Shown piece by piece: positions 1 to 64,000 of a stretch of DNA of 64,000 nt (the first letter of the stretch is position 1; every line of letters begins with the position of its first letter). The stretch is from Eutreptiella sp. 'Long Island Sound 2002' (taxonomy: Eukaryota > Euglenozoa > Euglenophyceae > Eutreptiales > Eutreptiaceae): contig OZ038382.1 in the NCBI GenBank assembly GCA_964036045.1, positions 130,510,556 through 130,574,555 on the forward strand, written 5' to 3'. Under the pieces are notes generated by a model, which was not told the origin of the DNA, did no database searches, and was given only the letters and a program-made list of their open reading frames with translations. The position numbers were made by a program, and so were the translations under genes.

Positions 1-232
1 GCGGGGGGCAAAATCAGAGGTGGCCCACAAGTGGGCAAGGTGGCTACATAACCCCTGCCGCCTGGGGGGTCCCCACCGCTTCAGAGCGGGGGGCAGAATC
101 AGAGGTGGCCCACAAGTGGGCAAGGTGGCTACATAGCCCCTGCCGCCTGGGGGGTCCCCACCGCTTCAGAGTGGGGGGCAAAATCAGAAGTGGCCCACAA
201 GTGGGCAAGGAGGCTACATAACCCCATTGGGC
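1..232. repeat. 85-bp tandem repeat, about 2.7 copies
   Basis: The unit starting gcggggggcaaaatcag recurs at 1, 86 and 171, so the period is 85 bp. Copies differ by only a few substitutions, and the array probably continues to the left of the window. Each unit holds a short dyad (tggcccacaagtgggca). No coding signal is seen. Confidence 0.9.
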
Positions 233-915
233 GCCTTTGGCGCCGGGGCGCCTACGGCGCCCATTGGCTCCTTGGGCTCATGCCTTTGACAACTAACTGT
301 CGGCCGGAGGCCCCTTGGGGGGGGGGGGGGTAGTTGGCGTCCTAGGACCTGCAGAGTCGCCCCCCCCCCCCCCCGGGACTGGGTGGGTGTGAACCAAAGC
401 AGACCAACAATAACAACTGGTGATTATGATGCTGACGCCGAAGGCAACAATACTGAAACAACAACAACAACAACAACAACTCAAAGAAAATCCAGACGAC
501 CAGACAAGGCTAAATGCACGGCACATACAAGTACAGTGCAATCTAGGAACGTACTTGCTAACTGCAACACATTCACTACTGACCACAACAACGCCAAAGG
601 CGTCCACTGCGTGTCATCCCATGGAATATGAACCCGACGCTTTGCCAATGAAAATCAAAGAAGTACCCATCCCCGGGGGGGTACACCACCTATTCTCCCT
701 TACCTCCTTAATAGACCACAAACTGCCACACTACCACTTCGCCGAGGTTCGCATCTCCCACGCAACAATCTTCCCAGAAATATGCGGCTCAACATTCTTC
801 AGACCTGTCTTCACCAGTTCCAGCACCAGACTTCAGTTTAGAAAGGCTAGCCAAATGTTTAAGCGCCCAAAGCACTCATGCCAAATCGGTCAAATGCGGT
901 GGCATCTTCTAGCCT
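233..915. other. Non-coding stretch with poly-G/poly-C runs and a CAA microsatellite
   Basis: Two long homopolymer runs (G at about 317-330, C at 361-374) are followed by an (ACA)n tract near 456-481. A gtcggccggagg motif near 299 recurs near 3503. The plus-strand frame open from 420 to 965 has Gln-run and low-complexity character, overlaps the VMA21 3' end antisense, and resembles no family I know, so I do not call it a gene. The part next to 916 is probably the VMA21 3' UTR. Confidence 0.5.
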
Positions 916-1248
916 TCAATCCTCTTTCTTGCTGTCACCAGCCTGGACGTCACTCTGTCCCCTAGAATCCTCCCTCATAGCATCCATGACATAAGCAGCA
1001 ATCACAAATTGCACCACAGCAACTGCCACAAATGCTGCAATACTGTTCCGCAACCCTTCCTCAATGTCGAAATCAGGCAATACCACGCGATCAAGAAACA
1101 GAAAAGTGGCAATTGGGACTGTGAACATCAGAACAGTGTAGAACACCAACTTTTGGGCCACAGTTTGATTGCCCCTGAGGACAGTGGCAAATTGTCTAAG
1201 CAGCTGCATTTTCGTGGGAGGTGGTGGCGGAGGCTGAGACTCTGACAT
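916..1248 (-). CDS. VMA21: VMA21-like V-ATPase assembly factor
   Basis: This 110-residue protein fits the VMA21 family, small ER membrane proteins that chaperone assembly of the V0 sector of the vacuolar proton ATPase. Seen: a polar, proline-rich N-terminus (residues 1-33, with six prolines at 6-11); a first hydrophobic helix at about 34-52 (motif VLMFTVPIATFLFL); a short lumenal loop; a second helix at about 68-89; and a charged tail ending in KKED. KKxx is the dilysine ER-retrieval signal, which the yeast protein also has at its C-terminus. Length matches the family (about 80-110 aa). I chose the ATG at 1248, because the frame upstream of it is a hydrophobic run with no start context and is probably 5' UTR or intron. 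The stop is TGA. This is the one clear host housekeeping gene in the window. All eight Gln codons are CAG or CAA. Confidence 0.85.
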   Translation of the reverse strand: MSESQPPPPPPTKMQLLRQFATVLRGNQTVAQKLVFYTVLMFTVPIATFLFLDRVVLPDFDIEEGLRNSIAAFVAVAVVQFVIAAYVMDAMREDSRGQSDVQAGDSKKED

Positions 1249-1362
1249 TCTCACCCAACGAAACAGACACTGTGCAAGCAGGATGAAGAAGAGGACTGGC
1301 TGTCCAGCATGTGTCAAGAGGATCACTAAAATCCATCTGAAAGGGTACCCTATGCCAAACAC

Positions 1363-2354
1363 TGCTCACTTGCCCGAAAAATGATGAAAGACATGTCACT
1401 GATGGCGAGTCATGAGCTGATATGAACCCAACCTCAGTTGAGAGGAACAATCCCAACAACCACCCAAGCATCGTCAACAAGCCTTTCCTGTGCACATCTA
1501 CCAACAGCCCAAGCAACCCCTAAATTCCACCACCCACCCTTCTTGGCACCCACCAAGTATCATGCAAACAAATGTGGGCAAAAGCACCTCAGAACCCTTT
1601 TCATACAGCTGCATGATGTCACAACAACCTCAATTCACTGACCCTTTGTGCATCCGTTGTCCTCTGAGACGAGAAAGCCTAGCCTCTCCCTCCATGCTAA
1701 ATCTGTGCACCCTTCCTCCACCACTGATGTAATGCGAAATTGCAGGGGTGCCTCATTCTGAACCTGTACAAAATGATCCTCATCAGTATCCTAAGATTGG
1801 CATCCCCACCTCTCCAGCCCCACTGCCCTGACTTCATTCAACACAGGGGCACCTGCACATCTCTGCCCTGACTTCAACCTTCAATACAGGGGCACCTGCA
1901 CTAGTTCTTGCAGGAGCCTACACACAGGGACTTGCTTGAGGGGCGGAAGGGGGGATCTAAGGGAGGGGGAGGGGATCTGGTGTGGACCCCCTCCCCCTGC
2001 TGGAATGTACCCAGGAAAGAGTAAATTTTTGGACAGTTACCCAGCACATGCACCTCTGGTGTTTTTTGGGGTGGACAGGTGGTACTGTGCCACATTTGGC
2101 CTTCTTGGGTGTGCCTCCAGTGCCAGAGAGTGCATTCATGGGGCTGTGAAACACAAAAAAAAATACACATGACATAAAAAGTCGCTGGTGCGTGGCAGCT
2201 GTGCTGCCCATTGCGTGCCTACAGTTGACACTTAAACTTTATGCAGCAAGCAGCGAACCTCATGGTCTCATGATGCCATTGCCCTTGCTACTGTCACAAA
2301 CCTGTGTGGGGTGGTACACACTCAAAGACATTGTGAAGTTGCTTTTTGCATATA
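1363..2354. other. No gene recognised
   Basis: This is intergenic sequence upstream of VMA21, holding the presumed VMA21 promoter region. Tandem phrases such as ccctgacttca plus caggggcacctgcac repeat near 1828-1900. No conserved protein frame or RNA gene is visible. Confidence 0.4.
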
Positions 2355-2624
2355 CAGGGGGGGGGGGGATTTTGCACGGGGAATTTTTCGCACGAGAAAA
2401 TTTCGCGCCAGGTTTATTTCGCACAGTGGCCTGAAAATTGAGTGGGAAATTTCGCGCCTTCCAGGATTGTCCACTGTACGGGCCAGTGTACCGGGCGGAC
2501 CATCTTTGGTTAAAAAAAGCCATCACCAGGGCTTTGCATAGTGACCTGAAACCCAAAGTATGTGTGTTTTTTTTTTTGGAAGGCTGTCCGGAATCCATGC
2601 TACCCATAACCACTATTTAAGCAG

Positions 2625-2705
2625 AGTCATGTGATACCCTAGTGGTATGAACCTACACTCTCACCTGAGGTGGCGTTGGTTCGATTCCTGGGCGCTTTTT
2701 GTCGC
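2625..2705 (+). repeat. tRNA-Glu-like SINE head (Pol III A and B boxes)
   Basis: A perfect B box GGTTCGATTCC lies at 2678-2688. An A-box-like sequence (ccctagtggta) lies about 35 bp upstream at 2637-2647, which is tRNA-like spacing. The anticodon-arm region reads ctctcacctgagg, as in tRNA-Glu(CUC). The acceptor stem does not close, and T-rich runs follow, so this is a SINE or tRNA relic rather than a functional tRNA. Confidence 0.5.
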
Positions 2706-2976
2706 GCTTTTTCTGGTTTTTCTGGCGCTTTTTCTGGCGCTTTTTTGGACTGTTAGCAGTGGCATACATTGCAACACATCCTTTGGTCAAGAGCACGGGA
2801 GAGGGCAGGAAAGAGGCAAGCAAACAATACTTGGGCTGTCAATCAAGAATTTGGGCTGGAAAGAAAACAGTTGAAGAACTGTTGGGCTGAAAACAGTTGA
2901 AAAACTGTTTGACTGGATACCACTCAGTCCATGATACACGACTGTTTGATAAGATGTCATTTGAAATTGAAAAAAA

Positions 2977-3138
2977 AAAACACTACTTGCGTGCCTCCTT
3001 TCTATCCATTTCTGCACCTGTGACAGTGATAGTGATAGTGGCAGTGACAACGACCCTGCTACAGAAAAGACCAAGCTGTGTGTCCCGAGTGCAGGTGTAG
3101 ATGAGAAGAAGCGGCACAAGGAGGAGGCATGCAAGTAG
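2977..3138 (+). pseudogene. Acidic C-terminal coding remnant, unknown
   Basis: A plus-strand frame runs through an Asp/Ser-repeat stretch (SDSDSDSGSDND), then a Lys-rich tail (EKKRHKEEACK) and a TAG stop. It lies inside the 998-bp TIR element and has no recognisable catalytic domain. A similar acidic-then-lysine linker precedes the hAT C-terminal domain in the giant element near 32,050-32,100, so it may be a transposase linker. That link is inference. Confidence 0.3.
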
Positions 3139-3891
3139 TGGCATTTCGTGCCCAAAATTCCTTTCTGTTTTGTACGGTGCAACTGATCTTTTTCGCATTT
3201 CAAATGACTCTAGATCAAGCATCGTGGCTAAATTTCGCGCCGGGTTTATTTCGCACAGCAGCCTGAAAATTGAGCGGGAAATTTCGCACACATTTGAAAT
3301 ATGAAATTTCCCACAGCGAAACATTCCCATCGCGAAATCCCCCCCCCCCCTGCATTACACCTCTTGTTGCTTGCACCATTGAGTCTATCTTTATCCCGCA
3401 AATTCTATTGCCCTTGGCAAGGCAAGTCAAACAGAGGTGACTGATGGGCTGGATTGATTATGGGGGGTCAACCCGTCGGTTTGGATTTGACCCAACTACC
3501 TGTCGGCCGGAGGCATCCTTGAGGGTGGGCCATGACGTCAGGTTTTGAATTAACCAGCATGATCCTCACCTCATGCGACTCAGTTCAACTTCAACCAGTA
3601 CCAAATATGGCCTTGACTTTGCCACTCAACTGTGGCTATCGAATGTTTCTTGGTCGGGTCGAGGTCGGCTCAAGGATAGGGTACACCAAAAATCAGTAGG
3701 CCCAACCTCCACCTTCAAGCCCCCCAAAAGATGTCTCGAAACACCCAACAAATTTGGAAACAGCACCTCTGCACCTTGAAGCTCAACGCACCAGGCCCCT
3801 GCAGTTGGAGACATTACAATACCCAGCTGAGCCTTCGGAGGCAGTACCATAGCTCTAGCCAAAGCGATCCCCAAAGCGATCCCCAGCTTCC

Positions 3892-4122
3892 TCACTTCAG
3901 CTGAAGGATTGGGCATGCCCGAAATCAATTGCAGTGAGAACTGATGGCAAGAGTGTGTACAACACGGTGCACCATCACAAAGGAGCAACAGAGAAGTGGT
4001 TGCTCATTGACATTGCTATTCTCAAGAATGTTTTGTCCACTAAGGAGGTCGAGTCCCTAAGTTGGGTGCCCTCTCATTTGCAATGTGTGGATTGTTTGAC
4101 CAAGAATGCTTCTTCTACTTAG
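3892..4122 (+). pseudogene. Ty1/copia-like RNase H C-terminal fragment
   Basis: The frame contains RTDGKSVYNTV, then EKWLLIDIAILKNVL, then WVPSHLQCVDCLTKNAS. This is the order seen at the C-terminal end of RNase H in copia-type pol polyproteins: T-D-x-x-S, the (R)xxIDIAxLR helix, and WVP followed by ADCLTK. The usual LADCLTK is VDCLTK here. The frame ends at TAG. No reverse transcriptase, integrase or LTR is seen alongside, so it is an isolated 3' remnant. The first residue given is only where similarity becomes readable. Confidence 0.65.
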
Positions 4123-6490
4123 GCGGCCCATTTGGGGGTGCCCCCAAAACCCCACCGGCAGAATTCTGCTAGTGAAAAGTGAGTGAGTGATGAAAATCCA
4201 TGTTTGTGGGCAGCTCGTCTTTGGGATATGACAGGACACCCCCTTTGGGTGACTTTTGGGCACTGTGGGGCCCAATTCCTGGTACTCAAAACCTAGGTGA
4301 AAAAGGGGGTTTCGGGTGTTTTTGATGGGCAAAATGAACAGACCAGCGAATTTGAGGAGGGTTGCAACCAGTGATCTATTGGCGGGTCCATGTCGTATGG
4401 CTTGCAGCAGGTGGAAAATCGGGTGGTCACGCAACCATGGCTCTAGGGACAATTTCAAGGCCTACGTAGGTGCACCGGGACGATCGCTGTCATCCGTCAA
4501 AATTCTGCCAGCTGTTTTTCTATAAACCCCTGTTTGGTGACCTAACCACCGCTGTAAAAGTGGCCACAATACGGGAGGCACATTTGGTTTTAGGAGGCAC
4601 ATTTGGTATCAGGAACGGAACGCACAGCATGGAGCACAACGCAACTATTAAGTGTAGTGCGCAAAATCTTCACAGTCAGTGCGACCATTGCAACCACTTC
4701 CAGCGACAGCAACATGAGGTGCCACTGTAAAGGTGACAGGTGACAGTAGACATTGCGCATACACACGCGGCTGGCACCAGTAGACCGTGGTGCCCAAAAA
4801 AATTGCAGTGGAACATGCACAATGCTACAAGACAAACGATGTGGCCCAGTTGTAATGCACAGATGGTGGGTGACGCTAGATGGTGGGTGATGCCAGTGTG
4901 AGCCACAAGGGAGGCTACCGCGCTGCACATGCAACATGCAGGCACAGAGCAACCCACATACTATGCAGCACTAGGTATGTACATTGCACGACTCGCCGCT
5001 CTGAACTGGCCCCGGCCTTATGACAAGATTGAATGAAATGCTGCAAAACGCCACGGGCATACGCATAGATCTATATCTATCGACCAGCAGTGGAGTGCCA
5101 TACGTGCGGTGCTTGTGTCTGGTCAACGTGCATGCCACAAGGCGTGTATTGCTCAGGTAAGGGATCACCAAGGAATGTGCAGGTGCAAGGGATGGTGCAT
5201 ATATACAGGCCCGACGGACTGCAGCAAAGGGGCACACCGGTGTGTCCCTGCAGCCGTCAACGCAGTTGCATGCCGTAAGTGGTGTTTGCACACTGAACAT
5301 TGGCTATCCGAATTCTGACAGCCGAGACTGAGGGGCATATACTGCAATGGCAATGTACACATGTGAGCAGCCGGCGCGGGACAGCCACACCCAAGGCGGC
5401 CCCCACAGCACAATGCCAAATTCTGCGATGAAACGCATTGGGCGTGCAAGAAAGTGAGCAGCACAACGCCACATGCGTGCCTGTAGGAGGGGAGGACACG
5501 CTGCATGCTTTGCGCTGGCACATGGGTCCTGCAAAAGACTCAAAGAGCACTTGTGGCAACAAGACGTGAGGTACTTATTGTACAATGGCCATTCAGCCTA
5601 GCATGCACTACGCGTGGTGAAGGATACGCTGCACAGACACCTGTGCAACAGCAGGGTACTGTCAGAATTCTGCCACTCCAAGACAAGTGAGAGTGCATCG
5701 GTTACATGCTCATGTACAATGGAATGCACATGTCAAAAACAACAGTGTGCAGGGCGCAACAAAAGAACAAGGCCACAAAGAACCCAAGGGTCCTCAAGGA
5801 TGGGACCACGTGGAGCACCAAAATATATGAGAGAAAGCAGTCCACGGGCATGGAACCCGCAGACCCAAAGCATACTATCCGAATTCCGACAGTGAACCAC
5901 AGATATGGCATCCCTCCTCCACAATGCATGGGGTCACGGGCCCTGCACACATAGAATGTCGCACCTAGCAGGAGCGAGCAATGTACATCGGCAACGCATC
6001 CAAGCAACTACATATGACCCACGACTAGGGACGCAAGCCACGGACGGTAAGTAGCCCAAAGGCCTACTTCTTCTTCTTGTCGCCCTAGTTGACGGACACA
6101 ACCTCCAGGCGCTTTTGAAAGAGGTTGAAGGCAGTCGTCTTGGCTGATGATGAGGGCTTTGCGCCGGTAGCCGGCTGCGCACGCTGGCGGCCTCGGCTTC
6201 ACCGGAAGCTGCAGACATCCTACAAAGATGCACACTGTGGCTGCGAGAGGGAATGCCACATGCGGCGGGTGAACGCACGCACTTTGCACCGACGATGCGC
6301 ATGCACACATGGCACCGGGTATGAGGGATGTGGCAATACGTGCACATGGCCGTTCGGCGCCACACATGTCCCTTGGGCTGGCCCATCTCCTTCAGACTGT
6401 TGCCCGCCTTGTTGGACTTCTCGGTATGTATGGCATACCGCATTCTAGCTGTGTATTGTTCTCGGCCTTGTCCACGCCCGGGAATGGCAG
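4123..6490. other. No gene recognised; unassigned region
   Basis: About 2.4 kb without a convincing coding or RNA feature. The motif gaattc(t/c)gacag recurs near 5309 and 5889, with gaattctgcca near 5664, but spacing is irregular. A minus-strand stretch near 6190-6063 reads like the end of a protein (AFNLFQKRLEVVSVN then a TAG stop); I cannot assign it and do not call it. Confidence 0.4.
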
Positions 6491-6494
6491 TCTG

Positions 6495-9312
6495 TGGCTT
6501 CAAAGCAACGGAGGCCCCTACCTTGATGCGGCGGGCGCCCCGGCAATCCCCCTACGAAAGAGGACCCCACCGTAATCCGGCAGGCGTCCCAATGGCTCCA
6601 AAGCAACGAAGGCCCCCGCCGTGATGCGGTGGGAGCCCTGGCGGCTCCAAAGCGACGGAGGCCCCGGCCTTGATGCGGCGGGGGGGCCGGCAATCCCCCT
6701 ATGAAAAAGGACCCAACCGTAATGCGCCATGGACCCCAATGGCTCCAAAGCGACGTAGGCCACCCCCTTGATGCGGCGGGGACCCCAATGGCTCCAAGTC
6801 AACGGAGGTCCCCGCCCTGATGTGGGGGGGGGGGGGGGATCCCCTTGCAAAAGAGGCCCCCGCCCTAATGCGGCGGGGGCCCCTATGGCTCCAAAGCAAG
6901 GTAGGGCCCCGCCGTGATGTGGGGGGGGAGGCCTGGCAATCCCATTGCAAAAGAGGCCCCAGCCCTAATACGGTGCGGGCCCCAATGGCTCCAAAACGAC
7001 GGAGGCACCGGGCATTATGCACCAGGGCCCAAGCAATGCCAAAGCAAAGGAGGCCCCACCCCTAATGCGGCGGGGGCCCCAATGGTCGCAGTGCGACGGA
7101 GGCCCCCGCCCTAATGCAGTGGAGGCCCATGCAATCCACCTCCAAAAGAGGCCCACACTCCGATGCAGCACGGGCCCCAAAGGCTCCAAAGCGACGGAGG
7201 CCCCCGCTCTGATGCGGCAGGGGCCCGGGCAATCCAAATGCGAAAGAGGTTGCGGCCCTGATGCGGTGGGGCCCCAAAGGCTCCAAAGCGACGGAGGGCC
7301 CCGCCATGCTGTAGCGGGGCCCCTTTCAATCCCACTGTGCAAGAGGCCCACCCTGAGCAGCGGGGGCCCCGGCAATCCCACTGCAAAAGAGGCCCCGGCC
7401 CGAATGCGGCGGGGGCCCCAAGAGCTGCAAAGTGGCTTGAAAGTGGCTAAGGGCCCCGCCCTATTGCGGCAGCTACCCGTGCAATCCCAGAGCCAAACAG
7501 GCCCCAACCTTGATGCGCCGGGGGCCCCAGCAATCCAAATGTGAAAGAGGCCCGCGTGCTGATACGGCAAGGGACCCTAGTGGCTCCAAAGCCACGGAGG
7601 CCCCCCACTGATGTGGTGGGGGACCCGGGAAAACTAGTGCAACAGAGGTCCTGGGCCTCATGCGGCAGAGGCCCCAAAGGCTTGAAAGCGACACAGGCGG
7701 CCGCCCATGATGCGGCGGGGGCCACGGTAATCCCACTATGAAAGAGGTCCCGGCCCTCATGCGGCAAAGGCCACAAAGGCTTGAAAGCGATGCAGGCGCC
7801 CGCGCATGATGCAGCGGGGCCCCTAGCAATCCCTTTGCGAAAGAGGGACCCGCCGTCATGCGGCGGGGCCCCCAAAAAACCCACCGCGAAAGAGGCCCCC
7901 GCCCTAACGCAGCGGGGGCGCGGGCGATCCCATTGAGAAAGAGGCCCCTGCCCTGAGGGGCCCCAAGGGCTCCAAAGTGACGGAGGCCCCTGCCCTTACA
8001 CGGCGGAGGCCGTGGCAGTCCCATTGCGAAAGAGGCCCCCGCCTTGATGCGGCGGGGGCCCCATCAGTCCCAATGTGAAAGGGCCCGCGGCCTCATGCGG
8101 TGGCGGCCCCGTCGGCTCCAAAGCGACAGAGGCCCCCGCCCTGATGTGGTGGAAGACCCGGCAACCCCACTGCAAAAGAGGTCCCGGCCCTCATGCGGCG
8201 GGGGCCCAACAGGCTCCAAAGGGACGGAGGCCCCGGCTTGATGTAGTGGGGCCCCCGGCAGACCCAATGCGAAAGAGGCCTCTGCCCAGATGCAACCGGG
8301 GCCTCGGCGGTCGCACTGCGAAAGATGTCTTGGCCCTGATGTGGCGCGGGCCCCGAAGGCTCGAAAGTGACGCATGCCCCCGCCCATGATGCGGCGGGGC
8401 CCCCGGTAATCCCACTACGAAAGATTTCCCCGACTTGATGTGGCGGAGGGCCCAAAGGCTCAAAAGCGAAGCAGCCCCCCGCCCATGATGCGGCGGAGCC
8501 CCCGGCAACCCCGTAGCGAAAGAGGCCCCCGCCCTGATGCGGCGTGGGCGCGGCAATCTGAATGCAAGAGAGGTACCTGCCCTGATGCGGTAGGGGCCCC
8601 AAGGGCTCCAAAGGGACGGAGGCTCCTGCCGGATGCGGCGGGGCCCCAAGCAATCCAAACACCAAAGAGGTACCCGCCTTGATGTGGCGGGGGTGCAGAA
8701 GGCTCGAAAGCAACGGAGGACCCCGTGCTAATGCCGCGTCAGCCCTAGCAATCCCATGGTGAAAAAGGACTCCGCCCTAATGTGGCGGGGGCCCCGGCAG
8801 CTCCAAAGCGACGGAGGCCCCCACCCTGATGCGGCGGGGGCCTTGGCAATCCCACTGCGAACTGCGAAAGAGGCCTTGGCCGGAATGCAGCGGGGCCCCC
8901 GGCAATCCCACTGTGAACCAAGCCCCCTCTTAGATGCGGCGAAGGCCCGGGCGGCTCCAAAGCGACAGAGGCCTCCTCCCTACTGTAGCGGGGGCCCCAA
9001 CATTCCCACTGAGAAAGAGCTCCCGGCCTTGATGTGGTGCGGGCCCCAAAGGCTCAAGAGCAACACAAGCCCCAACGCATGATGCGGCAGTGGCCCAGGC
9101 AATCCTGCTACAAAAGAGTTCCCGGCCCTGATGCAACGTGGGCCCCAAAAGCTCCAAAGCAACGCAGGCCTCCGCCCATGATGCTGCCGGGGCCCCGGCA
9201 ATCCCACTGTGAAATTGGTACCCGCCTTGATGCGGTGGGGACCCTGACAATCCCACTGCGAAAGAGGCCACTGCCCTAATGTGGTGGGGGCCTGAAGGGC
9301 TGCAAAGCGACG
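6495..9312. repeat. GC-rich minisatellite of hairpin-forming units (about 50-60 bp)
   Basis: Nearly 3 kb of diverged tandem units. Each has a palindromic core, ggcccccgcc, a short ctgatgc-like loop, then ggcgggggcc, followed by one of two linkers: caatcccactgcgaaagag or a cggctccaaagcgacgg type. The two linkers roughly alternate, giving a higher-order dimer of about 110 bp. Open frames on both strands (rich in Gly, Pro, Arg and Ala) result from the repeat and are not genes. Confidence 0.85.
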
Positions 9313-9315
9313 GAG

Positions 9316-9585
9316 CGGCTATGGGTATAAAGTCTGAAGTCTGAAGTCCGATTTGGCATGTCGTGTCGCAGACCCAAATTAGAGCACATCCAAGGAAAAG
9401 TCTGATAAAAGTGCAGTACCCCCCCCCCCCAAGCTCTAATTAAACACTATCCAAAGGCCATTTGACTAGTGACTAGTAACTTGTTTATTTTGGTGAAAAT
9501 TTGTTGTTTTTTTACCGTTTTTTTGAACAAATTGTTTGCAAAAATGATCGTTCTGCAGCTGCTTGCCTCCTTATACCCATTCCTT
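9316..9585. mobile_element. Small TIR element related to the giant hAT left end
   Basis: The sequence atgggtataa at 9321-9330 has its inverse ttatacccat at 9571-9580. The left sub-terminal region (gtataaagtctgaagtctg, then gaagtccgat) matches, over about 48 bp, the left sub-terminal region of the 20.6-kb hAT insertion at 30,324 onward. Internal sequence is AT-rich with T-runs and one C-run. Exact ends and a target duplication could not be fixed. Confidence 0.5.
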
Positions 9586-9935
9586 TCATTGCAGGTTCAT
9601 AGGACACAACTTTGTTCCATGTGGCTGGTACCATTGAGGTCTGTCTGAGGGGGTGGCACGTGAGGACGACGGAGGTGGGGCAGCCGATGCGCCTGAACTA
9701 GACGCCGGCTTCTTGAGGGTGAAGGCCCAGCCATCGCGCGTGCCATCCGACTTGGCGGCGTGCATGACTTGGGTGTGGGCCAACTTCGTCAATGACCCAC
9801 CGTCGGGGGAGTGTAGGTACCGGAGGGCAGCCGCGGCATTGCCGAAATGCATCCAATCAGCACCCTCGGGAGCGACCGGACCGAGGCGGCGCATCCATAC
9901 ATCACCACCGGTCCCGAGATGCGAGATAGGAAAAG
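9586..9935 (-). CDS. Probable 3' coding exon of an unknown protein
   Basis: A minus-strand frame with even, protein-like composition: DVWMRRLGPV, then ADWMHFGNAAAALRYL, then SLTKLAHTQVMHAAKSDGT, then a Ser/Ala/Pro-rich tail ending in TGA at 9586. I recognise no family. The 5' boundary is not defined; a pyrimidine-rich stretch upstream (cttttcctatctcgc on the coding strand) would suit a splice acceptor. The stop abuts the right end of the small TIR element. Confidence 0.35.
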
Positions 9936-10439
9936 AGGGTCTGAAGGGTGAACAAACAAGAAGACGAGAGATGATAATTCTTCTGGCACAATGGACAAAC
10001 ATAGGAAACAGCAAAGTTCAGGCTTTGTCTATCTATTTATGGTAATGCGCACGGACATGCGGTGAATTAGAAGCGAGAACTTTGTTTATTTTGTGTTGAA
10101 GCTTGTTGTTCTAATGTGGATGTACAAATGCAATCCGTCACAAAGTGTCAAGAGGCACATTTCCCTAACCTCTTTGTTGTAAGCGAACGACATGGCGTTT
10201 ATGAGTATTTAAATTTAAATGACACCTACCGGGAATGACAACTTGCAAGCGAATGGCACAACAAGGCAACCCAAAACCTTCCCCAATGCATGCAACAATA
10301 TGTGAAAACACCAATAAACATCAATAAACATCGATAAACAGCGATTCTCGCCCCAAAACGGGCGTTTTTTGAAAAATAAATGCATAAACACGTTTATTTT
10401 GAATTTGACTAGCGACTTGAATAGCAGTTAATTATAGCC
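9936..10439. other. No gene recognised, AT-richer stretch
   Basis: Contains tatttaaatttaaatg near 10,206 and short direct repeats of (g/c)aataaacat near 10,310-10,340. Nothing further can be supported. Confidence 0.35.
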
Positions 10440-10745
10440 TGCCCCCCCCACATACACACAGGAACTTCACTTCAGGAAAATGTGATAAAAGTGCAGTACC
10501 CCCCCCCCCCCACAGACACACAGGAACTTCACTTCAGGAAAATGGTGGGTTGGGGAAAATATGGGGGGTTGGAATGGAAAATGTGGAAAAGGAAATTCTA
10601 GGAAAAGTTTGATACAATCCCCCCCCCCCCCCCAAACACAGAACCGTTCAGTTCAGGAAAATGATGGGTTGGGGAAAATATGGGGTTGGAAAAAGTGGAA
10701 AAGGCAATTCTAGGAAAAGTCTGGTAAAAGTGCCCCCCCCCCAGA
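10440..10745. repeat. Degenerate tandem repeat with C-runs
   Basis: Three to four copies of a block: C-run, then acacaggaacttcacttcag, gaaaatg(g/a)tgggttgggg, then ctaggaaaagtctg with ataaaagtgcagtac. The gataaaagtgcagtac plus C-run phrase also occurs at 9402-9430 inside the small TIR element, linking the two regions. No coding signal. Confidence 0.7.
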
Positions 10746-10980
10746 CACCCAAACCTCTCGGAAAATGGGGTGTTAGGGAAAATGTGGGAAAGGGAAAACC
10801 AAGGGAAATGGGAAAACATTAGACCTCCTAGAGCACAACATACGGCAAAAAATGAAAAATACAATTCATGTTGATGGTTGTTAATGTACGAATGGACCTG
10901 CATAGAAGGAGAAAATGGGTACCATGGGCATTGGCACAGCAGGCATGAAAAAGCACAATAGCACTGCAACCCTAGCTGTG

Positions 10981-13900
10981 TTATTCATCAATGAGGCCAT
11001 CCATGTCATCCACGGGCACCTGGGAGCTCGGTTGTGAGCTGCTGGGTGGTGCAGCAGAACGGGTAACACGATCTATTGGGGGGACCCAATCAGAGTCCAT
11101 TTGGGCTAGCAAAGGCAATGCCTGTTGCAATGTCTCTGGCTTGTCGCCGGTTCATGTTATATGGCACCTTCACACCCATGGCACCCAAGCAGTCACAGAT
11201 GCGAGCGCGTGTCCAGTCACGCAATGTGCCTGCCTTTGCGGCACATACCAGCTTGGCCTGTGCACGGGCCAAGGCACGCTTTGGGTCGGACTTCCGTGGT
11301 GCCACTGCTTCCTCTTCACTGTTATTTTCAGCAGCCTCGGCTGCATCATCCACAACCTGCACCATTGCCTCACCACAAGGTCTTGGATCTTTGACAAAGC
11401 ATGTGTGGCAAACCAGACATGTGTTGCACCAGATGCGCACAGACTGCCTGCACACTGCACACTCCATGCCCCTTCGGAAAGTGAAGAAATCATGGTTGCC
11501 ACCATGCAGAGCACGACTACCATCTGGTTCGACCATAGTGTCCTCAGACGGGGCTTGTCGGTCTGCCCGTTTGCGTGTTGGGCCTTGGCAAGCCAGTGGC
11601 ACCTCCGACCCCCCAAAAGATGGCAAAATGTCACCATTGTCGGCCACTACGGCCTCCCCCTCTAGGCACTGCAGCATGGCCGCTTCCACAGATGCACGTG
11701 GATCAATGCGCTGCAAAACCCTACTGCCCTATGCCGGGGACGCACATCGAAGCGTGCATTGGCTGCTAGCTTGCGGGCTACCTGGACACCCTGCCCCTTC
11801 ACCCACTGCCGCAAAGGTGGCAGATTACAATGCAACGCCATGCACATGCTAAGGACATGTGTGTCCTCCATATCATGCATATTGCTGGCGAACCTCCCAC
11901 GCAACGAAATGGCACGCTCAACAGCAGCCTCAGCAGGGCAATATGTGCACAGCAATGAGAATACACACCAAAAATTCACCCATGGTAGATGCTCCCGCTC
12001 TGGCGTCAAGGCCTCCCACATCCGGGACATGGGGGTCTTGGCAAATGTCTGAACGACATGCTCCTTGAAGGATGCCCACTCTTCAAATGCACAGGCAGCA
12101 TTAACATGCGCCGCTGCCAATTCAGCGTGGTGTGTACCCATGAATTGCTTCAGTAGATCCACTCCAAATGTGGCCCGATCAGCCGGTGGTAGAGCGAGCA
12201 AACGGCCATGGTCGAGCAACACAGCACACTCAAGAACACCCCGGGGGTCAATGGTCCCCTCTCCCTCCCTGATGCCAGCAAGCAATGCGTCTGTGACTGC
12301 ACGTGCCTCTGTGGCTGGAAAAGGGGGGCTGGTTGTGCACTTCTGGCCATCGGTATCAAACCGGACCAATTCAACACCATGCCATGCACCCGTCACAGTT
12401 TGCTCTTTGAATTGAGTCCACCCTGGCCCCTCCTCCCTTGCCACCTTTTCCACCCGTGCCTGCAACATTTCGGTTGCTTTGGTGGGGTGGGCACTTGCTG
12501 GTGCATGCAACTGTGCAACATTGTTGAAGCTGTGTGTGCCGTGTCGAATGTCTCCATATACCACTACCCACGACAGCTTGGTGGTGAGGTGCGTTTTGGA
12601 ATCCAAATGCCTCGCCACCCATGGCACATTGGCCAAGAACACCTTGTTGCAACGGGCATTTGCCTCAGACCACCGGATACGGTGACTGGCAGGGATCAAA
12701 CGCAACCCGCTGCGTGTATCGGGTCTGGTGTTCTTTTGGACACACCTCTCGAGGTCCTTCCACTGGCGCGCACCGTTGTACAATGAGGGACCCACAGCTG
12801 CCAGGTAGTCACCATGCACGAAAGAAACACACATAACACATATAAAGAACCTGCAAAAAGAAAAGGGCATACCCTCCTTAATCTTAACCGCCAGGGGAGG
12901 GGGAGGATAGAGGAAGAAGGAACGAGGGACAGGTGTGGGAGGGGATGGGTGTGTGGAGGTGCGTTCATCATCGTCTTTGTGTGTGTGTATGTGAGGTTGC
13001 GCTGAACCACATGGCATGGCTCACCCAAGGGGGTTAGCAAGCACAACCACTTCACAAGCCTTCAAAAATATTGTGCTCCATTGCCAACACATCAACAGCT
13101 TGTCGTGCATTGGCACCACGCACACCAAGGTTAGAGGCACCATCCACATCAAAAGCCACAACCTTCTGAGCCCACCAGGCACGGTCAGGTATCCAGGACA
13201 GCAGCACTGCCTCCACCTGTGCTGTCACCTCCTGTGCCTCCCTTGAAGCCACATCCACCACACCAAGGAACACCTCACACATTCCTCCTGGCCCAGTGCC
13301 TAGGAAGAGGAGCAGGATGGCATACTCATTGATGCGAGGCCGCTGCCGGTCACATCCATCGAACAACAAGGCAATGAACAATGCCCTTTGCATGGTCTGT
13401 GACACACCATCTTGCATGGCACCATGCATTGCAACCATGGCCTTCTCAACTATCCATCGACGCGAGGCATGATGGCCCGGTTTGGAAGTCAACGTGCAAT
13501 GCAGAAGAATGCGCTCACTGATGGGCCGCCACCACTGGACTGCCGAGGAGAGTTTCCGGGTGCATTGTGCAGAACGTTTTCGGGCGCCGCGCCCTAGTGC
13601 ATCTCTGTGTGCAGTCAATGTGGCAGAGAACATCACTGTGTTCATTAGGGGTGAAGGCATGGACCTCGGTGTACCTATGACCGACGCGGTGGTAGCCATT
13701 TTGTCACGCTTGGTGGAGGTATACATTGGGCTCCGCATGTGCACATCCATCGGTGCCGGATTATCAATCTTCCTGCGGCTGCTTGTCGTGCCACGTGACA
13801 CACCCAGGTCGCCCTCCAGGACATCTTTACGCCATGTCTTTGGTCCGGCCATCATCATACGCATGCCTATGCCATACGTTCCATTCACGAAGGCTGAAGC

Positions 13901-14158
13901 AGCCTTCGGTGGCCCCTTCACCCCGGGACAATCCGTTTGAGCAGCCCATGCACAACATATGCACATTACACCCCCTTCAACAGTGAACTGCAACTGCCAA
14001 TGCCCATCCACAAAGGCTTGCAACGTCTTTGGCCCACATGTCCATTGCTTGGGGGCTGCCCCCAGCATCACAGAAAAAGCATTGCTCCCTGCTGCAGCCA
14101 ATGCGGCAGACCGGGCTCCATCCTGTTCTATGGACTCGGCAACAGACCGGTGTGACAT
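10981..14158 (-). CDS. hAT-superfamily transposase, four-exon model
   Basis: The model on the minus strand joins 14158-13056, 12850-11746, 11710-11168 and 11139-10981 through GT-AG introns of 205, 35 and 28 nt, giving 969 aa with no internal stop. Domains in order: a Cys-rich N-terminal patch (MCICCAW, about 13,937-13,966); an RNase H-like core with LLFDGCD (near 13,355) and VVAFDVDGASN (near 13,145), the spacing of hAT transposases of the ZMYM/ZNF862/DUF4371 kind; a (TR)W-like segment (HRIRWSEANA); the C-terminal dimerisation region with CPAEAAVERAISL (about 11,890-11,945); then an extra Cys-rich motif (CAVCRQSVRIWCNTC) and an acidic end (DDMDGLIDE, TAA stop). The ATG at 14158 is the first in frame, and the frame stays open upstream to 14302. 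The two short introns are inferred only from phase and boundary; the alternative is a decaying gene with two frameshifts. No TIR or TSD was identified. Confidence 0.65.
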
Positions 14159-14399
14159 GCCCTGACCTGCATGCCTTTCATCCCACTCCTTCTCATGACG
14201 CGCCCAGAGATGGACCTGGTGGCAAGGCGGAGATTTACGAGTGTTTACAGTGCTTTTGGCACCCGGCACCCACCTTGTGTAAATTGGTGTAAATTTTCCC
14301 AAAAGTGGCGTAAATTTCCTTCAAAAAGTGTAAATTTAAGAAAAGGACGGTGTCACTCATCAGCTCAACCAATGTGCAAAACTCAGAAAAAAGTAATGT

Positions 14400-14472
14400 A
14401 CAATTTTGTGATTGGTTGCTTGGGCCTTGTGACCCCAAGTGGCGTTTTCCCGCCGTTTGCATTATATATACC
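14400..14472 (+). promoter_or_regulatory. Possible Pol II promoter (ATTGG and TATA motifs)
   Basis: An inverted CCAAT motif (gattggttg) near 14,410 is followed about 50 bp later by attatatata at 14,461-14,470. Spacing suits a plus-strand promoter, which would face the LINE endonuclease remnant. No transcription evidence; motif-level only. Confidence 0.2.
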
Positions 14473-14961
14473 AGCAGGCAGGGTTTGTTTTAGGTGGGTT
14501 TGCCCAAGCACTGCCGGGGGGGAGAGGGGGTCGTGGGGGATGGGGAATGCACCATGGACCCAGGTTGTGGTCCAAATTTTGTCTTGCCACAAGGGCAAAA
14601 AGATGGTGAAAAATTCAGAAGCAAAGGGCAAAAATTTTGGTGCACTCTGAGCAGGGGAAGGAGGTCGTTGCGGCGGGGGTGGGGGTACATATGTTAGTTT
14701 CGTTGTATGTTGTTAGTTTACAGTGTGTGGCGGGGTGAGTAGATATATACACAGGTTACAAACAAGAGTCCCATCTTGCCCTGAACCCTCATTACGGCCC
14801 GACTCCACGCCTCCCCTGAGTAAGGTTTCTTAACTGGACCTTCCAGCTCAGGAAGCGGTCTCCTATCACGAATTTCGCCTCCCACAAACAAAGCCCAGCT
14901 ACACTACTCTCCGCCCAAAACTAAACCAAAAATCTTTACAATACCCCCCCCACACACACAA

Positions 14962-16069
14962 CTAAAATTCACAACGCACAATTTTAAAAAAAAATCACCA
15001 GCACCACAAGTCTTTTCACACCTCTACCAAAACAGAGATGTTCTTTTTGGACAGGAGCTTCTAAAGCCCTCTTCACTCCCACCACCCTAGTGCCATTCTG
15101 CGCTTGCTAAAACATGGTACAACTTACCGAAAACCAGGGAGTACAGTAGAGGGATTGCCATTTATGTTTCTGACCGCATAGCACCCTTCTGCACACCCAT
15201 AAAACATGTTGACTGGGAAGGGCTCATGACGCTGTTACTTCTTTCCCTCCCAGGGTCACCCCCCACATTACTCATCTTCCTCTACTGCCCCCCACACGAC
15301 ACACGTCTTCGCCAAGTGATTTCAGAAGCACTGGACATCGTGCTTCGTAAATACCCTTCGCATATCATTGGGGGGGATTTTAATGCATCCATTAATTTCT
15401 CACTAGACACCGACAATATCGTCTCCTCAAATGCCTTGCCATGGCTTTCCAACAAAGTCAACAGGCAACGAGTGGCATTACACGACACATTCCGTGATCA
15501 GCATCCACACCTAAGGAAATTCTCTAGATACTGGACCACCAACCACCAAAACCAAGCCAGACTCGACTACATCTTCGCCTCTCCCCAATTTACAACAACC
15601 CACCCTATTCTTGACGCCGACATCGACACATCAAACTTTTTTTCCGGCCACCACCCCGCATTCATTACCTGCTGTGCCCCCGTCATACCGTCACTTACTT
15701 TCCAGGCACAACCGGCACCTATCTTTGGGCTTCTCACAAAAGATGAAGTACACGCTCAGGCATCAATCATTTCGCCACGCCGAACTCCATCTATAGCACG
15801 TCTTACCTTCAGGGACACAAAAAACGTAGCACACCCCAGGGGTACACACCACCGTCACCCATACCGCTGAAGGTGAGGAAAAGGTCACAACCCATCTCCA
15901 GATCACAGCCAACCAAACCTCAATCTTTTCCGCTCCGCACAATGCTACAACCACATGCACCTCCCTTCCCAGCACCACACCCACCACTCCTGAGCCCGAG
16001 GCCCTTCCCCAAACCATCCTCAGCACCACCCAAAAAGCGAGCAAAGTAGGGACAAGGCTGACCGCATAA
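14962..16069 (+). pseudogene. LINE endonuclease (EEP/APE-type) remnant without reverse transcriptase
   Basis: The frame from 14,962 reads LKFTTHN, VLFGQELL (catalytic QE motif), SRGIAIYVSDRI, IIGGDFNASINF (GDFN motif), then ARLDYIFASPQF and FFSGHHPAF. This is the order of exonuclease-endonuclease-phosphatase domains at the N-terminus of non-LTR retrotransposon ORF2, which nick target DNA. Breaks: an in-frame TAG at 15,088-15,090; the terminal SDH motif reads SGHH, losing its Asp; and a frameshift near 15,840, after which a Thr/Pro-rich frame (15,842-16,069) runs to TAA. No reverse transcriptase follows. A 10-A run near 16,190-16,199 could be an old poly(A) tail, which would imply an internal deletion. 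Confidence 0.7.
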
Positions 16070-16489
16070 CCTGAGCACCGCATGACCCACGACCCATGAT
16101 CTTACCTTCCCCTTTGTATGTATACCTTCGCCGGTACATTGCATGGGGTGGTGCCCCGGCCCTGAACATTGTTCGAACTAGTCTACGTTAAAAAAAAAAG
16201 AGTTACACGATCAGTTTAGCAATTTTCTTTCTCGGGGGCCGGGGAAGCAGGCATAACAGGACAAAAGGTTAGCAGGTTAGAGGCAAGTTAAGACAAGTTG
16301 CACATCAGAAAAATAGAATGCGGCACTGCTCGCCGCTGATTGCTGCGTGGCATCATTGTTTGACGCCTCGTAGCCATAACTCCAAGGCCTCGGGCTCCTC
16401 TTCCATCCAAGCCTCCAATCCTTCAGGAGGCTTGAGGTGCTCCAATGCAAGGCCTGCAGCGGAAAGACATCAGGTCTTACAACAACAAA

Positions 16490-16624
16490 CAGGCAGGCAA
16501 TTTCACCATGCAGTCGCAGGCAGTACAGGCAGTCAATTTTAGAATGCAGTTGCAGGCAGTGGAGGCAGTGCAGGGAGGCAGGCAATTGCAGAATGCAGTC
16601 GCAAGCAGTGCAGGCAGTCAATTT
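16490..16624. repeat. GCAGTCGCAGGCAGT short tandem repeat
   Basis: About three diverged copies of a 35-55 bp unit built on cagtcgcaggcagt, caggcagtcaatttt and agaatgcagt. It adjoins the 3' end of the unknown exon at 16,625. Confidence 0.6.
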
Positions 16625-16863
16625 GCGGATTGCGTCGTAGTGGGAGGGGAGGCGGCTTGGGACTGTGGGGGTTGCTGTGGCGCGGCGGCGGCGGGCGGGT
16701 TGTATGAGAACTCAAAGCCATTGCGGGGCTTGGAGTTCTTGGCGGCGCGCTCGATCTGCACTTGCTGCAGCGTCGAGGGTGCACCTTCGGCCTTGATGTG
16801 CTTGAGGGCGGCGGCGGGTGTAAAGTTCTTGCCACTGGGCGTCCGCTTCTTGCTTGCGAACCC
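16625..16863 (-). CDS. Probable 3' exon of an unknown protein (Ala/Pro/Gln-rich tail)
   Basis: A minus-strand frame with clear coding character: FASKKRTPSGKNFTPAAALK, then HIKAEGAPSTLQQVQIERAA, then a low-complexity Pro/Ala/Gln/Thr tail and TGA. The 5' limit is placed where the frame becomes plausible, after a possible acceptor (ttcgcaag). No family recognised. It lies in the putative 3.2-kb insertion. Confidence 0.35.
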
Positions 16864-17412
16864 ACATCACATGACAAAAACTGCCACAACAAATAGCAAT
16901 GTGGAAGCAGCCCTACCAGCAAGCCAATTGCTAAAAGTGGAAATCTTATAACATACAACGTACTCGGACTTAGTCATTAACATGGAAATTCTTGCCACCC
17001 CACTACTTGCGCACCCACGTCACATGACAAAGAGCACTAAAACAAGCAGCAATGTACAACCTTCATGGCAACCAAGGCAATTGCTAGATATATAAATGTT
17101 ATAACGTGCAAAATACTCCAATTCAATGGGGATAAGACGCACTATGTAACCATCGGCGTCCGCCCTTGCATGCACCACACTCGAGCCGGGCTAGCTCTCG
17201 AGAGTGGGATATCCAGCACGCAACAAACGACATTTGTATAGCGCCTCGTATTGCGGAATCTAGCACTCAAAGCATGGACGGTTTGATGAAGGTAGCTAAA
17301 TCCCTGAAAAAGTTGACACACCAAAGAAGAAATTTTCATGTTCAATACTCACAATTGTAGACCTCCTACATATCTAAATATCGACCTAATAACATGCAAA
17401 GTACTTGGGTTC
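16864..17412. repeat. Two diverged direct repeats of about 150 bp; otherwise no gene
   Basis: The segment from about 16,858 (acccacatcacatgacaaa ... caattgctaaaa ... ttataac) recurs from about 17,010 (acccacgtcacatgacaaa ... caattgctagat ... ttataac). Beyond 17,110 nothing is recognised up to the GTAAATT-rich block. Confidence 0.55.
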
Positions 17413-17470
17413 CTCAATTTACACCGAATTTACACAACTTTACACAAATTTACGCCACTTTTTGAGCAAT

Positions 17471-18848
17471 TTACAAAAATTTACGTAATTTACGGCGCAA
17501 ATTGGATTTGGCACCCGGTACGGCACCCATTATTCCCCGGCTTGCCTGGTGGGCTTGCACACGGACCCGCAAATGCTGTTTCACCCGTACCCTTTGTTTT
17601 TGTAGAAGCTTTGCCACAGCTTCGACAAACTCGGTGGAGGGCTCGGTATCCCCCACATGTGTGGTACATTCGGGGTCACCCATTGGCAGCACCATGGCTA
17701 CCAACTGGGTGTTACTCGGCAGGCTCGGGGAATGCTTGCTGACAGCTGGTGCTGTAGAGTGCAAGGGGGAGGGCTGTGCTTCCCCAACGCAGCTGGTATT
17801 TTCTGGGTCCCCCGTTGCCAACGCCATGGCTGGCAACGCGGTGTTACTTGGCATGCTCGGGACATGCCTGTTGACAGTTGTTGCTGCAGGCTGAGATGGG
17901 GCACCACGTGCACCACGATTGCAAGCACCTCTTTGTGAACCGCCTTGTGATACACCCACCATCTCTGTGGGAGTACCCTCATACAATAGGAATGTCACCT
18001 TTCGCGAATCGGCAGGGGGCCATCCCCTTGTCACTGAGGCATCATCACACAACCACCACTCATCGCCAACTAAAATGTGAACAACAAAGTGCCCTTGCTC
18101 CCTAGTTGCTCCAATGTGCAGCACCATGGCCCGAAGGGACCAATGGTACCCGTTGACATCCACAAACTCATGATCCACAGTCAAGCTGTGAAGCTGTTGA
18201 TTGTGGACATGGAGTGGAGCCAACTTGTTGAACACCAGTGACGCTAGTATAGGGGCCTCTTGGAGATCTCCCCCACAGCCACATGGGGGGGGCGTTTGTA
18301 GGGCGGTCCAACAAACGGCCCCTCATTCCCTCCCTTATCCGCATCCGCAGGCGTTGCCCCTGGTTAGTAACACGCAACACTTGGGCGGCCATTGCCATCT
18401 CGCGTCCAGCTTGGAGGACTTTCTTGTCGCACACTGGGCACCGCTGCCACCATTGCTCATGAGACAAGCAGTTGGACAGAGAACAAACACCAGCACCAAC
18501 CAGCTTCGGTACCATGTGCTTCCAACACTGAGCCATCTCGGATTGCTGCATCCACTCAAAATTGGGAGCCTTCCTAACACATTGACACCGACCACTACAA
18601 TGGCACGGAGTAACGGTTGGCTGCCCCTCCTCCGCGAAGAGACGTGCAATGGCATGTGGATGGTACACAGCACCTGTCGTACCTGCCAGCATGTCAACCC
18701 AAAGTGTAGCCCACACCGCCACATCATCTGGGCACTCATCATGGAAGGCCTCCTGTCCGCCAGAGGCCAGGGACAGGCACTGCAATGTTGTACCAAGCCA
18801 GCACCAATTGTGACTTTGGGAATTGCCATGCCACATGGCCGTTGCCAT
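17471..18848 (-). CDS. Ubiquitin-specific protease (peptidase C19) domain
   Basis: The Cys box is HNWCWLGTTLQCLSL, matching GNTCxxNSxLQCL with Cys at 18,803 and the oxyanion Asn two residues before it. The His box follows near 18,145-18,000: YHWSLRAMVLHIGATREQGH, FVVHI and WWLCDDASVT, with catalytic His at 18,091 and Asp at about 18,046-18,043, and then VTFLLYEG. All three catalytic residues are therefore present. Between the boxes is a Cys-rich insert (CHCSGRCQC ... CPVC), possibly zinc-binding. The frame shifts by one at an 8-G run (18,285-18,292); one base fewer would join the two halves (through PPCGCGGDLQEA). A 49-nt GT-AG candidate would also bridge in phase. The segment is in frame with the upstream TET-like domain across a TAG, or could start at its own ATG (18,848). 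The C-terminus runs into the GTAAATT block. Confidence 0.65.
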
Positions 18849-18869
18849 GCTCCACCTTGCGGACCACCA

Positions 18870-19477
18870 CTAACCTGCAGGTAGGCGGAAGGCATGCTTG
18901 TGCAAGAAGGCACGGTGCGATGGAGGCAAACTCGGCCAATCTGCAAGGCCGTAAAACACCACCAATCGCTTGTCCCCTTCCCATGGGCAGGTAGCATGCC
19001 ATGCCCCGGTGCGGAGCACTACAAATTGCCTATCGACACGGTACCTATGGCCTGCATGGTTAATGCCGTCGGGGCAATGCCTTCTCCCTGGTCTGCCACG
19101 CGGTCCACTCCCGACACCTCCCTCTTCCACCCAGATCTCACCACCCAAGTGCTGCCCAGTTGAGAACACTGTTGACCATGGGGTAATGTCAAAACGATGC
19201 TGATGGGGATCTGTCCTGTCATTGCATGATAGCTGTATTGTAGTCCATGTGAACCACTCTGGCACCAACCCCGTGCAACGTGGTTCACCATCAACACAAC
19301 GGGGCCATGCTCTTGTGTGCCGTGCACAAGCCGTGACCCGCGCACATCCCCCTTCCCTGTATGCCGTTTGCTACCGCCTACACCCAGCTGCAACCGTCAC
19401 AAGGAGAAATGCCCGAACGTCTCTCTTGTGTACACCAGTGTCCCCATAATGCCATGCAAGAAACACAACGGTGCTAC
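18870..19477 (-). CDS. TET/JBP-like 2OG-Fe(II) dioxygenase domain, variant iron site
   Basis: From 19,268 the frame reads WFTWTTIQLSC, then DPHQHRFDITPWSTVFS, then LGGEIWVEE, and later GAWHATCPWEGDKRLVVFYG before HAFRLPAG and TAG. This is the order of the double-stranded beta-helix of TET/JBP-type oxygenases: HxD followed by a polar/Asn position, a GGEL(W) strand, and the distal H with PF/PWxGxR for 2-oxoglutarate. Family members hydroxylate thymine or 5-methylcytosine and are expanded in fungi and some algae, often near transposons (established knowledge). Here the second metal ligand, normally Asp, is His (HQH, 19,205-19,197); the distal His (18,998) and Arg (18,968) are kept. A possible 27-nt intron (19,383-19,357) would remove an in-frame TAG. 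Assignment is from motifs only. Confidence 0.55.
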
Positions 19478-20884
19478 CTGCAGAGAGCGGTCATAGCTGG
19501 CACCTCGGAAATGTCCTCCACGCCCGTATCCATCACGTTCGGCCTCACCAATGAGGATCACACATGCTTGTTCACAGGCTTCCTCCATCTCGCGGGTCGT
19601 ACGGTACACTTTGGGTTCTGCCTTACCCGGACTCCAAACTAGAGCACGCGTCGCAGCACTGTTGGTGCCAAACCTTGATCCCGTAATGTTTGGTGTGTTT
19701 GTACGCAACAACACAACCTTCCCATCGGTGTGGGTGGCAAGATTTCGAACATGGTCTGGCAAACCACCCCAACATCGCTCACCCCATGCATCCTACTCCA
19801 AGGCCCTACAGCCACTCAGAGCATTCTCTTACACCTCTATGCCACACCGTTCCCGGTACATTATGGTTGCCTGCACCCGCAGTTCCGCACCACATAAGGG
19901 GGTCTGATTGCGGAGAGCATGGAGGCTCAGAGCAGCTGTAAAAAAGAAGCATGCACCAGCGACAAAGTCATCAGGTTGTAACCGGAACTTCAATGCACGG
20001 ATCGTAGGCCTGAGCCTTACTCGGGGCCTCCTCAACTCTCAGGTGAGGATCGTCCACCTCAATTGGTGCAGCCATGTCATCCCCTACCCGCAAATGCTTT
20101 GCAGCAGGCAGAGGGTTGGCATCCCTGGGCACAGCTTTCTTGCCTGAGGGGGGGCTTTTGCGCAGCTGAGCCTTCGGTGCTGGAGTGACTGGGTGCCATG
20201 ACTGTGGGTGCAGTCCCCAAACTGCTATGCACATTAGGGGAGGACATGTCACTATCTTGCCCACTTAACATAACCTGTGGTGGGCGCTGTGCTAGGGGCA
20301 CCCGTGACTCCTGATCCGAGGGTGTCACATCACCACAGCCGGAGTGTGGGGTTAGGCACTCCTGTGCAACACCATGGATGCTACCTGGACCTGTGACCTG
20401 CGTTATATCTCGTTCCTCCATCTGATCATCTCCATGCACACCATCTGCAACACTGGGTGCACCCATGTCATCAAGGACACCACCAGATGCACCTTGGGGT
20501 CCGCGTCGCAGCGCACAGGTAGGAGCGTCGGACTCACTTGGATCGCCTCTGGGGGGATCCTGGTCAGCACTCACGGGACTTGGGGGGGGGGGGGGTTGTG
20601 GGGTTAGGCATTGTTGTGCATCACCATGGATGGCACCTGCACCAGTGGCCTCCTTCATATCTCCTTCCTGCATCTGATCATCGTGGTGCACAGCAGCTGC
20701 ATCACTGGGTGTACCTATGTCACTAGGGACACCACTAGATGTACCTTGGAGTCCCAGTCGCAGCGCACAGGCAGGGACGTCGGACTCACTTGGATCACCT
20801 CTAGGGGTGATCCTGGTCGGGGGCCATGGGATCTTGGGGGGCGGGGGGGGGGGGGGGGGTTGCACCCCAGCTTCAGCCATGGAG

Positions 20885-21105
20885 GTGGCAAATATTCCAC
20901 AGAAGTGCCTAAATATGCCACGGAGGTGTCAAATATTCCACGGAGGGGGTTAAATATTCCACAGAGGTGTCAAGTATTCCACAGTCCACGGAGGGGCGTA
21001 AACATTCCACGGACGTGTCAAATATTCCACGGAGGGGGTTAAATGTTCCACGGAGGGGGTGAAATATTCCACGGAGGTATGAAATATTCCACGGAGGTGA
21101 ATAGT
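20885..21105 (+). repeat. Satellite A, proximal block (forward)
   Basis: Satellite A starts directly after the 5' end of the TET-USP gene. Its unit is AAATATTCCACGGAGG plus a 4-6 base variable spacer, period 20-21 bp. Confidence 0.9.
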
Positions 21106-21112
21106 GAATAGT

Positions 21113-21545
21113 GAAACCCCTCCGTGGAACATTTAACCCCCTCCGTGGAATATCTCAAACCTGTGTGGAATATTTAAGCACCTCCATGGAATAGTTCATA
21201 CTTCCGTGGAACATTTGATTCCATCCGTGGAATATTTTAGCACCTCCGTGGAACATTTGACACCTCCGTGGCATATTTAACCCCCTCCGTGGAATAGTTC
21301 ATACCTCCGTGGAATACTTTATTCCTCCTTCTAATATTTCAGCACCTCTGTGGAATATTTGACATCTCTGTGGACTGTTTAAGCCCCTCCGTGGAATATT
21401 TGACACCTTCGTGGAATGTTTAAGCACCTCCCCGGAACATTTCATACCTCCGTGGAATATCTAACCCCCTCCGTAGAATGTTTCATACCTGTGTGGAGTG
21501 TTACATACCTCCGTGGAATATTTAACCCCCTCCCTAAGATGTTTC
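21113..21545 (-). repeat. Satellite A, inverted block
   Basis: Units read as the reverse complement (cctccgtggaatattt), so orientation flips at about 21,106-21,112, inside gtgaatagtgaatagtg. The block ends where non-satellite DNA begins. Confidence 0.9.
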
Positions 21546-22689
21546 GGAGTATATTTCAATTAGTTCCCATGTGGCTAGAAATGTGCAAAGGCTTCAATAG
21601 GAGTACGCAAGGAACCACATGACACCGCCGGAAGGCTTGCAATTCGTTGGGCCCAAGGAGGCCACACTAGAGCCACTATGCTTGGGAGATGTTGTCTGTT
21701 GATCACGATGCAATTCATGACATTTTGACAAAACTCACGCTGTGCCACATCTCTAGCAAAACTTGGGTGGAGGTGCAAAGGTTCATTTCTTGGTGGCTCT
21801 TTCCAAGCCGAACGCAAAACTACACGGTGTGTGTATTTTTCTACCCGCCCCCTTCCCCTAATCAGGCTGCCGCTCATCTTGCTCACATGCTTGATATGCG
21901 CTGTTTGCCCACCTCAAAAATGTTGCGGATATGCACGTACGGCAAGATGTCGCCCAGAAGCACTGGAAGCCACTTGTTACTCTGATCCACGACATTGAGA
22001 GGACGTATGGCTAACACCAGCGACAACTTTGAACGACCATCTGGTGAATTTGTGTGCCAGCTTGCCCACTAATCGAATATGGAGCATCCAAAAAGTCCCC
22101 ATCTCGATAATAATGCACTACAGCGACTCAAGCATTGTTGCCACTTGGACACCGAGGGAGTAGGAAGAAAACTTAGCCCGCAGCGGTGGATCAACATCAC
22201 GCCGCTGATCCGCGATTGTCGCATTGACCATATGGCATTCAAGAATACCCTGGGTCCCGTTTGTATAGGGCAGCAACCATTGCCCTCCATAATGGTTATA
22301 AATGCTATGCAGCACTAGGAAACCAACCACGCGTAGCATTCCTCATCTGCAACGCACAGGTACCCTTCATATTGGAGGTCATATTACTCCCCTCACGGAC
22401 TCGCCGCAGCAAAGCGGTCGCAACTTCCCCATGGCCCCCGCAAATCCATTGTGTGCATGTACTCAACATTCACCATATGGGTGAGACAAGAGGTGGACCA
22501 ACTTATTTGCTCCATGCAAGCCTACATTAACCGGGAGACTATAACGCCGATGTGTTGTCACCCAACCCTACAAGGCCATGGCATATGTGCCGAGCCACCG
22601 GTGATCTTCTAGATCCATTGCTCGCAACCCCGCACCAACAAAAGGGCAAACAATACCACATGCGCATCCCTAGGCATGAACCTCACCAT
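21546..22689. other. Non-satellite island, no gene recognised
   Basis: Unique-looking sequence within satellite A. Minus-strand frames near 22,340-22,070 have protein-like composition but no motif I can name. It may be further LINE sequence belonging with the fragments that follow. Confidence 0.35.
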
Positions 22690-22988
22690 CGCATGTACAT
22701 GGGGTTGTAGTTCCACTGGCCTTATGGGTCCTTTCTCCTCAAAATGTGGACCATTGATGAGTACAGCCACGTTGTTGGAATGTGATTGTCCCGCCACACA
22801 TCATGTATGGCGTTGCAGAGCCATCCGTGGTAAACGTCGTCGTTTCTGGTGGGTGGCCGGGTTAGGGTGGCTAGCATGTACCTTGCTGCCGCGATGGGGG
22901 AGTTAGCAATAAACATGGGTAGTGCCGTCATTGCAGCAGTGAAATTATGGAAGCGCGGATCGTACAACCGTGCCACATCCACCACCAT
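22690..22988 (-). pseudogene. Possible reverse transcriptase N-terminal fragment (LINE)
   Basis: The minus-strand frame reads NAIHDVWRDNHIPTTWLYSS, MVHILRRKDP, a stop, then WNYNPM. It matches the opening of LINE reverse transcriptases (IPxxWxxSxIVPIxKKGDPxxxxNYRPI). A nonsense codon interrupts it. It points away from the neighbouring fragment at 23,063. Based on one motif region. Confidence 0.4.
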
Positions 22989-23062
22989 CTACGGCATACT
23001 GACCCGCCTAATCCTTAGGCGACTCGCACAAGCCATGGGGTTTGGCCCGCTGAACGTCTAGA

Positions 23063-23383
23063 ATGCAGGTGCAAGGTAGGGACACCACCAAACGAGCCGC
23101 AAAAGGACATACACGCACATCAAGAGAGGTAGCCCTCCTTGATGTGGCCAAGACTTTCCGGTGTGTCCCTAAACCCATGCTCACATACATATTACTCTCT
23201 GCAAGTGCCCCTAGGCCTATCGTGCGCCTAGTGGGAGAAATACACCAGAGCGCACTCGCCGTGCCCTCCGTGACTGGCAGTGAGTTGTGTGTAAACCCCA
23301 CACGTGATGTCCCCTCTCACCAACACTATTCCGCCTCTACTATGGCATGCTGCCGTGGGAAACCTTGGTGCGCGGAAGGAAGT
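23063..23383 (+). pseudogene. LINE reverse transcriptase central fragment
   Basis: The plus-strand frame reads VALLDVAKTFRCVPKPMLTY, then APRPIVRLVGEIHQSAL, then a TRDV segment, and after a frameshift at about 23,305 CPLSPTLFRLYYGML. This is motif A of non-LTR reverse transcriptases (xxLDxxKAFDxV, here KTFRCV) through TRGVxQGCPLSPxLF. It is cut off before the YADD motif where satellite A resumes at about 23,384. Confidence 0.65.
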
Positions 23384-26300
23384 CAAATATTCCACGGTGG
23401 TATGAAATATTCCACAGAGGTGTAAAATATTCAACGGAGGTGGTCAAATATTCCGCGGAGGTATGAAATATTCCACGGAGGGGGTAAATATTCCATGGAG
23501 GTGTCAAATATTCAACGGAGGGGGTTAAATATTCCACGAGGTATGAAATATGCAACGGAAGTGCCTAAATATTCCACGGAGGTGTCAACTATTCCACAGT
23601 TCCAAGGAGGCGCGGAAAGATTCCACGGACGTGTCAAGTATTCCACGGAGGGGGCTAAATGTTCCACGGAGGGGATGAGTCCAAGGAGGTATGAAATATT
23701 CCACGGAGGTGCTTAAATATTCCATGGAGGTGTCAAATATTCCACGGAGGTGCTGAAATATTCCACGGAGGGGGTTCACTATTCCACGGAGGTGTCAAAT
23801 ATTCCACGGAGGGGTCAAATTTTCCACCGAGGTATGAAACATTACACAGAGGGGGTCAAATATTCCACGGAGGGGGTTAAATATTCCACGGAGGTGCCTA
23901 GATATTCCGCGGAGGTGTCAAATATTCCACAGAGGGGGTGAAATATTCCACGGAGGTATGAAATATTCCACGGAGGTGCTTCAATATTCGGCGGAGGTGT
24001 GAAATATTCCACGGTTGGGTTAAATATTCCACGGAGGTATGAAACATTCCACGAAGGTATGAAATGATCCCCGGAGGGGGTCAAACATTCCACGAATGTA
24101 TGAAATATTCCACGGAGGTGCTTAAACATTCCACGGAGGTGTCAAATATTCCACGGAGGGGCTAAAACGTTCCACGGGGGTGCTCTAAAATTTTACGGAG
24201 GGGGTTCAATAATCCACGGATGTGTCAAATCTTCCGGGGAGGGGGTCTATTATTCGACAAAGGTATGAAATATTCCACGGAGGGCGTGAAATATTGCACC
24301 GAGGTGTCAAATATTTCACGGAGGGGGTTCAATATTGCACGGAGGTATGAAACATTCCACAAATGTATGAAATATTCCACGGAGGGGGTGAAATATTACA
24401 CGGAGGTATGACATATTCCACGGAGGGGGTTCAACATTCCACGGAGGTGTCAAATATTCCACGGAGGGGCGTAAACGTTCCACGGAGGTTTCAAATGTTC
24501 CACGAAGGGAGTTAAATATTCCACAAAGGTATGAAATATTCCACGGAAGTGCCTAAATATTGCAGGGAGGGGGTAAAGTATTCCACGGAGGGGGTGAAAT
24601 ATTCCACCGAGGTATGAAACATTCCATGAATGTATGAAATATTCTACGGAGGGGGTGTAATATTTTACGGAGGTATGAAATATTCCACGGAGGTGCGTAA
24701 ACATTCCACGGAGGTGCCAAATATTCCAAGAAGGGGCTTAAACCTTCCACGGAGGTATGAAATATTCCGCGGAGGGGGTTCACTATTCCACGGAGGTGTC
24801 AAAAATTCCAGGGAGGGGATTAAATATTCCACGGACGTATGAAATATTCTACGGAGGTGCTTAAATATTCCACGGAGGTATCAAATATTCCACGGAGGGG
24901 GTTAAACATTCCACGGAGGTGCTTACATATTCCACAGAGGTGTCAAGTATTCAACGGATGGGCTCAAATATTCCACAGAGGTCTGAAAGATTCCACGGAG
25001 GGGGTTAAATATTCCACGGAGGTATGAAATATTCCATAGAGGTGCTTAAACATTCCACGGAGGTGTCAAATATTCCACGGAGATGCTGAAACGTTTCACG
25101 GAGGTATGAAATATTCCACGGAGGTAATTGCATATTCCACGGAGGTTTGAGATATTCCACAGAGGTGCTTAAATATTCCACGGAGGTGTCAATATTCCAC
25201 GGAAGCGCGTAAGCACACCACGGCGGTGTCAAATATTCCACGGAGGTGCTTAAATATTCCACGGAGGTATGAAATATTTCACGCAAGTGCTTAAATATTC
25301 CACGGAGGTTTGAGATATTCCACGGAGGTGCTTAGATATTCCACAGAGGGGGTTGAATATTCCACGGACGTGTCAACTATTCCACGGAGGGGGTCAAATA
25401 TTCCACGGAGGGAGTTAAATATTCCACCAAGGGGATGAAAAATTCCACAGAGGTATGGAATATTTCACGCAGGTGCTTAAATATCCCACGGAGGTGTCAA
25501 ACATTCCACGGAGGGGGTTACATATTCCACGGAGGTATGTAATATTCCACGGGGGTGCCTAAATATTCCAGGGAGGGGGTCAAATATTCCACGGAGGGGG
25601 TTAAATATTCCACATAGGTACGAAACATTCCATGAATGTATGAAATATTCCATGGAGGGGGTGAAACATTTTACGGAGGTATGAAATATTCCACGGAGGT
25701 GCGTAAACATTCCACGGAGGTGCCAAATATTCCAAGAAGGGGCTTAAACCTTCCACGGAGGTATGAAATATTCCACGGAGGGTGTTAAATATTCCACGGA
25801 GGTGTCAAGGATTCCGGGGAGGGGATTAAATATTCCACGGACGTATGAAATATTCCAAGGAGTTGCTTAAATATTCCACGGAGGTATCAAATATTCCACG
25901 ATGGGGGTTAAACATTCCACGGAGGTGCTTACATATTCCACAGAGGTGTCAAGTATTCCACGGATGGGCTCAAATATTCCACGGAGGTATGAAAGATTCC
26001 ACGGAGGGGGTTAAATATTCCACGGAGGTATGAAATATTCCATAGAGGTGCTTAAACATTCCACGGAGGTGTCAAATATTCCACGGAGGTGCTGAAACGT
26101 TTCACGGAGGTATGAAATATTCCACGGAGGTAATTGCATATTCCACGGAGGTTTGAGATATTCCACAGAGGTGCTTAAATACTCCACGGGGGTGTCAATA
26201 TTCCACGGAAGCGCGTAAGCACACCACGGCGGTGTCAAATATTCCACGGAGGTGCCTAAATATTCCACGGAGGTATGAAATATTTCACGCAGGTGCTTAA

Positions 26301-29300
26301 ATATTCCACGGAGGTTTGAGATATTCCACGGAGGTGCTTAGAAATTCCACAGAGGGGGTTGAATATTCCACGGACGTGTCAAATATTCCACAGAGGGCGT
26401 CAAATATTCCACGGAGGGGGTTAAGTATTCCACCAAGGGGATCAAAAATTCCACAGAGGTATGGAATATTTCACGCAGGTGCTTAAATATCCCACGGAGG
26501 TGTCAAACATTCCACGGAGGGGGTTACATATTCCACGGAGGTATGTAATATTCCACAGAGGTGCCTAAATATTCCAGGGAGGGGGTCAAATATTCCACGG
26601 AGGGGGTTAAATATTCCACATAGGTACGAAACATTCCACCAATGTATGAAATATTCCATGGAGGGGGTGAAATATTTCACGGAGGTGAGAAATAATGCAC
26701 GAAGGTGCTTAAACATCCCACGGAGGTGTCAAGTATTCCACGGAGGGGCTGAAATATTCCACGGAGGGGGTTCACTCTTCCACGCAGGGGGTCAAATATT
26801 CAACGGAGGTATGAAATATTCCACGGGGGTGCTTAAATATTCCGTGGGGGTGTCAAATATTCCACCGAGGGGGTTAAATGTTCCACGGAGGTGTCACATA
26901 TTCCACAAAGGGGCTTAAACCTTCCACGCTGGTGCTGAAATATTCCACGGAGGGGGTTCACTATTCCACAAAGGTGTCAAATATTCCACGGAGGTGTCAA
27001 AGTTTCCACGGAAGGGGATCAAAAATTCCACGAGAGTATGAAATATTCCATGGAGGTGCTTAAATATTCCACGGAGGTGTCAAATATTCCACGGAGGGGG
27101 TTAAATATTCCACATAGGTACAAAACATTCCATGAATGTATCAAATATTCCATGGAGGGGGTGATATATTTCACGGAGCTGAGAATTAATCCACGAGGGT
27201 GCTTCAACATTCCACGGAGGTGTCACGTATTCCACGGAGGGGCTGAAATATTCCACGGAGGGGGTTCACTATTCCACGGAGGGAGTCAAATATTCAACAA
27301 AGGTATGAAATATTCCACGGGGGTGCTGAAATATTCCACGGAGGTGTCAAATATTCCACGGTGGGGCTCAAATATTCCACGAAGCGGGTTCACTCTTCCA
27401 CAGAGGGGGTCAAATATTCAACGGAGGTAAGAAATATTCCACGGAGGTGCTTAAATATTCCGCGGAAGTGTCAAATATTCCACGGAGGGGGTTAAATGAT
27501 GCACGGAGGTATGAAATATTCCACGGAGGCGGTTAAACTTTCAACGAAGGTGTCACATATTCCACAAAGGGGCTTAAACCTTCCACACTGGTGCTGAAAT
27601 ATTCCACGGAGGGGGTTCACTATTCCACGGAGGTGTCAAATATTCCACAGAAGGGAATCAAATATTCCCCGGAGGTATGAAATATTCCACGGAGGTGCTT
27701 GAATATTCCACGGAGGTGTCAAATATTCCACGGAGGTGTAAAAGATTCAACGGAGGGGGTTACATGTTCCACGGAGGTGTCAAATATTCCACACTTCCAC
27801 GGAGGGGCAGAAACATTCCACGGAGGCGTCAAATGTTACACGGAGGGGGTTAAATATTCCACGGAGGTATGAAACATTCCACCAAGGTATGAAACATTCC
27901 ACGGAGGGGGTTAAATATTCGACGGAGGTATGAAATATTCCACGAACATGCTTCACCATTCCACGGAGGTGTCAAATATTCCAGCGAGGGGCTTAAACCT
28001 TCCACGGAGGTGTCAAATATTCCACGGAGGGGCGTGAACATTCCACGGGGGTGTCAAATATTCCACGGAGGTGCTTACATGTTCCATACAGGTATGAAAT
28101 ATTTCACAGAGGTGCTTGAATATTCAACGGTGGTGCTTGGATATTCCACGAAGGGGGTTCAATATTCCATGAGGGTGTCAAATATTCCACGGAGGGGGTG
28201 ATATATTCCACAGAGGTATGAAATACTCCATGGGGGGGATTAAATATTCCACGGAGGTGTCAAAGATTCCACGGAGGGGATCGAAACTTCCACTTAGGTA
28301 TGGAATATTCCGCGGTGGTGCTTAAATATTTCACGGAGGTGTCAAAAATTCCACGGAGGTATGAAATATTCCACGGAAGTGCCTAAATGTTTGAGGGAGG
28401 GGGTCAATTATTCCACGGAGGGGGTTAAATATTCCACGGGGGTATGAAATATTCCACGGAGGTGCTTAAACCTTTGACGGAGGTGCTGAAATATTCCACA
28501 GAGGGGGTTCACTATTCCACGGAGGTGCAGATATTGCACGGAGGTCCTTCAATATTCCACGGAGGTTTGAGATATTCCACGGAGGTGCTTAAATAATCCA
28601 CGAAGGGGCGTAAACATCCCACGGAGAGGGTGAAATATTCCAGGTTGGTATGAAACATTCCACGAAGGTATGGAATATTCCACGGAGGTGCTCAAATATT
28701 CCACGGAAGGTTTGAGATATTCCACAGAGGTGCTTAAATATTCCACGGAGGTATCAAATATTCCACGGAGGTGCTTAAACATTCCACCGAGGTGTCAAAT
28801 ATTCCACGGGGGGGGTTAAACCTTCCACGGAGGTGCTGAAATATTTCACACAGGTGCTAAAATATTTCACGGAGGTGCTTAAATATTCCACGGAGGTAGA
28901 TATTCCACGGAGGTGTCAAATATACCAAGGAGGGGGTCAAATATTCGACGGAGGTACGAAATATTCCACGGAGGTGCTTAATTATTCCACGGAGGTGACA
29001 AATATGCCACAAGGGGGGTGGAAGATTCCACGGGGGTATTAACTATTGCACAAAGGTATGAAACATTCCACGGAGGGGGTTAAATGTTCCACGGAGGTAT
29101 GAAATATTGCACGGAGATGCTTACATTTTCCACAGAGGTGCAAAATATTCCACTGAGGGGCGTAAACATTCCACGGCGGTGTCAAAGTTTCAACAGAGGT
29201 GCTGAACTATTGCACGGAGGTATGAAATATTTCGGCGAGGGGGTTCAATATTCCGCGGAGGTATGAAACATTCCACGGAGGTGTCAAATATTCCACGGAG

Positions 29301-30315
29301 GTGCTTAAATATTCCACGGAGGTATGAAATATTTCACGGAGGTGCTCAAATATTCCACGGAGTTTTGAGATATTCCACGGAGGGGGTTAAATATTCCACG
29401 GAGGGGGTTGATATTCCACGGAGGTGTCAAATATTTCACGGTGGGGGTCAAATCTTCCACGGAGGTATGAAATATTCCACAGAAGTGCCTAAATATTCCA
29501 GGGAGGGGGTCAAATATCCCACGGAGGGGATGAAATATTCCACTAAGGTATGAAATATTCCACGGAGGGGGTGAAATATTTCACGGAGGTATGAAATATT
29601 CAACGGAGGTACTTAAACATTCCACAGAGGTGTCAAATATTCCATGGAGGGGCTTAAACCTTCCACGGAGGTGCTGAAATATTCCACGGAGGTGCTGAAC
29701 TATTTCACGGGGGTATGAAATATTCCACGGAGGTGCTTAAATGTTCCACGGAGGTTTGAGGTACTGAACGGAGGTGGTTAAATATTCCATGGATGTTTCA
29801 AATATTCCACGGAGGTGTCAAATATTCCACGGAGGTGCTGAACTATTTCACGGAGGTATGAAATATTCCACGGAGGTCCTTAAATGTTCCACGGAGGTTT
29901 GAGGTATTGAACGGAGGTGGTTAAATATTCCATGGATGGTTCAAATATTCCACGGAGGTGGCAAATATTCCACGGAGGTGCTGAAATATTACACGGAGGT
30001 GTCAAACATTCCACGCCGGGGGTCAAAGATTCCACGGAGGTATGAAATATTCAACGGAACTGCCTAAATATTCCACGGAGGTGTGAAATATTCCACGGAC
30101 GGGGTTAAATATTCCATGGAGGTGCACAATATTCCACGGAGGGGCGAACACATTGCACGCAGGTGTCAACTATTCCACGGAGGGGCTTAAATATTCCACG
30201 GAGGTATGAAATATTCCACGGAGGTGCCTAAATGTTTTACGGAGGTGCTTAAACGTTCCACGGAGGTATGAAATATTTCACGGAGTGGGTTAAATATTCC
30301 ACGGAGGTTTGAGAT
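23384..30315 (+). repeat. Satellite A, main left block
   Basis: About 6.9 kb of AATATTCCACGGAGG units, period 20-21 bp. Spacers fall into a few classes: GTGTC(A), GTATG(A), GTGCTT or GTGCCT, and GGGGTT/GGGGTC/GGGGTG. Longer order exists: the stretch around 24,690-25,690 is repeated at about 1.0 kb further on (for example cacaccacggcggtgtc near 25,213 and 26,220). Open frames (repeating SNIPRRGLNIPRRCQIFHGG) are a result of the repeat. The last 8 bases (tttgagat, 30,308-30,315) are the left target-site duplication of the giant hAT insertion. Confidence 0.95.
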
Positions 30316-30429
30316 CAGGATTGTGTATAAAGTCTGATGTCTGATGTCTGATAAGGGATGTTGTGTGTGCGGTCTGTCCAAGAAGATGTCTGATATTCTC
30401 ATCTACTGGAGGTGGGTCTAGGGGTCTAA

Positions 30430-30640
30430 TGCCTAGAGGGAATTGGGAGAAACTATGCCTAAATCTAAATCAACCCCCCCCCAAAATGAAGAAAACAAAA
30501 AGGGAGGACACAATTGAAAAATCATTGGGGAACCACCTTGGACAATCAGAAACATGGCAGTAAAAAAGGAAAAAGACTTTGAACACCAAAATGGGAAAAT
30601 GGGGAAAATGTGTGAGCAAGGAAAGTGGCAAACAAAAAGG
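30430..30640. other. Sub-terminal non-repetitive segment of the giant hAT
   Basis: A-rich, purine-rich sequence between the left terminus and the 10-bp minisatellite. No coding signal. Confidence 0.4.
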
Positions 30641-31482
30641 TGCCCATAGGCCCCCATAGGCCCCCATGGGCCCCCAAAGGTTCCCATCGGTCCCCAAAGG
30701 TGCCAATAGGTCCCCATAGGCCCCCATAGGCCCCCATAGGCCGCCATAGGCCCCCATAGGCCCCCAAAGGTGTCCCGAGGTGCCCATAGGTCCCCAAAGG
30801 TCCTCCTAGATGCCAATGAGTCCGCGGCGGCCCCCATAGGTCTCCATAGGTCCCCAAAGGTGCCCATAGGTCCCCACAAGCACCCATAGGCCTCCACAAG
30901 CCCCCATAGGTCCCCATAGGCCCCTATAGAGGCCCATAGGCCCCCATTGGGCCCCAAAGGTGCCCATAGGCCCCAGTAGGTCCCCATAGACCCCAAAAGG
31001 TCCCCATAGGCCCCCGTAGGCCCCCATAGGCCCCCATAGGCCCCAAAAGGTCCCCATAGACCCCTTAAGGCCTCCAAAGATGCCCATAGGTCCCCAAAGG
31101 TGCCAATAGGCCCCCGTAGGCCCCCATGGGCCCTCATTGGCCCCCATAGGCGCCCATAGGCCGCCAAAGGTCCCCATAGGCCCCCATAGGTCCCCAATGG
31201 TGCCAATAGGCCCCAATAGGTCCCCACAAGCACCAATAGGCTCCCATAGGTCCCCATAGGCCCCCATATGTACCTACAGGCCCCCATAGGCCTCCACAAG
31301 CCCCCATAGGTCCCCATAGGTCCCCATAGGCCCCAATAGGCCCCCATAGGCCCCCAAAGGTGCCCATAGGCCCCCATAGGTCCCTACTGGCCCCCATAGG
31401 CCTCCACAAGCCCCCATAGGTCCCCATAGGTCCCCATAGGCCCCCATAGGCCCCAATAGGCCCCAATAGGCCCCCAGAGCAG
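30641..31482. repeat. 10-bp minisatellite CCCCCATAGG, block 1
   Basis: About 84 units of cccccatagg and variants (tccccatagg, tgcccatagg, ccccaaaagg). Three units make 30 bp, so the reverse strand reads as an endless 10-residue repeat (GAYGGLWGPM) without stops; this is not evidence of a protein. It ends at a 13-G run. Confidence 0.9.
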
Positions 31483-31499
31483 GGGGGGGGGGGGAGTGC

Positions 31500-31600
31500 A
31501 AATGAACTATCCAAAGAATGCAGTGCAAAAAAATGCAAAAAAGTGCAAATATGTGCAAAAAAGTGCAAAAAAATGCAACCATAAAAATGCAATGACAAGG
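31500..31600. repeat. (GTGCAAAAAA)n simple repeat
   Basis: Repeats of tgcaaaaaagtgcaaa flank the transposase remnant on this side and again at 32,195-32,275. Confidence 0.75.
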
Positions 31601-31673
31601 CAACACAATACACAACAGTGCACTACACAATGCGCTCCAAACGAAACATTGAATAGTGCTCTTGGTTTCGGCA

Positions 31674-32149
31674 TTACGCCACTTTGAACCTACCTTCCAC
31701 ATCACCATTGAACATCAACATCGTTGTCAAGCGGCGGGTGTTATTTGGCAGACCATGCCCATACTTCGTATCCATATTGCCAGCCAAACTGAAACTTCTC
31801 TCGACACTTGCAGAAGGTGTTGGCACATGGATCAAAAAGAATTGCCCGCTTTGCAAGATCACCTCCACGGTTGGCCCAAAATAAAGCCAAAGCACTCGCA
31901 CTGTCAATGGAATGATTCTCAACCCGACAATATGTATGCCACTCAGCCCTAAACTCAGCATCATCGATGGGACACTGGAGGGCTGTCAGGTTTTTTAAAT
32001 CGTGGTGCAAATCAGCAAGCTGATGTTTTTGACTTCTTTGCCTTGGGCTCATCATCATCACTGTCACTCTCCAGCAAATCAGGTTCATTTTGCTCTTCCT
32101 CATCATTTGTATGTGCCTGCGCACCAGCTTCTGGCTGCGTCACGGACAT
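31674..32149 (-). pseudogene. hAT transposase C-terminal remnant of the giant element
   Basis: On the minus strand from ATG 32,149: MSVTQPEAGAQ, an acidic stretch (LLESDSDDDEP), a Lys-rich patch (KAKKSKTSA), a frameshift, then LADLHHDLKNLTAL, EFRAEWHTYC and ALALFWANRGGDLAKRAIL, a second frameshift near a T5 run, then VPTPSASVERSFSLAG, GHGLPNNTRRLTTMLMFNG and TAA. The FW...LAxxAxxxLxVPxxSASxERxFSxAG string is the hAT C-terminal dimerisation signature. The N-terminal RNase H core is absent. The piece is flanked on both sides by tgcaaaa repeats and the 10-bp minisatellite, so the original gene has been broken up by repeat growth or deletion. Confidence 0.8.
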
Positions 32150-32289
32150 CAAAAAAGCGAAAACAGCTGTGACAGGGCAGTGGAAACAAGTGAAAAAAAT
32201 GCAAAAAAGTGCAAAAGGTGCAAAAAATGGCTCAAAGTGAAAAGTGCCAAAAAAAATGGAAAAAAGTGCATTTGCACTTTCCCCCCCCC

Positions 32290-32625
32290 CCCTGCCCAAA
32301 GGTCCCCATAGGCCCCCATAGGTCCCCCTAGATGCCGATGAGTCCCCATCAGCCCCCATCCCCATAGGTCCCCAAAGGTGCCCAAAGGTCCCCATAGGTC
32401 CCCAAACTTCCCCGTAGACCCCCATGGCCCCCCAAAGGTCCCCGTAGGTCCCCATAGGTCCCCAAGGACCCCCATAGGTCCCCATAGAACCCCATAGGTC
32501 CCCATAGACCCCCATAGGCCCCCAAAGGTCACTAAAGGTCCCCATAGGCCCCCATAGGTCTGCAAATGTCCCCAAAGGTGCCCATAGGTCCCCAAAGGTC
32601 CCCATAGGCCCCCATAGGCCCCATG
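32290..32625. repeat. 10-bp minisatellite GGTCCCCATA, block 2
   Basis: About 33 units of the same 10-bp family as block 1, here mostly ggtccccata, beginning just after a C-run. It passes directly into satellite B at about 32,620. Confidence 0.9.
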
Positions 32626-35600
32626 CCCATGCGTCAGTTATCTGGGGGGTGTAGACCCGCAAAATATTTGACGGATGTATGTCCGTCAAATATTTGGGGG
32701 GTCTACACCCCCAAAGCGTTTGACGGATGTAAGTCCGTCAAATATTTGGGAGGTCTACAGCCCCAAAATATTTGACGGATGTATGTCCGTCAAATATTTG
32801 AAGCTTGCCCATGCGTCAGTTATGTGGGGGGTGTAGACCGCCAAAATATTTGACGAATGTATGTCCGTCAAATATTTGGGGGGTCTACACCGCCAAAATA
32901 TTTGACAGATGTATGTCCGTCAAATATTTGACGCATGCCCATGCGTCATTTATCTGGGGGGTGTAGACCCCCAAAATATTTGATGGATGTATGTCCGTCA
33001 AATATTTGCGGCGTCTACACCTGCAAAATGTTTGACGGATGTGGATCGGTGAAATATTTTGGGGGTGTAGACCCCCAAAAATATTTGACGGATGTATGTC
33101 GGTCAAATATTTGACCCATGCCCATGCGTCAGTTACCTGGGGGGTAAACACCACCAAAATATTTGACGGGTGTCTGTCCGTCAAATATTTGGGGGGTCTA
33201 CATCCGCAAAATATTTGACGGATGTTTGTCCGTCAAACATTTGGGGGGTCTACACCGCCAAAATATTTGACGGATGTATGTCCGTCCAAAATTGGGGGGG
33301 TCAACAGCCCCAAAAAATTTGACAGATGTATGGGCATCAAATATTTGGGGGGTCTACACCCTCAAAATATATGACGGATGTATGTCCGTCAAATATTTGG
33401 GGGGTCTACACCCCCGAAATGTTTGTCGGATGTATGTCCGTCAAATATTTCGGGAGTCAACGACCCCGAAATATTTGACGGATGTATGGCAATCAAATAT
33501 TTGGACGGTCTACACCCCCGAAATATTTCACGGATGTATGTCGGTCAAATATTTGACGCATGCCCATGCGTCAGTTATCTGGGGGGTGTAGACCCCCAAA
33601 ATATTTGACGGATGTATGTCCGTCAAACATTAGGGGGGTCTACACCCCCGAAGTATTTGACGGATGTACATCCGTCAAATATTTGACCCATGCCCATGCG
33701 TCGGTTATCTAGGGGGTGTAGACCCCCAAAATATTTGTCGGATGTATGTCCGTCAATTATTAGGGGGGTCTACACCCCCGAAGTATTTGACGGATGTATG
33801 TCGGTAATATTATGTGGGGGCTCACCACACCGAAATGTTTGACGGATGTATGGCAGTCAAATATTTGGGGGTCTATCCCCCCAAAATATTTGACGGATTT
33901 ATGTTGGTGAAATATTTGACGCATGCCCACGCGTCAGTTATCTGGGTGGTGTAGACACCCAAAATATTTGACGGATGTATGTCCGTCAAATATTTGTTAT
34001 CTGGGGGGTGTAGACACCCAAAATAATTGACGGATGTATGTCCGTCAAATATTTGGGGCGTCTACACCTGCAAAATATTTGAGGGATGTGGATCGGTCAA
34101 ATATTTTGGGGGTCAAAACCCCCAAAACGTTTGACGGATGTATGTCTGTCAAATGTTTGGGGGGTCTACACCCCCAAAATATTTGACGCATGTTTGTCCG
34201 TCAAAAATTTGGGGGGTCCACACCCCCAAAATATATGACGGATGTATGTCCGTCAAATATTTGGGGGGTCAACACCCCGAAGATATTTGACAGATGTATG
34301 GCCGTCAAATATTTGGGGGGTCTACACCCCCAAAATATTTGACGGATGTATGACCGTCAAATATTTTACGCATGCCCATGCGTCAGTTATTTGGGGGGTG
34401 TAGACCCCAAAAACATTTGACAGATGTATGTCCGTCAAATATTAGGGGGGTCTACACCCCCAAAGTATTAGACGGATGTATGTCCGTCAAATATTGGACG
34501 CATGCACATGCGTCACTTATCTTGGGGGTGTAGACCCCCAAAATATGTGACGGATGTATGTCCGTCAAATATTTGGGGGGTCTACGGCCCAAAAAAATTT
34601 GACGGATGTATGTCCGTCAAATATTTCACGCATGCCCATGCGTCAGTTATCTGGGGGTGTACACCCCCAAAATATTTGACGGATGTATGTCCGTCAAATA
34701 TTAGGGGGGTCTACACCCCCAAAGTATTTGACGGATGTTTTTCCGTCAAATATTTGACGCATGCCCATGCGTCAGTTATCTGGGGGGTGTAGACACCCAA
34801 AATATTTGACGGATGTATGTCCGTCAAATATTAGGGGGGTCTACACCCCCGAAGTATTTGACGGATGTATGTCCGTCAAATATGTGAGGGGTCACCATCC
34901 CCGAAATATTTGACGGATGTATGTCCGTCAAATATTTGACGCATGCCCATGCGTCAGTTATCTGGGGGGTGTAGACACCCAAAATATTTGACAGATGTAT
35001 GTCCGTCAAACATTAGGGGGGTCTACACCCCCAAAGTATTTGACGGATGTACGTCCGTCAAATCTTTGGGGGGTCTACACCCCCCAAATATTTGACGGAT
35101 GTATGTCCGTCAAATATTTGACGCATGCCCATGCGTCAGTTAATTGGGGGGTGTAGACCCCCGAAATATTTGACGGATGTATGTCCGTCAAATATTTGGG
35201 GGGTCTACAGCCCCAAAATATTTGACGGATGTATGTCCGTCAAATATTTTGGGAGTCCACACCCCCAAAATATTTGACGGATGTATGTCCGTCAAATATT
35301 TGACGCATGCCAATGCGTCAGTTATCTGGGGGCTGTAGACCCCCAAACTATTTGACGGATGTATGTCCGTCAAATATTTGGGGGGTCTGCACCCCCAAAA
35401 TATGTGACGGATGTATGTCCGTCCAATATTTGGGGGGTCTACAGCCCCAATATGTTTGACGGATGTATGGCCGTCAAACATTTCGGGGGTCCACACCCCC
35501 AAAATATATGACGGATGTATGTCCGTCAAATACTTGGGGGGTCTACACCCCCAAAATGATTGACGGATGTATGTCCACCAAATATTTGGGGGGTCGACAG

Positions 35601-38600
35601 CCCCAAAATGTTTGACGGATGCATGTCCGTCAAATATTTCGGGGGTCAACACCTCCAAAATGTTTGACGGATGTATGTCCGTCAAATATTTGGGGGGTCA
35701 ACAACCCCAAAATATTTGACAGATGTATGTCCGTCAAATATTTGGGGGGTCTACATCCCCAAAATATTTGACGGATGTATTTGCGTCAAATATTTGACGC
35801 ATGCCCATGCGTCAGTTATTTGAGGGGTGTATACCCCAAAAATATTTGACGGATGTATGTCCGGCAAATATTTGGGGGGTCTACATCCCCCAAAGTATTT
35901 GATGGATGTATGGCCGTCAAATATTTCACGCATGCCCATGCGTCAGTTATCTCGGGGTGTACACCCCCAAAATATTTGACGGATGTATGTCCGTCAAATA
36001 TTTGACACATGCCCATGCATCAGTTATCCGGGGGGTGTAGACCCCCGAAATATTTGATGGATGTAGGTCCGTCAAATATTTGGGGGGTCTACATCCCCCA
36101 AAGAATTTGACGGATGTATGTCAGTCAAATATTTGACGCATGCCCATGCATCAGGTATCCGGGGGGTGTAGACCCCCAAGATATTTGACGCATGTATGTC
36201 CGTCAAATATTTGGGGGGTCTACATCCCCCAAATATTTGAGGGATGTATGTCCGTCAAATATTTGACGCATGCCCATGCGTCCGTTATTTGAGGGTCGTA
36301 TACCCCCAAAATATTTGACAGATGTATGTCCGTCAAATATTTCGGGGGTCTACACCCCCGAAATTTTTGACGGATTTATGTCCGTCAAATATTTGACGCA
36401 TGCCCATGCGTAAGTTATCTGCTGGGTGTAGACCCCCAAAATATTTGACGGATGTATGTCCGTCAAATATTTGGGGGGTCTACACCCCCAAAATATTTGA
36501 CGGATGTATGTCCGTCAAATATTTGACGCATGCCCATGCGTTAGTTGTTTGGTGGGTGTAGACCCCCAAAATATTTGACGGATGTATGTCCGTCAAATAT
36601 TTGGGGGGTCTACACCCCCGAAACATTTGACGGATGTATGTCCGTCAAATATTTGATGCATGCCCGTGCGCCAGTTATGTGAGGGGTGTAGACCCCCGAA
36701 ATATTTGACGGATGTATGTCCGTCAAATATAAGGGGGGTCTACATCCCCCAAAGTATTTGACGGATGTATGTCCGTCAAATATTTGGGGGGTCTACATCC
36801 CCCAAATATTTGACAAATGTATGTCCGTCAAATATTTGACGCATGACCATGCGTCAATTATCTGGGGAGTGTAGACTCCGCAAAATATTTGACCGATGTA
36901 TGTCCGTCAAATATGTGGGGGGTCAACAGCCCCAAAATATTTGACGGATGTATGTCCGTCAAATATTTGGGGGGTCTACACCCCCAAAATGTTTCACGGA
37001 TGTATGTCCGTCAAATATTTGGAGGGTCAACACCCCCAAAATATTTGACGGATTTGGGGGGTCTACACCCCAAAAATATTTGACGGATGTATGTCCGTCA
37101 AATATTTAACGCATGCCCATGCGTCAGTTATCTAGGGGTGTAGACCCGCAAAATATTTGACGGATGTATGTCCGTCAAAAATGTGGATGGTCAACACCCC
37201 CAAAATATTTGACGGATGTATGTCCGTCAAATATTTGACGCATGCCCATGCCTCAGTTATCTGGGGGCTGTAGACCCCAAAAATATTTGACGGATGTCCG
37301 TCAAATACTTGGGGGGTCTACAGCCCCAAAATGCTTGACGGATGTATGTCCGTCAAATTCTGGGGGGTCTACACCCCCAAAAGGTTTGACGGATGTATGT
37401 CCGTCAAATATTTGACGCATACCCATGCGGCAGTTATCTGGGGGGTGTAGACCCACAAAATATTTGACGGATGTATGTCCATCAAATATTTTGGGGGGTC
37501 TACACCCCCAAAATATTTGACAGATGTATGTCCGTCAAATATTTGGGGGGTCTACACCCCCAAAATTTTTGACGGATGTATGTCCGTCAAATATTTAACG
37601 CGGGCCCATGCGTCAGTTATCTAGGGGTGTAGACCCGCAAAATATTTGACCGATGTATGTCCGTCAAATATGTAGAGGGTCAACAGCCCCAAAATATTTG
37701 ACGGATGTATGTCCGTCAAAAATTTGACGCATGCCCATGCCTCAGTTATCTGGGGGCTGTAGACCCCAAAAATATTTGACGGATGTCCGCCAAATACTTG
37801 GGGGGTCTACAGCCCCAAAATGCTTGACGGATGTATGTCCGTCAAATTTTGGGGGGTCTACACCCCCAAAAGGTTTGACGGATGTATGTCCGTCAAATAT
37901 TTGGGGGGTCAACACCCCCAAAATATTTGACGGATGTATGGCCGTCAAATATTTCGGGGGTCCACACCCCCAAAATATTTGACGGATGTATGTCCGTCAA
38001 ATATTTGACGCATGCCCATGCCTCAGTTATCTGGGGGCTGTAGACCCCAAAAATATTTGACGGATGTCCGTCAAATACTTGGGGGGTCTACAGCCCCAAA
38101 ATGCTTGACGGATGTATGTCTGTCAAATATTTGGGGGGTCTACAGCCCCAAAATTTTTGACGGATGTATGTCCGTCAAATATTTGACACATGCCTATGTG
38201 TCAGTTATGCGGGGGGTGTAGACCCCCGAAATATTTGACGGATGTATGTCCGTCAAACATTTGGGGGGTCTACATCCCCAAATATTTGACAGATGTATGT
38301 CCGTCAAATATTTCACACATGCCCATGCGTCAGTTATCTGGGGGGTGTAGACGCCCGAAATATTTGACGGATGAATGTCCGTCAAATATTTGACGCATGC
38401 CCATGCGTCCCTTATCTGAGGGGTGTATACCCCCAAAATATTTGACGGATGTATGTCCGTCAAATATTTGGGGGGTCAACACCCCCAAAATATTTGACGG
38501 ATGTATGGCCGTCAAATATTTTGGGGGTCTACACCCCCAAAAGATTTGACGGATGTATGTCCGTCAAATATTTGACGCATGCCCATGCGTCAGTTATCTG

Positions 38601-41600
38601 GGGGGTGTAGACCCACAAAATATTTGACCGATGTATGTCCGTCAAATATTAGGGGGGTCTACACCCCCGAAGTATTTGATGGATGTATGTCCGTCAAATA
38701 TTTGGGGGGTCTACATCCCCAAAATATTTGACGGATGTATTTCCGTCAAATATTTGACGCATGCCCATGCGTCAGTTATTTGAGGGGTGTATACCCCCAA
38801 AATATTTGATGGATGTATGGCCGTCAAATATTTTTGGGGTCTACAGCCCCCAAATATTTGACGGATGTATGTCCGTCAAATATTTGACACATGCCCATGC
38901 ATCAATTATTTGGGGGGTGTAGACCCCCGAAATATTTGATGGATGTAGGTCCGTCAAATATTTGGGGGGTCTAGACCCCCCAAATATTTGACGGATGTAT
39001 GTCCGTCAAATATTTGACGCATGCCCATGCGTCCGTTATTTGAGGGGTGTATACCCCCAAAATATTTGATGGATGTATGTCCGTCAAATATTTTGGGGGT
39101 CAACAGCCCCAAAATATTTGACGGATGTATGTCCGTCAAATATTTGGGGGGTCTACAGCCCCAAAATGCTTCACGGATGTATGTCCGTCAAATATTTGGA
39201 GGGTCAACACCCCCAAAATATTTGACGGATTTGGGGGGTCTACACCCCAAAAATATTTGACGGATGTATGTCCGTCAAATATTCAACGCATGCCCATGCG
39301 TCAGTTATTTAGGGGTGTAGACCCGCAAAATATTTGACGGATGTATGTCCGTCAAAAATGAGGATGGTCAACACCCCCAAAATATTTTACGGATGTATGT
39401 CCGTCAAATATTTGACGCATGCCCATGCCTCAGTTATCTGGGGGCTGTAGACCCCAAAAATATTTGACGGATGTCCGTCAAATACTTGGGGGGTCTACAG
39501 CCCCAAAATGCTTGACGGATGTATGTCCGTCAAATTTTGGGGGGTCTACACCCCCAAAAGGTTTGACGGATGTATGTCCGTCAAATATTTGGGGGGGACA
39601 ACACCCCCAAAATATTTGACGGATGTATGGCCGTCAAATATTTCGGGGGTCCACACCCCCAAAATATTTGACGGATGTATGTCCGTCAAATATTTGACGC
39701 ATGCCCATGCCTCAGTTATCTGGGGGCTGTAGACCCCAAAAATATTTGACGGATGTCCGTCAAATACTTGGGGGGTCTACAGCCCCAAAATGCTTGACGG
39801 ATGTATGTCCGTCAAATTTTGGGGGGTCCACACCCCCAAATAGTTTGACGGATGTATGTCTGTCAAATATTTGGGGGGTCTACAGCCCCAAAATTTTTGA
39901 CGGATGTATGTCCGTCAAATATTTGACACATGCCCATGCGTCAGTTATGTGGGGGGTGTAGACGCCCGAAATATTTGACGGATGAATGTCTGTCAAATAT
40001 TTGACGCATGCCCATGCGTCCCTTATCTGAGGGGTGTATACCCCCAAAATATTTGACGGATGTATGTCCGTCAAATATTTGGGGGGTCAACACCCCCAAA
40101 ATATTTGACGGATGTATGGCCGTCAAATATTTTGGGGGTCTACACCCCCAAAAGATTTGACGGATGTATGTCCGTCAAATATTTGACGCATGCCCATGCG
40201 TCAGTTATCTGGGGGGTGTAGACCCACAAAATATTTGACCGATGTATGTCCGTCAAATATTAGGGGGGTCTACACCCCCAAAGTATTTGATGGATGTATG
40301 TCCGTCAAATATTTGGGGGGTCTACATCCCCTAAATATTTGACGGATGTATTTCCGTCAAATATTTGACGCATGCCCATGCGTCAGTTATTTGAGGGGTG
40401 TATACCCCCAAAATATTTGATGGATGTATGTCCGTCAAATATTTGGGGGGTCTACACCCCCAAAATATTTGATGGATGTATGGCCGTCAAATATTTTTGG
40501 GGTCTACAGCCCCCAAATATTTGACGGATGTATGTCCGTCAAATATTTGACACATGCCCATGCATCAGTTATTTGGGGGGTGTAGACCCCCGAAATATTT
40601 GATGGATGTAGGTCCGTCAAGTATTTGGGGGGTCTAGACCCCCCAAATATTTGACGGATGTATGTCCGTCAAATATTTGACGCATGCCCATGCGTCCGTT
40701 ATTTGAGGGGTGTATACCCCCAAAATATTTGATGGATGTATGTCCGTCAAATATTTTGGGGGTCTACACCCCTGAAATATTTGACGGATGTATGTCCGTC
40801 AAAAATTTGATGCATGCCCATGCGTCGGTTATCTGGTGGGTGTAGACCCCCAAAATATTTGACGGATGTATGTCCGTCAAATATTTGGAGGGTCTACACC
40901 CCCGAAATATTTGACGGATGTATGTCCGTCAAATATTTGACGCATGCCTGTGCGCCAGTTATGTGAGAGGTGTAGACCCCCGAAATATTTGACGGATGTA
41001 TGTGCGTCAAATATTAGGGGGGTCTACATCCCCCAAAGTATTTGACGGATGTATGTCCGTCAAATATTTGGGGGGTCTACATCCCCCAAATATTTGACAA
41101 TGTATGTCCGTCAAATATTTGACGCATGACCATGCGTCAATTATCTGGGGAGTGTAGACTCCCCAAATATTTGACGGATGTATGTCCGTCAAATATTTGG
41201 GGGGTCTACACCCCCAAAATATTTGACGGATGTATGTCCGTCAAATATTTGGGGGGTCTACAGCCCCAAAATATTTGACGGATGTATGTCCGTCAAATAT
41301 TTAACGCATGCCCATGCGTCAGTTATCTGGGGGTGTAGACCCGCAAAATATTTGACAGATGTATGTCCGTCAAACATGTGGGGGGTCAACAGCCCCAAAA
41401 TATTTGACGGATGTATGTCCGTCAAATATTTGGGGGGTCTACACCCCCAAAATGTTTCACGGATGTATGTCTGTCAAACATTTGGGGGGTCAACACCCCC
41501 AAAATATTTGACGGATTCGGGGGGTCTACACCCCCAAAATATTTGACGGATGTATGTCCGTCAAATATTTAACGCATGCCCATGCCTCAGTTATCTGGGG

Positions 41601-42459
41601 GCTGTAGACCCCAAAAATATTTGACGGATGTCCGTCAAATACTTGGGGGGTGTACAGCCCCAAAATGCTTGACGGATCTATGTCCGTCAAATTTTGGGGG
41701 GTCTACACCCCCAAAAGGTTTGACGGATGTATGTACGTCAATTATTTGGGGGGTCAACACCCCCAAAATATTTGACGGATGTATGGCCGTCAAATATTTC
41801 GGGGGTCCACACGCCCAAAATATATGACGGATGTATGTCCGTCAAATATTTGGGGGGTCTACAGCCCCAAAATTTTTGACGGATGTATGTCCGTCAAATA
41901 TTTGACACATGCCTATGTGTCAGTTATGTGGGGGGTGTAGACCCCCGAAATATTTGACCCATGTATGTCTGTCAAACATTTGGGGGGTCTACACCCCCAA
42001 ATATTTGACAGATGTATGTCCGTCAAATATTTCACACATGCCCATGCGTCAGTTATTTGGGGGGTGTAGACGCCCGAAATATTTGACTGATGAAGGTCGT
42101 CAAATATTTGACGCATGCCCATGCGTCCGTTATCTGAGGGGTGTATACCCCCAAAATATTTGACGGATGTATGTCCGTCAAATATTTGGGGGGTCAACAC
42201 CCCCAAAATATTTGACGGATGTATGCCCGTCAAATATTTTGGGGGTCTACACCCCCAAAATATTTGACGGATGTATGTCCGTCAAATATTTGACGCATGC
42301 CCATGCGTCAGTTATCTGGGGGCCGTAGACCCACAAAATATTTGACCGATGTATGTCCGGGAAATATTAGGGGGGTCTACACCCCAGAAGTATTTGACGG
42401 ATGTATGTCCGTCAAATATTGGACACATGCCCATGTGTCAATTACCTAGGGGTTGTAGA

Positions 42460-42765
42460 CGCCCCCAATATTTGACGGACATACATCCGTCAAATACTTT
42501 GGGGGTGTAGACCCCCAAATATTTGACGGACATACATCCGTCAAATATTGGGGGGGTCTACACCCCCCAGGTAATTGACGCATGGGCATGCGTCCAATAT
42601 TTGACGGACATACATCCGTCAAATACTTCGGGGGTGTAGACCCCCCTAATATTTGACGGACATACATCCGTCAAATATTTTGGGGGTCTACACCCACCAA
42701 ATAACTGACGCACGGGAATGCGTCAAATATTTGACGGACATACATCCGTCAAATATTAGGGGGGT
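42460..42765 (-). repeat. Inverted block within satellite B (copy 1)
   Basis: The hairpin loop reads CATACA instead of TGTATG (gacggacatacatccgtc) and the third module reads gacgcatgggcatgcgtc, so this segment is in reverse orientation. A similar reversed block lies at about 45,105-45,365. Confidence 0.85.
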
Positions 42766-45104
42766 CTACATCCCCCAAATATTTGACGGATGTATGTCCG
42801 TCAAATATTTGACGCATGACCATACTTCAGTTATTTGGGGAGTGTAGACTCCCCAAATATTTGACGGATGTATGTCCGTCAAATATGTGGGGGGTCAACA
42901 GCCCCAAAATATTTGACGGATGTATGTCCGTCAAATATTTGGGGGGTCTACACCCCCACAATGTTTGACAAATGTATGTCCATCAAATATTTGGGGGGTC
43001 AAAACCCCCAAAAATTTGACGGATTTGGGGGATCTACACCCCCAAAATCTTTGACGGATGTATATCCGTCAAATATTTGACGCATGCCCATGCGCCAGTT
43101 ATCTAGGGGTGTAGACCCGCAAAATATTTGACAGATGTATGTCCGTCAAATATGTGGGGGGTCAACACCCCCAAAATATTTGACGGATGTTTGTCCGTCA
43201 AATATTTGGGGGGTCTACACCCCCAAAATGTTTGACCGATGTATGTCCGTCAAATATTAGGGGGGTCAACACCCCCAAAATATTTGACGGATGTATGTCC
43301 GTCAAATATTTGGCGCATGCCCATGTGTCAGTTATTTGGGGGTGTAGAGCCGCAAAATATTTGACGGATGTATGTGTGTCAAATATGTGGGGGTCAACAC
43401 CCCCAATATAGATGGATGTATGTCCGTCAAATATTTGGGGGGTCTACGGCCCCAAAATGTTTCACAGATATGTCCGTCAAATATTTGGCGGGTCAACACC
43501 CCCAAAATATTTGACGGTTTTGGGGGGTCTACACACCCAAAATATTTGACGGATGTATGTCCGTCAAATATTTGGGGGGTCTACGGCCCCGAAATATTTG
43601 ACGGATGTATGTCCGTCAAACATTTGACGCATGCCCATGCGTCCGTTATCTGGGGGGTGTGGAACCCCAAAGTATTTGAAGGATGTATGTCCGTCAAATA
43701 TTGGGGGGGTCTACACCCCCAAAATATTTGACGGATGTATGTCCGTCAAATATTTGGGGGGTCTACACCCCCAAAATATTTGACGGATGTATGTCCGTCA
43801 AATATTTAACGCATGCCCATGCGTCAGTTATCTGGGGGTGTAGACCCGCAAAATATTTGACAGATGTATGTCCGTCAAATATTTGGGGGGTCTACACCCC
43901 CAAAATATTTGACGGATGCATGTCCGTCAACTATGTGGGGGGTCAACATCCCCAAAATATTTGACGGATGTATGTCCGTCAAATATTTGGGGGGTCTATA
44001 CCCCCAAAATATTTGACGGCTGTATGTCCGTCAAATATTTGACGCATGCCCATGCGTCAGTTATCTGGGGGATGTAGACCCCAAAAATATTTGACGGATT
44101 CATGTCCGTCAAATGTTTGGGGGTCTACACCCCCCAAATATTTGACGGATGTATGTCCGTCAAATATTTGGGGGGTCAACACCCCCAAAATATTTGACGG
44201 ATGTTTGTCCGTCAAATATTTGGGGGGTCTACACCCCGAAAATTTTTGACGGATGTATGTGCGTCAAATATTAGGGGGGTCTACATCCCCCAAAGTATTT
44301 GACGGATGTATGTCCGTCAAATATTTGGGGGGTCTACATCCCCCAAATATTTGACAATGTATGTCCGTCAAATATTTGACGCATGACCATGCGTCAATTA
44401 TGTGGGGAGTGTAGACTCCCCAAATATTTGACGGATGTATGTCCGTCAAATATTTGGGGGGTCTACACCCCCAAAATATTTGACGGATGTATGTCCGTCA
44501 AATATTTGGGGGGTCTACACCCCCAAAATATTTGACGGATGTATGTCCGTCAAATATTTCACGCATGCCCATGCGTCAATTATCTGGGGGTGTAGACCCG
44601 CAAAATATTTGACAGATGTATGTCCGTCAAATATGTGGGGGGTCAACAGCCCCAAAATATTTGACGGATGTATGCCCGTCAAATATTTTGGGGGTCTACA
44701 CCCCCAAAATATTTGACGGATGTATGTCCGTCAAATATTTGACGCATGCCCATGCGTCTTTTATCTGGGGGCCGTAGACCCACAAAATATTTGACCAATG
44801 TATGTCCGTCAAATATTAGGGGGGTCTACACCCCAGAAGTATTTGACGGATGTATGTCCGTCAAATATTGGACGCATGCCCATGTGTCAATTACCTAGGG
44901 GTTGTAGACGCCCCCAATATTTGACGGATATATGTCCGTCAAATATTTGACGCATGCCCATGCGTCAGTTATCTGGGGGGTGTAGACCCACAAAGTATTT
45001 GACCAATGTATGTCCGTCAAATATTAGGGGGATCTACACCCCAGAAGTATTTGACGGATGTATGTCCGTCAAATATTGGAGGCATGCCCATGTGTCAATT
45101 ACCT

Positions 45105-45365
45105 GGGGGTTGTAGACGCCCCCAATATTTGACGGACATACATCCGTCAAATACTTTGGGGGTATAGACCCCCAAATATTTGAGGGACATACATCCGTCA
45201 AATATTGGGGGGGTCTACACCCCCCAGGTAATTGACGCATGGGCATGCGTCCAATATTTGAGGGACGTACATCCGTCAAATATTTTGGGGGTCTACACCC
45301 ACCAAATAACTGACGCACGGGAATGCGTCAAATATTTGACGGACATACATCCGTCAAATATTAGG
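45105..45365 (-). repeat. Inverted block within satellite B (copy 2)
   Basis: Same reversed orientation as 42,460-42,765, with the same flanking phrases (gggttgtagacgccccc before it, gacgcatgaccat after it). The two are related by a segmental duplication of about 2.4-2.6 kb. Confidence 0.8.
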
Positions 45366-48300
45366 GGGGTCTACATCCCCCAAATATTTGACGGATGTAT
45401 GTCCGTCAAATATTTGACGCATGACCATGCGTCAATTATTGGGGAGTGTAGACTCCCCAAATATTTGACGGATGTATGTCCGTCAAATATGTGGGGGGTT
45501 AACACCCCCAAAATATTTGACGGATGTATGTCCGTCAAATATTTGGGGGGTCTACACCCCCACAATGTTTGACAAATGTATGTCCATCAAATATTTGGGG
45601 GGTCAAAACCCCCAAAAATTTGACGGATTTGGGGGATCTACACCCCCAAAATATTTGACGGATGTATATCCGTCAAATATTTGACGCATGCCCATGCGCC
45701 AGTTATCTAGGGGTGTAGACCCGCAAAATATTTGACGGATGTATGTCCGTCAAATATGTGGGGGGTCAACACCCCCAAAATATTTGACGGATGTTTGTCC
45801 GTCAAATATTTCGGGGGTCCACACCCCCAAAATGTTTGACCGATGTATGTCCGTCAAATATTTGGGGGGTCAACACCCCAAAAATATTTGACGGATTTGG
45901 GGGGTCTACACCCCCAAAATATTTGACGGATGTATGTCCGTCAAATATTTGGCGCATGCCCATGTGTCAGCTATTTGGGGGTGTAGACCCGCAAAATATT
46001 TCCCGGATGTATGTCTGTCAAATATGTGGGGGTCAACACCCCCAAAATAGATGGATGTATGTCCGTCAAATATTTGGGGGGTCTACGGCCCCAAAATGTT
46101 TCACAGATATGTCCGTCAAATATTTTGCGGGTCAACACCCCCAAAATATTTGACGGATTGGGGGGGTCTACACACCCAAAATATTTGACGGATGTATGTC
46201 CGTCAAATATTTGGGGGGTGTATAACCCCAAAATGTTTGACGCATGTATGTCCGTCAAATATTTGGGGGGTCTACGGCCCCGAAATATTTGACGGATGTA
46301 TGTCCGTCAAACATTTGACGCATGCCCATGCGTCTGTTATCTGGGGGGTGTGGAACCCCAAAGTATTTGAAGGATGTATGTCCGTCAAATATTGGGGGAG
46401 TCTACACCCCAGAAGTATTTGATGGATGCATGTCTGTCAAATAGTTGACGCATGCCCATGCGTCAGTCACCTGGGGGGTGTAGACCCCCAAAATATTTGA
46501 CGTGTGAATGTCCGTCAAATATTTGGGGGGTCTACACCCCCAAAATATTTGACGGATGTATGTCCGTCAACTATGTGGGGGGTCAACATCCCCAAAATAT
46601 TTGACGGATGTATGTCCGTCAAATATTTGGGGGGTCTATACCCCCCAAATATTTGACGGATGTATGTCCGTCAAATATTTGACGCATGCCCATGCGTCAG
46701 TTATCCGGGGGATGTAGACCCCAAAAATATTTGACGGATGTATGTCCGTCAAATGTTTGGGGGTCTACACCCCCCAAATATTTGACGGATGTATATCCGT
46801 CAAATATTTGGGGGGTCAACACCCCCAAAATATTTGACGGATGTTTGTGGGTCAAATATTTGGGGGGTCTACACCCCGAAAATATTTGACGGATATATGT
46901 CCGTCAAATATTTGACGCATGCCCGTGCGTCAATTATCTGAGGGGTGTAGACTCCCAAAATATTTGACGGATGTATGTCCGTCAAATGTTAGGGGGGTCT
47001 ACACCCCCGAAGTATTTGACGGATGTATGTCCGTCAAATATTGGACGCAGGCCCATGCGTCAATTACCTGGGGGGTGTAGACCCCCCCAATATTTGACGG
47101 ATGTAGGTCCGTCAAATATTTGGGGGTCTACACCCCCAAAGTATTTGACAGATGTATGTCCATCAAATATTTGGGGGGTCTACATCCCCCAAATATTTGA
47201 CGGATGTATGTCCGTCAAATATTTGACGCACTCCCATGCGTCAGTTATCTGGGGGTGTAGACCCGCAAAACATTTGACGGATGTATGTCCGTCAAATATG
47301 TGGGGGGTCAACACCCCCAAAATATTTGACGGATTCGGGGGGTCTACACCCCCAAAATATTTGACGAATGTATATCCGTCAAATATTTGACGCATGACCA
47401 TGCGTCAATTATCTGGGGAGTGTAGACTCCCCAAATATTTGACAAAGGTATGTCCGTCAAATATTTGGGGGGTCTAAACCCCCAAAATATTCGACGGATG
47501 TATGTCCGTCAAATATTGAACGCACTCCCATGCGTCAGTTATCCAGGGGTGTAGACCCCCAAAATATTTGACGGATGTATGTCCGTCAAATATGTGGGGG
47601 GTCAACACATCCAAAATATTTGACGGATGTATGTCCGTCAAATATTTGGGGGGTAAACACCCCCAAAATATTTGACGGATTTAGGGGGTCTACACCCCCA
47701 AAATATTTGACGGATGTATGTCCGTCAAATATTTGACGCATGCCTATGCGTCAGTTATCTGGCGGTGTAGACCCGCAAAATCTTTGACGGATGTATGTCC
47801 GTCAAATATGTGGGGGGTCAACACCCCCAAAATAGATGGATGTATGTCCGTCAAATATTTGGGGGTTCTGCACCCCCAAAATGTTTCAGGGATGTATGTC
47901 CGTCAAATATTTGGGGGTCAACACCCCCCAAATATTTGACGGATTTGGGGGGTCTACACCCCCAAAATATTTGACGCATGTATGTCCGTCAAATATTTGG
48001 GGGGTCTATAACCCCAAAATGTTTGACGGATGCATGTCTGTCAAGTATTTGGGGGGTCTACACCCCCGAAATATTTGACGGATGTATGTCCTTCAAATAT
48101 TTGACGCATGCCCATGCGTCAATTATCTGGGGGGTGTGGACCCCCAAAGTATTTGAAGGATGTATGTCCGTCAAATATTAGGGGGGTCTACACCCCGAAG
48201 TATTTGACGGATGTATGTCCGTCAAATAGTTGACGCATGCCCATGCGTCAGTTATTTGGGGGGTGTAGACCCCCGAAATATTTGACGGTTGTATGTCCAT

Positions 48301-49609
48301 CAACTATGTGGGGGGTCAACATCCCCAAAATATTTGACGGATGTATGTCCGTCAAATATTTGGGGAGTCTATACCCCCAAAATATTTGACGGATGTATGT
48401 CCGTCAAATATTTGACGCATGCCCATGCGTCAGTTATTTGGGGGATGTAGACCCCGGAAATATTTGATGGATGTATGTCCGTCAAATGTTTGGGGGGTCT
48501 ACACCACCCAAATATTTGACGGATTTATGTCCGTCAAATATTTGGGGAGTCTACACCCCCAAGATATTTGACAGATGTATGTCCGGCAAATATGTGGGGG
48601 GTCAACACCCCCAAAATATTTGACGGATGTATGTCCGTCAAATATTTGGGGGGTCTACACCCCCAAAATATTTGACGGATGTATGTCCGTCAAATATTTG
48701 ACGCATGCCCATGCGTCAGTTATTTGCGGGGTGTAGACCCCCAAAATATTTGACGGATGTATGTCCGTCAAATATTTAGGGGGTCTACACCCCCAAAATA
48801 TTTGACGGATTTATGTCCGTCAAATATTTGGGGAGTCTACACCCCCAAGATATTTGACAGATGTATGTCAGTCAAATATTTGACGCATGCCCATGCATCA
48901 GGTATCCGGGGGGTGTAGACCCCAGAGATATTTGACACATGTATGTCCGGCAAATATGTGGGGGGTCAACACCCCCAAAATATTTGACGGATGTATGTCC
49001 GTCAAATATTTGGGGGGTCTACACCCCGAAAATATTTGACGGATATATGTCCGTCAAATATTTGACGCATGCCCATGCGTCAGTTATCTGGGGGGTGTAG
49101 ACCCCCGAAATATTTGACGGTTGTATGTCCGTCAAATTTTTGGGGGTCTACAACCCCAAAATATTTGACGGATGTATGTCCGTCAAATATTTGACGCATG
49201 CCCATGCGTCAGTTATTTGCGGGGTGTAGACCCCCAAAATATTTGACGGATGTATGTCCGTCAAATATTTAGGGGGTCTACACCCCCAAAATATTTGACG
49301 GATTCATGTCCGTCAAATATTTGGGGAGTCTACACCCCCAAAATATTTGACAGATGTATGTCAGTCAAATATTTGACGCATGCCCATGCATCAGGTATCC
49401 GGGGGGTGTAGACCCCCAAGATATTTGACGGATGTATGTCCGGCAAATATTTAGGGGTCTACACCCCCAAAATATTTGACGGATGTATGTCCGTCAAATA
49501 TTTGGGGGGTCTACACCCCCGAAATATTTGACGGATGTATGTCCGTCAAATATTCGACGCATGCCACCCTGCCAAGTGGATAAATTATTTAGGGAGGGGG
49601 TATACAGCC

Positions 49610-50000
49610 CTCCCAAGTGGGGGGTATACAGGTGTCTAATGTGTCTAATGTTCCTCTGAGGGGGTATACAGGTGTCTAATGTGTCAAATGTTACACTAAG
49701 AGGGGTATACAGGTGTCTAATGTGTCTAATATTCCACTGAGGGTGGTATACAGCTGTCGACTCTGTCTAATGTTTCACTGAGGGGGGTATACAGGTCTGT
49801 AATGCGTTTAATGTTCCACGGAGAGGGGTATACAGGTGTCGAATGTGTCCAATGTTCCACTGAGGGGGGTATACAGGTGTCTAATGTGTCTAATGTTCCA
49901 CTGAGGGGGGTATACAGGTGTCGAATGTGTCCAATGTTCCACTAAGAGGGGTATACAGGTGCGTAATGTGTCTAATGTTCCACCAAGAGGGGCAAACAGG
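49610..50000. repeat. About 41-bp tandem repeat (gggtatacaggtgtctaatg)
   Basis: Nine to ten units of gggtatacaggtgtctaatg followed by tgtctaatgttccactgagg. It lies between satellite B and the right sub-terminal region of the giant hAT. Confidence 0.85.
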
Positions 50001-50865
50001 TGTCAAGGGGGTGCCTGGGGGAGTGGTGCCCCATCCACCCTCCACCGGAACTAACTTAGGAACGGAGTAACATACCTGCTATTTTATTTTTTTTGGGGTT
50101 CGGACCTTGGTAAGCTGGCGGGAAAGCACTCTACTAGCAAAGAAAACTTGAAAAAGAAAACCAGGCATACCCTCCCTAACCTCAACCACACAAGCAGGGA
50201 AATGAGAGGGTGGCAAGGAGGGAGGGAGGGAGGGGAGGGAGGGAGGGAGGGAGGGAGGCTCGTTTGGGCGGCCGTAGGGATTGTGTTGTGCTGTGTTGTG
50301 CTGTAATATGCTGTGCTATGCTGTATGTTGTGCTCTGCTGTGGTGTGCTGTGATGTGCTGTGATGTGCTGTGATGTGCCGTGCTGTGCTGTGCCATGCTC
50401 GAAACCCACTACCCCCCCTCTCAACAGTTCCAGCCCAACCCGATGAACCCCAACCCACCCACCCCACCAGCAAAACTGACCCGATTAGCTCAGGTGAGGT
50501 TGCTTGGGCCAGACATCAGGGTTCTGTTCCCACTGTCTTCGGTCACACATCAGCCCCCCAATCGGTTTGAGTCGGAGAGATGGGGTGGGGTGGGGTGGGG
50601 TGGGGGGGGGGGGGGGGGCACGTACCATCATTGAAGGGGTTGCAAGCATTGGTTGTGTTTCAGACGCTAGGGTGGAGACCACAACCCACTTCTACACCTC
50701 AAGGGTGTGGTGACAATGGGACAAATCTCATATTGGAGGGGAAATGGGGGGGGGCGAAGTCTGAGAAGGGGGGGGGGGGGTTAGAAAGGGTGTTGGGGGG
50801 GGGGGGGTTGGGGGTGATGGTCCATAAAAGTGTGATGTCTGATGTCTCATAGCCGACTAGGTCGC
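50001..50865. repeat. Right sub-terminal region of the giant hAT: simple repeats and G-runs
   Basis: Contains (GGGA)n at about 50,215-50,255, a tgtgctgtgatg repeat at about 50,283-50,395, tggggtggggtgggg with a G16-type run near 50,580-50,618, and more G-runs near 50,745-50,812. At 50,149-50,185 the phrase aaaaagaaaa..(g)gcataccctcc resembles the intron of the hAT gene at 12,853-12,880. Sub-terminal gatgtctgatgtct lies at 50,834-50,847. No coding frame recognised. Confidence 0.7.
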
Positions 50866-50879
50866 TATACACAATCCTG

Positions 50880-53800
50880 TTTGAGATATTCCGCGTAGGT
50901 GCTTGAATATTCCACGGAGGTGTCAAATATTCCACGGAGGGGGTCAAATATTCCAAGAGGTGTCAAATATTTGAGGGAGGGGCGTAAACATTCCACGGAG
51001 GTGTCAAATATTCCACCACGGGGGTAAAATATTCCAGGGAGGTGCTGAAATATTCCACGCAGGTGTCAAATGTTCCTCAGAGGGGGTCAAATATTCCAAG
51101 GAGGTTTCAAATATTCCACGGAGGTGTCAAATGTTCCAAAGACGGGCTTGGACATTCCACGGAGGTACGAAACATTCCACGCAGGTGACTAAACATTCCT
51201 AACCGGTGTCAAATATTCCACGGAGGGGGTGAAATATTCCACGGAGGTGTAGAATATTCCACAGAGGTATGAAATATTCCACGGAGGTATGAAATATTCC
51301 ACGGAGGTGGTTAAATGTTCCACGGAGGTGTCAAATGTTCCAGAGAGGAGGTTAAATGTTCCAGGGAGGTATGAAATATTCCACGGAGGGGCTTAGACAT
51401 TCCACGGAGGTGTCAAATATTCCACATACGGGGTTAAATATTCCACGGAGATGTCAAATATTCCATGGAGCTGCTGCAATATTCCACGGAGGTGTCAAAT
51501 ATTCCACGGAGGTGTCAAATATTCCACCAAGAGGGTTAAACATTCCACGTAGTTTGTCAAATATTCCACGGAGGGGCCTGAACATTCCACGGAGGTGTCA
51601 AATATTCCACCGAGGGGGTAAAATATTCCAAAGATGTATGAAATATTCGACAGAGGTGCTGACATGTTCCACGGAGGTGTCAAATATTCCACGGAGGGGG
51701 TCAAATATTCGACGGAGGTATGAAATATTCCACGAGTGTGCTGAAATAATACACGGAGGTGCGAAATATTTCATGGAGGGGGTGAAATATTCGACGGAGG
51801 TATCAAATATTCCACGAAGGTGCTTAAATATTCCACGGAGGTGTCAAGCGTTCCACGGAGGGGATCAAACATTCCATGGGTCTATGAAATATTCCACGGA
51901 GGTGCTTAAATATTCCACGGAGGGGGTTACAAATTCCACGGGGGTGTGAAACATTCCATGGAAAAGCCTAAATATTGCACGCAGGTGTCAAATATTCCAC
52001 GGAGGTGGCAAACATTCCAAGGAGGTATTAAATATTCCACATGGGTGCTTAAATGTTCCACGGAGGTGTCAAATATTCCACGGAGGGGATCAAATATTCC
52101 ACGGAGGTATGAAATATTCCGCGGAGGTGCTTAAATATTCCAAGGAGGGGGTTACATATTCCACGGAGGTGCCAAATATTCCACGGAAACGCCTAAAAAT
52201 TCCACGGAGATGCTTAAATATTCCACATAGGTATGAAATGTTCCACGGAAAAGCCTAAATATTCCACAAAGGGGGTTAAATATTCCACGGAGGGATGAAA
52301 AATTCCACGGAGGTGGTTAAAAGTTCCACGGAGGTGTCAAATATTCCACGGAGGGGGTTAAATATTGCACAAGGGTATGAAATCTTCCACGGAGGTGCCT
52401 ATATATTCCACGCAGGTGTCAAATATTTCACAGAGGGGGTTAAATATTTCACGAAGGTGTCAAATATTCCACGGAGGGGCGTAAACATTCAACGGAGGTG
52501 TCATATATTCCACGGAAGTCCTTAAATATTCCACGGAGGTGCCTAAATATTCCACGCAGGTGTCAAACATTCCACAGAGGGGGTTAAATATTCCACGGAG
52601 GTAGGAAACATTCCAAAGAGGGGGTGTATTCCACACAGGTATGAAACATTCCAGGGAGGTGCTTAAATATTCCACGCAGGTGTCAAAGATTCCACGGAGG
52701 TGTCAAATATTCCAAGGAGGTATTAAATATTCCACATGGGTGCTTAAATGTTCCACGGAGGTGTCAAATATTCCACGGAGGGGATCAAATATTCCACGGA
52801 GGTGTGAAATATTCTGCCGAGGTGCTTGAATATTCCACGGAGGGGGTTACATATTCCACGGAGGTGTCAAATATTCCACGGAAAGGCCTAAAAATTGCAA
52901 GGAGATGCTTAAATTTTCCACATAGGTATGAAATATTCCAAGGAAAAACCTAAATATTCCACGGAGGTGTCAAGTATTCCACGGAGGGGGTTGAATATTC
53001 CATAGAGGGATGAAAAATTCCACGCAGGTGGTTAAAAGTTCCACGGAGGTGTCAAATATTCCGGAGAAGGGGTTAAATATTGCACAAGGTATGAGATATT
53101 CCACGGAGGTGCCTAACTATTCCACGCAGTTGTCAAATATTCCAAAGAGGGGGTTCAATATCGCACGGAGGTATGAAACATTCCATGGAGGGGGTGTATT
53201 CCACGCACGTATGAAACGTTCCGGGTAGGTGCTTAAATATTCCGCGGAGGTGCTCAAATATTCTAGGCAAGTATGAAACGTTTCACGGAGCGGGTTAAAC
53301 ATTCCACGGAGGTATCAAATATTCCACGGAGGTGTCAAAGGTTCCACGGAGGGGGTTAAATATTCCACAATGGTATGAAACATTCCACGGAGGTGCTTAA
53401 ATGTTCCGCGGAGGTGCTTGAATTTTCTGCGCAGGTATGAAATATCTCGCGGAGGGGGTTCAATATTCCACGGAGGTATCAAATATTCCACAGACGTGCT
53501 TGAATATTCCAAGGAGGTGTCAAATGTTCCACGGGGGGGGGGGGTAAACATTCCACGGAAGTGTCAAATGTTCCACGGAGGGGCGTAAATATTCCACGGA
53601 GGTGCTGGAATATTCCACGCAGGTGGTTAAATATTCCATGGAGGTATGAAATTCCACGGAGGTGCCTAAATATTCCACACAGGGGGTTAAATATTCCTCG
53701 GAGGTGTCAAATATTCCATGGAGGGGCGTAAACATTCCACGGAGGTGTCAAATATTCCGGAGACGGGGTTAAAAATTCCACGGAGACTATGAAATATTCC

Positions 53801-56800
53801 ACGGAGGGGCTTAAATAGTCCATGGAGGTCTCATATATCCCATGGAGGGGCTAAAATTTTCCAAGGAGCTATGAGAGATTCCATGGAGGGGGTTAAATAT
53901 TCTACGGGGTGTCAAATATTCCACGGAGGGGCTTAAACAATTTAACGGAGGTGTCAAAAATTCCAGGGAAGGAGTTAAACATTCCACGGAGGTATGAAAT
54001 ATTCCAAGGAGGGGCTTGAACATTCCACGGGGGTGTCAAATATCCCGGGGAGGGGGTCAAATATTCGAAAGAGGTATTCCACGGAGCTGCTGAAAAATTA
54101 CACGGAGGCGTCATATATTCCATTGAGGGGGTTAAATATTCCACGGACGTATGAAATATTCCACGGAGGTGCTTAAATATTCCACGCAGGTGTCAAATAT
54201 TCCATGGAGGGGATCAAACATTGCAGGGAGGTATCAAATATTCCACAAAGGTGGTAACATATTCCACGGAGGTATGAAATATTCCACGGAAAAGCCGAAA
54301 TTTTCCACAGAGGTGTCAAATAATCCATGGAGGAAGGTAAATATTCCGAACACCCGTCAAATATTCCACAATTCCACGGAGGGGCGTAAAAATTCCACGG
54401 AGGTGTCAAATATCACACGGAGGGGGTTAAATATTCCACCGAGCTATGAAATGTTTTACGCAGGGGATTTAACGTTCTACGGAGGTGTCAAATGTTTTAC
54501 ACAGGAGCGTAAACATTCCACGCAAATGTCAAATGTTCCACGGAGTTATGAAACGGTCCACGGAGGTAAGAAATGTTCCACGGAGGTGCCTAAATATTCC
54601 ACGGAGGTGTCCAATATTCCACGGAGGTGCTTAAGTATTCCACGGCTGTGTCCAATATTCCACCAACTCACTTCAATATTCCACGGAGCTATGAAACATT
54701 CAACCGAGGTGCTTAAATATTCCACGGAGGGGGTCAAATATCCGGCGGAGGTGTCAAATATTCCACGGAGGGGATTAAATATTCCACACAGGTGTCAAAT
54801 ATTCCACGAAGGGGGGTAAACGTTCCACGGAGGTGTCAAATATTCCACGGAGGGGGTTAAATGTTCCACGGAGATATGAAATATTCCACGGAGGTGGTTA
54901 AATTTTCAACGGAGGTGTCAAGTATTCCACGAAGGGGGTTATATATTCCATCCAGGTGCTTAAATATTCCACGCAGGTATGAAAGATTTCACGGAGGTGC
55001 TTAAATATTCCACGGACGTATGAAATATTCCACGTAGGTGCTTAAATATTCCACGGAGGTGTCAAATATTCCATGGAGGGGATCAAACATTGCAGGGAGG
55101 TATGAAATATTCCACAAAGGTGGTCAATATTCCACGGAGGTATGAAATATTACACGGAAAAGCAAAAATATTCCACAGAAGTGTCAAATAATCCACAGAG
55201 GGGGGTAAATATTCCGAACACCCGTCAGATATTCCACAGTTCCATTAAGGTAACGTAAACATTCCACGGAGGTGTCAAATATCACACGGAGGGGGTTAAA
55301 TATTCCACCGAGCTATGAAATGTTTTACGCAAGGGGTTAAACATTCCACGGAGGTGTCAAATATTCCACAGAGGGGCCTAAACATTCCACGCAGGTGTCA
55401 AATGTTCCACGGAGTTATGAAACGGTCCACGGAGGTATGAAATGTTCCACGGAGGTGCGTAAATATTCCACGGAGGTGTCCAATATTCCACGGAGGTGCT
55501 TAAGTATTCCACGGCTGTGTCCGATATTCCACCGACTCACTTCAATATTCCACGGAGCTATGAAACATTCCACCGAGGTGCTTAAATATTCAACGGAGGG
55601 GGTCAAATATTCGACGGAGGTGTCAAATATTCCACGAAGGGGGGTAAACATTCCACGGAGGTGTCAAATATTCCACGGAGGGGGTTGAATGTTCCACGGA
55701 GATATGAAATATTCCGAAGAGGTGGTTAAATGTTCCACGGAGGTGTCAAGTATGCCACGGAGAGGGTTAAATATTCCACGCACGTGCTTCAACATTCCAC
55801 GCAGGTATGAAACATTTCACGGAGGTGCTTAAATATTCCAAGGAGGTATGAAATATTCCACGGAGGTGCCTATATATTCCACGGAGGTGTCAAATATTCC
55901 ACAGACAGGCTCAAACATTCCACAGAGGTATGAAATACTCCACGGAGGTGGTTAAATATTCCACGGAGGTGCTTAATTATTCCACGGAGGTGTCAAATGT
56001 TCCACGGAGGGGGTTAAATATTCAACGCAGGTGTCGAACATTCCAGGGAGGAGGTTAAATGTTCCACGGAGGTATGAAACATTCCACGTAACTGCTTAAA
56101 TATACCACGGAGGTGTCAAATAATCCACAGAGGTATGAAATATTCCACGCAAGTGCGTGAATATTCCACGGACGTGTCAAATATTCCACGGAGGGGCGTA
56201 AACATTCCACGGCGGTGTCAAATATTCCACGGCGGTGTCAAATATCCCACGGAGGGGGTCAAACATTCCACAGAGCTATGAAATATTCCACGGAGGTGCT
56301 GAAAGATTTCACGGAGGTGTCAAATATTCCACGGAGGGGGTTAAATATTCCATGGAGTTATGAAATATTCCACGTAGATGCCTAAATATTCCACGGAGGT
56401 GTCAAATGTTCCACATAGGTGCTTCAGTATTCCACGGCTTTATCAAATATTCCACCGAGTCGCTTCAATATTCCACAAAAATATGAAATATTCCACGGAG
56501 GTGCTTAAATATTCCACAGAGGTGGCTAAATCTTCCACGGAGGTGCCAAATATTCCACGGAGGGGGTTAAATATTCCACGGAGGTGTCAAATATTCCACG
56601 AAGGGCGGTAACCATTCCAGGGAGGTGTCAAGTATTCCACGGAAGGGGTTAAATGTTCCACGGAGGTGCTTAAATATTCCACGCACGTGTGAAAGATTTC
56701 ACGGAGGTGCTTAAATATTCCACGGAGATATGAAATATTCCACGGAGGGGGTTAAATATTCCACACAGGTTTCAAATATTCCACGAAGGGGGGTAAACAT

Positions 56801-59800
56801 TCCACGGAGGTGTCAAATATTCCACGGAGGGGGTTAAATATTCCACGGAGATATGAAATATTCCACGGAGTTGGTTAAATGTTCCACGGAGGTGTCAAGT
56901 ATGCCACGGAGGGGGTTGCATATTCCACGCACGTGCTTCAACATTCCACGCAGGTATGAAACATTTCACGGAGGTGCTTGAATATTCCACGGAGGTATGA
57001 AATATTCCATGGAGGTGCCTATATATTCCACGGAGGTGTCAAATATTGCACAGATAGGCTCAAAAATTCCACACAGGTATGAAATACTCCACGGAGGTGG
57101 TCAAATATTCCACCGAGGTGCTTAAATATTCCACGGAGGTGTCAAATGTTCTACGGAGGGGGTTAAATATTCAACGCAGGTGTCGAACATTCTAGGGAGG
57201 TGGTTAAATGTTCCACGGAGGTATGAAACATTCCATGGAGTTGCTTAAACATACCACGGAGGTGTCAAATGTTCCACGGAGGTATGAAATATTCCATGCA
57301 GGTGCGTAAATATTCCACGGAGGTGTCAAATATTCCACGGAGGTGTTAAATATCCCACGGAGGGGGTCAAACATTCCACGGAGCTATGAAATATTCCACG
57401 GAGGTGCTGAAAGATTCCACGGAGGTGTCATATATTCCACGGAGGGGGTTAAATATTCCATGGAGGTATGAAATATTCCACGTAGATGCCTAAATATTCC
57501 ACGGAGGTGCCAAATATTCCACGGAGGGGGTTAAATATTCCATGGAGGTATGAAATATTCCACGTAGATGCTTAAACATTCCACGGAGGCGTCAATGTTC
57601 CACATAGGTGCTTAAGTATTCCACAGGTTTATCAAATATTCGACGGAGTGGCTTCAATATTCCACACAAATAGGAAATATTCCACGGAGGTGCTTAAATA
57701 TTCCACAGAGGTGGTGAAATCTTCCACGGAGGTGTCAAATATTCCACGGAGGGGGTTAAATATTCCACAGAGGTGTCAAATATTTCACGAAGGGGGGTAA
57801 ACGTTCCACGCTGGTGTCAAATATTCCACGGAGTGGGTTAAATGTTCCACGGAGATATGAAATATTCCACGGAGGTGGTTATATGTTCCACGGAGGTGTC
57901 AAGTATTCCACGGAGGGGGTTAAATATTCCACGGAGGTGCTTCAACATTCCACGCAAGTATTAAAGATTTCACGAGGGGGGCTTAAATATTCCACGGAGG
58001 TATGAAATATTCCACGGAGGGGGTTAAATATTCCACAGAGGTGTCAAATATTCCACGAAGGGGGGTAAACATTCCACGGAGGGGTCAAATATTCCACGGA
58101 GGGGGTTAAATATTCCACAGGGGTGTCAAATATTCCACGAAGGGGGGTAAACATTCCACGGAGGGGTCAAATATTCCACGGAGTGGGTTAGATGTTCCAC
58201 GGAGATATGAAATATTCCACGGAGGTGGTTAAATGTTCCACAGAGGTGTCCAGTATTCCACGGAGGGGGTTAAATATTCCACGGAGGTGCTTAAATATTC
58301 CACGCAGGTATGAAATATTCCACGGAGGTGCTAAAAGATTCCACGGAGGTGTCATATATTCCACGGAGGGGGTTAAATATTCCACGGAGGTATGAAATAT
58401 TCCACGGGGGTGCTTAAATATTCCAAGGAGGTGTCAAATATTCCACGGAGGGGCGTAAACACTCCACGGAGGTGTCAAATCATTCCGCAGAGTTATGAAA
58501 CATTCCACGGAGGTAGGAAATATTCCACAAAGGTACGAAATATTCCACGGAGGTGCTTAAGTTTTCCACGCACGTATGAAATATTCCACAGAGGTGCCCA
58601 AATATTCCACGGACGTATGAAATATTCCACGGAGGTGCCTATTTATTCGTTGGAGGTGTCAAACATTCCACAGACGGGCTTAAACATTCCACAAATGTAT
58701 GAAATATTCCATGGAGGTGTTTAAATATTCCACGGAGGGGGTTAAATATTCCACATAGGTACGAAACATTCCATGAATGTATCAAATATTCCACGGAGGT
58801 GCTTAAAGATTCCACGGAGGTGTCAAGTATTCCACGGAGGGGGTTAAATGTTCCACGGAGGTATGAAATATTCCACGCGGGTGCTTAAATATTCCACGCA
58901 GGTATGAAATATTTCACGGGGCTGCTTAAATATTCGACGGAGGTATGAAATATTCCATGTAGGTGCTGAAATATTCCACGGAGGTGTCAAACATTCCACG
59001 GAGGGGGTTACATATTCCACGGAGGTATGAAGTATTCCACGGAAATGCCTAAATATTCCACGGAGGGGCTGAAATATTCCACGTAGGTGCTTAAATATTC
59101 CACGGAGGTGTCAAACATTCCACGGAGGGGGTTACGTATTCCACGGAGGTATGAAGTATTCCACGGAAATGCCTAACTATTCCACGGAGGTGTCAAATAT
59201 TCCATGGAGGGGCTTGAACCTTCCACAAACGTGTCAAATATTCCACGGAGGTGCTTATATATTGCACGGAGGCTTGAGATATTCCACGGAGGTGCTTAAA
59301 TATTTCACGGGTTGTCAAATATTCCACACAGGTGCTTAAATATTGCACACAGGTATCAAATATTCCACGGAGGGGGTCAAATATTCCACGGAGGTATTAA
59401 CTATTCCACGGAGGTGCTTAAATATTTCACAGAGGTGTCAAATATTCCATGGAAGGGGTTCAATATTCCACGGAGGTATGAAATATTCCACGGAGATGCC
59501 TAAATATTCCACGGAGGTGTCAAAACCCCGGAGGGGGTTAAATATTCCACGGAGGTGTCAAATATTCCACGGAGGGGGTCAAATATTCCAAGAAAGTATG
59601 AAATATTCCACGGAGGCGCCTAAACATTCCACGGAGGTGTCAAATACTCCACAAAGGGGGTTAAATATTCCACGGAAGTATGAAATATTCCAGGGAGGTG
59701 CCTAAACATTCCACAGAGGTGTCTAATATTCCACGGAGGGGGTTATATATTCCACAGAGGTATAAAACATTCCACGGAGGTATGAACTATTCCACAAAGG

Positions 59801-61383
59801 GGGGTAAATATTCCACGGAGGTATTAAATATTTCAAGGAGGTGCTAAAATATTCCACGGAGGTGTCAAATATTCCACGGAGGTGCTGAAAAATTCCGGGG
59901 AGGTTTGATATTTTCCACGGAGGTGCTTAAATATTCCACGGAGGTTGTTAAACATGCCACAGAGGCGTCAAATGTTCCATGGACGGGGTCAAAAATTCCA
60001 CGGAGGTAGGAAATATTCCACGAAGGTGCTTAAATATTCCACGGAGGTGTCAAATGTTCCACGGAGGGGGTTAAATGTTCCACGGAGGTGTCAACTATTC
60101 CAAGGAGGTGCTGAAACGTTCCACGGAGGTTCGAGATATTCCGCGGAGGTGCTTAAATATTCCACGGAGGTCGTTAAACATTCCACGGAGGCGTCCAATA
60201 TTCCACGGACGGTTCAAATATTCCACAAAGGTATGAAATATTCCACGCATGGGGTTAAATATTCCACGGAGGTGTCAAATATTCCACGGAGGGGGTTAAA
60301 TATTGCACGGAGGTGTCAAATAGTCCAAAGAGGGCGTTAAACCTTCCACGGAGGTGTCAAATATTCCACATAGGGGGTTGAATATTCCCTGGAGGTATGA
60401 AATATTCCACGGAGGTGCTTAAATATTCCACGGAGGTATGAAATATTCCACGGAGGTATGAAATATTCCACGAAGGTATGAAATATTCCACGGAGGTATG
60501 AAATATTCCACATAGGGGGCTAAATATTCCACGGAGGTATTAAATATTCCAAGGAGGTGCTTAACTATTCCACGGAGGTGTCAAATATTCTACGGAGGTG
60601 CTGAAACATTCCACGGAGGTTTGAGAAATTCCACGGAGGTGCTTAAATATTGCACGGAGGCTGTTCAACATTCCATGGAGGTCCTTAAATATTCCACAGA
60701 GGTGCTTAAATACTCCACGGAGGTGTCAATTATTCCATGGAGGGGGTTAAATATTCCACGGGGGTATGACATATTCCACGGAGGTGTCAAATATTCGAGG
60801 GAGGTGTCAACTATTCCAAGGAGGTCGGAAATGTTCCAGGGGGGTGCTTAAGTATTCCACGGAGGGGGTGAAATATTCCACGGAGGTACGAAATATTCCA
60901 CGGAGGGGCTTAAACATTCCACGGAGGTGTCAAATATTCCACGGAGGTATCAAATAGTCCACGGAGGTATGAAATATTCTACAGAGGGGTCAAACATTCC
61001 ATTGAGGTATGAAGTATTCCACAAAGGGGCTTAAACATTCCATGGAGGTGTCAAATTTTCCACGGAGGGGGTTGAATATTCCACAGAGGTATGAAATATT
61101 CCACGGAGGTGCTTAAATATTCTACGGAGGTATGAAATATTCCATGGAGGGGGTTAAATATTCCACGGAGTATGTAATATTCCACAGAGGGGGTTAAATA
61201 TTCCGCGGAGGTGTCAAGTATTCCACAGAGGGAGTGACATATTCGAGGCACGTATGAAACATTTCACAGAGGGGTTTAAACATTCCACGGAGGTGTGAAG
61301 TATTCCACGGAGGACATTCAAATTGTCAAATGTTCTTTGGAGGTGCCAAATATTCCATGGACATGTCAAACGTTCCACGGAGA
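50880..61383 (+). repeat. Satellite A, main right block
   Basis: About 10.5 kb of the same 20-21 bp unit and orientation as the left block; the first 8 bases are the right target-site duplication of the giant hAT. Spacer classes are as on the left. Higher-order copies: about 52,020 and 52,711 (ggtattaaatattccacatg), about 54,200 and 55,075 (catggaggggatcaaacatt), and about 55,782 and 56,930 (cacgtgcttcaacattccac). Open frames are a result of the repeat. Confidence 0.95.
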
Positions 61384-61838
61384 CCGTCAAATGTTCCTTG
61401 CAGGTGCTAACTCCTCCACGGAGACCCTAAATGTTCCATGGAGCCCGTGAATATTCCACACACCCTGTACAATGTTGGAGGGCTGCGCACAGGCAGGGAC
61501 GTCGGACTCACTTGGATCACCCTTGGGGGGATCCTGGTTAGGTGTCATGGGAATGTGGGGGGGGGGGGTGTTGCGTGGAGACCATTCTTTCCAGACACCC
61601 TGAAATGTTCCACAAAGCCGAACATTGTGCAGAGACCCCAAATCGTCCATGTCCAAAAACCCATAATGTTCGAGGGAGCCCCTCATATGTTCCATGCAGA
61701 CCCATAACGTTCCACAGAGACCCTCCAAAGTTCCCCAGAGACCCTCCAATGTTCCATATTACCCTTTAACAATCCATGGAGGCTGTCCAATGTTCCACAC
61801 AGCCCCTCACCATAAGGGTCAGGCTAGGGTAGGACCCA
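61384..61838 (+). repeat. Decayed edge of satellite A with an embedded gene fragment
   Basis: Units become irregular (gaccctccaatgttccat, gaccctaaatgttccatg), as expected at the ageing margin of an array. Inside, 61,485-61,572 matches the 84-residue repeat of the TET-USP gene (gcgcacaggcagggacgtcg, then gactcacttggatcacc), also found at 20,511-20,590 and 20,763-20,845, in the same orientation. Confidence 0.75.
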
Positions 61839-62320
61839 TTAGGTGGACCCCGTAGTCACCTTGATTTGAAGGTTAGTTGGTGCAGGCTTGTCTTGCAATG
61901 CAACCCGTCTAAGGACATACCGCTTCACACGGTCCGGCAGTGCCTTCCATGCACACTGTATGGTATGTCCAAGGTGAACAACTTGTGGGGCACACACGTC
62001 CGCCCCCCCAACACACTCTCTCACCCCATGCAGCAAAGATGCTACATACAAGCCCCAAGGGTGTGCAGAAGTCATCTTGCATGAACTTTACGCTGTCCAA
62101 GCAGGTTGTAGGCATCGTGCCACACACGTAGGGCCACACTACGGTAGGCAGCTGACCGGGGGGGTGAGGCATAGCTTTGGGCATTCTTCAGGGGTTTGTT
62201 GATCAAAAACTGTACAGGCGTCTTCTCCCATTCTTCCAACCCATCTGCGTGGCACACCCTCTCCAACCCCTGAATGTCATGCCAACCCGCCCAGTCACAT
62301 GGTGCTGGGACGCACAGCAT
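61839..62320 (-). pseudogene. Unknown minus-strand coding segment, two frames
   Basis: Two protein-like frames run on: WHDIQGLERVCHADGLEEWE, then TPVQFLINKPLKN and ALRVWHDAYNLLGQ (62,320-about 62,090); then GLYVASLLHGVRECVGGADV, VHLGHTIQCAWKALPDRVKR and a stop at 61,839. The frame change near 62,070-62,090 needs an intron or an indel. No family recognised. It lies upstream, on the same strand, of the gene fragment at 61,485-61,572, so it might be an upstream exon of a second, ruined copy of the TET-USP gene. That is a guess from order only. Confidence 0.35.
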
Positions 62321-62750
62321 AGAAGGTAAAAAATGGCAGGAAAATGCTGAGCATATTGCTCAGGATATTTGGGGATGCTCGGCATTTATGCTCAGCAAAT
62401 GGGACTCATATTGCAGGGTTGATTTCGGAAGTCCGAGCCAAAATTTCTTCCGAGCTCCCCCGGCACGGTCGGCTGGGAAGCCCATGGAACATTCCTACCG
62501 ATATCGGTTGCGTTTTGGGACCCGATGTGGCTGCCAAAACTTCCGAGCATCTTTTCCGGGGTTTTCAAAAACTTCGAGGCGTTTTTCCATTGGTTTTTTG
62601 TACAATGAACTACACCGTTGTTGGTTCCCAAATCCCAGACCTCAGCAAAGAAACACACAAAAAGACAAGCATGACTGTTCACTTAAGCTTGAAATGTGAA
62701 TGTTCAGTGGGCAAGACAACGCCCTGTAAACATGAAAGCCCCGTTCCTCA
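62321..62750. other. No gene recognised
   Basis: An open plus-strand frame crosses this stretch into the G-rich minisatellite, but its composition shows no domain and I do not call it. Confidence 0.35.
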
Positions 62751-62754
62751 GCAG

Positions 62755-63048
62755 GGTTGGGAGAGGGTTGGGGGGGCGTGGGAGAGGGTTGGGAGAGGGT
62801 GGGAGAGGCTTGGGAGAGGGTGGGAGAGGGTTGGGAGAGGGTGGGAGAGGGTTGGGAGAGGGTGGGAGACGGTTGGGAGAGGGTGGGAGAGGGTTGGGAG
62901 AGGGTTGGGACAGGGTGGTAGAGGGTTGAGAGAGGGTGGGGGAGGGTTGGGAGAGGATTGGGAGCGGGTGGGTGGGGGAGGGTGGGAGAGGGTTGGGAGA
63001 GGGTGGGAGATGGTTGGGAGAGGGTTGGCAGAGGGTGGGAGAGGGTGA
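62755..63048. repeat. G-rich minisatellite (GGGTTGGGAGAGGGTGGGAGA)n
   Basis: Alternating tgggagaggg and ttgggagaggg units, about 25 copies. Runs of GGG spaced by 1-5 bases on the plus strand meet the pattern for G-quadruplex formation. Confidence 0.9.
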
Positions 63049-64000
63049 AACAGTGGGCCTCTGTAGGGGGGCGGACAGTCGAGCTCACTTTGGAGCATTC
63101 TAATTCTGTGATGGTGTGGTAAAATTCCACAAAACAAGGTTCTGATGAAAGCTGGTGGTTGGGGCTTTACATAGAGCCCCTAGTTGGGAAAATCTGAAAT
63201 AGTGGGCCCCTGCATGGGGGGGGGGCATAGTCGAGCTCACTTTGGAGCCTTCTAATTCTGTGATGGTGTGGTAAAATTCCACAAAACAAGGTTCTGATGA
63301 AAGCTCGTGATTGGGGCTTTACATAGAACCCCTGGTTGTGAAAATCGGAAAAAGGGGGCGCCTGTAGGGGGGCGGATAGTCGAGCTCACTTTGGAGCCTT
63401 CTAATTCTGTGATGGTGTGGTAAAATTCTACAAAACAAGGTTCTGATGAAAGCTGGTGGTTGGGGCTTTACATAGAGCCCCTGGTTGGGAAAATCTGAAA
63501 TAGTGGGCCCCTGTAGGGGGGGGCGGATAGTCGAGCTCACTTTGGAGCCTTCTAAGTATGTGATGGTGTGGTAAAATTCCACATAACAAGGTTCTGATGA
63601 AAGCTGGTGGTTGGGGCTTTACATAGAACCCCTGGTTGGGAAAATCTGAAACAGTGGGCCCCTGCAGGGGGGGGGGGGGGGGGCGGATAGTCGAGCTCAC
63701 TTTGGAGCCTTGCAATTCTGTGATGGTGTGGTAAAACTCCATAAACCAAGGTTCTGATGAAAGCTGGTGGTTGGGGCTTTGCATAGAGCCCCTAATTGGG
63801 AAAATCTGAAACAGTGGGCGCCTGTAGGGGGGCGGATAGTCGAGCTCACTTTGGAGCCTTCTAATTCTGTGATGGTGTGGTAAAATTCCACAAAACAGGG
63901 TTCTGATGAAAGCTGGTGGTTGGGGCTTTACATAGAGCCCTTAGTGGCGAAAATCTGAAACAGTGGGCCCCTGTAGGGGGGCGGATAGTCGAGCTCACTT
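63049..64000. repeat. About 150-bp tandem repeat, more than six copies
   Basis: The anchor gagctcactttggagc recurs at 63,081, 63,233, 63,382, 63,533, 63,693, 63,842 and 63,991, giving periods of 149-160 bp. Length differences come mainly from a G-run of 6-18 bases after cccctg(t/c)a. The array continues beyond the window. Minus-strand frames repeating MEFYHTITELEGSKVSST are a result of the repeat. Confidence 0.92.

Follow-up and report, generated by a model that had tools for sequence, protein, structure and literature searches.

The route by which satellites arrive at new sites on chromosomes is still an open question. Satellites formed by the expansion of internal arrays in MITEs and Helitrons are described in the review PMC12628747, together with the dispersal of satellites by TEs and the insertion of TEs into satellites, and a table in PMC9659126 adds further TE-borne cases, MITEs included. 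For miDNA4, the passages of PMC12628747 and PMC9659126 on this element propose the capture of a pre-existing tandem repeat and a role for short direct repeats. In Crassostrea gigas, non-autonomous Helentrons called Cg_HINE carry satDNA-like central repeats, the longest array given in the corresponding part of PMC7492417 having 29.3 monomers, and according to a model cited there, mobility should fall as arrays become longer. The first-pass annotation of the locus analysed here had presented the spread of a satellite inside a transposon as something not seen described. As a concept this was wrong: TE-borne arrays have been described for Helentrons, MITEs, foldback elements and LTR elements, and with transposon-borne satellites already known, novelty at this locus lies at most in the type of vehicle and its size.

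The window, by which we mean the whole 64-kb stretch of DNA that was analysed, contains an outer element of 20,564 bp that lies inside satellite A and is bounded by a perfect 14-bp TIR (14/14) and a perfect 8-bp TSD (8/8), exactly at the coordinates 30316..50879 first assigned to it (Table 1). CAGGATTGTGTATA and its reverse complement occur once each in the 64-kb window. Removing one TSD copy and rejoining the flanks gives ...CCACGGAGGTTTGAGAT followed directly by ATTCCGCG..., an ordinary satellite A phrase; ATTCCACGGAGGTTTGAGAT, a whole satellite A unit, has 3 occurrences in the left A array. We considered a chance match of the TSD because both flanks are satellite A. The probability that two random satellite A positions share the adjacent 8-mer is 0.0067. 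Apart from the TSD itself, TTTGAGAT stands at 7 of 6,915 positions of the left A array and at 0 of 10,417 of the right one; the best reading of the right copy is therefore a genuine duplicate of a phrase in the left array. A scan of the window for perfect 10-bp TIRs with 8-bp TSDs returned 8,491 pairs; the 60 listed comprise 30316/50879 and 59 pairs inside satellites A or B, and since most listed pairs are inside these satellites the scan alone is no evidence. The anatomy of the locus shows transposition of a 20.6-kb unit into satellite A, creating an 8-bp duplication, and the initial description of a transposon-type insertion with a satellite inside another satellite holds, as does that of flanks rejoining to satellite A.

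Table 1. Features of the window, in order of position (strand "." as reported; P-numbers denote predicted proteins).
Feature	Position	Strand	Remarks
Diverged relative of the element's left end	9322-9366	+	37/45 bp identical to 30322-30366
Decayed P0001-type transposase ORFs	11662-13017, 13052-14302	-	downstream of left-end relative 9322-9366
UCH-like ORF	17471-18235		upstream
Satellite A, left part	23385-30307	+	20/21-bp unit ATTCCACGGAGGTGTCAAAT
Left TSD copy TTTGAGAT	30308-30315	.	8/8 match with right copy
Left TIR CAGGATTGTGTATA	30316-30329	+	14/14 match with right TIR
Left unique region	30330-30642	.	homologous to parts of P0163, P0164 and (30455-30576) P0149, on other contigs
Subterminal GATGTCTGATG	30336-30346	+	second copy at 50834-50844, same strand
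10-bp minisatellite CCCATAGGCC, first block	30643-31476	.	TRF
Probable nested small element, 815 bp	31480-32294	.	inverted ends CAGGGGGGGGGGGG..GTGCAAATG; without clean TSD
Frameshifted hAT transposase C-terminus (PTPSASVERSFSLAGN)	31680-32019	-	relic spread over more than one reading frame
10-bp minisatellite, second block	32295-32624	.	TRF
Satellite B	32623-49565	.	TRF rows 32632 to 49563; outer limits read from sequence
41-bp minisatellite, apparently satellite A-related	49621-50004	.	TRF and unit alignment
Right unique region, ~0.9 kb	50005-50865	.	
Right TIR, reverse complement of CAGGATTGTGTATA	50866-50879	-	
Right TSD copy TTTGAGAT	50880-50887	.	identical to left copy
Satellite A, right part	50888-61313	+	
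149-bp repeat	63046-64000		resembled by flank of B protein P0159

The interior proved to be as first outlined, about 17 kb of palindromic satellite plus minisatellites, and is here refined to satellite B, two 10-bp blocks and a 41-bp block. No intact transposase was found within the 20.6-kb element, and the window contains neither a tRNA (bacterial code) nor an Rfam family at gathering score. The element had been credited with a broken transposase C-terminus. A Hermes-like piece is indeed present: the sole PDB matches of the relic at E up to 10 are four Hermes-type hAT transposase sequences (E 0.1), and PTPSASVERSFSLAGN fits the hAT C-terminal signature by eye; a hAT Pfam match for the relic was not found. 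That the piece belongs to the outer element is doubtful, since the 815-bp block around it interrupts the 10-bp minisatellite and has its own inverted ends, and this block is probably a nested element rather than the outer element's own transposase. Its nested status is only probable because it has no clean TSD and because the inverted end match (CAGGGGG...GTGCAAATG) is partly a G run.

To place the element, we compared its ends with the rest of the window and with predicted proteins. The left end has a diverged relative at 9322-9366 that scores 50, while none of 20 shuffles exceeds 27, and this copy and the decayed P0001-type ORFs downstream of it would be parts of one element. Of 7,995 scored candidates, 92 are homologues of the first of these ORFs at E up to 0.001. 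In P0164, on a contig of 55,595 bp, the tail of a P0001-type transposase (49% aa to window 11362-11126) is joined to left-end sequence (70% aa to window 30636-30499), so the 20.6-kb element shares left-end sequence with coding members of the P0001-type family; the relationship of its left end to this transposon family is shown by homology. No right-end relatives were found in the rest of the window: the top-scoring matches, at 32-39, consist of C-rich runs, and with only the outermost 60 bases of the right end the scores are 15-27.

An 8-bp TSD and a short TIR are features of hAT transposons. The element has the former at both ends and a short 14/14-bp TIR starting CAGG, and TTTGAGAT fits the nTnnnnAn target preference. 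These ends uphold the earlier label "hAT-type", which has no transposase of the element's own in its support, and hAT membership of the family is likely. Other superfamilies also make 8-bp duplications, for example KDZ/Zisupton, P and Merlin, and it is possible, if rather unlikely, that the element belongs to one of them, a question independent of how B came in. For the P0001-type transposase, neither Pfam nor PDB gave a match to hAT or any other transposase; the only PDB matches are tropomyosins (E 0.4-0.6) and a P450 (E 8.5). This result and the UCH-like ORF found upstream would both suit such an assignment. However, the motif order D, DGASN, C, HRIRW, ERA resembles that of hAT by eye, and the residues are kept in the covering rows of 28 aligned P0001-type sequences (D2 14/14, E 20/23, D1 5/5). 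The same 28 proteins matched six Pfam families at E up to 1 and no KDZ/Zisupton domain, a group that Pfam may cover incompletely. AlphaFold on P0001 gave no usable model (pLDDT 36).

Satellite B was resolved by a dynamic-programming parse of 32632-49563 into 649 units of about 26 bp, 568 of them exactly 26 bp, belonging to the types P (TATTTGACGGATGTATGTCCGTCAAA, n = 274), Q (n = 201), M (n = 90) and q (n = 84). Each of the four is a hairpin by sequence, the core TGTAGA of q is the reverse complement of TCTACA in Q, and in the order of units P alternates for the most part with either Q or the doublet Mq. Mean identity of the 26-bp units to their type consensus is 95% for P, 92% for Q, 93% for M and 91% for q. 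The parse has four types and no "other" state, every base being forced into some unit; evidence for the unit structure is the fit of the parse (cost ≤4 for 90% of units and ≤ about 8.6 for 99%), not an unbroken run of units. The first and last parsed units fit badly because the array ends in half M units, with both edges at the same mid-M point and ATGCC at each, as expected from tandem duplication of a seed or from an opened circle. There is no sign that the palindromes are kept by paired change: with all units of each set and 300 shuffles, no excess of compensatory change was found in the hairpins (observed versus expected pairs, P 3 vs 3.35, M 3 vs 1.41, Q 0 vs 0.38).

Comparison of 300-bp stretches of B with the remainder of the array gave best non-self matches with a median identity of 94% and a maximum of 99.7% (167/167 stretches matched), and internal duplicates that are 99.7% identical show that part of the growth of satellite B is recent. 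TRF match scores in the long B rows are 63-73% and understate unit identity because the unit types are mixed. A very old array, and with it a strong clock for cargo, had been read from these scores and was dropped in view of the 91-95% of the parse and the 99.7% of the duplicates, which reduce the relative clock for the age of the insertion to a weak one. Had 5-8% per site accumulated since the insertion, all 22 TIR and TSD pairs would be equal with a probability of 0.11-0.03, and at 2% per site with a probability of 0.42; owing to the recent duplications in B, the clock cannot separate growth before the insertion from growth after it.

We then turned to other contigs, for which the sibling evidence consists of predicted proteins (peptides) and not DNA. 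Satellite B peptides are present in 70 proteins on 56 contigs of distinct size, 7 of these sizes recurring among the 86 of the transposase matches, which is consistent with one genome or close relatives. In the viral contig and genome contig collections, from which the source genome's own records were possibly excluded, the exact satellite B pattern had 0 matches, as did the element's left end in viral contigs and satellite A in genome contigs. In 19 of the 70, B is bordered by non-B sequence at least 14 residues long (21 such stretches). P0149 lies on a contig of 788,819 bp; in it, sequence matching window 30455-30576 of the left end (two frames, 71-74% aa) passes directly into B, which at the peptide level shows B adjoining the left-end sequence of a relative. 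Here B starts at about 0.26 kb from the left end, compared to 2.3 kb in the 20.6-kb element. By peptide patterns the M unit is present in P0149, as in 9/70 B proteins, and B is mainly of the window type in 20/70, including P0149, and mainly of another type in 49/70, including P0142. In the latter, on a contig of 402,683 bp, B is linked with the 10-bp minisatellite; this protein is weak evidence when taken alone, because this minisatellite may also occur outside the element's family and its B is of another subtype. The left-end ORF alone as query found two proteins, P0163 and P0164, with no B within the stretch covered by either ORF. P0163 (contig of 2,283,530 bp) has left-end sequence together with a short run of the 10-bp minisatellite, followed by sequence that the window lacks, its first 67 residues having no match there at E below 0.1. 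A right end, TIR or TSD was seen for none of the siblings in the peptide data.

Most junctions of B involve other sequence. Flanks other than the element's left end or the 10-bp minisatellite are found in 17 of the 19 junction-bearing ORFs; P0130, P0137 and P0147 have one common B flank that is absent from the window, the flank of P0159 resembles the 149-bp repeat, and in 13/19 the flanks match nothing in the window. In this census, where each ORF shows only a short stretch, B would thus spread largely without visible help from the family. Together, these peptides indicate that B adjoins family sequence elsewhere, at other junctions, and lies mostly beside other sequence. None of the 19 junction-bearing ORFs has the same element/B junction as the 20.6-kb element, an observation that counts against cargo.

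The peptides also bear on the assembly. As judged from the assembled sequence, it is very improbable that the two ends are those of one short element between which B was put when two loci were misassembled: assembly errors are common in long tandem arrays, but no N bases occur in the five stretches checked, and element sequence is joined to B in ORFs of other contigs as well. Growth of B in place from element sequence after the insertion, with no B aboard before, is likewise highly unlikely and was already disfavoured by the dispersal of B. Although the array grew recently, and the expansion of MITE internal repeats into satellites is an established route, B on 56 contigs of distinct size with many flanks was probably not born at the present locus. 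Nor was a unit-like seed found in the unique parts of the element (30316-30642, 49566-49620, 50005-50865), whose best local scores against the four B units are 8-21; 50 shuffles, run with a single region and a single unit, averaged 15 and reached at most 24. B could instead have come into the element once this was already in place, through, for example, an extrachromosomal circle that integrated or recombination with another B array, and this we regard as possible but on the unlikely side. On this view B is promiscuous and joins many sequences, in line with the unmatched flanks; both of its edges stand at the same point of the M unit, as for a circle opened once or a tandem duplication; and the two other element/B joins differ from the present one, as repeated captures would. 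On the other hand, independent captures would be needed in at least two members of one transposon family, and a seed duplicated in tandem gives edges of the same phase too.

The reading we put forward, to which we give as much weight as we withhold, is that a non-autonomous, probably hAT-like cut-and-paste element already carrying a B array transposed into satellite A and that B later lengthened. The 20.6-kb unit is the transposed element, and its jump made the 8-bp duplication, as the anatomy shows. We infer that B was aboard at the time because it is a dispersed hairpin satellite that also adjoins the family's left-end sequence elsewhere. Local duplication within the array, likely by unequal exchange or by replication slippage at the hairpins, would then have brought B to 16.9 kb, in part recently. 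For transport of B during the present insertion the chances are about even against later capture and the other rivals. That such transposons carry B around the genome is suggested by the relatives, not proven. The original alternatives, growth in place or movement as cargo, are a false choice: the 99.7% duplications show recent growth, and ORFs on other contigs join sequence of the element to B.

Seven pairs of repeat units were compared for kinship. The observed alignment score was reached by 0/300 shuffles for the satellite A unit against the P unit of B, for the satellite A unit against the 41-bp unit and for P against M, by 6/300 for P against Q, by 10/300 for A against Q and by 6/300 for A against M; P against the 41-bp unit was not significant (256/300). 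These scores suggest a common descent of satellites A and B. Tentatively, and with less than even confidence, we extend the proposal to a TIR transposon family with 8-bp TSDs that would routinely haul a multi-kilobase hairpin satellite in units of about 20 kb, seeding arrays even inside satellites of a common ancestral 20-26-bp unit. Vehicle family and satellite are both traceable by sequence here, and with A, B and the 41-bp repeat apparently related, the descent of satellites could be followed from one side of the transposon boundary to the other.

The Xenopus miDNA4 and Xstir MITEs were reportedly described by Scalvenzi and Pollet and by Hikosaka and Kawahara. The tandem array described here is enclosed by the element's own ends, as in transposon-embedded satellites of the miDNA4 or Cg_HINE kind; a hAT-type element with a multi-kilobase satellite was found in none of the matches listed from the literature searched, as judged by title or abstract start. 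Like hAT transposons such as Hermes (PDB 6dww and 2bw3 are among the four matches of the relic), the element has an 8-bp TSD and a short TIR; its Hermes-type relic, however, is probably a nested element, and no intact transposase was found in the 20.6 kb. As far as the relevant sections of PMC12628747 and PMC9659126 describe them, miDNA4 and the Xstir MITEs likewise have TIRs and contain a repeat, either as a single monomer or as an array, but they are miniature (PMC9659126 puts MITEs at about 400 bp), and miDNA4 is listed in PMC9659126 as Tc1/mariner, not hAT. Tetris, a foldback element of Drosophila virilis, is also a DNA transposon whose internal tandem repeats form kilobase-size satellite arrays, as described in PMC4079207, although its repeats are inside the TIRs, whereas here the TIRs are 14 bp with the array between them. 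In Lathyrus sativus, according to the portion of PMC7004042 on LTR-retrotransposon satellites, short arrays in dispersed elements occasionally expand in a similar way, but in Class I elements. Cg_HINE shares the layout of non-autonomous ends around a tandem array, and PMC7492417 also proposes dispersal of the repeat by the element; that vehicle is a Helentron, in contrast to a TIR element with an 8-bp TSD, and its arrays are mostly of up to 5 monomers averaging 140-180 bp, compared to an array of 16.9 kb with 649 units in the present case. An element that encloses 16.9 kb of satellite between intact ends with an 8-bp TSD would test the limit that array length is expected to set on mobility.

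Satellite A, the array of 20/21-bp units, has a 252-bp repeat on either side, the copies sharing one orientation (20345-20861 and 61482-61573; 84-86% identical), suggesting that the array perhaps lies within an older and larger element or gene, which may have its left end near 9316. Between 20877 and 21526, satellite A is present in both orientations, forward first and then inverted.

The decayed tract that holds the transposase also contains an ORF resembling ubiquitin C-terminal hydrolase (UCH), and the alignment to the window of the predicted protein P0020, which is homologous to the transposase ORF, also spans 20.5 kb down to 18.7 kb. Inverted GTGTAAATTT-rich repeats (14279-14336 versus 17427-17484; 78%) enclose approximately 3.2 kb, a stretch that may interrupt the transposase gene. 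The endonuclease fragment within it is perhaps of LINE type. Inverted CAGGGGGGGGGGGGATTT ends delimit a further block (2357-3352), which appears to be a small DNA transposon in its own right.

Predicted features, in window coordinates
Feature	Position	Evidence
Endonuclease fragment	15226-15870	Pfam Exo_endo_phos, 3.4e-07; between the GTGTAAATTT-rich repeats
UCH-like ORF	17471-18235	Pfam E 5e-05; 23.4 bits, slightly below the cut-off of 23.9
ORF containing the 252-bp repeat	20077-20880	

A 149/460-bp tandem repeat occupies 63046-64000 and continues past the window end. In P0159, a predicted protein, satellite B (the array of ~26-bp hairpin units) is adjoined by a peptide similar to this repeat (34-38% amino acid identity). 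Three further predicted proteins from different contigs, P0130, P0137, and P0147, have in common a 72-residue flank beside satellite B (97-99% identical), which could perhaps represent another vehicle for satellite B.
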